DNA of 64,000 nt. Source: Diphasiastrum complanatum. Its lineage: Eukaryota; Streptophyta; Lycopodiopsida; Lycopodiales; Lycopodiaceae. A model generated the notes under the pieces. The model ran no database searches. It was not told the origin of the DNA and was given only the letters and a program-made list of their open reading frames with translations. Positions 1 through 64,000 of this stretch are shown here, piece after piece; position 1 is the stretch's first letter; each line of letters begins with the position of its first letter. The DNA lies in contig CM055100.1 in NCBI GenBank assembly GCA_029204225.1, positions 4,264,111 to 4,328,110 on the forward strand, written 5' to 3'. Position numbers and translations under genes: made by a program.

Positions 1-352
1 CCTAGTGATGGCACTGTTGTGGTTATAGATGGAATCATATGCGGTATGAAAGATGAGACGCTTTCTCTCAAGCACACTCTCCCATCACTCTGAAGGGTTG
101 GATAGAGCTTGGAGAACCAAGAGAGACCCCTCTACACTCATAGTTCGCTTCACGAATCTAGAAGAGAGATGAGCAACTCTCAAACTACGGGCCAAGCTTA
201 GAGGTACACTTATATTTATGGATGATGATCTCACTCCCATGCAAGTTGCGGATCAGAAAAAAGCATTCATTGAGGCAAAAGCTTTGGGAAAGAGGGTAAT
301 TTATCGGGATGGCAAGGCTCGATACATTGATCCTCCAAATTTTGACAAATAG
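1..352 (+). pseudogene. LINE ORF1 3' end (degraded)
   Basis: From about base 134 to the TAG at 350-352 one frame reads as the C-terminal RNA-binding region of a plant L1-type LINE ORF1. It has a LIVRFTN segment, then LRAKLRGTLIFMDDDLTPMQ, then GKRVIYRDGKARYI, the usual order in that family. One in-frame TGA near base 176 breaks it. It sits just upstream of an endonuclease-like region in the same orientation, as expected for ORF1 followed by ORF2. Family assignment is from motif order, not from a search. The element is cut by the window start. Confidence 0.6.
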
Positions 353-404
353 GGATTAAGGCCCCTTGGACTAAGTGGTTTGGGGGTCCTCCTTGAGCAT
401 TGTG

Positions 405-1085
405 GTTGAGGCTATGGAACTGCAATGGCATTCACTCTTCTGGTACTACCGGTGATTTTAGAGACTTTTGTGCGAAGGGTGATATCTTCCTATTCACAGA
501 GACGGTCTACCTGTTGTTACGGATTTTTGCTGGTACTCTGAACATCGGCGGTCGACGAGAGCATTGACAGATCGGGGTTTTGGGGGGGGGCCTACTGCTT
601 AGTCCGTGACTTCATTCGGCCTTGGGTCGAGTTGGTGCATACAGATGAGCGAGCTCGTTATATTTGTATTTGGGTGGACCGGACTTTGATGGGATTGACC
701 CGTGACCTCTTTCTGGCCATTTGTTATTTTTCACCAGACACCTCAGTTTTCACAACAGATGAGGAGTCACCTTACATGGATATCTCTTCAGACATTATCC
801 GATATGAGGAGCAGGGTTATGTTCTTTTAGCTGGTGACTTTAATGCCAATGGATCCAGACAGACAAAGTTCCATAGAGCAAAGGATGATCCACAACAGAT
901 ACATGCTTTAGATTGGGATGATCTTGGCCTCTGGCGACGATCAGCAGATGCAGAGGGTCCAGTTACCGCATACGGAGAGCAGATGCATCAGTTGGGCGAG
1001 GCTCATGGATTGGCCATTTATATGGCTTATTGCAGTGGCCTGATTCAGATGACTTTACTTGTTTTCCACACAGTGGAGGGAGTAG
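405..1085 (+). pseudogene. LINE ORF2 endonuclease domain remnant
   Basis: This resembles the N-terminal apurinic-like endonuclease (exonuclease-endonuclease-phosphatase fold) of a non-LTR retrotransposon ORF2. It opens with WNCNGIH, the usual first strand carrying a metal-site Asn. It continues with a LFTET segment (the Glu of the site), then CYFSP, then VLLAGDFNANG, which carries the Asp/Asn of the GDFN motif. The frame changes between about 500 and 630, so the copy is inactive. The reverse transcriptase is missing: similarity stops near 1085, where AT-rich minisatellite sequence begins. Confidence 0.7.
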
Positions 1086-1096
1086 AGTTGTTGAAA

Positions 1097-1262
1097 AAAA
1101 ATCTTTAATTCTTGATACCCAAAATCAGATTTTTTTCGATATGGAACGGATTTATTCAGACCCTTCATATATTTTTCCGACCCTAAGTGAAATCCGACCC
1201 TTTGTATATTTTCGACTCTTTGTACTGTCAACTCAGAATTTTTTCCAAGACTCAAATTTTTC
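1097..1262 (+). repeat. 160-bp direct duplication, copy 1
   Basis: The segment from TTTAATTCTTGATACCCAAA to the start of the (TC)n tract recurs almost base for base at about 1679-1836. The two copies flank the microsatellite block. Differences are single substitutions. Confidence 0.85.
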
Positions 1263-1277
1263 CATGGACATTAATAA

Positions 1278-1400
<123 letters not shown>

Positions 1401-1418
1401 TGTTGATATATATACATA

Positions 1419-1428
<10 letters not shown>

Positions 1429-1511
<83 letters not shown>

Positions 1512-1516
1512 GTGTC
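1429..1516. repeat. Compound (TA)n-(TG)n microsatellite
   Basis: TA tract from 1429 to 1473 passes directly into a TG tract running to about 1516, with a TGCG interruption near the end. Confidence 0.98.
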
Positions 1517-1678
1517 CGTGTACAACTCCTTGCAAGCAATTATCAGGCTTCCGGGCTAACTTAGTATCAAAAAAAGAATCAGAATTTGAACAGAAGATCG
1601 AAAAAATTCAGTATCAAATTTTTTCGACCCAAAGATCAAAATTTTAGAATTAGAATTATTCGATACTGGATCGACTCG

Positions 1679-1836
1679 AAAAATCTTTAATTCTTGATAA
1701 CCAAAATCAGATTTTTTTCGATATGGAACAGATTTATTCAGACCCTTCGTATATTTTTTCGACCCCAAGTAAAATCTGACCCTTTGTATATTTTCGACCC
1801 TTTGTATTGTCAACTCAGAATTTTTTCCAAGACTCA
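1679..1836 (+). repeat. 160-bp direct duplication, copy 2
   Basis: Second copy of the 1097-1262 unit, with the same landmarks in order: TTCTTGAT, TTTTTTTCGATATGGAAC, TATTCAGACCCTTC and CCCTTTGTATATTTTCGAC. Confidence 0.85.
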
Positions 1837-2290
1837 AATTTTTCCAAAGACTCGAATTTTTCCAAAGACTAACTTTTTTTTTTCCCAAATGATCAATTTT
1901 TCCAAAGACTCGAAGTTTCTTAAAAACTCGAAGACTCAAAGACTCACATTTTTCCAAAGGCTCACATTTTCCCAAAGACTCGAATTTTTCCAAGGACTCG
2001 AATTTTTCCAAAGACTCAAATTTTTACAAGACCCAAATTTTTTCAAAGACTTGGTTTTTTTTTTTTAAAAGACTCAGATTTTTCGAAAGACTTGGATTTT
2101 TTGAAAGACTCGGATTTTTCTAAAAACTCAAATTTTTACACAGACACAAATTTTTTTGAAGACTCGGTTTTTTTCAAAGATTCGATTTTTACCAAAGACT
2201 CAAATTTTTTTAAAGATTCGAATTTCTCGGAAGACTCGAATTTTTCCAAAGACTCGAATTTGAATTTTTTCAAAGACTCAAATTTTTCTA
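1806..2290 (+). repeat. Degenerate 18-19 bp minisatellite
   Basis: About 25 imperfect copies of a unit close to AAAGACTCGAATTTTTCC, read through 2290. Copies vary in the length of the T run and at the CG. Translation gives a repeating Lys-Asp-Ser-Asn-Phe pattern, which is an artefact of the period. The same unit begins just before the first (TC)n tract at 1240-1265. Confidence 0.9.
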
Positions 2291-2621
2291 ACCCAACGTT
2301 GAGCTTGGCAAAGAAGGATTTTCTGATACCCTAAATCCTAAACCCAAAATCAGAATCTTTCGATACCCAAAATTAGACTTTTTTAATACCCAAAATCAGA
2401 CATCCCGTACTTTGGCTACGTACATATGGACACACATACATCGGCCACGCGTCAACGAACATCGTCCTTCTAAACCCTCGCTGCTCGCCCATCAACAACG
2501 GGCACTCTTTACTAGTTATATATATTTACGATTTTTTTTACGGTCTTCTCCTTTTTTTTAAAGGTTGTTTTTTTCTTTTTTTATGACTTTGTTTTTTCTT
2601 TTACAATTTTTTTGTTTTTCG

Positions 2622-2812
2622 AAGGAATGAAACCGTCGTAGACGTGGGAGGAGGCTATATGAAAGATAGAGTCGCTCACCACGCCGAGGTTTTTTACTTC
2701 CAATTTTTAGGTTTAAAGGAAATAGAACCGTCGCAATCATGAGAGGAGGCTATTTGAAAGATAGAATCGCTCACCAGCAAGGCTTAGGTTCTTTTCCAAT
2801 TTTTTTAGTTTT
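2622..2812 (+). repeat. Two tandem copies of a ~95-bp unit
   Basis: Copy 1 (about 2622-2714) and copy 2 (about 2717-2812) share AACCGTCG, GAGGAGGCTAT, TGAAAGATAGA, TCGCTCACCA and TTCCAATTTTT in the same order and spacing. Confidence 0.8.
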
Positions 2813-3001
2813 TATTTTATTTTTCTCGTACAAGCAAAAAAAAAAATTCATAAAACAGTAGAATCTTGAAAAACCGGCAAAACTAACATGAAATCACACT
2901 AATCTAACCCCAAAAATTCTGATTTTTTTTTGTGTGAAAAAAGAATGGTGAGAGAGAAGAAAAATGAGAGAGGGAGAGGAGGGAGAATAGAGAGAGAGAG
3001 T

Positions 3002-3007
<6 letters not shown>

Positions 3008-3067
<60 letters not shown>
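3008..3067. repeat. (AG)n microsatellite
   Basis: Sixty bases of pure AG, preceded by about 60 bp of impure GA-rich sequence. Confidence 0.99.
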
Positions 3068-3069
<2 letters not shown>

Positions 3070-3180
3070 ATGCGACAAAGCGAGTGTGTGGCGCTCCCCA
3101 GCAACGGCGCCACTGTTGTGTCGTCGATGTAGCATAGGGGTCCGTTGCTGGGAGCGGCAACCTCGCCTTCACCTGCATAG

Positions 3181-3370
3181 CGAATATTGAAGTGGCTTAT
3201 GATTTTGTGAGAGAACAAGTCATGGCAAAGGAGGTGAAGCTTCAACATGTTTCTTCAAGGGAGTGTGGCTAATATCTTCACCAAAGCATTGGGAAAAGAC
3301 TTGTTTATGAAGCATAGAACCTCACTTAGAGTTCTATCTAAATCTGTGCTAAAACTAGTTGAAGAGGGAG
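3181..3370 (+). pseudogene. copia RNase H tail (3' end of pol)
   Basis: The frame reads FVREQVMAKEVKLQHVSSRE, then NIFTKALGKDLFMKHR, the C-terminal tail found in plant Ty1/copia polyproteins. A shift and a TAA lie between the two blocks. It is followed by a purine-rich tract GAAGAGGGAG and then an LTR starting TGTGAA, the standard end of a copia element. The same tail occurs intact at about 24,480-24,660, so both belong to one family or sister families. Everything upstream of the tail is missing. Confidence 0.85.
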
Positions 3371-4122
<752 letters not shown>

Positions 4123-4480
4123 CTTGGAGCAATGGTTGGATCATTAATAATAAAGTGGTTTTAATGCACATATTGAATGATCTCGAATACTTTGATGTCT
4201 AATTGTTGTCTGTGCGTAATCAGCTGTTTATTTTTCATTCCGCGCATTGGTTTATCTTTGTCTATGCTTAAACGAACTGTCATGTAGGTCAGTAGTGTTT
4301 GTTTACACTCTGGGGGATTGTAGATATGATCTAGCAAGAAATAGCCAGCAGACAAAATCAAATTCCATCCGGGTTCTCAACAGTGGTAACAGAGCGACTG
4401 AAATTCGTGTCGCATCGATCTGTTATGTTTCACTCCCAACAAGTTGGACCTGCTCTCTTTCTAGCCATCACTAATGCTCA
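4123..4480 (+). other. Non-coding; possible LTR end plus primer-binding site
   Basis: No gene seen. At 4376-4395 the sequence TTCTCAACA is followed one base later by TGGTAACAGAGC, one mismatch from the initiator tRNA-Met primer site. This could be the 3' end of an LTR with its PBS. No matching second LTR was found, so this is tentative. Confidence 0.3.
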
Positions 4481-5420
4481 GTCCTTGGGCTCATTCTGTC
4501 TCTCTATTTCCCTCTCTCCCTTGTTCAAATCCATCCTTAGAGTTATCCTTTCTATGAGGAAGCTTATCTTTTGGACAGGGGTTTGTTCCATTTATCCTTT
4601 GGAATCTCTATGGTTCTCTAAAGCGATCACAGCCTTTGGCTTTGACTGAGAACAAACTTTTTCAAAATTTGACTCGTAAAGGCCTTGTTACTTGGGACCA
4701 TATCATGAACTCGATGTTACTCTATCAGTCTTTCTCCTCTCAAAGATGAACTTGGTCTTTCCTCTCGTTAGACTAATTTCCTCTCCTACGCCTTTTTTTA
4801 TGGTGATCTTGGCCTTTTATCTACTTCCTCTGCTTCTGGTGCAACAATAAATGGCTTTTTAGGACCCTTGACAAGTCAAGCAAAATCTCCTACTCCTCTG
4901 TTTTTTTTGCTACCAAAGAACCCAATTTCATTTTTTCGTGGTACAACAGAACTGGCAAGCTTAGAGTCTTCTCTTTGAGAATCCTTCAGTTCTCTCTCCT
5001 TGTCCATGCCAATTACAGATGGGATGTGTTACATGCTTGCTCTAAACACAAAATTTTTGATGAAGATGTGATCCACTTATTTTTTCATTGTTATGCTCCG
5101 CTCTGAAAGATAATATCTGAACTATCTATTGCTCACTTTCACGCCAAGTTCAAGAGATTTAGTCACTTAGATTTATTGCTGAATGATATCATGTTTGATG
5201 ATGCAAATGTCAATGACTATTGGCAATGTATTAGGATCATTACTTTATGGAATATTTGGTTAGATAGAAATAGTAGAGAACTTGGGAATGATGGTTTTTG
5301 CATCTCCCCTCTACTCCTCTTTAAAGAGGCTGATAAACTTATGCTTTTTTAAGTTTTGTTGTTACTATGTATTTTGTAAAAAAATTATAATCTATGGTCA
5401 GATTTCTTTGAGAGAAAAAA
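4480..5420 (+). pseudogene. LINE ORF2 C-terminal (zinc-binding) remnant
   Basis: With frame changes, the stretch reads NRTGKLRVFSLRILQFSLLV, then NYRWDVLHACSKHKIFDED, IHLFFHCYAPL and later TLWNIWLDRNSREL. This matches the plant LINE RT zinc-binding domain: a Cys near the start, a HLFFHC-type Cys/His block, then the W-IW-RN signature. Several stops and shifts make it non-functional. It may be the 3' part of the LINE family seen at the window start, but nothing links them directly. Confidence 0.5.
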
Positions 5421-7192
5421 AAAATGTTCTACATCATATAAAGGTATCGATAGTTTTGGCAAATGGTGAGTACACTAGAGCAAATTTTGGCATTCATGGT
5501 AGTGGCCCTTGAAGTTGAACTAATTTGATGTGTCACACTCGTGATTTAATTATTTGGCAAACTATATTTTATGCAAGTTGGTTTAGGAATATATAAAAAG
5601 TTGACAAATTTTAAAATTTATTTATTTATTCTATCTAAATCCGATTTAAGTACTCCAAAATAGCCATCATACAGAGATGTTGGTGAAAATCTTTCCTTGA
5701 GGTTAGTAGCTAAAATCCACACCACATGTACAATAACAAAAAATGAAGTAGCTCACTTATTACAGTAGTTGTCCATAAAAAAGTGGCATGTCAGATGGCC
5801 ATGAGTTAATAAGTTATCTGATAGTAGTCATTGGCTCGCCACCATCCAAGAGCTCACGAAGGTTGTAGGCGTTTGAGAAAAATATTGGTGGATGCTTCAT
5901 TACTCTAAGATAAAGTGTCTCTTGCCTTTTTTCTTGCTTCTTTAGCATCAAGGCTAGACCTCCACTCACCTATTCATTGATTGACATGATTGAAGTTGAT
6001 TACCCACATATTTACTTAGAACTTCTTTGACGTTCTCTTCGTCATCAGGTTAAGACTTTTCCCTTCACCCTCGAGTTGAAGCATCCTACTTTTCATCTTC
6101 CAATAATTGATCCACAATTGCCTGAGTTAAAAGCACAATCCCATATTATATAATTGTTGAAGGTTATACACAATCATTTTAGTCCTTACCTACCATTGTA
6201 GGTGTTAATGAAATTATTAGTATGTAGAGCCTCTCATTGGTGATAAAGGAGCCACAATTGGTGATGTGCCCTAAGTCTCCCATGGGCCATGGCATTAAAT
6301 ATTGCCCATATATTGAGCAATTGAAGCTATGTTCTAGGAGGATCCTGGTTTGATTAGTGGGGATGTGGACAAATTTTTGAAAGGTTATGTTAGTTTGAAG
6401 GGATGAGCTTGTGCAGTCAATCATTGTGAGTTGAATGACTAGTGTGAGGAGGGGCAAGCTTATGTGAGGATTGCCACTCGTTGCAAAGGGGAATGCCCTG
6501 GTCAAAGGACCTTAGGACCTTCCACTTTTGAGGGCATTTGCCCGAGGGCATTGCCCAGACCAAGGGGAAGGCTTGAGGGCATGGTGCCTTCCCCTGCATA
6601 ATGTCGCATTGTGAGGTGTTTTTAAAAAAAACCTTGACCTAATCTTTAATTTCAAGAGTGAATATCTCCTTAGTCCGTGTCATATGATATTTTTGTTGGA
6701 AAGTTTAGATCTTGGGTGCTATTTAGGGTGGTTCCAAAACACAAAAATTAAATGGGATCCAAAATGCAAAGACGAAATTATAAGGACTTGCATAATGAAC
6801 TTTGGTGAAGTTTCAATTATTGCACAATAAATTATAGAGCTATTATTGAATTCCAAGAGCAATATGCTTGATGCTATTTTGTAGGAAATTTACAAGAATG
6901 GATTCACTTGAAGAAAACCCAAATTTCTCTACAAGTTTTATTCCAAGAAAATCCTGCAGAATGATAAATAGACAGATGGATCTACAAGTGCTGCAAGCTC
7001 TCTACAGTCTGAGACTGACTGATCAGTACGAGTCTCTGAGTAGTAGCGAAGAAGACCCATAAAGAATGGTGTGCATTTAATGATGCACAGATAATCAGTA
7101 TCCAGTTAGCTTATAAGTATCTCAGTATCTGTTGGCAAGTTCCAAAATAATCCCTGGTGCAGCACCAATTTGATAACTTTTTCTGTCTTCTG
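5421..7192. other. Intergenic region, no gene recognised
   Basis: AT-rich sequence with only short open frames lacking recognisable domains. It contains the small GC-rich hairpin at 6564-6594. It is the 3' flank of the pectinesterase gene. Confidence 0.6.
6564..6594. repeat. Small GC-rich hairpin
   Basis: GGGGAAGGC and GCCTTCCCC form a 9-bp stem around a 13-base loop, followed by GCATAATG. It resembles the hairpin at 10,540-10,588, including the following CATTGTG..AGG and T-rich stretch. Confidence 0.55.
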
Positions 7193-9001
7193 TCAGAGTT
7201 CCTGCAGCCAATTCTTTGCATTGATGAAGGCAATGCTCAGAAAAGGCTTGGCTTCCTTGGGTGTCAGCTCTCTCGCCCAGGCAACCCTACTGTCAGTGTT
7301 TGCTCCAGGTCCTCCGCATTTGTATTGAGCGTAAAACACAGTTCTGAAGATCACATCAAAGCTCTCATCAGATTCTGTTCCAAATCTACTGTTGGACGAC
7401 GTAACATGATAATTGCAGCTAGTATCCTTAATCAATATCCGATCGATGATCCTCAGAAGAAATAATGAACTTTGTAGAGCTGCATCCTCAATTCTAGCAC
7501 AGAGATCCATGACTTTTATACTCAAGAAAGACAAATCTGCCGTACGGATGAAATGCAGCTATCTTTCTTCTGAAATTGTAAACTTTGATGCTCATTAACT
7601 ATATTGTCATATATGGGCATAGTATCTCATAATCTATGCTGAAACTGAGCAATGCATGAAGAAAATTAATCAGTAATGCGTACTTGTTGCGAGAGGGATC
7701 CCCCCAGTTGAACCAGCCCTCCGGCAGGATGATGTTATCCATGTAAGTGAAGGCGTATACAACGCGAGAGCGATCACCCCAAGCGCGCCCCAGGTACAAA
7801 TTGCCAGAACCAGTGACAGAGCAATTTACAAAAGAGAAACCCGAATTCAAGATGGTATCGTTTCGTTTCTGGGCGGTGATGGAGCCAATCCCATTGGCTA
7901 TGGAGTGAAGCTGTGAATTCTGAGCAATGCCATTGACAACATAGAGCAACAAAATCAATCAGTAGCTGAAAGTAGGAGCAATTTTCCAAGACAGCGCCGA
8001 TAGCGGACATTGTTCATACCTTGTACAGTGATCTGGCATAGCCGAAGATGAAATCTATAGAGCCTTGGATGTAGCAATTTTTGAAATAATGGCGACCCGA
8101 ATGATCGTAGAGAGTGTCTTGAGCGCCGTAGAAGCTGCAGTTGTAAATGGCAGCACTATCTCCACTGATTCTGAATGCCACAGCCTGTTTTCCAATTTCT
8201 CCGGGGTTGGGAGCAGGCGCGGTATTCTACACAAAAATAAAACTATGTCAGGAAGACTTCTACCCAATATAAGCTGCTTAGCAGGAGAGCAAGAAGGATT
8301 GCTAGTACCTCGAAACGGATGTTCTTCGCAATGAAATAATTGGAATTTACTCCCACAGTAGCGCTGTGGTAAGTGCGGAGAGATGTATCAAATGGAAATT
8401 GATGAACTAAATCGCCCGCTGTAGCATTCCCTGTGATTATAGTTTGGTTCTCTCCATCACCCAACAAAGTTATGAAGGGCTTTGTTTTTGGTATTTCGAT
8501 CTTCTCGCTGAAAAGAAACTAAAATATGAGTAATCAAAAGCAAATTGTTCTTACTAGGAGGAAAAGATCAGATTGATAGACAAAGTTGCATTGTATAATG
8601 AGGAGATACCTGTAGATGCCAGATTTAATGTAAATGATCGTTCGGTTTTTGTTCTTCATCGGCACTGCGAGCAAGGCTTCGGTTATGGTCCTAAAATCGC
8701 CGCTGCCATCCTGAGCTACGACAATCAGTCGTTTGTTTTTCTCGGCATTGGCTATTTTGTGTTTCAATTTTCCGAGGACATCAGGAACAATGCCTGAACT
8801 TCCATCTTTGTTCTCGGAAGTATCACTGAGCTGCAACGATTGCCCAAATGAAGATGGATCAGAAGTTGCATGGACAAATGCCAGCCATGTTTGAAAATCT
8901 CTTTCTAAGCTGCCGTCTGGGAAAACCGTGGATGGCTGAGCAGCACATAACGATACCAGCGCCATAAACAACAAGACACATCCTTCATGCCTTACATCCA
9001 T
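7193..9001 (-). CDS. Pectinesterase (pectin methylesterase), five exons
   Basis: Demethylesterifies cell-wall homogalacturonan. Exons on the minus strand: 9001-8610, 8507-8309, 8226-8020, 7919-7684 and 7343-7193. All introns are GT-AG and phases match, giving 394 codons with no stop or shift. The start is the ATG of MDVRHEG, followed by a hydrophobic segment (about residues 8-22, [12 protein letters not shown]) that looks like a secretion signal. Family motifs appear in order: [10 protein letters not shown] (~100), GIYSEKIEI (the GxYxE motif), FENTA, QAVA (~211), QDTLY (~233), DFIFG (~255, catalytic Asp) and LGRAW (~309, catalytic Arg), then [18 protein letters not shown] near the end. The length fits a PME without the N-terminal inhibitor domain. 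Third base of the usual GRPW is changed (GRAW), also known in family members. It is the best-preserved host gene here. Confidence 0.93.
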
Positions 9002-9035
9002 ATCGCTCAATTGTTAACGGTCTTTCTTCCAGAAA

Positions 9036-9290
9036 GAAGGAATCTCTTACTCAATTCGGAACTACAACAGAACTAGTTCTGTTCTATAATGCCAGTGGAA
9101 ATGAAACTAGAACACGACTACAATAAAGCTTAGCTTAATCTTTCCCTCGATCAGCATGTGAGAAGAAATCTCGTCCTCAATTCAGAACTACAAGAGATTT
9201 AGTGCCGCTCTATAATGCCAGTGGACCCGAAGCTAGAACATGTAACAACAAATGATTTTTTCCCTTTATCAGCAGGTGAGGATGAATCTG
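9036..9290. repeat. Tandem duplication upstream of pectinesterase
   Basis: Two ~125-bp copies share TCAATTC.GAACTACAA, CTATAATGCCAGTGGA, GCTAGAACA and CCCT.. ATCAGCA.GTGAG. They lie 35-290 bp upstream of the start codon and probably include promoter or 5' UTR sequence. The repeated CTATAATG is not a convincing TATA box at this distance. Confidence 0.7.
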
Positions 9291-9299
9291 AAGACTGAA

Positions 9300-10539
9300 A
9301 GTATACTTTATATCAAAGAGCAAGCAAGTTTAGCTGTCTTAGCAGTGCTTATCCAGAAATTTCGAGTGAGCTGCTGTTGCAGCTGATCAGAGAGAGGCAG
9401 ACAGAAGGGTTACGTGTTTTCCACACTTTACGGACAGACTCGACTTTCCGAGGAAAGAGCCCACAGTATAGCGGCTGATCAAAGGGAAACAGGTGCTAGT
9501 CCAAGCAGGCAACAAGCCACGAAAAAACCCACTAATCAAAACTTTTTCGAGCAGCTCAATTTCGTTGTAAGATCCGTCTACCAAGGTTGTCACTTTATAT
9601 GGGCCTGTTTTGTTAGGCTGATGTGGGCAATGAAGCTGGATTAGAGCTGGATCGGAAAATGGATGATGAAAGCAAGGAATGGAGAAGGAAAGGGAAGTAC
9701 ATGCATGTACGCTGGAGGACTAGTGAAGGTGGAGCCCAGGCAAGCTGGAGACTACTGAGCAGTAGTGGCGAAGCCATAGCCAGCGGGTGAGGAACATAGG
9801 AAGAGGGAGAGAAAGGGGGAGTAGATGATGAATAATAATGCATGGAACACTCAATTGCCGTACCTTCTTGACCTTATTCAAGTAGCCGTCTGTCTCCATA
9901 CTCTCAAAAACAAAAAAAAGTATATAAAGCAATTGTTGATATTGGCATTTCACCTGTTCGTCTTTAGCTTTTATTTAGCTTTTGGTCCCATTGTGATAGC
10001 TTCAACTTTTGCTGTCCCCCTTGTGATAAAGCTAGCTACTGTGCTAAAAGCTTACAGGTCATGGGGATAATCTGCTAAAAGCTTATGCGTCATTGTGAAA
10101 AATGCCTTTCTTCTCCTCTTTAAACGTAGTCTTTTTGTTTTCTTGATAATTTTTCAGAGATCTATTTGAGCTCTTTGAATCTGAATTTACATGTGTTAGC
10201 AAGGTTTCTCCTCACACTTTGTTTTAGTTTTAACTAATTGTTAGTTCCAAACTTATAGGTTTTGTAGTATGAAAAAGTGCATTTATTTTAGTGAAAATAA
10301 AAGGTACATGTTATTTTGATATTATGATAATTTCCAGCCTCCAAGCATGTAGAAGGTTTTTGTTTTTATGACATTGGCTTGAGGTTTTTTTTATATGAGG
10401 CTCTCTCTCTCTCTCTCTCTCTCTCTCATGCATGAATCTTTTAGTTATGCCTTCATATAACATATTGCTAAACCTTTTTTTTATTGGGCCTTCACTAAAA
10501 TACCGAGTGAGTAGCACCACAAGCTTTTACCATATGGTT
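9300..10539. other. Intergenic region, no gene recognised
   Basis: Contains a 27-bp (CT)n at 10,401-10,427 and a small duplication of GCTAAAAGCTTA at about 10,040-10,085. No convincing open frame. Confidence 0.6.
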
Positions 10540-10588
10540 ATTACGTGGGGGGGAAGGCCCGAGGGCTTCGGGCCCTCCCCTACGTAAT
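10540..10588. repeat. GC-rich foldback element with ATTACGT ends
   Basis: ATTACGTGGGG at one end pairs with CCCCTACGTAAT at the other, and the inner GGCCCGA pairs with TCGGGCC around a short GGGCT loop. The whole 49 bases form one near-perfect hairpin in otherwise AT-rich DNA. A T-run of about 27 follows. Confidence 0.8.
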
Positions 10589-10599
10589 GCCATTGTGCG

Positions 10600-10630
<31 letters not shown>

Positions 10631-10745
10631 CCGTTTTTTGGCCGTACGGTATGGGCCGTACGGTCGTACGCGTGGACCAGTATTTTTATTTTTTGTTTTT
10701 TTTTTCGGTTTTTTGCTGTTTTTTTTTTTACAAATTTTTTTACGT

Positions 10746-10812
10746 TTGTGGTGGAATGTGGATGTGGACAACCAATGACGGGCTGCCACATAGCACATGC
10801 ACATTCCACCGG
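10746..10812 (-). repeat. Dispersed repeat, copy 1
   Basis: The reverse complement closely matches 27,311-27,375. Shared blocks include GTGGAATGTG, GCTATGTGGCAGCCC, TCATTGG and TGTCCACAT. Both copies lie next to homopolymer T-rich sequence and a GC-rich hairpin-like segment. Confidence 0.75.
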
Positions 10813-10911
10813 AGAGAGGAGAGAGAATGACAGATTCCTAAGAGAGAAAATTGGATGGACATTATGCTCTTGGAGGTGGTCCCAAAATACAAAGGACACC
10901 TGAGCACAAGG

Positions 10912-11067
10912 CATTACGTATTATGGAAGGAGTCGGGCAGAAGCCGTTTTGCCTGGTAAGGATTTCAAAAAAAATTTGGGCTAGGCCCGGAGGGGCCGAG
11001 CCTAAATTTTTATGGAAAGCCGAACCGGGCAGAATGGCCTTTGCCCGACTCTTTCCATTGCGTAATG
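10912..11067. repeat. Foldback/MITE-like element, ~156 bp
   Basis: Starts CATTACG and ends CGTAATG. The arms pair over about 70 bases: ATGGAAGGAGTCGGGCA with its counterpart TGCCCGACTCTTTCCAT, then GGGCTAGGCCCGGA with the GGGGCCGAGCC side. No coding capacity. Probably a non-autonomous DNA transposon of the same group as the 10,540 hairpin. Flanking target duplication was not resolved. Confidence 0.7.
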
Positions 11068-11726
11068 GATACCTGAAATTTTTTCGGAAGCACATTACGA
11101 AGCATAATAGGTAGGTTTGACTTTGACTGACCAACACAAATGTGCCATGTGGCAGCTGTACGGAATCCGTACGGACGGGCACAGACAGGCAGAAAAAAAA
11201 AGCAGAATCTGCCTTTGAAAAAAACACATGCATTTTTTGCTTTTTAATTTATTTGAAAATGGGCATAATATGCAACAAGTATCCATTACTTTGGAAAGCA
11301 TGGGCTTTTCGTAGTTTGCAATAACTTGCTACACAAGTTCAGATCTATGGCCAAGATTATTTCGGTTTTTAGGATTCAAATGTAACGATGGGTAGTAAAT
11401 TGAGTATGGTGCTTCTCATGTCTGGAAAAAGCTATAATGTATCCATGGGCCAGCGTACTTCTACACCTTGCTGTAGTTGCTGAAAAATTTTGCTCTCTCT
11501 TTTTCTCTCTCACTTTCTTGAGATTTGTTACCTTCAATCTTGAATTCTCAATGCTAAATTAAGGAGTGCAGGTTCTCAACGCCTCTATACATGTAATTTT
11601 TGCCGATTTGCTTTTGACAAAAATCGCCATTTTGGTTGCAGCTTTGCTTTGGCATTTGTCAGCTCTTTCTAAGATAGATTGTAGGCTTTTGCAAGAGATA
11701 TCGATTGCTACTTTCAATGCACTATG
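11068..11726. other. Non-coding upstream of copia remnant
   Basis: No gene. Pyrimidine-rich sequence at 11,495-11,520 and GGTTCTCAACGCC near 11,571 may be decayed LTR or leader, but no primer-binding site could be placed. Confidence 0.4.
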
Positions 11727-14500
11727 ACCACCAATGCTTCAGCACCCATTTCAGAGGTAATTTCATTGCTAAATTGTACCAAACTTTGTTGTAGCCAGTC
11801 GCTGGACTAATTATAGGCTAGAAATGGCCATATTACCACACTTTTTCAGAGTTGATTGCTAAATTTCAGTAGCTTTATGCTTCCATCCTGGATTTAATTC
11901 ACACAGATTTATGCGGGCCTATGAGGACCATGTCCTTAGGTAAAGCCTTCTATTTCATGACCTTTATTGATGATATGTCATGTAAGACGTGGATCTACTT
12001 CTTGAAGAAGAAATCAGATGCATTTGACAACTTCAAGAGCTTCAAAGCATTGGTAAAAAATTAGAGAGGTAGGAAGATCAAAGTCCTAAGATCAGATAGT
12101 GGAGGTGAGTACAAGTCTAATGACTTCAATGATCTTTGTGATCAATGTGGGATTAAAAGACAAATTACGCAAGCTCATACGCCTACCCTCAATGGTGTAG
12201 CTGAGCGCAAGAATCGTACGATTGTGGAAAGTGCCAGATCTATGCTAGCTGAGATGAAACTACCAAAAGATTTTTGGTTAGAAGTATGCAATACGGCAGT
12301 CTATCTTCAAAATAGAAGTCCTACCATTGCCATACCAAAGATAACACCTGAGGAAGCATTCACGAAGAAGAAGCCAAAGGTGAACCACTTGCGAATCTTT
12401 GGATGTAAGGCCTTTGTACACATTCCTAAGGAAGAGAGACATAAACTTGATGTAAAAGCTATCAAGTGTATATTCCTAGGATATGATGATCATGTGAAAG
12501 GCTATAGATGTTTTGATCCAGTGGAAAACAAAATCCATGTAAGCCGTGATGTTATGTTTGATGAATCCAAGATGTATGAAGACGAGCATGCTAAGAAGAT
12601 AGATACATCCAGTGGAAAAGATGGTATAGTGAGGATACCACCTGATGATGATCCATTCATTGACCTTACAAGTGATTAAAAAGAGGATACATCTCAAGAT
12701 ACTACTACTAAACCTCAAGAGATAGGTTGGAGAGGTAGGGAAAAACCTTTTGGTGCAAGAAGGATTGAAGTTGCAGGTGACAAACGCAAGGAGAAGGATG
12801 TACTGTGGGATACATTTTCACCAGGAAGCTGATCACCTGACATGAAGCTCCCTAAGTGGTTTGAGAGATTGTTGGAGAGTCGCGACATGGATGACTTTCC
12901 AGGATCATCTAGCCAGGGAGAGCTACGAAGATCAACAAGAGAGAAGAAACAACCTGAAAGGTATAAAGCAAATTATGCTCTCTTATCTAGCATTATTCAA
13001 AGCAAAGAACCTTCGACTTATGGTGAAGCGAAGGATGATGACATTTGGGTCAAGGCCATGGGAGAGGAGATGTAGTCAATTGCTAAGCATAGCACATGGG
13101 ACTTAGTAGAACCACCAGTTGGCAAGAAACCCATGGGTTGCAAATGGGTGTACAGGACTAGATTGGTGATCAAAAGGTATGCACAAAGTAAAGTCATCAA
13201 CTATGAGGAGACCTTTGCACCGGTATGTAAGTGGAATACTCTACGTCTACTTGTTGCTTTAGCTTCACATTTTGGTTGGCCTTTGCATCAGATGGATGTG
13301 AAATCTGCTTTTCTAAATAGTGAGTTAGAAGAATAGGTGTTCATGGATCAACCTGAAGGCTTTGTAGCGAAGGGACAGGAAAATAAAGTATGTTGCTTGA
13401 AGAAAGCGCTTTATGGTCTTAAACAGGCACCACGTGCGTGGTATAGAAAAATTGATGCCTACTTTCGTTCAAAGGGGATAGTGAGAACACATTCTGATCC
13501 AAATCTATATGTCTTATGCTTTGATGGTATGGTTGCTTTGATTGATCTTTATGTTGATGACTTGATTATTACAGAAAATAATCAAGAGATGATAGATATG
13601 ATCAAGAAAGACCTCATGAAACAATTTGAGATGACAGATCTCAGCTTGATGCATTATTGCCTTGGAGTAGAGGTGTGGCAAAAAGGACATGAAGTGGGTT
13701 TAGCACAGGTGAAATATGTCAAAGAGTTGCTGCACAGGTTTAGGTTGCAGGATTGCAAATCAGTGAATACTCCTATTGAACCAGGTAAAAGGCTTTCTAA
13801 GCTTGATGAGTCATAGTCATTTGATGCTACGCTGTATAGGCAGTTAGCAGGGAGCTTGATTTACCTTACCACGACTAGACCAGATATATGCTATGCTGTT
13901 GGCATTGTAAGTCAGTTTATGGCAGCACCTACGAAAACACATTGGAAGGCAGCTAAACACATTTTGCGTTATGTGAAAGGCACTTAAGAGTATGGCTTGA
14001 TTTACAGGAAGCATGATGGTTTACCGGAGTTGTGTGGCTATGTGGATGCGAATTGGGGAGGTGACTATGACGATCGTAGATCCAGCACAGGGTATGTATT
14101 CCAGTTTTGTGGTAGTTGCTTTTCCTGGTCTAGTAAGAAGAAAAGTACAATTGCTCTATCCACCACAGAAGCAGAGTATAAGGCAATGTGTAGTGCAGCA
14201 CAATAAGCTACATGGTTGAGACAAATCATGGAAGAAGTTGGCATGAAGCAGAAAAATCCCACGACATTACATAGCAACAGTCAGAGTGGCATTCAGCTAG
14301 CAAAGAATCTAGTGTTCCATGTGAGAACTAAACACATTGAGATTCAGTATCACTTTATACGTGAGAGGCTGCTGAGTCGTGAAATTCATGTTGTTTATTG
14401 TAGCACATAAGAACAACCAGCTGATATTTTCACTAACCACTTGTTTGAAGAAAAGTTTGATAAGTTTAGATCAAAGCTTTCTGTACTTAAAGTTTGTTGA
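11727..14500 (+). pseudogene. copia pol remnant (integrase, RT, RNase H), nine stops, one frame
   Basis: A possible gag start MTTNASAPISE at 11,727 is followed by a deletion into integrase at about 11,891. From there to 14,500 a single frame runs without any frameshift. Integrase: DLIHTDLCGP (first Asp), VLRSDSGGEY (second Asp), NGVAERKNRT (catalytic Glu), LRIFGCKAFVHIP. Then the RT: MGCKWVYRTR, EETFAPV, QMDVKSAFLN, ALYGLKQAPRAW, LYVDDLII (YVDD catalytic pair). RNase H: GYVDANWGGD, STTEAEYKA, VRTKHIEIQYHFIRE. Stops are TAG at 12062, 13073, 13334 and 13814, TAA at 12677, 13985, 14204 and 14408, and TGA at 12830. A small in-frame deletion removes part of the GSVERYKARLV-type region near 13,170. 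Confidence 0.92.
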
Positions 14501-14529
14501 CTTTAAAGCTATGTATATGACTGTATAAA

Positions 14530-14745
14530 AAGTAGACTCTACTTTAAGGGAGAGAGTTAGAATTAAAGTAGAATCACTATGCAACTGTACTGTGGGTCCT
14601 ATCAGTTGATAAGGATCAGCGCCACGAGGCAAGTCGACGGGACACGCGTCCCGCCAACGGCAACCTGGGTCATGCATGGGTTGCCTGAGTGAACAGCTAT
14701 ATGTACAGTGTAATTTCAAAATTTCAATGGGATAACACTTGGGAA
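14530..14745 (+). repeat. Probable copia 3' LTR remnant
   Basis: The pol stop is followed within 60 bases by the purine tract AAGGGAGAGAG and then TTAGAATTAAAGTAG, the normal position for a 3' LTR. It is at most ~190 bp before gene-like sequence begins and cannot be paired with a 5' LTR, so its right end is uncertain. Confidence 0.45.
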
Positions 14746-15932
14746 AAAATAAGTGCGGACTTTGATGCTAAGGTTTTGCTCGATCCCGAATGATTTGCAT
14801 GGCTATATGTTTGTGTGTTGGGATGGCAACCATAGGTTGTCGGCATGGATCGAGGCGATACATGAGGAGTATGCCAATGATATAAGCAAGCATATACTAG
14901 TGCATGCCAGTTTCATTCAGCCAGATGCAGAGACCGGCATGACCCTGCTGTCTCCTATGAATCGGATCGATAGGTGACATTACTTTTATTTTTGTTGGAT
15001 GTTCATTTGAGTTGGTGTTGTGTTTTTTGTGTTGCTACTCTCCATGTAATCTGTGTATTCTTAGGTTAAATGATTTTGGTGTAATAAAAACGGAGGCTAG
15101 GAGACCAACTTTATAGTGTTCGCCGACTATGCGAGTGCAACATCGACTTCTTCAGGCAGAGGATCTCTCCCGCTGACCTCATTGAAGTGGAGAGAATTCG
15201 GGCAATAGAACTCAAGAGGAGGAACATTATGTGGTATCCCTTGATGAGATATATGCTGATCCGCATATTGTATGAGGTAATTTAGCATTTCAGCAATGTG
15301 TGTTACATTTTTCATAAAACACAGTATTGGTTTGAACACTCATTTGGGAATAATTCTCTGTGTTTTGTACCAAATGACATAAATTTGGAGTTGGATGAAG
15401 CTAAAAGCAAGTTTCAATCAGGAGAAGATGCGACCCACAAGACCTTGAAGGATGCTGAGGGGGTGGTCTATGCCAGGTGGACCACCAAAATGGGTAAGAT
15501 GTTGGGAGTTGTCAACCCATCGCTTGGTAAGGAGTGGTTTGAGCTTGTTACTGGCACAAAACATTCTGGCATGGGAATCTTCCTTGGCTTGGAAAAGCTG
15601 CATCATTTGCGTTGCTCCACAGTGTCCAATCAGGTGAAGTGTAAATGGTTGGGTTGGTGCATGGGATCCATATCCGAGCATTTCAGAATCCCAAAGAGCG
15701 ACAAGGATTTTAGGATATGGGTGACAAAGGAGACATGGTTGGAACACCTAAAGGACACATCCCTCAATGTTCTAAAGGAATGTTTGGCTCCGAGTTGGTG
15801 TTTTAAAACAACCGTTGTTTTTGTTTCATATTTTTATGCTACTCTTAAACTTTGCATAGTTTTTATATAACAAAGTTGGAGTATGAAACAACCTCCAAAA
15901 TCACCCCTAACAGAACAATATATCAAAGTTAC
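14746..15932 (+). pseudogene. 5' part of ParB-like/DNA-methylase gene (split by inversion)
   Basis: First exon (to GATAG|GTGACA at 14,973) encodes LHGYMFVCWDGNHRLSAW followed by IEAIHEEYANDI and HILVHASFIQPD. The DGNHRLSAW block resembles the conserved DGxHRxxA box of the ParB/sulfiredoxin fold. A second exon starts after TTCTTAG at 15,065 and ends near TATGAG|GTAA at 15,276; its frame is uncertain. A third coding stretch (about 15,370-15,775) is clean, with TTKMGKMLGVVNPSLGKEWF and WVTKETWLEHLKDTSLNVLKE, and matches nothing I recognise. The sequence then looks intronic up to 15,932, where copia sequence of opposite orientation starts abruptly. I infer that the rest of the gene is the minus-strand block 22,996-20,703. 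Amino-terminal exons are missing or lie upstream of the copia element. Confidence 0.5.
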
Positions 15933-16224
15933 CTTGTTTTTTAGTAGATAGATCCAACAAAATCTACTAAAATCATCAATGAATGTTACATACATCTTAG
16001 CTCCACTATTGCTAATTGTAGTAAATCCATGAATATCCGAATTTACAAGTTGAAAAGGCTTTGTCGATCTAGATATAGATCTAGTATAAGGTTTTCTATA
16101 TTACTTAGACAAAGCACAAGACTCACAAACATGTTTGATGTCACTTAAGGAACTTGGAAGACCTATCACAATCTTCTTTCTAGCCATTACCTCCAATGAC
16201 TTGAAGTTGAGGTGTCCCATCCTT
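15933..16224 (-). pseudogene. copia pre-integrase and integrase N-terminal part
   Basis: Minus strand reads CESCALSK, then RKPYTRSISRSTKPFQLVNS, DIHGF and KMYVTFIDDFSRFCWIY. This is the GAG-pre-integrase Cys pair followed by the first catalytic Asp region (NSDIHG) and the FIDDFSR block. The TAA between ALSK and YRK is a nonsense change. It stops before the second catalytic Asp, which lies in the 23,019 half. Confidence 0.85.
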
Positions 16225-17500
16225 TTATGCAAGACCTCTTGAATAGTTATTTGCTCCCTTGCTATACACGTCAATCATTTTGGACTTCATCAGAAGAACC
16301 AAAGACCCTAGCCGAAGCATGATCATACAAGCATCTCCATCAAACTCCACCTTGAGGCCTTTACTTAGCATTTGACTCACACTAAGCAAATTCTTGGTAA
16401 TAGATGGAATAGACAAGACATCCTCCAACTAAAGATTCCTATTTGTGGAGAGAGAAATATTGTGCCAATCCCTTTGATTGCACACTCACCATCATTGGCC
16501 ATGTAGATCACCCTCTTGTCATCTCCATATGCCAACAAAGAAGTGAAGTACTCTTTGTGAAAGATCATGTGTGAACTTGTTCCACTATCAATCCACCAAG
16601 GATCTAGATCTCCATCATTAGCAAGCATACATGAAGACATCACAAAAGCATCAACATGTGCATCTTGAACATCCAAACCATCCTCATCAAGAGTAAGATA
16701 ACCTTGCTTGTCTCCTTGATCTCTCTTCTTCTTGTAGCACTCACTTGCAAAGTGTCCTTTTATGCCACAATAGAAACACTTGAGCTTTGATCTATCCTTA
16801 TTTTTGCCACTTGAAGAAGCATCCACTTGATCTGCCCTATAGATCACTTACTTTTGGTTTTGCCCTTGAATTTGCCCTTTGTAAACATGGCATCCTCTTG
16901 AAGTGTCAATGTAGATCCACCTCTTGCTTGAAGCCTATATTATCCATTGATCAAGATCTCTTGAAGATCCATCAAACTTGGCAAAGTCTTTTGAATAGCA
17001 ATACTTTGAAAAATGGTAGCATGAACATTCAACAAGCCATTAAGAATCACTTGAATAAGCTCTCCTTCCTTAATGATTTCATGAATTCAAGACAACTCAT
17101 CATTCCATGCTTTCATCCTCAAAACAAAAGTACTTGGACTTTCTTCATTTTTTTGCAAACAAGAAAAGATTTTTTTTCTTAGAGTCAACCCTCTAGAAGT
17201 AGACTTGGATTCATAAAGCTTCTTCAATGAATTCCAAGCTTCCAAAGATGATGTGCACTTACCAACTTCCTTGAGAAACTCATTGATAACATTCATCTTT
17301 ATCATGTGTAGAGCCTTCTTGGCCCTCTTGTCATACCTCACTTGATCTTGTTGTGTTGTTGGCCTCTCCTCCAGACCTACAACAATATCCAAAACATCAT
17401 TCATCTCAAGAAGTGACTCCATACTCACTTTCCACAATGACTAGCTACTTGAGGTAAGCCTATCATTGGCTTCCAACATGACTCCACTTGAGGTTGCCAA
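16225..17500 (-). pseudogene. copia gag, zinc knuckle and protease
   Basis: The gag core (17,437-17,087) reads as the UBN2-type retrotransposon gag: RAKKALHMIKMNVINEFLKE, TSSLEAWNSLKKLYES, LTLRKKIFSCLQKNEESPST. Further on, CFYCGIKGHFASEC is a CCHC knuckle (C-x2-C-x4-H-x4-C) at about 16,775. The protease follows with WWIDSGTSSHM (active-site DSG) and then VLSIPSITKNLLSVSQ. Frame breaks near 16,900-17,090 and 16,400 separate the blocks, so no intact polyprotein is encoded. Confidence 0.88.
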
Positions 17501-18089
17501 GTAGCAATGATCTGATCTTCTCTTTCAAACTGTTTCAATGCACAAAGCACTCCTTTGAACAACAACAAATTCTTTCAAAAGAAATTACTAAGATTTGAAA
17601 CTATCTCAAAAATTCTCTTCTAGCACTTATACCAAGGAAATCAACACATAGAATCATGGAATCTTGATCAATCTATGATCTATCCTCAATCTAATGACTT
17701 TTGCCACTTCCTAAGATTGAAACACACTCAAATGAAGTCCATCAACCTCACTATCTAGAGATCCAATCAAAATTAGGGTTTTGACAAAATCATAAAAAAT
17801 TGACTATTCCAAATCTACATGCAAATGTTGAAAATTTGATATCCAATCTATTAGCCACCACTAAGGCTGATCCAATGATCCAAAAATTGGCCAAATCTAG
17901 TATGTGAAATCAAAAACCAGAATTGATCAAGTTTGTAAACCTATGTAGGGTTTTGATCTACAAAAGATCCAAATTACAAAAACAAAAAACTTGATTTTGG
18001 TGTAGAATCCTCTCTAGCATGCTCTAGCCTTGATATCTTCACCAAATCATTGATAGATCCGATTTCCTCCTTCATAACCTGAAATACAA

Positions 18090-18101
18090 ACCCTGATACC
18101 A
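18090..18101 (-). promoter_or_regulatory. Primer-binding site (initiator tRNA-Met)
   Basis: On the minus strand TGGTATCAGGG directly follows the LTR end, matching the 3' end of initiator tRNA-Met as in most copia elements, with one change from TGGTATCAGAG. Confidence 0.85.
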
Positions 18102-18735
18102 TGTGAAGGATCTCGGATCATTATGATCCAATCCACTTGAAAGATCTTTGGTTAGAAAGAAAAATACACTACCAATCTCACCAATGTAGAAAAAAAACAG
18201 CATCTACACACAAAATAAGATGCAAATACTAATAGAACCTGATCAAACTTGAATGAAATGATAAAGTACTGTTGTTGTTCGTACAAACTCGCAAACTATT
18301 GTATTTCACACGTGTGGATCCGAAAATAGCAAATATAGATCATTCTACACATAGAATTGCATGCAATCACAAGTATAGTGCACCAATGGATGGTAGAACC
18401 CAAGAGAACCATGTATAAGCATGAAATGAGATAGAGAAGAGAGAAGAATCCTCTCTCCACGAGTTACATCCAAACCCTATTTGGCCACTTGGCTTTCCCT
18501 CCAAAATGCTAGCCCTACTATTTTTGGGTCTAGATTCAAAGTACCCAACATTCAAATTTGAATCTACTCAAATTTGCATTCTAACTTTCCCACACTTTCA
18601 AAAGGTATTTATTCAAATGACATTTAGACTAATGAACTTTGAAAAGTCAATCTCTAAGTCTAAAAACAAAGTTGGCCTCAATATGCCAAATATGGAAATA
18701 TAGCAAATATGATCAAACTAATTGAATCTTTCACA
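18102..18735 (-). repeat. copia 5' LTR (634 bp), TATA box deleted
   Basis: Begins TGTGAAAGATTC at 18,735 and ends GATCCTTCACA at 18,102, with 6-bp terminal inverted repeats TGTGAA/TTCACA. It aligns along its length with the 24,669-25,317 LTR. At about 18,470 it lacks a 15-base block that in the partner contains TATAAAA, so its promoter is probably dead. 634 versus 649 bp differ by exactly this block. Confidence 0.9.
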
Positions 18736-20702
18736 CAACAACTTATTTGTTTGTTCTATAGGAGCATAAGGTAGAAGTGTAGTACCAGTGATTGGTGTAT
18801 GTTTCAATTCTATCAAATAATAAGGGCCACGTCTCGATAACATGGACTGCAATCACCTTCCACGACAAATTTACATTCCGCTTAACACATTTAGAGCTAT
18901 CATGATAGTATCTGTTATACAAAGAAGTAAAGGCAGATAGCAATTGAATCATTGGTCTACTAGTCATAAGTAGATCAGAACCTCATTCACATAATAAATG
19001 TTATTATACTAGAAAGCAATAGCAAACTGGAATGGTGTGTTTAGCTCAAAGCAACAGTGGTGTAGTCATTGAGCTTTCAATATGAAGCATCCAATGAGTG
19101 TGGATGTTTCTAGATAACACTATTGTAACACTATTGACCATGTTTCCTTTGTTGTCTTCCAGCACATTTATTCATCGATCAAAAGAGGAGTCCGGACAAT
19201 CTGCGAGTAAACGGTTTGCGAGTTTCGTGAGTTTTTTTTTGAAATGTAAGTCCTCATAAGTGTAAGTAAAGTGTGGGCTTCTGTATAGTCTAAATGAGTG
19301 TGTGTGTGTGTGTGTGTGTAAGTGTAAGCGTAAGTAAGTACAAGTCTAAGTGTGTGAATACAAGTCTAATTGTTAATGTCAGTAGATGTAAGGTTAAGGT
19401 GTACATGTTAGAACGTATTTGTGTACGTTTTAGTGTGCACGTGATTCTGATGTGAATAAGGTGGAGGAGACATAACAAAATTTATATCCCTATATTTGGA
19501 TACATGATCTACACTACCCATTGTCTCAGTCGTTGGCATTCATTTAGTTCAACAAGTATAAGTGCCAATGCGGGTTTCTGTATATAAGTCCAAGTGTTTT
19601 GATATAAGTCTACGTGCAAGCACAAGTAAGTATAAGTAGTCATGAGTGTGAATACAAATCTATGTGTAAGTATGTATAAGTATAAGTATGAGTGTGAATA
19701 TGTAAGTGCAAGACTGCGTCAGTGTGTAAGTGTAAGTGTACGTGCACGTGTAAATATATGTGGGTAAGTGTAAGCAATTGTAATTGTGAGTGTTAATTAG
19801 AGTAAGTGTGAGGGTAGTAAAGTGTAGGTGTGAGTGTGGAAGTGAATGTGGCAGTGCAGGTTAGTTTAAATGTAAGCGTTATCATTGCACCGTGGGTATA
19901 TTTAAAAGTAATTCTGAATCTAAATTGAATACAGTGGAGGAGATAGAACAAAAATTACTGTTATTGTAAGTAAGTGCAAGTGTATGTGTACGTGTGAATA
20001 TATGTCTAAGCGTGTGAATATATGTCTAAGCGTGTAAACATAAGGGTAAGTGTGTAAAGGTAAGTGCTAGTGCTTAAGTGTAATGCATGAAAAAAAATAA
20101 TAGCTCAAATCTTCTTGAAATCATAGTTGATGTAATATGTATTCACAGGAGGTGTCCTGCGAATATCTTTATGGTTGAGAAACGATTGCGAGGTTCTTGG
20201 GCTACACTCTTCTGTATCATTTTGCTTTGGAGGAATGCAAGCAATATGTTTCCCTTATGCAAGTCCCTCGCACGGAGCTGGATTGTTATATTATGAGAGT
20301 GGTGATGTATCAAAACTTGTGCTGTAATGGTAAATGGAACAATGCTGTGATGTAACTTTTTTAAGAGATAACACAATCTCATGAAAATGGAACGGAGTTT
20401 CAACCTCGGTCAAAGCCCACAAAGCATAATAGAGAAACATCCGAACACCAAAATCATTTCCCAAGAGAATACTGAAATGACGCAAAGAACATGTCTAAGG
20501 CTACACTATCCATATTAATGCCTTTTAAAACTAGGCTTTCATTACAATAGATACCAAACCAAACTTTATATTCAAAACCGAATATCCGTTTCTCAAAAAA
20601 TACATGACTTCCGGATTCGTCGACTACTACCGATTCAGAAAATCACTTTTAAAAAAACGACAGGACACAAACAACAATTGTTTAAAAAATGTGCTATCTA
20701 AC
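18736..20702. other. Non-coding, largely GTAAGT-like simple repeat
   Basis: Right flank of the 5' LTR. A 74-codon open frame (18,967-18,743, minus) has no recognisable domain. From 19,255 to 20,070 the sequence is made of degenerate GTAAGT/GTGTAA units. 20,087-20,700 holds no gene I can support. Confidence 0.55.
19255..20070 (+). repeat. Degenerate hexamer-based repeat domain
   Basis: About 800 bp rich in AAGTGTAAGT, AAGTATAAGT and TCTAAGTGTGTGAATA units, with a pure (TG)n at 19,297-19,319. A ~20-bp unit with GTGTGAATATATGTCTAAGC is exactly duplicated at about 20,000-20,035. Confidence 0.8.
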
Positions 20703-22996
20703 TCAATCCTCCACACACTCGTCATCAACAAACAACAATCTTGGATGCTTCCTTGATTTCGCGACACGAACCATGTCGTACGAATGCTCCATCTCTCTGG
20801 CTAAGAACTCTGCATAAACATGTAATTTCCTATTATTAAAGTAGTGATGCATTGGATTATCCTGAAACATCTTTAAATATCATACAATGAATTTGTTATT
20901 ACCATCCTTGGAACTCTTTTATTTCCCAGTCACTGATTTGTGCCTCATCCTCTGCACCTGCTTCTACGTCATCGTATGTATGTGACAAAGCTATTGGGGT
21001 CTCTGTTTGAGTAACTCAATGAAATGAATACGAAAATTAAGCTATTTAAACAATTGTAAAGTAGTTCGTAACATGCCAACAAAACATCATAGTCCAACTT
21101 GATGCTCTCCAAATAGGACAAATGAAGACTCCACAAATGAACCACAACATTGTTGTATGAACACATTGGCAAGCTCTAGCAGAGTAGCCAAAAAATGATA
21201 AAGGATGTTAGAAATGTGAAGCGAGACAACAAAGCAGAAAGCAACAACTTGATCACATAATGCCCTCACCATATCTTCTGGAAGCCAACTCCAGCAAATG
21301 TTTGTCCTTCTCCATTGCGATACAGTGCCTGTTTGTGCTAGCAGCTGCGTACAACAAACCACCACATCCCATGAAGGGGTCTACTAATACCCCGCCTGAC
21401 TTACAACACATTTCCACCAAAAAATGAATGAAATCTGGGCTTTTTTCAACACCTCCCCGCATACACACATTCCCTGCTGCATCCAAAAAATGCTCTACAA
21501 GTGGAAAATGGTGAATCCAATGATTTTTGGCCAAACAATGCTGGGTCTATTGAATCACAAGCATTCATTGGGATCGGTGGAGTGTACTTTGATCGACATG
21601 TGATGCACATACCAAGCACAGACTCCTGTAGAAAATTCCACAAGTTATCATTGTAGTTATAAACACTCATGCCTCAAAGAAATGATTCGACATGTAAACA
21701 TAAACTCACTTACCTAGATTCCCGGAACAGTGACACCAAAATCCATGGTACCACGCAAGATTGTGTACCGCACGACCACGAGTCCAATTCTTTTTGAAAT
21801 CCTGGTAAATGTGTGGATGTCGGATATGCTTGTGATACCCACCACAAAACCAGTGTCATCCAGAATAGAAGAAGCAAATAGTAGGGCTGCCTCAACCAAG
21901 TCATCAGTGATGACATTCCATGAGGAAACAACACCCCTTGAGCCCTTAGGGATAAACCCTGTGGGAAAGTCTAGCAAAACCATGTCGACACTGTACTAGA
22001 CATGTTTATCTTTTCTGAACCTATTACCTGAACAAATTGTCTTCAGGTGGCCCACTATCTCTTGTAATGCCACAGACAATGTTTTTGTTGTAGCACTTCT
22101 TGCAATCTCCAACACATCTCCACACAAAGTAAAGTAAACAACTAAAACGAAACAAGCCAAGCATGAGCAAGCATGACATTGTAGACCAAAAACACGGCTA
22201 CTGAAACTGCAATGCTGCAGAAAAAAAGAGTACAAGGGCATATCTTAATCCCTTGGGCCGCAGAATATGGTGTGGGAGTCAAGAACTCGTACTCCTCTTG
22301 GCTGATTGCGGTGTGCTTGGTTGGATGCGGAGAACTTGTCCGAAGGTCATCTTGCAAATCCTTTATGATCTCCTCAACCGCAATCTCTTTGCCCTTGCGT
22401 TGTCTCTTCAAGAACCGATATTTTGGGACCACTGGATCCTGCCCTCCTGCATCATTGAGTCGGGTCTCAATAATGGAACCCTCCTCAAGTTTTGTGATAC
22501 CCACATCCACAATAACCGACTCTACACGCAATGTACCGCTCTGATGTTGTTTGTACAGTTCCGTCTCTTCGGAAGGGCATGTACCACCAGGAAAATCAAT
22601 CCACCAAGGATTATTTTGCACCTCCCAATTAATAAGACTTCTCTGGTTATGAAAGTACATAAACGACTCCTTGTCATCTTTATTCAGCCATAGTTTAAAA
22701 AGGTTGGTAGTTGCGCCACCTTTTTGAGCGATACAAGATATGAATAATACTTGTGTTCAATAGTTATGAGCATATGAATTCCAATTCAAAAATTACTCAT
22801 GATATAATCAGTATTGAATGAATAGCAAACCTCTAGACCACTCTTTTTGCAGTTCCACGGATGTCTGGCTATTCCGTCGCACCCTTTGACAACTCCATGT
22901 CTTTCTCTATGGCATGGAATATTTTTTTTTGATTCAAAAGTTTAAAATCAGTAAAATACTCCTCCATAGATGCACATCCCTGAATATCCATTGGCC
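20703..22996 (-). pseudogene. 3' part of DNA N4/N6-methylase-like gene (split by inversion)
   Basis: Minus-strand exons, approximate: 22,996-22,831 (acceptor TTTTTCAG), 22,719-22,234, 22,141-22,028 (or 22,018), 21,990-21,714, 21,625-21,270, 21,002-20,903, 20,819-20,703. Exon 3 has LCGDVLEIA. Exon 4 has VDMVLLDFPTGFIPKG, which aligns with methylase motif IV ([DNS]PP[YFW]) but reads DFPT. Exon 5 has GGVEKSPDF (motif X-like) and VLVDPFMGCGGLLYAAAS (motif I, SAM binding), then IAMEKDKHLLELASRR. Order IV-then-I is that of beta-class amino-methyltransferases. Exon 1 needs one extra A in a nine-A run and exon 5 one in a five-A run to stay open; exon 4 ends in TAG next to GTAAGT. The last exon reads MEHSYDMVRVAKSRKHPR and ends VDDECVED-stop, though its junction phase is unresolved. 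Substrate unknown. Confidence 0.6.
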
Positions 22997-23018
22997 CTGA
23001 AAAATGATGCAACATCCA

Positions 23019-24668
23019 AGTCAATATGATGTCTTTATCAAGTTCAAGAATTCAAGGGAGAACCAATTTTCCACAAAGATCAAGTGCTTAAGGAGTGACA
23101 ATGGTGGTGAGTACATCTCCTCTTTGGATGAGCCTACAAGTGTAGATCAAGCAAGGAAAGAAGAGGAATGGAGCCAAGAAATGCATCTTGAGTATCAAGC
23201 TCGTATGAAGAATGAAACATGGATATTGGTGGAGTTACCTAAGGACAAGAAAGCTATTGGATGAAAATGGATCTTCAAGGTGAAGACAAACCAAGATGGA
23301 TCTATCAACAAGTACAAGGCAAGGTTAGTGGCAAAAGGATATGCTCAACAACACTATGATGAGATCTTTGCACCCGTGGCAAAGATGGTAAGCATTCAAG
23401 TCATCATTTCACTTGCTACACTTTATGGATGGGATCTATGGAAAATGGACATTTCAAATGCATTCTTGAATGGTGATCTTGAGGAGGAAGTGTACATGGA
23501 GCAGCCCGAGAGCTACATTTCATCTACAAAGCCAAATCATGTGTGTCTACTACAAAATAGCTTGTATGGCCTTAAGCAAGCACCAAGGGGTTGGTATGTT
23601 GAGCTTAACACTTTTTTACTCTCTCAAGGCTTTGTTAGAGTGAGTATGATCATTCACTTTATTATAGGTTTGCTGGAAATGATGTTACCATATTGCTAAT
23701 CTATGTGGATGATATCATCTTGAGTGGTGGAGACAATCAAGATGTGGAAGATATCAAGAGTGCTCTTAAGAAGGAGTTTGAGGTACATGATCTTGGTAAT
23801 TTGCATTACATTTTGGGAATAGAAGTCATTAGATCTTGTCAGTCTACTTTCATTTGTCAAGAGAAGTATGCTAATTCTATTCTAGAAATATTTCATATGG
23901 TAGATGCAAAAGCTAGTGATTGGAGTCTCATGTAAAGCTAACTATAAGAGGTAATGAAAGATCCTTTGAGGACATTACTCTCTATAGAAAGGTAGTTGGT
24001 TTACTCATTTATCTAAACATTACTAGATCAGATCTAAGCTATTGTGTTGGAAGATTGAGTCAATTCATGCAAGATCCTAGTGAGGTGCATTGGAAGCTAG
24101 GAAAGCGAGTTTTGAGGTACATCATTGGAACTCGAGATTTTGGCATATTGTATGAGGGATCATCATCTAATTTTTTTGGATTTTCAGATTCGGACTATGT
24201 TGGAGATGTAATGGATAGGAAATCCATTAGTTCTCATTGCATTTTCATAGGTGATGGAGCTATATCATGGATGTCGAAGAAACAAAGCCACTATCTCATG
24301 TCATCTAGTGAGGCCGAGTACAAAGCTCTTACACATTGCACAAATGAGATGGTATGGATCAAGTGGATGATCAAAGATCTTCACTTGTTGGATTTTTCAG
24401 AGATCCCAATCATCTTTTGTGACAATCAATCAGCCCAAATATTGGCAACCAATCCTATCTTTCATACTAGAAGCAAGCATATTGAGGTGCAATATCATTT
24501 TGTGAGGGAGCAAGTCATTGCAAAGGAGGTGGATCTTCAAGATGTGTTTTCAAGGGAATGTGTAGCTGATATTTTTCACCAAAGCATTGGGAAAGGACTT
24601 GTTCATGAAGCATAGGATATCACTTGGAGTGTTATCAAAGTCCATGCTAAAACTAGTTGAAGAGGGAG
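23019..24668 (+). pseudogene. 3' half of copia element (integrase end, RT, RNase H)
   Basis: Begins mid-integrase at SQYDVFIKFKNSRENQ with KCLRSDNGGEY (second catalytic Asp). An internal deletion at about 23,118 then jumps to just before the RT. RT: DKKAIG, KWIFKVKTNQDGSINKYKAR, DEIFAPVAKM, KMDISNAFLN, SLYGLKQAPRGWY, then LIYVDDIILSG (YVDD) in a shifted frame. RNase H: GFSDSDYVGD, SSSEAEYKAL, RSKHIEVQYHFVREQ, ending in VADIFHQSIGKGLVHEA. Frame shifts occur at about 23,690 and 23,930. This is the natural continuation of the half at 15,933-18,735. Confidence 0.9.
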
Positions 24669-25317
24669 TGTGAAAGATTCAACTAGTTTGATCATATTTG
24701 CTATATTTTCATATATGGCATATTGAGGCCAACTTTGCTTTTAGACTTAGAGATTGACTTTTCAAAGTTCATTTGTCTAAATGTCATTTGCATGAACACT
24801 TTTTGAAAGTGTGGGAAGGTTAGAATGCGCGTCTGAGTAGATTCAAATTTGAATGTTGGGTACTTTGAATCTAGACCCAAAAATAGTAGGATTAGCATTT
24901 TGGAGGGAAAGCCAAGTGGCCAAATAGGGTTTGGACCTACTATAAAAGGATGTAACTCGTGGATAGAGGATTCTTCTCTCTTCTCTATCTCATTTCATGC
25001 TTATACATGGTTCTCTTGGGTTCTACCATCCATTGGTGCACTATACTTATGATTGCATGCAATTCTATGTGTAGAATGATCTATATTTGCTATTTTCGGA
25101 TCCACACATGTGAAATACAGTAGCTTGCTGGTTTTGTACGGACATCAATAGTACTTTATCATTTCATTCAAGTTTGATCAAGTTCTATTAGTGTTTGTAT
25201 CTTATTTTGTGTGTAGATGCTGATTTTTTCTACATTGGTGAGATTGATAGTGTATTTCTCTTTCTAATCAAAGATCTTTCAAGTGAATTGGATCATAATG
25301 ATCTGAGATCCTTCACA
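24669..25317 (+). repeat. copia 3' LTR (649 bp) with TATA box
   Basis: Follows the polypurine tract GAAGAGGGAG; runs from TGTGAAAGATTC to GATCCTTCACA. TATAAAA lies at 24,941-24,947 about 70 bp before a TCTTCTCTCTTCTCTATC stretch. The base run after the LTR is GTTGT. The far side of the partner LTR, read in element orientation, ends in GTTG. Confidence 0.93.
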
Positions 25318-26487
<1,170 letters not shown>

Positions 26488-26593
26488 TTTTGTTCCAAAA
26501 CATAAAACCAAAAATCACTAAACAACACCGACCTCAGATTCTCTCTGATCAAGGAGAGCTCAACAGCCTTTGATCAATCTCCAGTTGCTCTCC

Positions 26594-26697
<104 letters not shown>

Positions 26698-26699
26698 TC

Positions 26700-27310
26700 T
26701 TCAAATGGTAACGCACAAAATGAGTTGCGGGAAAGAAAACAAAAGCCGTGTAGAAATCGAAGGAATATTTATCTTTCAAAATATGACATCCTCGATTAGT
26801 AGTATAGATGTCAAATACCTGATTCTGTTGATTGATGTCCTGGATGTCAAAAACAAATGACAATTTTTTTTTTGTCGATTTTTGACATCCACCTGGCTGC
26901 CAGTTGTGTTGTCGGAATTCGACAACCTAATTATATGTCAGAATCCGACGACCTTGGCCAGAAGTTGCTAGAGTTTATTTTCAGGGAACTTTGAAGGTTT
27001 TGTCAGACTTTGACAAATTATAAATTTTTTCAAAATCCATCGAAAGCAAATGTTGGAATGTGCACATTTTGGGAGTTACGCCCTGGGAGGGCACACTACC
27101 GCCCGCGTGATGCCAAGTATGGAGATTTTTTATATTTCAAATTTATTTTTGTGGTTTCTATTCTATGTTTTTTTTTTTTTTTTGCGATTTTTTATTCTAG
27201 GTTTCAATTTTGCATTTTTTGTTTCAATCTCTTTTTTTAGCAATTTTTTTTCCGCATTTCTGTTTTGCATTTGTTTTTTCAAAAAAAAAATTACTCTTCC
27301 CATTTTATGC
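26700..27310. other. Non-coding; GC-rich segment in T-rich DNA
   Basis: Contains TTGTCGGAATTCGACAA (26,911 region, near-palindrome) and a GC-rich segment at about 27,071-27,112 with GTTACGCCCTGGGAGGGC, reminiscent of the 10,540 hairpin. This is followed by T-runs. Confidence 0.5.
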
Positions 27311-27375
27311 ACACGTGGAATGTGTATGGTGCTATGTGGCAGCCCATCATTGGATGTCCACATGCACAATTCATC
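27311..27375 (+). repeat. Dispersed repeat, copy 2
   Basis: Matches the reverse complement of 10,746-10,812. Further right, AATACAAAGAAAATCGAAGC and GGCATTA near 27,455-27,490 resemble 10,888-10,918 in direct orientation. Confidence 0.75.
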
Positions 27376-30080
27376 ATAACTCTATTCGCTTGAAAATTAT
27401 GACAAAAATGATCACACAAAATTATGGTTCTAGATTTACATCCGGAGCTGCCTCAAGAATACAAAGAAAATCGAAGCACTTGGCATTAGGTTGTAATGAA
27501 TGCTCCATGGTTTGAATCTCATTCTCTTGACCATGGGGACCTTGTCTATGGTTTGTTAAAAATTCTAGACAATTCCTTCAAAGTTTACTTCTTCACAAAC
27601 CTATGTCTTGCCTTTTGCAAGGCAATGCAACAAAAAAAAAAGGCCAAGGGTACCTTTTATAAGCTGATAATCATATTCTCTCGGAATCTCACGATATAAT
27701 ATGTGACATGAGAGAGAAAGAGCGAGATTGATTAATTCGAGAAGCTGGCTGCATTCGAGAGAGTAGACTAGGGACGGATCGAGGATCAGGACACTCCAAC
27801 AGCTTTGGAGCAGCACACATGCTCCTGGCAAACCACAGGCATCCAAGAAACTGCCAAATTTCACGTATAGCAGCTGTTGCAGATTGCGACATAGTACCAA
27901 TCTGAGATTTCTAACCTTACACCCTTCATATCTTTGTGAGTCTGGAGTCTGGACTCTGAACTCTTACCAGCCCACATCCATGATCCGAATCTCAGACCCT
28001 CAGGGTTCAGCCTTGGCCCACAGTTAGCTCTGAGCTCCATTGATAGCTCCTTGATCATGGGCGGTAGTGTCTTAACCTATCCGAATCTAAAGTACTCCTA
28101 CTGCAATAAGGGGAAAAAGAAAAGTATTGCTACTGATTACTGATATGTGACCAGGACCCAGGTGTTGTGACCATATGGAATCCGAGGTGTGCGGCCTGTG
28201 TCCTGGTTCGTGGTAATATAGTCTGGGACTCAGTTAGGTGCAGGCTAATGTAGTCCGTGATTCTATGTGAGGTGGTGGCTCCCACTGCCCGCCTTCATGA
28301 GCTGCCCGAGAAATCATCACTTTGGGATCGTGGTCGATGAACGTTAGAGCATTCTTTCCATATTCAAGGTCAACTCGTGAGTCCGCTTTTGTATCTACCG
28401 CGTTGCATGTGAGGACCCCTTGCACAATGCACATGCAACCAGATGTACCCGTGAGCCATTTCCATATGCGTCAACTACATTCATTCATCCATCTCGTTTT
28501 ACCTGATCTATGATTAGCCATACAAACAAACAGGTATTTACCCCGACTATCATCTGTGAATGTGTTGAGCTGCTTATCCACAACTTAGTGAGGTTGATCT
28601 GCCAGGTGCGTAGCTAAGATAGTACCCGAATAAGTTTACCTGTAGCCAAGGTAGTAGATTAATAAGGTTACCTCTTTTACCCTTTCAACATGCATTCCTT
28701 TGTACTTTGATGGGTTTTCCCATCTTTTAAGTTTACATGTATCCAAGGTAGTAGATTAATAAGGTTACCTCTTTTACCCTTTTAACATGCATTCCTTTGT
28801 ACTCTGATGGTTTTTCATCTTTTATTAATAAAAACAGGAATTTTCTTTCTAGGTCTGGATCATGTGCTAATCACCACAAATCATGATGATCCACACTATC
28901 CAACACGAGCGATACTTTTTACGATGTAGTGATTGGCAGCTTTCGTGTTTTAGTTAGAGAGCTGCCATCACACTGCAGCTAACCAAAGCTATCACAGCAT
29001 AATCATGTACTGTATAATCTCCATGAGGTGACTACCTTCTGCTTGAAATTAAATTATTTCAGTCTGATGAACGTCGTCTCTAAGAGCAGACAACTTTATT
29101 TAGATTCCTTGATGCTTCTCCCTCTCTAAGTTCCAGTTTATTCCCCAAGTAGTTTATCTCAGAATAAGTACAAAGCCCTTTTGAAATAAAACTCGGTATT
29201 GTGTTAAGAGCTTATCAACCGTTGATGTGTAAAAACAACTAGAACATTCGCTAGGATGCTGGCTACTTCAGTTCTAATTTCATATTTTGACATGACCATT
29301 GTAGCTTGAAAACCTCCGTGGTTGTGACAAATCATCTTCAGACCGCCCAAAGCAAAGATATTCATATCATGATGATAGGTGCAAAATCTTATTGACTGTC
29401 TACTTCTGATCCTTGATCTCGCCTATTTCCGAAGTGATCGAAACGTCGAAACGGTGTTCTTCAGGTCGAACTAAAGAGATGTAGCATATAATACTCCTAT
29501 CAATCAAACCTACAGCATTCAAAGATCCACTATTTTAACTTAACTTGTTGATACCATTAACCAAGGGACTACCTTACAGAAGTATCTGGTCTTTATGCAG
29601 CTTTGTTTAAACTTTATTATACATTATAGATAGACTCCTTGCCCTTAAACCTACAGTTTTGTTTATTGATCATGCAGGTTAACAAATTACTTCATTCCTG
29701 CCCATCCTTCTATGTGCTGCTCCTAATTCTTAGAAGCTAGGAATCAAAATTCTAATTTCTTGTTCTTTTCTTTATTTCTCCGGGTTTCTACTGACTTACT
29801 TTGTAAAATTTTACGATTTTTTGCTTTCTTCTCTCTTCTATTCCACTGCTCCTCTGCTGACTTACTAGGAAACATCTTTTACGTTTGTTGGCTTTCTTCT
29901 CTCTAGTTCTTTTTCACTTCTCCATGTTCACTCTGGGAAGATCCGATCTTTTTGGCTTTCTTTTGTAGATTAGAGTTAATTTGCCATATTTTGACTGCTG
30001 ATTTTTCACTTGCTATGTCATTGCAACACTATTAACAGACTCCGTTTGAGTGTGATTGTGAACTTCGGTATTAGATTTAG
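27376..30080. other. Intergenic region, no gene recognised
   Basis: No domain-bearing open frame on either strand. Contains the tandem duplication at 28,631-28,820. A 99-codon minus-strand frame at 27,900-27,601 has no features of a known protein. Confidence 0.55.
28631..28820 (+). repeat. Two tandem copies of a ~97-bp unit
   Basis: AAGTTTACCTGTAGCCAAGG to CATCTTTT repeats with few changes. Shared core: GTAGTAGATTAATAAGGTTA followed by CCTCTTTTACCC and AACATGCATTCCTTTGTACT. Confidence 0.9.
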
Positions 30081-30274
30081 ACTCTCCATTTATAGAGGTT
30101 TTTGAGTGTTTAGAATAAGACTTTCGGTATATCAGAAGATAATTTCTTATCCTCGTTGTTGTAGTGACAACCAGATCAACTTGGATTGCTCTCTCCCCCA
30201 AGGCAATCAAACTACTGCCTTTAGAGTGACAAATCTACATCTTTAATCATAAACCCATTTATAGAGGTTGCCTG

Positions 30275-30474
30275 TGTTAAATATAATGTATAGTTTAAAT
30301 GTCTAAAAGACTATTATACGCCACGTGGACCACTTGGGTCCCCAACCGTCGCACCTCTGCGACATACACAGAGAGAGACACCTCTCTTGTCACTTTCTAT
30401 ATGTAAGAGCTATTGCTCTCATTGACATCAAATAAATATATATTTTCTCTTTGTCTCTCTTTCATTCCGCAATA
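30275..30474 (+). repeat. 5' LTR of short copia derivative
   Basis: TGTTAAATATAATG to CCGCAATA. The end is TA rather than CA, placed by the target duplication and by the immediately following PBS. Confidence 0.9.
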
Positions 30475-30487
30475 TGGTATCAGAGCC
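30475..30487 (+). promoter_or_regulatory. Primer-binding site (initiator tRNA-Met)
   Basis: TGGTATCAGAGCC directly after the LTR, a perfect match to the standard copia primer site. Confidence 0.95.
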
Positions 30488-30689
30488 ATCGCTCCTCTGA
30501 TGCGTTGTAGCAAGCGTGACAGAAACTGATGCTCTAGCAAACACTCTTCTGATCTTAAGGGCCTGTGCTTCCGAAGTGAAATGCTAATCACTGTTGCAAC
30601 TACTGTAAGCAGGATTCTAAAAGGAGCTTGCTTGTGGTTCTCTTTCGACGCCAACTGGAGGTTCCGTGGGATGGTCCTTTTCTAGCTCT

Positions 30690-30963
30690 TTTTTTAGTGC
30701 ACTCGGACATTTGTGGTCCAATTCAAACACTTTCCTTTGATGGAGCAAAATACTTCATCACCTTCAATTCTCAAGTGTGATAGCAAGAGTTGCATTGAGA
30801 TTCAATATCACTTTGTTCGACATCAAGTTGCAGATGGCAAAGTACAATTGGATTATTGTGCTACAGAGGATATGGTTGCTGACATATTCACCAAATCACT
30901 CACTAAGGATAAATTTGAATTTTGTAGAAGACAATTAAGAATAGTTCATGATGACATGTCTTA
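30690..30963 (+). pseudogene. Fused integrase tip and RNase H tail
   Basis: LVHSDICGPIQTLSFDGAKY (integrase first-Asp region) is joined at about 30,768 to KCDSKSCIEIQYHFVRHQ, ADGKVQLDYCATEDMVADIF and TKSLTKDKFEF, ending in a stop 22 bases before the 3' LTR. The whole RT is absent. Confidence 0.88.
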
Positions 30964-30984
30964 GACATTATGACTAAGTGGGAG

Positions 30985-31182
30985 TGTTAAATATAATGTA
31001 TAGTCTAAATGTCTAAAAGACTATTATATGCCACGTGGACCACTTGGGTCCCCAACCGTCGCACCTTTGCGACATACACAGAGAGAGACACCTCTCTGTC
31101 ACTTTCTATATGTAAAAGCTATTGCTCTCATTGACATCAATAAATATATATGTTCTCTTTGTCTCTCTTTTGTTCCGCAATA
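30985..31182 (+). repeat. 3' LTR of short copia derivative
   Basis: Follows AAGTGGGAG. Differs from the 5' LTR by a handful of substitutions and small indels. Confidence 0.92.
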
Positions 31183-31500
31183 GCCTGTAGAGTGGCTGCT
31201 TATAAAAAATTTACATCTTTAATCATAAACCCATTTATAGAGGTTTTTGCGTGTTTAGAATAAGACTTTCGGTATATCAGAAGATAATTTCTTATCCTCG
31301 TTGTTGTAGTGACAACCAGATAAACTGGATTGCTCTCTCCCCCAAGGCAATCAAACTACTGCCTCTAGAGTGGATGCTTTTGACAAATGTACATCTTTAA
31401 TCATAAACCCATTTATAGAGGTTGCCTGTAGAGTGGCTGCTTTTGACAAATTCACATCTTTAATCACTAACCCATTTATAGAGGTCTTTGAGTGTTTGGC

Positions 31501-32435
31501 TGAAGATTTGTCATGCTTGACCTACTTAAATTCTCAAAGTCATAGCTAGGTTGAGAGTTTTATGTCAAAAAATAAGTTCTAGGAATAAATGATCACCATC
31601 TTTTACAAATTTTCAATTGTTGATATGTCTAGCAGCTCAGCATCATGTTCAATGCTTCTACTATATTCTACTAGTCATATGCTAGGTACAAGGTGAGACA
31701 CACATCTACGCGTCCTTGTACTATAAACGAAGGATCATCAAATTTTCTATATATATTTAGCAACACCATCTAATGGATCTTTGTGTTAGCAATCTATTTG
31801 TCATATAAGAAAGGCCAAATTGATCCACCAAAAATTAAATGTATAGGGGAAGGCCCCCGTCCTTCTGCGATGGGAGGTGCCTCCCTGGCACGGAAGGCCC
31901 TCGGGCAAGGGTCTTCCTTGCGTAACAACTGCAGGTTTTGTCTTCTTTTTTTTTTTTTCCTTAGAAGAAGCTATCTTTTTTAGCAAATCTGAATTTGTCT
32001 TTCTAAAAATAATAACTTTAAAATTTATGCTATAGCAAGTTTCTAAAATATTAATGAGTATATCCTATGACTTTTAAAAAATAGTAAGTTTGAGATTTAA
32101 GCTTGGCCCAATTTTTAAAAAATAGTAAGAGTACCTACACACTAAGGTGTTTTTGTGACTTTCTAAAAATAGTAATAGTACCTAACACATTGTAAGGTAT
32201 TTATTGCTCCATGAATTCCTATAATAATAATTTCGGACCTAATATTGTGCCATTTAAGGTTTCCTCCAAATACATTGTGAGAAAACCTATAGGTTGTTAT
32301 GAGAAAGAAGAGCCTCTTCAACATTCATTTGAAAAAGCTTTTTTTTAAACATGCACAAACTATGTAATTGTCATAGTACTTCCAAGAATATGCTATGTAT
32401 TCCATGCTCTCGTGCCAGAAAATTATTCTACCCCA
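31501..32435. other. Non-coding; GC-rich segment at 31,847-31,925
   Basis: No gene. GGGGAAGGCCCCCGTCC ... GGAAGGCCCTCGGGCAAGG followed by TTGCGTAAC resembles the foldback group at 10.5-11.1 kb, with a T-run behind it. TAAAAATAGTAA repeats occur at 32,000-32,170. Confidence 0.5.
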
Positions 32436-33948
32436 TACTGCAGAAACGATAGAGGAGCAAAGCAGTCAAGTTGTATATAATAACTAAATATTTGAGCCAT
32501 TGCTCTTACAATAGGAAGTATGAATAGATGACATTTGTGAGTGTGAAACGTTGTGCGACGGTTGGGGGCCCAACATGGCCTACATGGAATATAACTACCC
32601 ACTTAGACATTTAGACTATCCTTAATATTTAGCACTCCCACTTAGTCATAGTGTCTAAGACATATCATCATGAACTATTCTTAATTGTTTTCTACAGAAT
32701 TCAAATTTATCCTTAGTAAGCGATTTGGTAAATATATCAGCAACCATATCCTCTGTAGCACAATACTCCAATTGTACTTTGCCATCTGCTACTTGATGTC
32801 GAATAAAGTGGTACTGAATTTCAATGTGCTTTGTTCGAGCATGAAATCTAAGATTTTTGTCATTGAAATACAACTCTTGTTATCACATTTAAGAACTGTT
32901 CGTTGATCTTCTTGGGAGGCTAAGAGATCATTGAGTAATCTCCTTAACCAGACAATTTCTTTGGTTGCTTGACATGCTGCTACATACTCAGCTTCTGCAC
33001 TGGAAAGCGATATTGTTGGCTGCATCTTACTCATCCAAGAAATAACACCTGAACCAAGCATGAAACAATACCCTGATGTCGACCTTCTTTCATCAATATC
33101 ACCTGCCCAGTCAGCATCACAGAAACCGATTAATTGTAATACATTGTTAGAAAAAATTTCACTTAATGTAACACCAAAACTAGAAGTTCCACACAAATAT
33201 CTAAGTATTCTCTTAACATCTATCCAATGAAGATGACCAGGATTATTGACTGACAACACTAACTGCAAAAGCAATATCAGGTCGAGTAGATATTGCAGCA
33301 TACATTAAACTGTCAACAACACTTTGATATGGAATTGCTTCCATCTGTTCTTGTTGTTCTTTGTTTTGTGGACACATATCTTTGAATAACTTCAAGTTGT
33401 TATGCATAAGTGTGCTCACAGACTTACAATTAGTCATTGCAAACTTCTATAACAATTCTTCTATATACTTCTTCTGACTGAGGTGTATTGTCTTTATCTG
33501 CTTATTCCTTTTAACTTGAATACGTAGACAATAGTGTAAATCACCATAGTCTACCATCTCAAACTCAGAAGATAGTCTTGACTTGCAATAGTTCAGAAAG
33601 GTGCAATCACTAGTATAGCATCATCAACATATAATGCTATAATTACCAATGAACTTTGCTTATGTCAGATATAGATGTTCGAATCTGCATGTCCATCACT
33701 AAAGCCTTCTGACTTTAGATAAGCTTCTATACACTGATACCATATTGCAGAAACGATAGAGAAGCAAAGGAATCAAATTGTATATAATAATTGAATATCT
33801 GAGCCACTGCTCTTACAATTGATAAGAAGTATGAATAGTTGACGTTCGAAGAAACATGAGTGTGAAACGTTGTCGCAGGAGTGTGACGGTTGGGGGCCCA
33901 ACATGGCCTATGTGGAATATAACTACCTACTTTGACATCAAAATAGTG
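32436..33948 (-). mobile_element. Internally deleted copia element (related family, minus strand)
   Basis: 5' LTR 33,743 to about 33,948 (first ~30 bases missing), 3' LTR 32,634-32,436. Both LTRs share GGGCCCCCAACCGTCGCAC-like and CTATCGTTTCTGCA blocks. Directly after the LTR only TGGTATCAG of the PBS remains, fused to RT sequence encoding YLKSEGF. The interior (33,741-32,640) carries LYVDDAIL, RSDIAFAVS-like, GFCDADWAGDIDERRST, SSAEAEYVAACQATKE, RTKHIEIQYHFI and the tail ADIFTKSLTKDKFEF. Several stops and shifts. The RNase H tail is nearly the same as in the 30,275 element. Confidence 0.88.
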
Positions 33949-34249
33949 GTTCTAAACCCTCGCAAACATTGAAATTTTCACTTTCTGCGAGAGTTAAACT
34001 TCACAGAGATTTTCAAAGTCAGATCTATATCAGATGCAGCTCCTTGACTAAAAGTCAATGAAAAAACCTTCTCACAGCCAACCCTCACATGAGTAACCCT
34101 CACAAACTAGATCAGTAGTTACATTTGCACCAGATCTAGCTACTGTCAAAATCTCAGATCAATCAGAGCAAGGATCAAGAAGATATCAAGGAAAAACCAC
34201 CGTAAGAGGCCTAAAATCACACGATCAGCCTATCAAATTGACCGTATCC
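33949..34249. other. Non-coding leader-like sequence
   Basis: No coding sequence; precedes the gypsy remnant. Confidence 0.4.
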
Positions 34250-36279
34250 AAATGTGAGGGAAGAAGGAAGGCAATATTAGAAGATACGCTATTGGGTGCA
34301 GAAAGCGCAAGAGAAAGAAAAAGCTCAAGCAAGAGGCATACCTGCAGAACCTCCTGTTGCTGAAGAACCAGTACCACAAGTGGGCTCGCCATTACAAACT
34401 GATCAGAACGATTGGTTGCACCATCACAAACCACCTTTCCACATGGTGAAACCCGAGGATCCGCACACTGAAGTGCTCGCAAGCTTGCTAGCAAGCCGTA
34501 TTAGTTTATCCTTTGGAGAATTATTGTAGATTGTGCCACACTGAGCCAAGAGCCTCCTGGATGAATGGACCAAAGCTGAAGCGGAACCAATAACACCAGA
34601 GCCCATATACTGTGCGGGCTATGAAGAAACAAGTAACGTCCTCCACATCGGACAGTGTGGGAAAGTGAAGAACACAACATCACCCTGTCGATCAAGCACA
34701 AGAGGTTTGAGGACAAGGAGGAAGTAGTAGATGGAGGATTAGGTGTAAATTTGATCTCCACTACTTTGTACTAGAAATGGAGCTTGCAAGGATTGAAGCC
34801 AGCAAGATTTTCCATTAAACTAGCAGATTAGTCATGTATAAATCCAAAAGGTGTAGTTGACGACATCCCTATAAAAATATCAAGAATGCAGTTTGTGATC
34901 ACTTTCGTGGTGATGGACATACCAGAGTCCCCATCTGCCTACCACGTTTTACTAAAAAAACCATGGTTGTAGACTGTGCAAGTGGTCACAACTGGGAAAC
35001 CGGAAAACTCACCTTCGAAAACATGGAACAAGCTGTAAAGGTTGATCCAACCACATGGGCGGTGAAACCTATTGCACCAAAAGGTGATGACGGATCGTCC
35101 ACCACTGATCATATGATCAATCGCCCTTGGCAAGCTAGGGGAGGTCACTACGATTCCAAAACAGATATCATGACGCATTAACAACTGTTGACTGTATGGC
35201 TAGGCATGCTTGTTAACATGATTCAGATCCAGAAACCAACACATGTTCATCCAGGTGCTATACATTGGACACATCAACCACTTTCGGAGTGAACATGATC
35301 AATGTTGCATGGCTATCAACGGAAGCTATTGAGAACCCTGTGGACGATAATCTAGTCCCTTGGCAACATGCTTTTACATATAACCAGGAGATTGAGCTGA
35401 CAGATGAGCAGGTCCTGCAACATATGGACCTAGATTGCTATGGAATGAAGAAAGTACTATCTCAGCCACCACTAAAATCCGCAATAGCGAAAGTTTCCAA
35501 GATAGATCCACCCAAGGCACATGCCAACAAGAAGAATCAGTTGAGACAACGTTACAACCAAGTAATCCGATGGAGCGATCTACCGGAGGAGGCCATAGCC
35601 ACGGTGGATGTGGATATTTGCAACCATTAAGTGAATGTCGCACCAGTACCGAAGAAAGAAAACAATTTCGTTATTGGTGGAATACAAGGGTTGTTTTGCT
35701 TGGAATTATAGTGATATGAAGGGTATTCCTCCAACCGTAGTCCAGCATACTATATCCTTGCTGGATGCAGCAGTCTCCAAGGTGAGTCGTTACTATCGCT
35801 GCAACCCGAATTATACAGAGCTTATCAAGCAAGAGTTGTAGAAGTCTTCATAAAGAGAGTAGATCAATTGGTTATATTAAGAGACTTGGTGAGAGAGATA
35901 AGAAGAGCAGTATGTAAAGAGTTCAAAGTAGGATGTACTTTGAATGATGTCATTGTGAATGATAGTGAGGCAAAATCATTATCATATGAGTCATTACTTA
36001 AACCATTGAGTAGAAATTCTTGTTTGAAAAAAGAGAGTACTTCAATCATCCTTATGTTGAAGGTACTAGTCATTTTTTTCATGGCTTCTAATGTCTTTGA
36101 GGTTTCTACTTCTTATGATGCAATCATTAAGAGGGAGTCTTATGAATGAAAGAGCAATGGAAGATTTTATTTATGAAATCGAGCATACCGAATGGGTGTT
36201 GCCAATAGTCATAGTACCCAAGAAGAACGACAAGATGCGGATTTGTGTGAATCTTAAAGTGTTAAATGCGGATACGGTT
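34250..36279 (+). pseudogene. Ty3/gypsy pol remnant (protease end, linker, RT start)
   Basis: Decayed blocks in gypsy order. At about 34,905-34,975 DIPESPSAYHVLLKKPWL matches the end of a gypsy protease (Y-x-L-L-x-x-PWL). At 35,265-35,628 there is a linker with MLWN/NVAWLSTEAIENPVDD-type sequence. At about 35,660-35,840 EYKGCFAWNYSDMKGIPPTV followed by SRYYRCNPNYTELIKQEL is the RT entry motif. At about 36,145-36,279 DFIYEIEHTEWVLPIVIVPK then MRICVNLKVLNADTV is RT. A ~300-bp stretch (35,842-36,140) of unknown origin splits the RT. The palindrome cluster truncates the frame at 36,280. The element at 59-63 kb has the same block order. Confidence 0.8.
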
Positions 36280-36632
36280 GCGTGGATTATCCACGCGTGG
36301 ATGTTCCATGCAAGTGTCATTTCCGGCAGCAGATTTTTTGGATGTCTTGAAATTCAAACTGCGTGGATTATCCACGCCAGCCGGGAAAACCTCCGACATT
36401 CGAAGCTAGAAATGGGAATTTTAATTTTGCGTGGATAATCCACGTGTGGATAATCCATGCCATAGTAAGATTAAAAAAAAAAAGACTCGGCTTTCACGTG
36501 GATATTGCATGGCAAATTATCCACGCAAATTTTTTTTATCCATGCGAAATCTAGAGAGCTGGGGCCATGGATATCCACGCGATTAAGTATCTAGATTTTG
36601 CGAGGATTATCCACGCGTGGATAATCCACACA
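36280..36632. repeat. Cluster of 17-bp palindromes GCGTGGAT-n-ATCCACGC
   Basis: Perfect copies at 36,280-36,296 and 36,361-36,377. Near-perfect ones at 36,429-36,445, 36,446-36,460, 36,600-36,616 and 36,616-36,630, with half-sites at 36,495 and 36,521 and a CCATGGATATCCACGCG variant near 36,565. Direction alternates because each unit is its own reverse complement. It begins exactly where the gypsy RT frame is lost. Probably the subterminal repeat region of a DNA transposon. Confidence 0.8.
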
Positions 36633-37401
36633 AATTTTTTTGACAAAAAAAAAAACATTTGGCGCGAACCAAAATGTGGTTTGCTCCTAAATTACAGGTC
36701 GACTTCCTTTTTTCTGTTGTGAGAGAGAGAGAAAAAGAGAGTATAGATGGGAGTGAGGATGAGATTGGGATGAATGTGAGTGAGAAGATTAATAGTGTTT
36801 AGGGTTTTAAGTTCATTGATGGATGTTAATAGTATGTGTTTTGTGATCATAAGTTTTAAGATCTTTTTTGTTTGTGATGTAGGCTTGGATATGAAAAATG
36901 AAAAAAAGAGCTTTTATTGCAAAGGATTGAAAGATCAAGTGCATGCAAAAGGAAATGCAAAGATTGCAAAACAATGGAGATACAATAGTAAAGGTAAATT
37001 CATGTTTATTTTGATTTATTTGATATTTAGTTGATAACTTAATGCATTATATTGTGGTTTCCATTACTTTCCATTGTGCTTTTCATTACTTTCTATTATG
37101 CATTCTAGCATGCAAATCATGTGCTAAAATAGATACATTGCATTGAATTCATCAATAGATACATTTGCATTCCATAGATTTGCATTAAATAGACTATGCA
37201 TTGCATTGAATACATCAATAGATATATTTGCATTCAATAGACTATACATTTGCATTCATGAATTAAAAATATATGCATTCAAAATTTTTGCAAGAATGAT
37301 GTGGTGCCAAAACATTATATTGATTGATTTAATAAAAGTACATTGATGAGAAAATAAATTCTCCCTTCATACATTACCTTCTACAAGGCCTTACATTTCA
37401 T
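36633..37401. other. Transposon interior, coding content uncertain
   Basis: A plus-strand segment at about 36,885-36,993, MKNEKKSFYCKGLKDQVHAK then GNAKIAKQWRYNSKG ending at a GTAAATT donor, could be an exon, but no domain is recognised. 37,130-37,280 holds imperfect repeats of CATTGCATTGAAT.CATCAA and ATTTGCATTC.ATAGA. Confidence 0.35.
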
Positions 37402-38564
37402 TTAAAAACGCTGCTCATCATCAATTCCTCCCTCCTCGCTTCCTTCATCTTGTAGGTGTACATTGTTGGTGTCCACATCTTCAAACTCCCCTTCGCTCTC
37501 ATTCACGTTCTCTTCCACATTTTGCTCCTCAATATTTTCCACATTTTCTTCCACATAAAAAATGCTTGAAGTTGTAGAGCCTCTCTACAAAATAGAATCA
37601 AAGATTCAATTAAATTGAGATTAAACTTACTTGTAAACCACAAAGCAAACAATCACAAAACCATAAAGGTTAAGAGTTTACGATTGGAAACAATCCATGG
37701 GATTCCATAAAAGCCTTAAGGTCGGCATATCCATGATCGTAACCTTGTTTGTACTTCGCGGCGGTCATGTGTCTTCCAAAATCACTAAGCTACATTCAAC
37801 AAAAAAACATAGTTTAGCAATACAATATAAATTAGCAATAAAAAACATTAACAATCTCACTACAAAAATAGAATCATAATAAAAAATATTGCACTTACAA
37901 ATTGGGCCTCTAGATTGTCCCTTCCTCCCGATCCCAAGTGACTTTGGCCATGTTTTAAGAGCTTCTCGGCGGCGGCCCTACGTTGTTGTTCATACTTTTG
38001 GGGATTGTTTTGCAACAATTCCTCTTTCACCTTCCTCCAATCCCTTTTGGAGCACCATCCAGGCTTTGTGGGATTCTTGGGATTCCTCACGGCTCTTCTC
38101 ATCAATTGCCTTTTGTTTAGAATCCAAAGGCACATTGAAGTCAAGGCCCAAGTCCTACTAAAAGCATTGGATTGAGGGAATTCAGAATATAAAGTCTCTA
38201 TTATTTTATTTTTGTCTTGAAGCGATTGGGAGGACCAATTGATCATGTAATCTTTACCAAAATATAAAGCAACTAAATCACGCAAACAAGCATGAACTAC
38301 ATTGCCACACATATTTTTTATAACTCCACCATGTAGATTAAGATCATAATACGCACTACACGATTCCTGGGAAGGGGCATCTTTGGAAGCTCTTCTCTCA
38401 GATGGGTCACCCGAAGAAGATAACACAAGATTTTTAATTCTATCTCTTTGTTGAGGAGATAAATTCTCAAACCACTCTTGATTATATTCCTCTGGCTCCT
38501 CACGAGCTCTTCTCCTAGATGGTCTCCCACTTGACCTTCCACTTGACCTACCATTTGAAGACAT
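37402..38564 (-). CDS. Ptta/En-Spm-like transposon protein, three exons, intact
   Basis: Exons 38,564-37,899 (222 codons), 37,789-37,682 (36 codons) and 37,584-37,402 (61 codons with stop). Introns begin GTAAGTGC and GTAAAC and end in GTAG. All junctions are phase 0, giving 318 residues without a stop. The N-terminus is Ser/Arg rich (GRSSGRSSGRPSRRRAREE, a possible nuclear signal). The middle reads NLHGGVIKNMCGNVV, INWSSQSLQDKNKIIETLYS, PGWCSKRDWRKVKEELLQ and HGQSHLGSGGRDNLEAQF. The C-terminus is acidic, with NVENIEEQNVEENV. The W...F...W...dW...HxxGs arrangement resembles the plant Ptta/En-Spm transposase family (Transposase_24), from memory of the pattern. Adjacent palindromes support a DNA transposon. 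Alternative: a domesticated or unrelated plant protein. Confidence 0.65.
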
Positions 38565-38630
38565 TGTAATAAAGAAAAACTTTAAAAGTTAGAAAGTAGT
38601 GGAGAATGGGAGTGAAAGAGTAGTGAAGAG

Positions 38631-39491
38631 TGTTAGATTAGAAGAGTAAACACTTCCAACTTGATGTACCTTGTAGATCTCAAGTTAATTGATCTTGATA
38701 GGATCTCACATGTGTGGAGTCTGTTCCCACATGTGAAAGAATGTACATAAGTCACTTTTATAAAGTTAGATTGATTTTAGCTTGATCTACACTAGTGTGA
38801 AATCGACCTTTGAGTAGAATCTTGAAAATGGTCAAATTGGTCAAATTTATGTAAATAGATTGGACTTCCATGTGAATGAGTTATTACTCACACATGTCAA
38901 GATACCATTCACATGTATGGATAAGCTTCTAGAAGATAAGATAGGAAGATTCCATTAGATCCTATTTTATAGGGAATATTCCTATAAATGTGAAAGACTA
39001 GCTATTTGTTTTCTAGCCAAAGAGAATAGTCAGCTTTGGGAAATGAGCACATATGGCTCCCATTGGTGGATCTGGATGAGTAGGCACTCTTCACATGTGT
39101 GAAGGCTTGCTGGACAGTACACAGCTCGTGGATATACTTGATCTATAAAGGGTTCAACCAAATCAATGAGAAGTTGATGTGACATTGGCAAATTCTAGTC
39201 TTGGTTGTAATTTCCACATTTGTCTTGAGTTTTTATGATTGAAATGCATTTGTAAGCTTGTGTATTTTACTCTCTATAAACAGGCCATACTGGTACTTTC
39301 CTCCACACATGTGAGGCTGGCCATCCATGTTTTTAATCATTTGATCCATTGCTCTTGCTTAAATCATAGTGTAAAGCATCTAGATCAAGATTTAACACCT
39401 AGAACTTGATAGATCTTTGGATTAAGCAATCAATAACTCTTAATGATTGATAAGTACAATCATATTTGGCCTTTTTCTCTGAAAATTGGCA
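38631..39491 (+). repeat. copia LTR A (861 bp) with following primer site
   Basis: TGTTAGATTAG to AAAATTGGCA, then TGGTATTAGAGCC (39,492-39,504), a PBS with one change. It is homologous over its length to the oppositely oriented LTR at 40,885-41,746: CACATGTGTGGAG, GATCCTATTTT.TAGGGAATA, CACTCTTCACA.GTGTGAAG, AAGTACAATCAT. It truncates the DNA transposon on its left. Confidence 0.8.
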
Positions 39492-39980
39492 TGGTATTAG
39501 AGCCAAGTCTAAGAGCGATCTGAATGATTAATAGTACTTGTGATTTCATTGACAATGTGTTGTTTTTGAGTTCTAATTGAGAGGGCGAGTTCAAGGAGAG
39601 AGGTATCATCATTACTTTTGGTCAAGATCGATTTGTGGGCTACTGAAGTACTATCCACACGTGTGAAACTGTACAACAATCTTCAAATTAACTTCCATTA
39701 GTGTTTTTGATCCAAAAAAGTGCATATTAGTCCAAAATTCAAGTTTTTTAGTGCATTGTCTAGATCTAGGTTCTAATAATCAAATAGTGATTTGAGTCAT
39801 TGAATCAATTCATTTTGAAGCATTAGATCATATCTTTAAGTCAGATTTGTTCGGATCTTAAGTGTGTGTGAAATATAAAATAAAATTGAACTAGAATCAA
39901 TTTTTTTGGAGGAGTGATTTGCTAGGATATTTGTAGTTGATCTACTATACCATCATCCAAGTTGAACTAGGATTGATTGG
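39492..39980 (+). mobile_element. Leader of a truncated copia element
   Basis: Non-coding sequence after the PBS. No gag. It is interrupted at 39,981 by a foreign LTR. Confidence 0.6.
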
Positions 39981-40687
39981 TGTGAAGTTTTTAGCACGTG
40001 TGAACTTCAAGAGGTGTCGTGATTTCACAAGATTGATCAGAGAACAATATACTTGAAAAATCTATGGCAAGAGCACAATGGTATACATCTGATTGAAAAA
40101 ACTAACTTCTCACTATGAGAATTGAATGTTAGAAATAATTCTAAGTGCTCAGTATCGGAAAAATAGGCTGCTCTTGGGTAGAGAGAGAAAATCAATGAAA
40201 GAGAACTCGGGTAGAGAGAGAATGAGTCCAAATTACCAAAATCTCATTATTCACCATATGGAAAAACATGCCAAGATTTTTCTACATGAGAGAGACTCGA
40301 ATTTCTATAGTGGAGTTGCATGGAAAGTCCACTTAACTGAGCTAACTCACCTACTAGAGATCCACATGTGTAATTGCATGCATGGATATTGCATGTACTA
40401 CATGTCAACTCATAAAACTGCCTAGATATGTGTAGATCACAGAAACCGCCTTGCATGTTGCATGCACTGATTGCATGTGGCTTGCATGCATACTGAATGA
40501 CATTGCATGCTATCTAAACTTTTGCATGTCATCAAAATTGAATCCACCTAACTCAAATTCAACCTATTCTAGAAGGTTATGTGCTCAATTCACATACCTT
40601 TTATGTACAACATGAAATACAATGGAAATAACCATGGACATGGCCCCAAACTCGAGATAGGAAGATAATATTTTAATAATCTTCACA
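39981..40687 (-). repeat. copia 3' LTR (707 bp)
   Basis: Minus-strand TGTGAAGATTATT to AAACTTCACA, with TGTGAAG/CTTCACA terminal inverted repeats, preceded by the polypurine tract TTTTAAGGAGGAG. Rich in GCATGCA motifs (ATGCATGCAAG and similar at 40,370-40,510). Confidence 0.8.
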
Positions 40688-40712
40688 CTCCTCCTTAAAA
40701 TTTATGTTCCTA

Positions 40713-40884
40713 TCAACATAGACTTCGAATTAGGCCAAGGTTAGACCTCATCTTGATAAAGACATTCCTGAGTAGTGGCTTGGTGAGAAGATCTACAACA
40801 CAAATTGAAGATTCAACATGCTCCATGAGATCTCTCTCCCAATGACTGTTTCTCTTATGAAATGATGAGCTACCTTGATGTGTT
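40713..40884 (-). pseudogene. copia RNase H tail
   Basis: HIK-type block followed by HVESSICVVDLLTKPLLRNV then FIKMRSNLGLI, the C-terminal tail of a copia polyprotein. Its upstream part is cut at 40,884 by the insertion of the next LTR, right inside the TKHIK motif. Confidence 0.85.
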
Positions 40885-41746
40885 TGCTGATAAAATTTAC
40901 ATTTTTTAGGACAATAATGATTGTACTTTACAATCATAGAGAATTATTGGTTGCTTAATCAATGTATCTATCAAGTTTGACACATTAGATCTTGATCTAG
41001 ATTCACTACACTTGGATCTAAGCAAGAGATGGATCAACACATCATTAATTAGTGAAGGAGGATTTACACATGTGGAGTACTGTCCATAGTACGGCCTACA
41101 CTTGAAACAACAAGTACAATAATCCTAGATAACAATCATTCATAGAAATCACAAGACAAATGACTAGAAACCTCACAAAAGTGTAGAATGCAAAAGTCTC
41201 ATCAATCTTCTTAGCAAAATGATGATCCTTTTATGGATCAAGTAGATCCACGAGTATGGTACAGCCCAGCAGGTCTTCACACGTGTGAAGAGTGCCACAT
41301 CACTCAGATCTATCCATTTCATCCATCCTTGATCCTTATCCAAAGTTGACCTTCTAGAATATGGCTAAGTCCAAAAAGCTAGTCTCCTAGAATATAGGAA
41401 TATTCCCTACAAAATAGGATCTAAGAAAAATGGTCAACTCTTATCTTCTAGTACTCTATACACACGTGTGAACATCCACTTGCCATGTGGGAGCATTTAC
41501 TCATGCACATGCAAGGAAAAGCTAATTTCTAGGTGACTAGTCAACTTGACTAAAAATTAGTCATATCATGTTCACACTAACTAGATTGATACAAAATCAA
41601 TTTAAATATATATAGGTATGAAAAGTACATCATTGCACACGTGGAAACAGGCTCCACACATGTGAAATCAGATCATCAACATTATTCTAATGTTTGATCA
41701 ATATTTACAATAACCAATGTCAAGTGAGAAGTGACAATTTTCAACA
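40885..41746 (-). repeat. copia 3' LTR B (862 bp)
   Basis: Minus-strand TGTTGAAAATTGTC to TTTTATCAGCA, preceded by the purine tract AGTGAGGAGGAG. Related to LTR A at 38,631 but in the opposite orientation. Confidence 0.85.
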
Positions 41747-41756
41747 CTCCTCCTCA

Positions 41757-42418
41757 CTTCTAACTTGGCAAATCTAATGTACATCTATCTACAATTCCAA
41801 GAGCATATCTTAACTTAAAAAATGGATCTTTGGACAATGGCTTGGTTAAGATATCAGCTATGCATTTGGATAATGGTACATGACGTAGTTGCACGTCCTT
41901 GGATTGTACCTTCTCCCTCACAAAGTGGTGAGCTATCTCAATATGCTTTGTTTTAGCATGGAAGATAGGATTTGAAGCAATTTGTTGAGAAGCTTGATTG
42001 TCACAAAATATGTAAGGGATCTTCTCGGCCTGTAGCACATGTAGTTCCATCAAGAGTCTTCTTAGCCATAGGAGCTCTTTGGTTGTTGAAGTCAATGCCT
42101 TGTACTCGGCTTCACAAGAAGATAGTGAGATTGTATCTTGCTTTTTGGAAAGCCAAGATATTACTCCTCCACAAAAAAATGTTGCAAATGCACTAATGGA
42201 CTTCCTATCCATCTTGTCACCTACAAAATATGAATCTGAGTAGGCTCTGAAGTGCAAGTTAGATCCTTCATAAAGTATGCCAAAAAATCTAGTACTAGAA
42301 ACATATCTAAGTACTCTCTTGGCACTTTTCCAATGATGAACTAAAGGAGCTTGCATCCTTTGACTCAACTTGCTTACACAAAAACTTGAGTCAGGTTTAG
42401 TGATGGTCAAATAGATTG
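41757..42418 (-). pseudogene. copia RNase H region
   Basis: Open frame from about 42,418 to the stop at 41,760. Begins TIYLTITKPDSSFCVSKLSQ (end of RT), then [69 protein letters not shown] and CIADILTKPLSKDPFF. The RNase H Asp/Glu positions look kept. It is truncated on the right by a copia of opposite orientation at about 42,420. Confidence 0.9.
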
Positions 42419-42424
42419 TTACAG

Positions 42425-44545
42425 GTGCAGAAGGAAAACCCGAAGTGGACGACGCGACAATGGCCAGATGGAAGCTGAAGGATGAGAAAGCTTTCACGCT
42501 GATCATCCTCAACATCACGAATACCCAGCTCAACCATGTATCTGAGGCTCAGACATCGAAAGAAGTCTGGAACATCTTGAGCACACTATACGAAGTGCGA
42601 GATATAGCTTCTAAGCTACATCTCAGGAAGAAGTTCTACTCCCTCAAGATGACGAATGGTGATTCTCTGCATAATCACATTAATCAGTTCAAGAACCTGC
42701 TAAGACAAATGGCCACTATCGGATCTGTCATAGACAATCAAGACATAGTGATGCAACTGCTTACAAGCTTGTCAAGTTCTTATGACAGCTGGGTGATGGT
42801 CATCACGACTCATCTAGAATTGACTCTCTCGAGAGTCATTAAAGGGTAGTCGAATCAAGTGGCAAATGCAGTTGTAGAAGCTCCACAGCCTATTCAAGAA
42901 GCGGATCATGATGCCTTCATGACCAACCATCAAGAAGCATCTGGCGACAGTTCTTGGTTCCTGGATTCCGGAGCCACTCAACACATGACTAGCCTCATTG
43001 GCTATTTTGAGTCCTATACACCTTATAGTACTCAAAAATTCGTTCACCTTGGCGACAATAGCACACAAGCTATTAAAGGTGAAGGCACTGTAAGATTATG
43101 CTTTGCAAATGATCAGTCTAAGCTACTCTCTAAAGTCTTGTATGTACTAAAGTTATCTACAAATCTGCTCTCTATAAGCAGAATCACAGATCTAAGACAT
43201 AGAGTAGAGTTCGAATGTGATCAGTGTAAAGTAATAGGACAAGCAAGATCCTAGCACTCAAAAAGAGGCATGGATACTTGTATAAGTTGAGTCATTGTTT
43301 TTCTGCCTCTACTTAGGCTCTCAATACTTCAATTCATTCAAATAAAGGTCTACTTGAGCATTATAGACTTGGTCATTTAAATCATGCTGTTGTACAACAA
43401 ATGTCTAGACAATCTATTATTCTTGATCTCGACTATCCTCATGAAAAGGTCGAGTTACCTGTCTGTCAAGACTGTCTAGTTGGTAAACAGACCAGGAAAC
43501 CATTTAAGTCAAGCCATCAGCATGTTGCTAGAGGATTGCTAGATGTTGTACATTCAGATATTTATGGCCCGATGGAAAATCCTTCGCTGAAGGATGCCAA
43601 GTATTTTATAACCTTTATTGACGAATTCCCCAGAAGCACTATGGTGTACTTCATAAAGAAGAAATCAGAAGCCTTCAACTGCTTCATTATCTTCAAGGAG
43701 CATGCAGAAAAGGAGACTGGAAGGACGATCAAGGCCCTAAGGTTAGACGATGGTGGAGAATATATCTCTGTCGAGTTTAACAAGTACTGCCAAAGCTAAG
43801 ACATTGAGCAGCAATTCATCACTCCTTACAGTCCTCAATCTAATGGCTTAGCTGAGAGAAAGAACCGTACTCTAATCGAATCCCCTAAATATATGCTATC
43901 GCATGCATCGTTGCCCAAGAGATTCTGGACTGAAGCTGTCTCCACTACAGCTTACGTCTAGAACAGATGTTCAACCAAGGCCCTCTCAGACAAGACACCC
44001 CATGAGGTGTGGACAGGCTCTAAGCCTCCTTTGAAGTACCTAAGAGTGTTTGAGTGCATTGCCTACATGCAGATCCCAAAGGACACAAGAAAGAGATTGG
44101 ACTTCCAAGGTCTCAAGACCATCCTAATCGAATATACTTTATCTAATAACACTTACAAGCTGTACGATCCTGATATCCAACAAATCTTGTATAGTTGGGA
44201 CACAATCTTTATCGAGGATCAGTTCGTCGACCTCAAAGGCAAGGATATTGCTCAAGAAGAACCTTCATCACCTGCCATTGACAACAATCCGAGCTTTTGG
44301 CTCAGGCATATGTATTGTCGACCCACTTCGAGACAACGAATCAGACGAAAATGTTGCTGCTACCCAGCAACAAGTCCCAGGAGCAGTTCGTTAGTCGAAT
44401 CCTCCCAGAAGATCAAGCCACGTGTGCACATAGCCCACAAGGTATCATTAGAGGAGTTCCAAGCACCAAAAGGGCTGTTTGTCAAGATGCTTTTATTGAC
44501 TATTCAACTATTCAATGTACATGTGGCCCAATAAAGTTTTTACAC
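42425..44545 (+). pseudogene. copia gag-PR-integrase remnant
   Basis: gag (42,445-42,846): KLKDEKAFTLIILNITNTQL, SKEVWNILSTLYE, LRKKFYSLKM, LLRQMATIGSVIDNQD. No zinc knuckle is seen before the protease (WFLDSGATQHMT at about 42,955). Pre-integrase: LLEHYRLGHLNH and CQDCLVGKQTRKPF. Integrase: DVVHSDIYGPM, ALRLDDGGEYIS, SNGLAERKNRT (D, D, E). Then YLRVFECIAYMQIPK and a decaying linker to 44,545. Stops at about 43,797 and 43,962. RT and RNase H are missing. A sister copy lies at 46,985-48,330. Confidence 0.9.
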
Positions 44546-45679
44546 CTGTGAAAGAACGTAACGTTGTTTGTCGGTTTAAAATTTTTTGGAGTTTTCTGGT
44601 AATATTTTGAACATTTCAAAACTCCCACTGGGCAGGGTCTGGAATTGTGATTTGACAATACTTGCTGCCCACAAGACTCCTAACTGCCCGACCCTTAAAA
44701 CTTATGGTTAGTAGTAGTATATTTTGAGAAAATCATAGTTAAATAAACTTACATGTTTTAAAGAGGGCCAACCTACAAGAAGCTGCAAAACATCATCTAC
44801 AATAACATCAGCCATTAAACTACAGATGAGTAGAACAACAATAGATTTTATAGACATTTTTGATATTTCTATAGAATCATAATCAATATGTGATCATTCC
44901 AATGTATTCTACGCAAAGAGTAGATCATTTTTGCTTTTTACCTCATCTCAATCCGAGTTCAAATAAGAAAGTTATGGCTAATCAAAGATTTTGATGATGT
45001 GGCATATCGCCATGATGCGAGAATAGACCAGTTCTTGTTACCAAAATGTATATTTTTTCATGGTGAAGATATTCCAATGTATTCTACATGAAGAGTAGAT
45101 CATTCTCGCTTTTTACTTCATCTCGATTCGAGTTCAAATAAGAAAGTTATGGCTAATCAAAGATTTCAATGCTTTGGCAAAATTCATGAAATACAACTCT
45201 TTCTCTAACACATGCAAACCAATTTACATAATTACAACCATCTAATTAATTTGATCTTACTGGATTTTGGTTCTTACTATCTATTTTGTGCCAAAAAGCA
45301 TGAAAAACCAAGCAATTTTGACCAAAACATAGCCTAGAATAAAAAATCATTGGAGAGAACCAACATACATCATTAATTTCATCATTAATGATCCCTAAAA
45401 TCAAAGTACACTTGCTGGAAAATTTAGATTTACCAAAGATTTGATCTACACAAGAAAAAGCTCCAAAAAAACATCACAAATTGGCCTTCAAGGACAATTC
45501 TCCATAAAACCAACAAAGAATCCCAAGAGTAATGGATCTTAGAAACATGCAAAATGAAACTAGGATAGTACACCCACTTGCATACTTGCTATCCACCTTG
45601 GAAGAGAATTCCCATGGATCCAATCCAAAATTTCGATGAAAGGTAACCCTTCTCCATGTTCTCCAATCTTCGTAAACCT
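44546..45679. other. Non-coding, with an internal ~105-bp duplication
   Basis: Copies at about 44,897-45,000 and 45,070-45,172 share ATTCCAATGTATTCTAC, AAGAGTAGATCATT and GAGTTCAAATAAGAAAGTTA. On the minus strand this is the expected leader of the LTR/PBS at 45,680-46,170. Confidence 0.6.
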
Positions 45680-46170
45680 GGCTCTGATACCACTATAAGG
45701 GAAGCTCCCTAAGATCCTGCTTACAAGACAAAACACAATGGAAAACACACTATGGAGCAATCACCCAACCAAGTAGAAGCAACCAATCAACTCTAGAAGC
45801 TTCACCCCCAAGCCAAGGAACAAGAAGCATGAATGTAGAGTGAAACCCTAGGAATAAGTCCATGATCACAATGAGGAGTAGGGCGAGTTTGGCCTCTTCT
45901 TATAGAGCCATAAGCATCCTGGGCACATAGCCATGCATAGCCCTAAGTTCTCTATACATAGATTCACCTAGAATAGAGTCCTATGCATGGACCAACTATT
46001 CATAGAATTGCTATTGATAACTCTACACATGTATACACTGTCTCATACCTTGTCTAAACTCCATTGAGTGTGTTCTGGGCCTCACAAGGATATTAGTTAC
46101 TTTTGGGTCACATCCAGTATGACGTGGTATAACTAACAGCTTGACGTGTATCCAAGACTAGGAGTATACT
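45680..46170 (-). mobile_element. 5' LTR and primer site of a truncated element
   Basis: Minus strand TGGTATCAGAGCC at 45,692-45,680 preceded by LTR-like sequence to the right. The LTR's far end is not certain. No coding sequence of this element was found to its left. Confidence 0.6.
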
Positions 46171-46174
46171 GAGT

Positions 46175-46984
46175 CCTACTTACTGGTCATGGACATAACA
46201 GCAACCACCCACGATCTCTTACAAACAACACATCCACTCTATACTTTCCACATCTGCACACCTGTAATATAATGTATATATACTGGATACCATTTGTTTA
46301 TTCAGGTTAATGTGTGAATGAGTTGATGAATGAGACAAAGTAGATGCCTAGCACATTGATCCTTCATTGTCAGCAATAAGGTTTTATTCTTTTACATATT
46401 AAATAAGCTTCGTAGGGCACGCGGTTTCGTCCGCTATTGTCTTGTGCTCTACCGCATTATTGACATGTGTACATGATATACTCAATTTGATACAGTTTTT
46501 TGTTCTGCATTTAGATCTATGTTAATATTGCTATGCTTATCATTCATTCTGTCTGATCTTTCTAGTTGTTCTTTCTGGTAATAGATGACTAACATTTAGT
46601 CTTGTCTTTCGCGAATCATTCGCAACTAATTATCAATCGAGCACCGTCTAGCTCTTCGCGAATCATTCGCGACGAATAGTTTGTCTTACTATTCGCGACA
46701 AACCATTCTTCTAGAGTTTCATTCATCTATTAAAGTTTGGCTATGTAATCAAGAACAACTGTGATTCCCATCACTACCATTTTGTTCGTTCTGATAGGCG
46801 TAGTCATGCTTACAGAGAGAGTCGTATAGCTCGTTCCACTGTGCACGAACATTTTCTGTTCGAGTTCGTTACTCGTTCGTTTCTTGTTCGAGTTCGTTTC
46901 TCATTCGTGTTCGTCTTACATTTTTGAGCTTATTTTTCATTTCTAACATATGACACCTTTTCTCAACTCATTCATCTCTCTCTC
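46175..46984 (+). repeat. copia 5' LTR part and CG-rich leader
   Basis: 46,180-46,610 matches 48,735-49,190 (for example CATCCACT.TATACTTTC, GACAAAGTAGATGCCT-like and TGTCTTGTGCTC). It is followed by TTCGCGAATCATTCGC repeats (46,608-46,700) and GTTCGT-rich sequence (46,850-46,910). Confidence 0.75.
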
Positions 46985-48330
46985 TCCAACACAGATTTCC
47001 AGATCGGCCATGTGCCTGAGGCCCAGACATCGAAAGAAGTCTGGGACATCTTGAGCACACTATATAAAGTGCGAGATATAGGTTCCAAGCCACATCTTAG
47101 GAAGAAAGTTTACTCCCTCAAGATGGCGAATGGTGATTCCCTACAAAATCACATCAATCAATTCAAGAACCTACTAAGGCAAATGGTCGCTGTCGGATCT
47201 GTCATAGACGATCAAGACTCAATGATGCAACTGCTTACAAGCTGAGATCCTAGCACTCGAAAAGAGGCATGGATACTTGTATAAGTTGAGTCATTGCTTT
47301 TCCGCCTCTAGTCAGGCACTCAGTACTTCTATTCATGCAAATAAAAGTTTACTTTGTCATTATAGACTTGGTCACTTCAATCATGTTGTTGTACAACAAA
47401 TGTCTAGACAATCTATTGTTCTTGATCTCGACGATCCTCGTGAGGATTGTTAGACATTGTACATTTAGACATTTGTGGCCCGATGAAAAATCCTTCACTG
47501 AAGGATGCAAACTACTTTATAACTTTTATTGATAAATTTTCCAGAAGGACTATGGTGTACTTTATAAAGAAAAAATCAGAAGCCTTTAACTGTTTCAAAA
47601 TATTCAAGGAGCATGCAGAAAAGGAGACTGGAAGGACGATCGACGCTTTAAGGTCAAACAATGGTGGAGAATATATATCTATCGAGTTTAAGGAGTACTG
47701 CCAAAGCCAAGGCATTGAGTAAGAATTCATCACTCCTTATAGTCCTCAGTCTAATGGCTTAGTCAAGAGGAAGAACCGCACCATGGTTGAATTAGCCATA
47801 TATATGCTAGCGCATGCATCGCTACCCAAGAGATTTTGGGCCGAAGTTGTCTCCACTGCAGCTTACATTCAATACAGATGTTCAACCAAGGCCCTCTCAG
47901 ACAAGACACCCCACGAGGTGTGGACAAGCTCTAAGCCTTCTGTGAAGAATCTAAGACTGTTTGGATGCATTGCCTACGCGCAGATCCCAAAAGACACGAG
48001 GAAGAAATTGGACTTCCAAGGTCTCAAGACCATCCTGATTGGATATACTTCATCTGATAATACATACAAGCTGTATGATCTTGATACCTAGCAAATCTTG
48101 TATAGTCGGGATACGAAATTTATCGAGGATCAGTTCATCGACATCAAAGGCAAGGATATTGCTCCAGGAGAACCTTCATCACTCTCAACAAGGAGGTGAG
48201 CTTAACATACTGCAGAATGCAGGACATGGTTGTAGATATATTCACGAAGACATTCAGTGTTAATGCACACAACAAATTTTGTGCTTTGCTCAGTCTGAAG
48301 ATCAAGGCATTCACAGATCCAGATTAAGAG
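46985..48330 (+). pseudogene. copia gag-integrase remnant, internally deleted
   Basis: Sister copy of 42,425-44,545. gag: VPEAQTSKEVWDILSTLYKV to DDQDSMMQLLTS, then a deletion at about 47,243 removes the gag end and protease. Integrase: DICGPMKNPS, FSRRTMVYFIKKKSEAFN, ALRSNNGGEYIS, where the second catalytic Asp is replaced by Asn. SNGLVKRKNRT shows the catalytic Glu replaced by Lys. After another deletion at about 48,185 comes the RNase H tail MQDMVVDIFTKTFSVNAHNK, a stop, and the polypurine tract AAGAGGGGG. Confidence 0.9.
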
Positions 48331-48334
48331 GGGG

Positions 48335-49195
48335 TGTTGGATTTATCTCCTCTACTCTCCTAAATCCTATTTTAATCTGCCTCCATTCATGCTGCATTTT
48401 TACTCATATTGTCGCACAATCTGCATATTTACATGTAAAATAAGACAGACAAAAACCTTGATTGTCTACATAAATACAAGTAAATTTCCATAGGCGAAAA
48501 ATGTGACACTGTGTTTTTACACATGATTTGTGACAGGCGAAAAAGATGACACTGCCTTACAAAATGCCGAAGGTGCCCTAGGAAAAGCGAAGGCACCCTG
48601 TAAATCAAATCCTAAGGCATTTCATCAGAGTGTCATATTTTTCGCATCTTCACCATGTTCATTTCAGCAAAGGCTGACATCGCGACATTTTCATGCTCAT
48701 CCCATGCAACTGTGCTAACAGATTTGACAATGACAGCAGCCACTCATGATTTCCTACAGATAGCACATCCACTTTATACTTTCTTCATCTGCACTCTTGT
48801 AAAATTGTGTATATATTGAATGCTGCTTGCATATTCAGTGAGATGTGAAAATAATAGCATCAAAAACTTATCAGAGAGAGACGAAGTAGATGCCTTGCGC
48901 ATTGATTCTTTTGTAATGTCAGTAACAAATTCATTCCTTTTACAGATTGAATTAGCTTTTTAGAGCATGCGGTTTTGTCCACTATTGTCTTGTGCTCCAC
49001 AACATTATTGACATATATATTTTGCTATACTTAATCTAATAATAGCTTTGTCTCATTTTGCAGTCAGATTTGTGTCAATATTGCTATGCTTTTCTACATT
49101 CTGTCTGACTCTTATTGCTCAATCTGGTAATCTGTTCTTAGCAAATTATTATTAGTCTAGTTGCTGGCGACTAATATTTAGTCTTGTCTTTCACG
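48335..49195 (+). repeat. copia 3' LTR (~860 bp)
   Basis: Starts TGTTGGATTTATCTCC after the polypurine tract. Includes GTGACACTG/GATGACACTG repeats at 48,500-48,560. The right end is placed near 49,195, where minus-strand coding sequence of another element begins. Confidence 0.75.
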
Positions 49196-49199
49196 ACTC

Positions 49200-50652
49200 T
49201 GTACCATAGAGTGTCTGGCGAGTCGTCATGGGTATGATGCATCTGATCTTCAGGTAGGCGCACCTTCAGATGATATAGGTTTCCTTTTCTTCTACCTTGA
49301 GCTATGAGAGTGCTGGTGCTGGCGTCAACACTTTGCATTCTTCGTTAAAAAATGTCACACGCATCTCTACATCTACTATTCTTGCTACAGAGAGCAAGTC
49401 TTGCTGTAGGGTTGGCACAAACAGAACATCTTCGAGTCGTCTGTCTCTATCGTTGGTGTTGAGCCACAGTGAACCAATGATGTTCACTTGATGTCTAGAT
49501 CCATCTCCAAGAACTATGAATCTTGAGGAATCCGCACTTCTGAAATTAGACATTATTCGTCTTGATGTCATGAAGTGTGAGGTGGCTCCTGAATCTAGGA
49601 TCACCTCATGTGTGTAAGACGTTGATGTTGCGCACACATCTTCACAGATGTAGGCGGTCGAACAATTTCTATAGGTTCTTTCTTCGCCCATCTTTGAGCT
49701 CTCAGGCTCCTCGACATAGGAAGAACTATTGTTTTTCTCCTGTCTGTTCTGTGCTGATCTGTTTCTTGGATTTTGGCGGCAATCCATGGCTGCATGAGCC
49801 TTCTTATGGCAATGGATACACTCAATCTTGGGATTGAGCCAGCATGTATCTACTGTATGCCTGTCTCTTCTGCATCTCACGCAAGTCTTCTTGTCTGTAT
49901 CTTGTTGTTTCGACCTCCCTTTGGTCTTCCAATTGCTCTTGCTGGTTCCCTCTGCTTGCTGGTCACGATCCTGCCTCTGATTCGACTCCCTCTTAGGCTT
50001 GAATTATTTCTTGGATTTTTCTCTGTTGCCGTAGAGAGTCTGTCAGAACCATCCTTGTGATCAAGGTGTTTTCTGGCCTCGACTTCCTCTCGAATCTTGA
50101 CAATCGTCTTTTCGAGGTTCATGGTAGGATCTTTCGCGAGCAGGGTTTGTGTCATCTAGAAAGATCTGGGTAAGGCTCTCAACAGGCATGTGAGCTACTT
50201 TTCAGCTGATACTGCATTCTCTGTTCCAGAGTTGTGTAGAGAAAGAAACAGATCCTTCATCTTTCTCAAGAAGGAGGTGAGGTCTTTTTCATCCCATTAT
50301 AGATTTGTCAGCTGATCTTCCAACATCATGATCTGACCTCTTGATTTTGTCTGAAATCTTGTGAGAAATACATCCCACATCTTGTTAGCTTTGGAGAGTG
50401 TAGCCAGGTCAAGTGTAAGGCTATCTTCGATGGAAGATGATAGCAAGGCTACTGCCTTGTCATTTTTCTCCCTCCATTCGTGTAGCTTCTTGTCTGTTGT
50501 CGTAGGCATTTCTTCTGTGCCATCCACCCAGGGGAAGAGTCCTTCGCCCTATAGTATTAAAGATGTCTTAACTTTCCAGGCTAGAAAGTTAGATCCTGAA
50601 GAATCAAGTATAGTGCAGATCTTGCTCTGCATGCTGCTAATCGAAGCCATTG
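49200..50652 (-). pseudogene. copia gag-protease with two zinc knuckles
   Basis: gag starts at the ATG at 50,652: MASISSMQSKICTILDSSGS, NFLAWKVKTSLIL, stop, then GLFPWVDGTEEMP, KNDKAVALLSSSI and LTRFQTKSRGQIMMLEDQL. Two CCHC knuckles follow: CVRCRRDRHTVDTC (about 49,885) and CIHCHKKAHAAMDC (about 49,830). Protease: VILDSGATSHFMTSRR (about 49,610) and then LFVPTLQQDLLSVARI. The pre-integrase block GRRKGNLYHLKV survives to about 49,200, where the element is cut. A double knuckle is less usual in copia gag than a single one. Confidence 0.88.
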
Positions 50653-50753
50653 CTTCTTGAAGTTTGTTTCTTTGTTGATGGTTGTCTATCTGAATGCTTG
50701 GCCTCCTAGATCTGCTAGCTTCTTGTCTATGTCAGAATATGACTAAATAACTT

Positions 50754-50765
50754 GCTCTGATACCA
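50754..50765 (-). promoter_or_regulatory. Primer-binding site (initiator tRNA-Met)
   Basis: Minus strand TGGTATCAGAGC, one base from the LTR end. Confidence 0.93.
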
Positions 50766-50766
50766 C

Positions 50767-51871
50767 TGATGAAGAAAAAGTGATTGACTGATGAGAAATT
50801 CGTCGAATTCACGTAACTTTCGTGAAGGCGAACCAATCACAACTCTCTTCGGATGGAGTTCAGATGCGACCGCTGGACACTACAAGCTGAATCGCTCCTA
50901 CAGTCCTCCAGATTGTAGTCAGTCACTACTGATCTACGTTCACAAAATTAATACAACATTTGACTTAGTTTCAACCAAATTGCGAAATTCAAATGAATAA
51001 GAAAACTCAGACATGTGAAATATCAGCATAAGCATTCAACATCCAAGATCAGACACAACAAGAAAATAATCTATATTAATTTTCTCTGAATTTTTTCAAG
51101 CACTGCATGCGAATCCACGCAATGCGTTGGCATGAAAAAAACGCGGTTCTCTCATGAGTAGTAGTCTCGCTTCACTAGTGGACAGCTGGATCTTCTGATC
51201 CTAGACAGAATTGTCTTCGTGTGCAGACGAACATGTATTCTATATATCGTCTTGATTGCTTACTAGCATCAAAATTCTTCACTCTGTTACACTCTGTGTA
51301 TTCTGTTTTGATCTATATGTCAAGTATGATCCAGTAAATACGGTCTCTCTATGTAAGTCTAAGATTAGAGTGATTAAGCATCTACAACTAACCAGAGAAT
51401 TACAAGAGTGACAGATTAGCCACGACCTAGGGAGTATCTTCTAATGTCATGCCATTAGATCAGATTATTGTACTTCTGGGTACTTGCGTGATCTTTGGTG
51501 GTACTCCTTGGGGCGTGAGCGTTGAACGAGTTTCGTTTACCTCGTATGCCTTCTTCCGTATTGGACCACGAAGGAATCTCGTTCGTGGATCTTTCATGTT
51601 CGCGAACCGTTCGTCTTCGTCTCCGTTGACTTTCGTGTTTGCAAAACTCTTCGTGTTTCGTGTCTCCTGATGTTCAAATTCGCGAACACCTTTGTCAGGC
51701 AAAGGGCTGAAAGCTAGCAAGGCTTTGTAATCAGATATATTTTGTTTCTTCAATATGTAGGACAACAACTTGTATCTTGGCACAGATCGATAGATTGTTT
51801 ATGAAATGGTTCGAACAATCTAATGAACTTAAATGACAGATCGTTGGTACCCTTCATAATGAATTCTAACA
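50767..51871 (-). repeat. copia 5' LTR (1,105 bp)
   Basis: Minus strand TGTTAGAATTCATT to TTCTTCATCA. TTCG-rich sequence at 51,530-51,690 (GTTCGCGAACCGTTCG and others). Inserted into the RNase H tail of the next element at the ILTKAL motif. Confidence 0.85.
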
Positions 51872-53065
51872 GTAATGCCTTGGTGAGTATATCAGCAATG
51901 CAATCTGATGATGAAACATGAATAAGCTTGATCTCCTTTGCTTGCACTTTATCCCTCACGAAATGATGTGCAATCTCGATGTGCTTTGTTCGAGTATGGA
52001 AGACTGGATTGTTTGCAAGTTGTTGAGCTGCTTGATTATCACAATATATGCATGGAATGTCTTCATCCTTGATCACATGTAGCTCCTCCAAAAGCTTTTT
52101 AAACCAAAGAACCTCCTTTGTTGTTGTTGTCATAGCTTTAGATTCGATTTCCGTTGATGAAAGAGAGATGGTATCTTGCTTTTTGGAAAGCCAAGATATA
52201 GCTCCTCCACATAAGAATGTAGCAAATGCAATTATGAATCTTCTATCCATCTTGTCACCTGCAAAACTTGAGTCCGAATATGCTCTCAAACTAAGTATAT
52301 CAAGGAACCAATAAGCATTCTATAGGTAGTGATGATTTCAAAGGATGCTTCATCACTTTCCTTAGAAACTTTTACACTTAGTTCCATAGGAGTTTCAACT
52401 CCTTTACAATCAATCATGCCAAATCTTGCTAAGATTGATCTAGCATACTTAGATTGACATATGAAGGTAAAATCATTATTTTTAGTGACTTCTATTCCAA
52501 GTATAACTTTAAGAAGTCCTAGATCTACCATCTTAAATTCACTAGACAAGGAAACTTTTACATTCTTGATGCCATCTAGATCATTTCCTGTGAGTATAAT
52601 GTCATCAACATATAAAACTAAGATAATGATCTTTCCATCATTACATTTGTAGTACAATGATGGTTCATAAGAACTTACAACAAATCCAACGGAAATAAGA
52701 TAGGAATGCAACCTAGGGTACCATGCTCTTGTGCTTGCTTGAGTCCATAAAGACTCTTCTTCAAGAAATACACATTGTCTTCTTCTCCATCTTTGATGAA
52801 GCCCTCGGGTTGGCACATGTAGATCTCCTCTTCTAAGAATCCATTCAAGAAAGCATTTGTCACATCAAGTTGGAAGAGCTCCCATTTGAAAGAAGTTGCA
52901 AGACATATGATTAATCTAATGGTCACAAGCTTTGCAACAGGTGCAAAGGTTAATTCATAATCTATGCCTTTGACCTACAAAAAACCTGTTGCTACAATTC
53001 TAGCTTTGTACTTATGAATGGAACCATCTTGATTATATTTCAATCTATATATCCATTTATTGCTA
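51872..53065 (-). pseudogene. copia RT and RNase H remnant
   Basis: From right: NKWIYRLKYNQDGSIHKYKA, GIDYELTFAPVAKLVTI, QLDVTNAFLN, SLYGLKQAQ, LVLYVDDIILTG (YVDD), LGLLKVILGIEV and YRMLIGSLIYLV. A deletion at about 52,287 jumps to LRAYSDSSFAGD of RNase H, followed by ISLSSTEIESKAM, RTKHIEIAHHFVRD and CIADILTKAL, where the next LTR interrupts it. Stops and at least two shifts (52,740 and 52,980). Confidence 0.9.
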
Positions 53066-53110
53066 GAAATCAATGATAAACTTCATTTTATTGTTTACGA
53101 GGTACATTAA

Positions 53111-53322
53111 TGTTGACAGTTGTGACCAGTTGTCATTAGCTGTAGGCTAGTCTATTAGTCTACTCGTAGGTTTTCTCTCTCTATCAGGGGTTCAGGGTTT
53201 ATTTGTACATTTTACATTCTGTATGAGTTAGAGTGATAGAGTGATAGTGCGTGTTCTTCTTTTGCCTTCTTGTGGTGATTTCTTATGGTAAATGCTTGAT
53301 GTTGCATATCTAATTCTTGACA
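53111..53322 (+). repeat. copia 5' LTR (212 bp)
   Basis: TGTTGACAG to TTCTTGACA, followed at 53,323-53,334 by the PBS TGGTATCAGAGC. Unlike the 3' LTR at 57,909. Confidence 0.82.
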
Positions 53323-53334
53323 TGGTATCAGAGC

Positions 53335-54274
53335 AACAATAGTCCTGCATGCCTGATCAATGGATACAGCTTGTCACAGGCTCCGCAACGAAGTGAGAAA
53401 GTCTTTCATGGGAGGTGAAAGCTTGGAGAGATAAAAATGGCTGGAAGAAGTCCTTCTTTGGTGTATTTTGCAGGTTTGGAGCTTAGAATCATCAGTGGGG
53501 AATGAAGACACAGTCTTGGAGGCATCAAAAAGGCCAAGGCAGCATCAAAATCTGTTGAGTGTGGAGATTTTTACAATACTTTCTAGTTGTTGTGAAAAGC
53601 ACAGTCCCAGAGGCATCCAAAAGGCCAGTGCAGCATTAGACAGATTGAAAATTTGTTGAGTGGAGAGATTCTTACAGTACTTCCTAGTTGTTGTGGAAAG
53701 TGCTATTTGTGTGAGAGGTTTGACAAGAAATCTCTCATTTGTCTGTTTGGAGTATGACAAATCACACTAGATAGTGTCTAGTACTGCCATTCAGAGTTAG
53801 GAAGCTTCATACTTTTCACATTACTGATCTCTGTCTTTTGAATTATCACACATTTTGAAATCTTTGCAAAGAGGAGGCGGCGTAATCGTTGTGTCGAAGT
53901 GGAAAATCTAAAATATTCTCTCTGAAAGCTCTTATATTATCTTTACTTTTCATCTTGTCAAAACCTATATCAGATCGACACGCCAGAGGTAAAGAAAACC
54001 AAGAGCAGTCGTACATCCGCGCGTCATACCGATATCACATATCAGTACCAATATTGGAGCGACGCGCCAGAGGTAAAGAAAATACAGAGCAGTTGTCCAT
54101 TTGCGCGTCATACCAATATCGCATATCTGTACCAATGTCAGATCCATGCGCGCGAGCTAAAGAGAATCCTGAGTAGTCATGCACCCGCGCGTCGTACCGA
54201 TATCACGTGTCCAACCAAAAATTTACAGTTCTATTGTGTGATGAATTTTGTGAGCCAGACTCATCTATCCTGTA
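53335..54274 (+). mobile_element. Retrotransposon leader with two tandem repeat sets
   Basis: Set 1: two copies of ~100 bp (about 53,508-53,605 and 53,606-53,705) with CACAGTC..GAGGCATC.AAAAGGCCA and CTAGTTGTTGTG. Set 2: three copies of ~86 bp (53,971-54,225) with CGCGCGTC.TACC.ATATC, GCGCCAGAGGTAAAGA and ATATC.GTACCAAT. No stable coding sequence. Confidence 0.85.
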
Positions 54275-55370
54275 ATGGCAACTCTAAGCGAGAGTGTCCT
54301 TAATGAGTCAAGCAAATTGGAAGGTGCCGACAACTATGCAGTTTGGAAATTCAAACTGAAGAACATTTTAATGGAAAAGGAGCTGTGGAAGATCATGACA
54401 GGTGAAGAGACAAAGTCAGTGATTGAAGAAAATCAGCAGGCATTTGATAGGAGAAAACAAAAAGCCCAGAATGTCATCAACTTATCAATCAGAGATGCAA
54501 TTATTCCCTATATTTCAGATTTAGAAGGACCAAAAGAAGTGCAGGATACATTGAAGGCATTGTTTGAAATGACAAATACATCTCGAATACTGTTTCTGAA
54601 AATGAAGTTGCATACATTGCGGATGGATGATGGTGCAACTATTGCCGATCACATACTGAAGATCAAAGAAATCCGTGATCAATTAGCAGTAGTTGGAGAG
54701 CGAGTACAAGATCGTGAGATCATGCAATTGACATTGAATAGTCTGAGTGAGTCACATCAGATGTTTGTGATGAGTATAGCCACAAGAGAAAATCTTCCAA
54801 CCTATGAAGAACTAGGTGGATTGCTTTTGCAAGAAGAGCAACGTCAAGAGAACTTGAATCATCCTAACAAGAGCTATGATCAAGCTCTTGCAGTTAGAGG
54901 GCGAGGTGGAAGATTTGGCCGTGGAAGGTATCAATCGAGAGGAGGAAACTCAAGCCGGGGATCATTTCAACAATTTCATGAGCAAGTCAATGATAGTCCG
55001 AATTGAGGCAATTGGAATCAAGGCTGAGGTCAAGGATGCGGCTATTCAAGACAAAATAACCTGGAAATTGTAGGTACTGCAATAAACCTGGCCACTGGGA
55101 GCGTGAATGCTTCAAGAAATAGAAGGAGATGGAACAAAGAAAAGACAAATGACAAGCGAGAAATTATGCTGATCAACATCAATTTGATGACTATTATTAT
55201 GAAGACAATTATATTGATCAACATCAATACGATGATGATCAATATGAAGATGATACTGGTGAGAGTTCAAAATTGTTTATTACAGCATTAATGACAAGTG
55301 ATGAAGCCAAGGATACATGGTACATTGATAGTGGTACATTTAAGCACATGACTTCAAGGAAAGAGTGAAC
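54275..55370 (+). pseudogene. copia gag, zinc knuckle and protease start
   Basis: Open gag of 243 residues (54,275-55,006): LEGADNYAVWKFKLKNILM, KAQNVINLSIRDAII, GPKEVQDTLKALFE, RILFLKMKLHTLRM, LTLNSLSESHQMFVMSI, ending RGRGGRFGRGRYQSRGG, an Arg/Gly-rich tail. After the TGA a second frame has the knuckle CRYCNKPGHWEREC (about 55,066) and the protease YIDSGTFKHMTSRKE (DSG active site). A stop follows the knuckle and another follows the DSG block. The gag is one of the best-kept retroelement frames in the window. Confidence 0.9.
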
Positions 55371-55449
55371 TCAAGAAAACTGACAATGGTGATGAAGTTG
55401 GACAAGGTGATGGCAAATTGCTATCTGTTAAAGGAGTTGGAGTGGCTCA

Positions 55450-57892
55450 TATACTCTGATGTGCACTTCTCATCTTCAAAGAGCAAGGGTGGTGCTACTT
55501 GCTTTGTAACTTTCATTGATGATTTCACAAGATTTACTTGGTTATATCTTCTAGCTTCAAAGTCTATGGTATTTGACTATTTCCTAAAGTTCAAAGCTCT
55601 AGTTGAAAAGCAATTTTCATACAAAATCAAGATTTTTAGAAGTGATGGAGGTGGTGAGTACACTTCCAATAAATTTCATGATTATTGTGAGCTTGAAGGC
55701 ATTAAAAGGGAGTTTTCTTGTGCATATATACCATCTCAAAATGGGGTGGCTGAAAGAAAGAATAGAACCTTGTGTGAATGTGCCAAAACCATTAGAATTG
55801 AGGCATCCTTGCCAAAAGACTTTTGGGATGAGGCCATCAATTGTTCAAACTATCTTTGCATCGACTCCCTCATGTTGCACTTGGAGGAAAGTCACCATAT
55901 GAAGCACTTTATTTGAAGAAACCTAAGGTTGATCACCTTAGAGTATTTGGATGGATATGCTTTGTCCATATTCCCTTGGAAACGAGAAAGAAGGATGATC
56001 CTTGTGCAAGCAAAGGAGTAATGGTTGGATATTCATCCAACAAGAAAGCCTATTGAATCTACATGTTCTCTACTTCTAAAGTAATTGAAAGTAGAGATGT
56101 AGTTTTTCATGAAGAAGAAAAGTCCAATCTAGGAGGGGCCGAGATCAGGCAACCTCAAAATCTATCACCTTTTGTTATTGAAGACAGTCAACATATGGAG
56201 GGGTCTAGACTTGAAGATGGAAGTCCTCGGATTTTCACTCCTAGAAGATCCACGAGGGAGAGATCCGAGCCTAAGAGGCTCACTTATGATGACAAAGGAA
56301 AACAAGTGGATCTTGATTCCACTTACGCTTATTTTGTTTCTCATGAGGAGCCCAAAGATGTCCAAGAAGCCCTCAATACCAAGGAGTGGTATGAGGCCAT
56401 GAAGATTGAATATGATGCCTTGATCACCAACCACACATGGGAGCTAGTGGATCCACCACCTAACATGCACATCATTATGTGCAAGTGGGTGTTCAAGATC
56501 AAGTACAATCATGATGGCTCCATCAACAAGTACAAGGCAAGATTATGTGCTAAAGGCTTTGCACAAATATATGGCCTTGACTATGAAGAAACCTTTGCTC
56601 CTGTAGCAAAGATGGTGACAATAAGAATCATAATCTCTCTTGCCTTATTTTTTAAGTGGAAATTGTATCAACTTGATGTCTCCAACGCTTTTTTGAATGG
56701 CTATCTTGAGGAGGAGATATACATGGAACAACCTCAAGGATTCATCAAGAATAAATCTAAGGTGTGTTTGCTATTTAGAAGTCTTTATGGCTTGAAGCAA
56801 GCACCTAGATCATGGTATTCAAGACTCAACAACTTTCTACTTTCATTAGGATTTGTGCTTAGTGACTATGATCCTTATATGTACTTGAAGTTTGATGGTA
56901 GTAATATTGTCATTCTTCTAATCTATGTAGATGACATTATTCTTAGTGGAAGCTGTTTGATGCTAGTTTAAGAAACTAAGGATGCATTAGGAGGAGAATT
57001 TAAAATGCAAGATCTAGGAGAGATCCATTACTTTTTAGGCCTTGAGATTGATTTTCATGAAGAGTATGCTTTTATTTGTCAATCTAGATATGTCTTTTCT
57101 ATGTTGAGAAAATTCAATATGCAAAATTGTAAAGGCATAGATACTCCCATGGAGCAACATGTAAAAGACCCTATGAAAGGTGATGAAAGATCCTTCGAGG
57201 ACATCACACTTTATAGGAGTCTTATAGGCTCCTTAATTTGGCTTACTATCACTAGACCCGATTTGAGCTATTGTGTGCACAAATTGAGTCAATTTATGCA
57301 AGATCCTAAGATCCAACATTGAAAGATGGCCAAGAGAGTTCTAAGATATGTATCTTCTACTCAAGATTATGGTTTATTGTACAAGAATGAAAACCTAACC
57401 ATTGTTGGCTATTCGGATTTCGATTTTGCAAGTGATTAAATGGATCGAAAGTCCATTAATGCATATACTATCTTTCTTGGAGGCAATCTTGTGTCTTGGC
57501 TTTCAAAGAAGCAAGATACCGTATCTTTATTTTCTTGTGAGGCCGAGTACAAAGCACTCACTACAACAACTAAAGAGGTGCTTTGGATCAAGAGGTTAAT
57601 CATGGAGCTAAAGTGCATCAAAGAGGATGATCTTCCCTTGATCAAGTGTGACAACATATCGGCCCAAGCTCTTGAAAACAATCCTATTTTTCATGCAAGA
57701 AGCAAGCATATAGACAACACGCCACACCATTTTGTAAGGGAAAAGCTCATTGGAGGTGAAATCAACTTGGAACATGCCAACACATCTTCATGTATTGCTG
57801 ATATTCTCACAAAGCCGCTTTGCAAAAGTGCCTTCTCAAAGCATAGATCTAATCTTGGTCTTATCTCAAGATCGATGCTTGATCCACATTAG
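55450..57892 (+). pseudogene. copia integrase, RT and RNase H, nearly complete
   Basis: Enters integrase abruptly at SDVHFSSSKSKGGATCFVTF, then IFRSDGGGEYTS and NGVAERKNRT (second Asp and Glu present). Linker HLRVFGWICFVHIP. RT: IIMCKWVFKIKYNHDGSINK, YEETFAPVAKM, QLDVSNAFLN, SLYGLKQAPRSWY, LLIYVDDIILSG. RNase [63 protein letters not shown], ending SRSMLDPH. Only about five stops (for example 56,055, 56,969, 57,320, 57,437) and few shifts. It is followed by the polypurine tract TTTTAGGAGG. Confidence 0.92.
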
Positions 57893-57908
57893 ATACATTT
57901 TTAGGAGG

Positions 57909-58206
57909 TGTGTGAGATATTGGAAAAATCTATCTAATGTTGTAAGTAGGGGTCCTAAAAATGCCAAAGATGAATTGAGCTCTTTTGGCTTAGTAAAGAC
58001 TCATCTTAGAATAAAATATTCAAGGTAGGTAGAAGTAGAAACTCGAGCTATCATAGGACTTGCCATTTGTACTTTGCAAACCACATTTAATGCATGAAAA
58101 TACTAGGTGGCACAATTAGACATATTGACGTGGCTTGAATAAGTCTAGATAGCTTGAGAGGTGGATTCATAACTCCAATTCAACTCAAAGTAGGAGGAGA
58201 GTCCAT

Positions 58207-58274
<68 letters not shown>

Positions 58275-58300
58275 TACTCTCATTGAGAAGATGATGATTT
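57909..58300 (+). repeat. copia 3' LTR part
   Basis: Begins TGTGTGAGATATTGG after the polypurine tract. Contains the (AT)n tract. The end is not resolved. It does not resemble the 5' LTR at 53,111. Confidence 0.65.
58209..58270. repeat. (AT)n microsatellite, 62 bp
   Basis: Pure AT tract within the LTR region. Confidence 0.99.
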
Positions 58301-58319
58301 TTGTGTGTAATGCAAATTT

Positions 58320-58830
58320 GGCCTCGATCGAGTATCTCCGTTAAGACCTCAACCGAGTCTCTCAGTCAGATCTCAAACGAATCCTTGCGTCAGACCGAGT
58401 CTCTCAGTCAGATCTTGACCGACAAATCCTTGCGTCACACCTTGACGGAGTCTCTCCGAGTTTCTCAATCATATCTCAACTGATGAATCCTTGCGTCAGA
58501 TCTCATCTGAGTCCTTAGTTAAGATCTTGACCAAATCCTTGTGTCAGCTCTCGATTGAGTCTTCAGTTAAAATCTCGATCAAATCCTTCCATCAGATCTC
58601 GACCAAGCCTCCACGTCAAATCTCGACTGAGTTCCGCAGTCAGATCTCGACCGAACCCTTACATCAAATCTCGACGAAATTTTTTAGTCCGCTCTCAATC
58701 GAGTATTTTTGTCAGATCTCGATCAAAATTTTCAGTATGATCTCGACCGAGTCTTTGTAGTGTCATCTCGACCGAGCCCATATCTTTCAAATCTCAACCG
58801 AGTCATTGCATTAACATCTCAACCGAGTAG
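58320..58830 (+). repeat. Degenerate ~27-bp minisatellite upstream of gypsy gag
   Basis: About 18 copies of a unit close to GTCAGATCTCGACCGA plus GTCTCTCA. Because 27 is a multiple of three, one frame stays open for 89 codons with a nine-residue QIST-type repeat. It lies between the copia LTR and the gypsy gag, so it is probably gypsy LTR or leader sequence. Confidence 0.85.
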
Positions 58831-59070
58831 AGCTCATATTTGAAAGTCAACTCCACATTTCACCAGACTTTTTCACTAGCCAATGGCCACATCTATCAAC
58901 AAAGTTCTTTTGAAATACCACTACCTTGAATATTGTGCAATCTGGATATACATAAATCACAATACTCTGATTAATATACCTTCAAATATTTTACATTCAG
59001 AGAATTAAAAGAAAAAAAAAAGTCCGGGAATTCCAAACTACACCATCCTAAGATACTCTAGACCTTCCAC
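58831..59070. other. Short non-coding leader
   Basis: No recognisable primer site. Directly upstream of gypsy gag. Confidence 0.4.
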
Positions 59071-60280
59071 ATGGATCGTCCTTACGATCCTAATTCCACA
59101 GAGGACTATCCACCAGAGATGGTATCTCCTTCCAAAGAGTAGGTTCGATACAATCGGTACTCTCGCATGAAATCACAAGTTCATGAGCCATCCACAAACC
59201 CTTTCGAGAGATGGGAGCCTATGAGAGCTGAAGTAGCCTATGACCGACCACAATTTCATGCTACTGAGTCTTCTCACACAAGAGCTCACTTAAATGGGGC
59301 TTTTGCCAACCATGGTCCTCGTACTGAAAACCGAACACCCAAGCTAGATCTTCCTAAGTACGATGACGGAAATTCAGACCCTCAACGATTTCTCCAAGTC
59401 TTTGAGAATGCTTGCGATGTCTATGACGAGACATCTCCCGAAGCAATGGTACAACTATTCTCGATGACCATGATCGATCAAGCACGTGAATGGTTCTTCA
59501 ACCTGGATCGTGAAGATAAACGTGATTGGCCACTCTTGAAATAATCCTTCATCAAGAGATTCAAACTGTTTCGTTTGATTGAGAGTCCCTTTGTCAACAG
59601 AATAAGTAATATCAAAATGACAAAGGATGAGAAAGTACGTGACTATATTGAAAGATTTAAACGATTAAAAATTCAGGTACAAGAACAACCCACAGAGTCC
59701 ATGCTCTAGTTTCTAGTAGGACTTCCCAGATGGATTTGATGTGAGCTTAGATCTAATGATGAATACACATCATTAAAACAAGCCATGTATGACGCCATCC
59801 ACGAAGAGGATGAGGGATCGGATGTTGATGAACCTAGAGAACGGAAAGCACATTGTGTTGTCCATGACTCTAGACCGAACGAGGAAACTCGAGAAAAACT
59901 ATGGAAAACTCAGATGGAGTTGCTTAACCAGCAACACCAACAACAAATGGAAAAACTTACGAAGGAGTTTCAAAATACCCTAAAGTCTATACAGAGCTCC
60001 ATGCCAAGTCAGTTACCCACTGGCCAGATCCATCATAGACGCGACAATACCTGGTGCCCTCATTGTAGAGGTGCACACACAGGAAATGAATGTCCATCTT
60101 ATCAACCTGTACCAGATACCTCCTTGATTAAATGCAAAATATGTGACTTCATGGGCCATTCCTCATTTTACTGCTACTACAATCCAAAGAACCAACCTCA
60201 AGACCAATCAGAAGGACAATACCAGCCTTCTAGAAACCAATTTGTTTCACGAAACCCATCATATCAATATCCTCCATGAA
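59071..60280 (+). pseudogene. Ty3/gypsy gag
   Basis: From ATGGATCGTCC at 59,071. The retrotransposon gag core: LDLPKYDDGNSDPQRFLQVF, MTMIDQAREWFFNLDR, RDWPLLK, stop, SFIKRF, KDEKVRDYIERFKRL, LVGLPRWI. Then a coiled-coil-like Gln/Lys-rich stretch (QMELLNQQHQQQMEKLTKEF) and two CCHC-type knuckles: CPHCRGAHTGNEC (spacing 2-3-4) and CKICDFMGHSSFYC (2-4-4). Stops at about 59,131, 59,542, 59,707 and 59,737, with no frameshift across the core. Confidence 0.9.
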
Positions 60281-61590
60281 ACAATCCCCAAGTTCATATC
60301 CAAGAGTTGCCAAGACAACCCAACCAAGAACCTCGACCTCAACTGGCACTCTTAGGTCCACCTCCAAGGGGCCATCCAGATGTAGGAGCACAATGACATC
60401 AACCCCATAAAGAATCAGCTCAAACCCATCTTGTCGATCACTCCTATGATCAAACATACCATTCAGATACTCCACCCACTTCTGGTAGTTCAACATACTA
60501 TCATGAAGATACCTCATGCTCGTGCAAACGAGATGAGTATTCCAAATCCAGAAAATCTAGGACAACTAGCCATTTAAGATGGCTATGCAATTGCCATGGG
60601 ACCCATGAGCAATAGGTGTTTTATCTATGGTGAAATAGGACATTTTATGGTCGATTGTAAAGTAAAAAACCAATACCATGCTGAATGTCTAGACTGTGTT
60701 CGAAAACAGAGCTTCAAAGATTGCCCAAAGCAATCTAAAAGGATCCTACCCGCATGACACATCTCTTCAGAACCTATTAGAGTCCTCACTAGAGCTCAGC
60801 GCCAAAATCAACAACAATAGCTAAACATAGACAAACCTGCTGACCATACGGAAAGCTCTTTGATAACTTCCACATTACCACGCGACTACTCCAATGCACA
60901 AGTGGAACAATGATGATACAACAAATTTTGAGATGAGCTTTTGCAGGAGGAACAAAACACAGACTGTCTTCCGATCCTCACAAAAGAGCAACCCCTATAG
61001 GGACGCGAAGTTTTCTTCGAATTTTGCAAGCTCATATCACAATGTCCTTCCATAGTGTTAAACCTGATGAGACTCCATAAATTTCTCAGATTCCCATGAA
61101 TCTGATGAACATAGGTGTTGCTAAGGGGACTAGCATCACCTTACCTATGCACTACAAAGATTATCCAATAGTATCTGCTATCCTTGATAGTGGATCAGGT
61201 GTAAACATCATGGCTTTGTCACTAGCAAAGTCATGGGGGTTCAATACCTTAGATCTGCCATGATACAAACTCCGTATGGCCGATCAACGAGTAACTGACC
61301 TTGCAGGTCACCTATCTAATATACCAGTCTGTATTGCAGGCGTCAAGTTCACCATAGATAGTGTCATCCTCGATCTACCCGATGATGCAAATACATATAA
61401 ACTCCTTCTTTACACACCCTGGCTACACATGGCATGCATCGTCCAAGATTTGAAGTGTAGTAAAATAACCTTTGGCAACAATGAAAAACGAGTCACTGTT
61501 GACTCAATTGGCCACGTAAACCCGCCAAGGTTTTCGATGATTGGTCATCTACAACATATGACAAGTCCGACATTATATCAATCCAACTGA
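60281..61590 (+). pseudogene. Ty3/gypsy gag-pol junction and protease
   Basis: A decayed Pro/Gln-rich linker with a Cys-rich block near 60,510-60,720, then the aspartic protease: YPIVSAILDSGSGVNIMALS (DSG active site at about 61,185), LRMADQRVTDLAGHL, DSVILDLPDDANTYKLLLYT then PWL. The Y-x-L-L-x-x-PWL end matches the remnant at 34,905. Stops at several points, including 61,262. Confidence 0.82.
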
Positions 61591-62520
61591 AAGGACACTA
61601 TACAAGATCAACCGACATAATCAATTGGGGTCCAACACTGGCAACTATGGACTGTGCTAATTCCAACAGATGCCGAATAGAAACGCCATTGAAGAAATAT
61701 ATATTCTACCATCTTCTATGGACATCGAGATGCCCATCATTCCACTAACGATGATAGACCCAATTCCTATAGCTTGGTGCCCAGGAAAACATAGTGTCTC
61801 TTTTGTCCACGTTTCGGAAGATGGTATTATCTCGTTGAATGATGAAGTCAGGACTAACGACGAACATGTCCTTATGTATCTTGATAAAAACCGTTATACA
61901 TCAAAATCCATTTTCAAGGAGATTAGATCGCCAGGGCCTTTGGCTCATGTGCAACTCACGTCCAAAGTAACAAACACAATGACCGATTGACCTAAACCAA
62001 AGGTCTACTAATGGGACATGTATCCAGATGAAGTCTGAGATACAATAAGCAACGAATTGATTCAAGAGGCAACCACACCACCTCATCAACAAACAAGAAA
62101 ACCTCAATTATAAAAAAAACAAAATCGTTGACACAAAACTAACCGAGAGACAAAAACAAATGAGGAAAAGCTTAAACAACCCATCAAGCCATTGTTTGAA
62201 CAACAAAAGGACAAACCCTCTGATCAAGCTTCCACATTTGCACAAATGATTTTCAAAGTTCCATTTGTGGAACCTCCTTTGACCTACCAAGCAAATTCAA
62301 GGATTTCACACTTGATGACGTAGTCATCCAATTGCCACAACCCCAACGGGAACCTACACAAGTTTCCCAATCCTTTGAAGGACCAGCCAAGACTATAGAG
62401 CTCAATGTTAAAGATTCTGATGAGGATGCCAATCGCATTGTTCACATTAGAGCCCACCTCACGCCAGGTCAACTTCTTGATTTGAAAACCTTACTACGCA
62501 AATACAGAGATGTATTTGCC
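61591..62520 (+). pseudogene. Ty3/gypsy pol linker
   Basis: Poorly conserved stretch between protease and RT with frames MPNRNAIEEIYILPSSMDIE and SFVHVSEDGIISLNDEV, ending AHLTPGQLLDLKTLLRKYRD then VFA, the typical approach to a gypsy RT. Confidence 0.65.
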
Positions 62521-63375
62521 TAGAATTATATAGAAATGAAGGGCATCTCGTCTGAAATAGTTGTCCATACAATTCCATTAGAGGAGAACGGTAAGTCTAT
62601 TAGGGCTAGGCCTTACTGTTGTAACCTGGACTATTGTGAACGAATTGATGAAGATATTAAGAAGCACCTAGATGCTAGTTTCATTTATTTATGAAGTCCA
62701 GCACACGGATTGGGTATCACCCATCATGGTGGTTCCCAAGAAAAATGAAAAGCTTCGTATCTGCGTTGATCTCAAAAACTTAACGCGGTTACTAAAAAAG
62801 ACCACTTCCCATTGCCCTTACAACACATTACTCGATAAAATGGAAGGAGCTAAAGCTTTCGGCTTCTTAGATGGTTTTAGTGGCTATTTACTAGTCCAAA
62901 TAGCCCTTGAGGATAGACACAAGGCAACCTTTGCTACGAAAAACGACATTTATGCTTATAATGTCATGGCTTTTGGCTTATGCAATGCCCTTTCCACGTT
63001 TCAATGCATTATGCGAATGGCATTCCAAGATCTGTTACATCGAATTGTCAATATTTATCTCGATGATTTGGGTGTACATTCTTCTGCAGACAAACACCTC
63101 GAAGCCCTTGAAAAGATATTCATTCGTTGTCGTAGGTTCCGTATATCACTAAACCCCAAAAAATGTCAAATCTGGGTAACCTATAGGGTTGCCCTTGGAC
63201 ATATTATATCAAAGGATGGTATTTCTATCGATCCTTCAAAGATCAAGGCTATTATTGAGATGACTTTACCTGCCATATTGAAAGAAGTTTACGTCTTCCT
63301 AGGCCATACTAATTATTACCGCATCTTCATAATCGACTATGCCGGTAAGACGAGACTCATTTATTTAGTTGTGGT
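62521..63375 (+). pseudogene. Ty3/gypsy reverse transcriptase (5' part)
   Basis: NYIEMKGISSEIVVHTIPLE (entry motif), DFIYEVQHTDWV-type block, PIMVVPKKNEKLRICVDLKN, GAKAFGFLDGFSGYLLVQIA (first catalytic Asp), KATFATKNDIYAYNVMAFGL, RIVNIYLDDLGVHSSADKHL (YLDD catalytic pair), LNPKKCQIW, LGHIISKDGI and FLGHTNYYRIFI. One stop at 62,521, one frame change near 62,690, then open to 63,388. It is cut before the connection/RNase H domain by a minus-strand copia at about 63,376. Confidence 0.92.
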
Positions 63376-64000
63376 CGACCCTAGATGACCAAGGAACGCA
63401 TAAAAGCTTTTGATGCATCTCTGCAACTGACAGACATATTGTCGATTGTTGAGGTCTTTAAATCCTTCAGGCTGCTTCATGAAGATTTCTTCCTCTAGAT
63501 CTCCGTGGAGAAAGGTTGTCTTCACATCAATTTGGTGAATTTCCAGATTGTGTTGTGTGGCGTATGCAAGGAGTAGTCGTATGCTTGTCATCTTGACCAT
63601 CGATGAAAATGTGTCAAAATAATCAACACCATATCTCTATGTGTAGCCCTTCGCAACAAGCCTTGCCTTGTAACGGCCAACGATGTCATCTGATTTTATT
63701 TTCTTCTTGTATACCCACTTGCAGTCAATGATCTTTCTGTTTTTTGGTAGTGGCTCTAGTGTCCATGCCTCGTTTCATCTCATCGACTCGATCTCCTCTG
63801 ACATTGCCTGCTTCCAAAATTATCCGTCTGGACTCTGGACAACTTCTTGATATGTTGTTGGCTCTTTAGTGAAGTTGCAGTACTTGAATTGCGTGTCTTC
63901 GCTCCACTGAAGATTGTCAGTGTAACGGTCTGAAGATCTTCTTTGTCTTGTTGACCTTCTGGATTCGTTTCATCACCGCTCGAACATTTCTTGTTCGTGG
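63376..64000 (-). pseudogene. copia reverse transcriptase N-terminal part
   Basis: Minus strand from the window edge: FKYCNFTKEPTTYQEVVQSP, FWKQAMSEEIESM, TLEPLPKNRKIIDCKWVYKK, YKARLVAKGYT, RYGVDYFDTFSSMVKM, HQIDVKTTFLHGDLEEEIF and KQPEGF. Ends at a KSFYAF-type version of SLYGLKQ. Frame breaks and at least four stops. The rest lies beyond the window (5' side) or is lost (3' side). Confidence 0.85.

Follow-up and report, generated by a model that had tools for sequence, protein, structure and literature searches.

Simple inversions that arise when double-strand breaks are repaired by non-homologous end joining have been described for Drosophila (PMC2775673), and end joining has also been described at wheat indels (PMC7156093). 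Among the systems set out in the Drosophila paper, the simple end-joining inversions resemble the locus reported here in that two breaks lie in unrelated sequence, the segment between them is reversed, homology is absent, and the loss is minor; there they separate species or strains, whereas here a single sequence carries a segment of only 7 kb. Duplications of the kind that can arise from staggered breaks, also described there, have no counterpart at the present breaks. The inversion attributed there to ectopic recombination of Galileo shares with this locus a transposon at a breakpoint, but a transposon occupies only one of the present breaks, and the other yielded no second copy.

We analyzed a window of 64,000 nt from the clubmoss Diphasiastrum complanatum (the whole stretch of DNA studied), in which a copia LTR retrotransposon and a gene are each present as two halves on opposite strands. 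The gene was traced with a homologous D. complanatum protein of 1124 residues, O6H91_08G053900 (P0001 below). In the reading we favor, at a probability of about 0.86, the copia element inserted and an inversion of ~7 kb by non-homologous end joining then cut both the gene and the element. The features are listed here in window coordinates.

14719..15797, plus strand: upstream part of the gene; exons matching P0001 residues 313-600, the last exon reaching a GT donor at 15798
15798..15932, plus strand: left part of the cut intron, proposed
15933..23018, no strand: proposed inverted segment, 7,086 bp
15933..18101, minus strand: left interior half of the element; primer binding site TGGTATCAGGG, gag, zinc knuckle, Pol_BBD region, and first part of the integrase, cut after ...LLKNK
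18102..18735, minus strand: 5' LTR of the split copia element, 634 nt, TGTGAA...TTCACA ends
21268..22996, minus strand: downstream part of the gene; exons matching P0001 residues 623-1092, with N6_N4_Mtase (PF01555) at 21283-21447
22997..23018, minus strand: right part of the cut intron, proposed, ending in acceptor TTTTTCAG
23019..24668, plus strand: right interior half of the element; integrase from SQYDVF to GGEY, internal deletion, reverse transcriptase, RNase H, and polypurine-like AGAGGGAG
24669..25317, plus strand: 3' LTR of the split copia element, 649 nt, TGTGAA...TTCACA ends
25318-25322: candidate target duplication GTTGT, directly after the 3' LTR

An earlier sequence-only reading had placed the end of a minus-strand copia half at 15,933 and the start of a plus-strand half at 23,019, and both positions held: the 5' LTR and the beginning of the integrase run from 18735 down to 15933, and the remainder of the integrase leads to the 3' LTR over 23019-25317. 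Pfam models identified gag (PF14223), a CCHC zinc knuckle, and Pol_BBD in the minus-strand half and RVT_2 in the plus-strand half. The integrase start scored 19.2 bits with PF00665, below the curated cut-off of 32.6, and the integrase remainder and RNase H region, for which no Pfam match of their own was found, were assigned because they resemble other copia copies of the window (e.g., the one at 54-58 kb). Once the halves are taken in sequence, the order gag, protease, integrase, reverse transcriptase, RNase H holds, with gag, Pol_BBD, and RVT_2 above the Pfam cut-off, integrase below it, and RNase H placed by similarity only. The primer binding site after the 5' LTR, presumably of the Met type, and the polypurine-like stretch before the 3' LTR were recognized by eye. 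The LTRs and the order of gag, integrase, and reverse transcriptase are thus those of a typical Ty1/copia retrotransposon; the interior differs in being split by the proposed inversion and in a deletion between GGEY and the reverse transcriptase. About 160 nt separate GGEY and the reverse transcriptase motif in this element, compared with 830 nt in the copy at 55-56 kb and 1038 nt in the copy at 12-13 kb, and by this spacing a further internal deletion is apparent in the split element.

The two LTRs belong to one family and share their terminal TGTGAA/TTCACA, as first noticed from the letters alone, and they match in 598 of 633 ungapped columns (94.5% identity), with 35 mismatches, 27 of them transitions, and 17 gap columns. 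Dating the insertion by its LTRs had been proposed, and the comparison gave a K2P distance of 0.058, or about 2 million years at the rate of 1.3e-8 substitutions per site per year used for grasses, which may not be the rate of this plant. The 5' LTR lacks 15 bp of the 3' LTR that include a TATA-like CTATAAAA, and its promoter may therefore have been lost with them.

The flank before TGTGAA of the 5' LTR is AAGTTGTTG, and that after TTCACA of the 3' LTR is GTTGTGTCC. The claim that GTTG abuts both ends was accurate as a 4-bp match; a target site duplication of Ty1/copia elements is usually 5 bp, and the 5-bp GTTGT is obtained only if two additional bases precede the 5' LTR. Random pairs of positions in the window, in 200,000 trials each, matched in 0.54% of cases (0.0054) at 4 bp and in 0.41% (0.0041) at 5 bp with an offset of 0-2, the offset having been permitted only after the data were seen. 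Same-family LTRs with a common flank speak against the possibility that the halves are truncated remnants of two distinct copia elements and two distinct genes that came to lie head to head by chance.

A further argument against such a coincidence comes from the integrase, whose coordinates in the two halves are complementary to within one codon. The left half ends in ...FIDDFSRFCWIYLLKNK (last codon AAG) at 15933, and the right half begins with AGT, reading SQYDVFIKFK, at 23019 in the same frame. The right half had been described as resuming in precisely the next integrase codon; the frame is indeed kept, but the join is one codon short. The stretch from the Ser after Lys to the R[SL][DN] before GGEY spans 28 residues in all four other integrases of the comparison and 27 in the split element. 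Of these four copies, those at 43 kb and 47 kb are closely related; the integrase piece at 30688-30765, a fifth, does not extend into the compared stretch and was left out. When the right piece was shifted by one residue, it shared 15, 12, 10, and 8 identities out of 27 with the 55-, 12-, 43-, and 47-kb copies, compared with 1, 2, 1, and 2 identities unshifted. Because the shifted alignment is far better, the missing codon is placed at the join itself, with ~3 bp probably lost at the break. Alternatively, the copia family of the split element could have been without that codon already before the event. A random loss would retain the frame with a chance of one in three.

The gene provides a second split structure. 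Of 1,693 candidates, P0001 alone was found (E 2.1e-88), aligning with 97% of the plus-strand half at 49% identity, in a search whose words and scoring came from the plus-strand half (residues 1-305 of a joined 830-residue query) and whose accepted lengths were set by the joined query. The minus-strand, methylase-side half alone found no match among the 7,997 database candidates sharing most words with it, and residues 230-830 of P0001 used as a query found only P0001 itself among 5,733 candidates. A tblastn comparison of P0001 with the window yielded 10 matches at E up to 10, of which 8 had E values of 1e-3 or better and two, elsewhere in the window, were weak (E 2.2 and 2.4). On the plus strand, 14719-15762 matched residues 313-335, 338-398, and 410-600; on the minus strand, residues 623-672, 682-796, 834-970, 970-1002, and 1009-1092 followed from 22961 down to 21268. 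The order is unbroken, with a single change of strand between residues 600 and 623, and the matched gene bases come no closer than 171 bp and 58 bp to the element breakpoints. The best match scored 188 bits on the plus and 114 bits on the minus strand, whereas 20 shuffles of P0001 reached no more than 30.8 bits. Since one homologous protein runs through both halves in order, the plus and minus halves are best read as belonging to one gene, and a protein that spans both is again difficult to reconcile with a chance meeting of two truncated genes.

The labels first given to the two gene halves needed correction. The plus-strand exons do run up to the left break at 15,932, but the name ParB-like is without Pfam support: the exon that carried it matched 0 Pfam families, and none named ParB was found for P0001. 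Similarly, the acceptor TTTTTCAG does lie 22 bases inside the right break on the minus strand, but the exon that it opens is not the methylase-like one, since it corresponds to P0001 residues of about 612-672, upstream of the methylase domain. The window gene keeps the order of both P0001 halves and the methylase match and differs in being without a match for residues 1-312 and the last 32 residues (tblastn over the window; for residues 1-312, bases 1-14960 were searched as well, with a best unrelated match of E 2.6) and in having stops and frame breaks. The exons flanking the cut intron join, as they stand, out of frame, and the downstream part contains in-frame TAG codons at 22869-22871, 22833-22835, and 21996-21998; for these reasons the split gene looks now broken. 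A plus-strand copia piece at 11882-14560 stops shortly before the first gene exon identified (14719) and may have taken the place of the gene's 5' part; the window yielded no partner for its putative LTR (14530-14720). Downstream of the gene and within the inverted segment, a degenerate GTAAGTGTAAGT-like repeat tract was noted by eye at 19230-20080.

The N6_N4_Mtase profile (PF01555) matched the window gene at 36.9 bits (curated cut-off 26.7) and P0001 at 33.8 bits, in both cases over only the C-terminal quarter of the profile. Methylases of this family are expected to carry a DPPY/SPPY-type catalytic motif. By eye, both the window gene and P0001 have DFPT at the expected place, which makes catalysis by the methylase-like domain doubtful. 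The methylase-like gene (21268-22127) has one other detected relative, P0001, and is possibly a non-catalytic, lineage-restricted methylase. Within residues 1-312, P0001 has a Pfam Myb domain. Its matches to solved structures (E 2.4e-7 or weaker) mostly linked the first 60 residues to Myb-type telomere-binding factors and residues 1032-1094 to DpnA methylases, and no reliable match was found among these structures for the middle of the protein. Among viral contigs, P0001 gave 3 pattern matches and 0 relatives, and the downstream gene part had no match in phage records. The fold of P0001 predicted without an alignment had a mean pLDDT of 35.2, too poor for use.

We assessed how narrowly the two structures define an inversion by scanning 720,600 inversions, with their ends placed in 10-bp steps between 14000 and 26000. 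The gene blocks became collinear in 167,200 of these and the element blocks in 83,032, and both did so in 85, all of which had their ends within 15770-15930 and 22970-23010; the abutting blocks limit each other, and these fractions are not probabilities. The integrase continuity falls at the corner of the narrow region fixed jointly by gene and element. The original proposal that turning 15,933-23,018 around restores element and gene together is therefore upheld by the 85 inversions. Its order of events, with the inversion after the copia insertion, is likewise supported, as both split structures are accounted for and one protein spans both gene halves.

The breaks themselves had been predicted to lie in non-homologous sequence, and this is what we found. 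Microhomology is zero at either junction, and inverted words near the breaks are not unusually long, the observed length being reached by random pairs with frequencies of 0.23, 0.41, and 0.78 within 100, 300, and 1000 bp. A self-comparison of the window (E 1e-8, at least 60 nt) revealed no repeat joining the two break regions. Because the breaks have no homology, the structure fits end joining. The ancestral joins are recognizable with little loss, the integrase being one codon short and the gene resuming across one proposed intron; on the gene side, the loss is not measurable, as the join lies in that intron. In the proposed course of events, a copia LTR retrotransposon would have inserted downstream of a gene related to the clubmoss Myb/DNA-methylase-like protein. 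One double-strand break would later have fallen within a gene intron and another, about 7 kb away, in the element's integrase region; the segment between them would have been rejoined in reverse by non-homologous end joining without microhomology, with about 3 bp of the element lost at the join. We infer both this repair pathway and the assignment of the 3-bp loss to the inversion event.

Transposons elsewhere cause inversions by ectopic recombination, as described in PMC2775673, and the segment could in principle have been turned by recombination between inverted repeats or by the activity of another transposon. We regard this as exceedingly improbable: no inverted repeat pair was found joining the two break regions, and the LTRs do not lie at the inversion ends but, on the inversion reading, became inverted through the event. 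The facing LTRs would then be a consequence of the inversion and not its cause, and the copia element looks like its victim rather than its mediator.

The main rival to an end-joining inversion is an assembly error, in which a 7-kb contig or read block was misoriented and the organism itself is collinear. One end of the segment does lie within repetitive copia sequence in a window dense in repeats. However, the window contains no N, the self-comparison (E 1e-8, 60 nt) shows nothing similar to the intron end elsewhere in the window, and no unusual inverted repeat that could mislead an assembler occurs near the breaks. Misorientation would also not remove about one codon at the join, unless the copia family never had it. 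We thus consider such an error unlikely and infer that the inversion is present in the organism rather than in the assembly.

The content of the window is that of plant DNA: besides the gene related to P0001, it contains pieces of a pectinesterase gene (in 3 of the 9 pieces scanned) and many broken copia pieces. At 42415/42416, an RT/RNase H end on the minus strand (42416 to 41772) meets, head to head, a stretch from mid-gag to integrase on the plus strand (from 42415). This pair was considered as a second simple inversion and rejected, as most of the reverse transcriptase is missing and one inversion does not repair it. A related copia fragment at 3183-3414, from the RNase H tail to the LTR start, is 83% identical to 24479-24708. 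A plus-strand copia copy with a shortened interior at 46195-49131 is 86-89% identical to parts of the piece at 42.5-44.3 kb and has LTR-like direct repeats at 46195-46582 and 48730-49131 (72% identical). With so many broken pieces, including the 42415/42416 junction, truncated elements could be expected to meet by chance, but the two sides of that junction are not complementary, in contrast to the halves of the split element, and a chance origin of the locus is very unlikely.

With respect to its kind, the proposed inversion is ordinary, a clean example of a known sort of damage. Where a transposon and a gene are cut together, a single sequence is enough to infer a small inversion and to locate it almost to the base: the split element and gene give the order of events (insertion first, inversion later), the breakpoints, and the repair signature. 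It is rather doubtful, though conceivable, that the window preserves a further homology-free rearrangement besides this inversion and that this repeat-rich genome often rejoins broken DNA in inverted orientation. Genome-wide, split elements could be used to date and count small inversions. If the rearrangements at 15933-23018 and 42415/42416 are both real, split copia elements may provide a genome-wide detector of small inversions that works from a single sequence.
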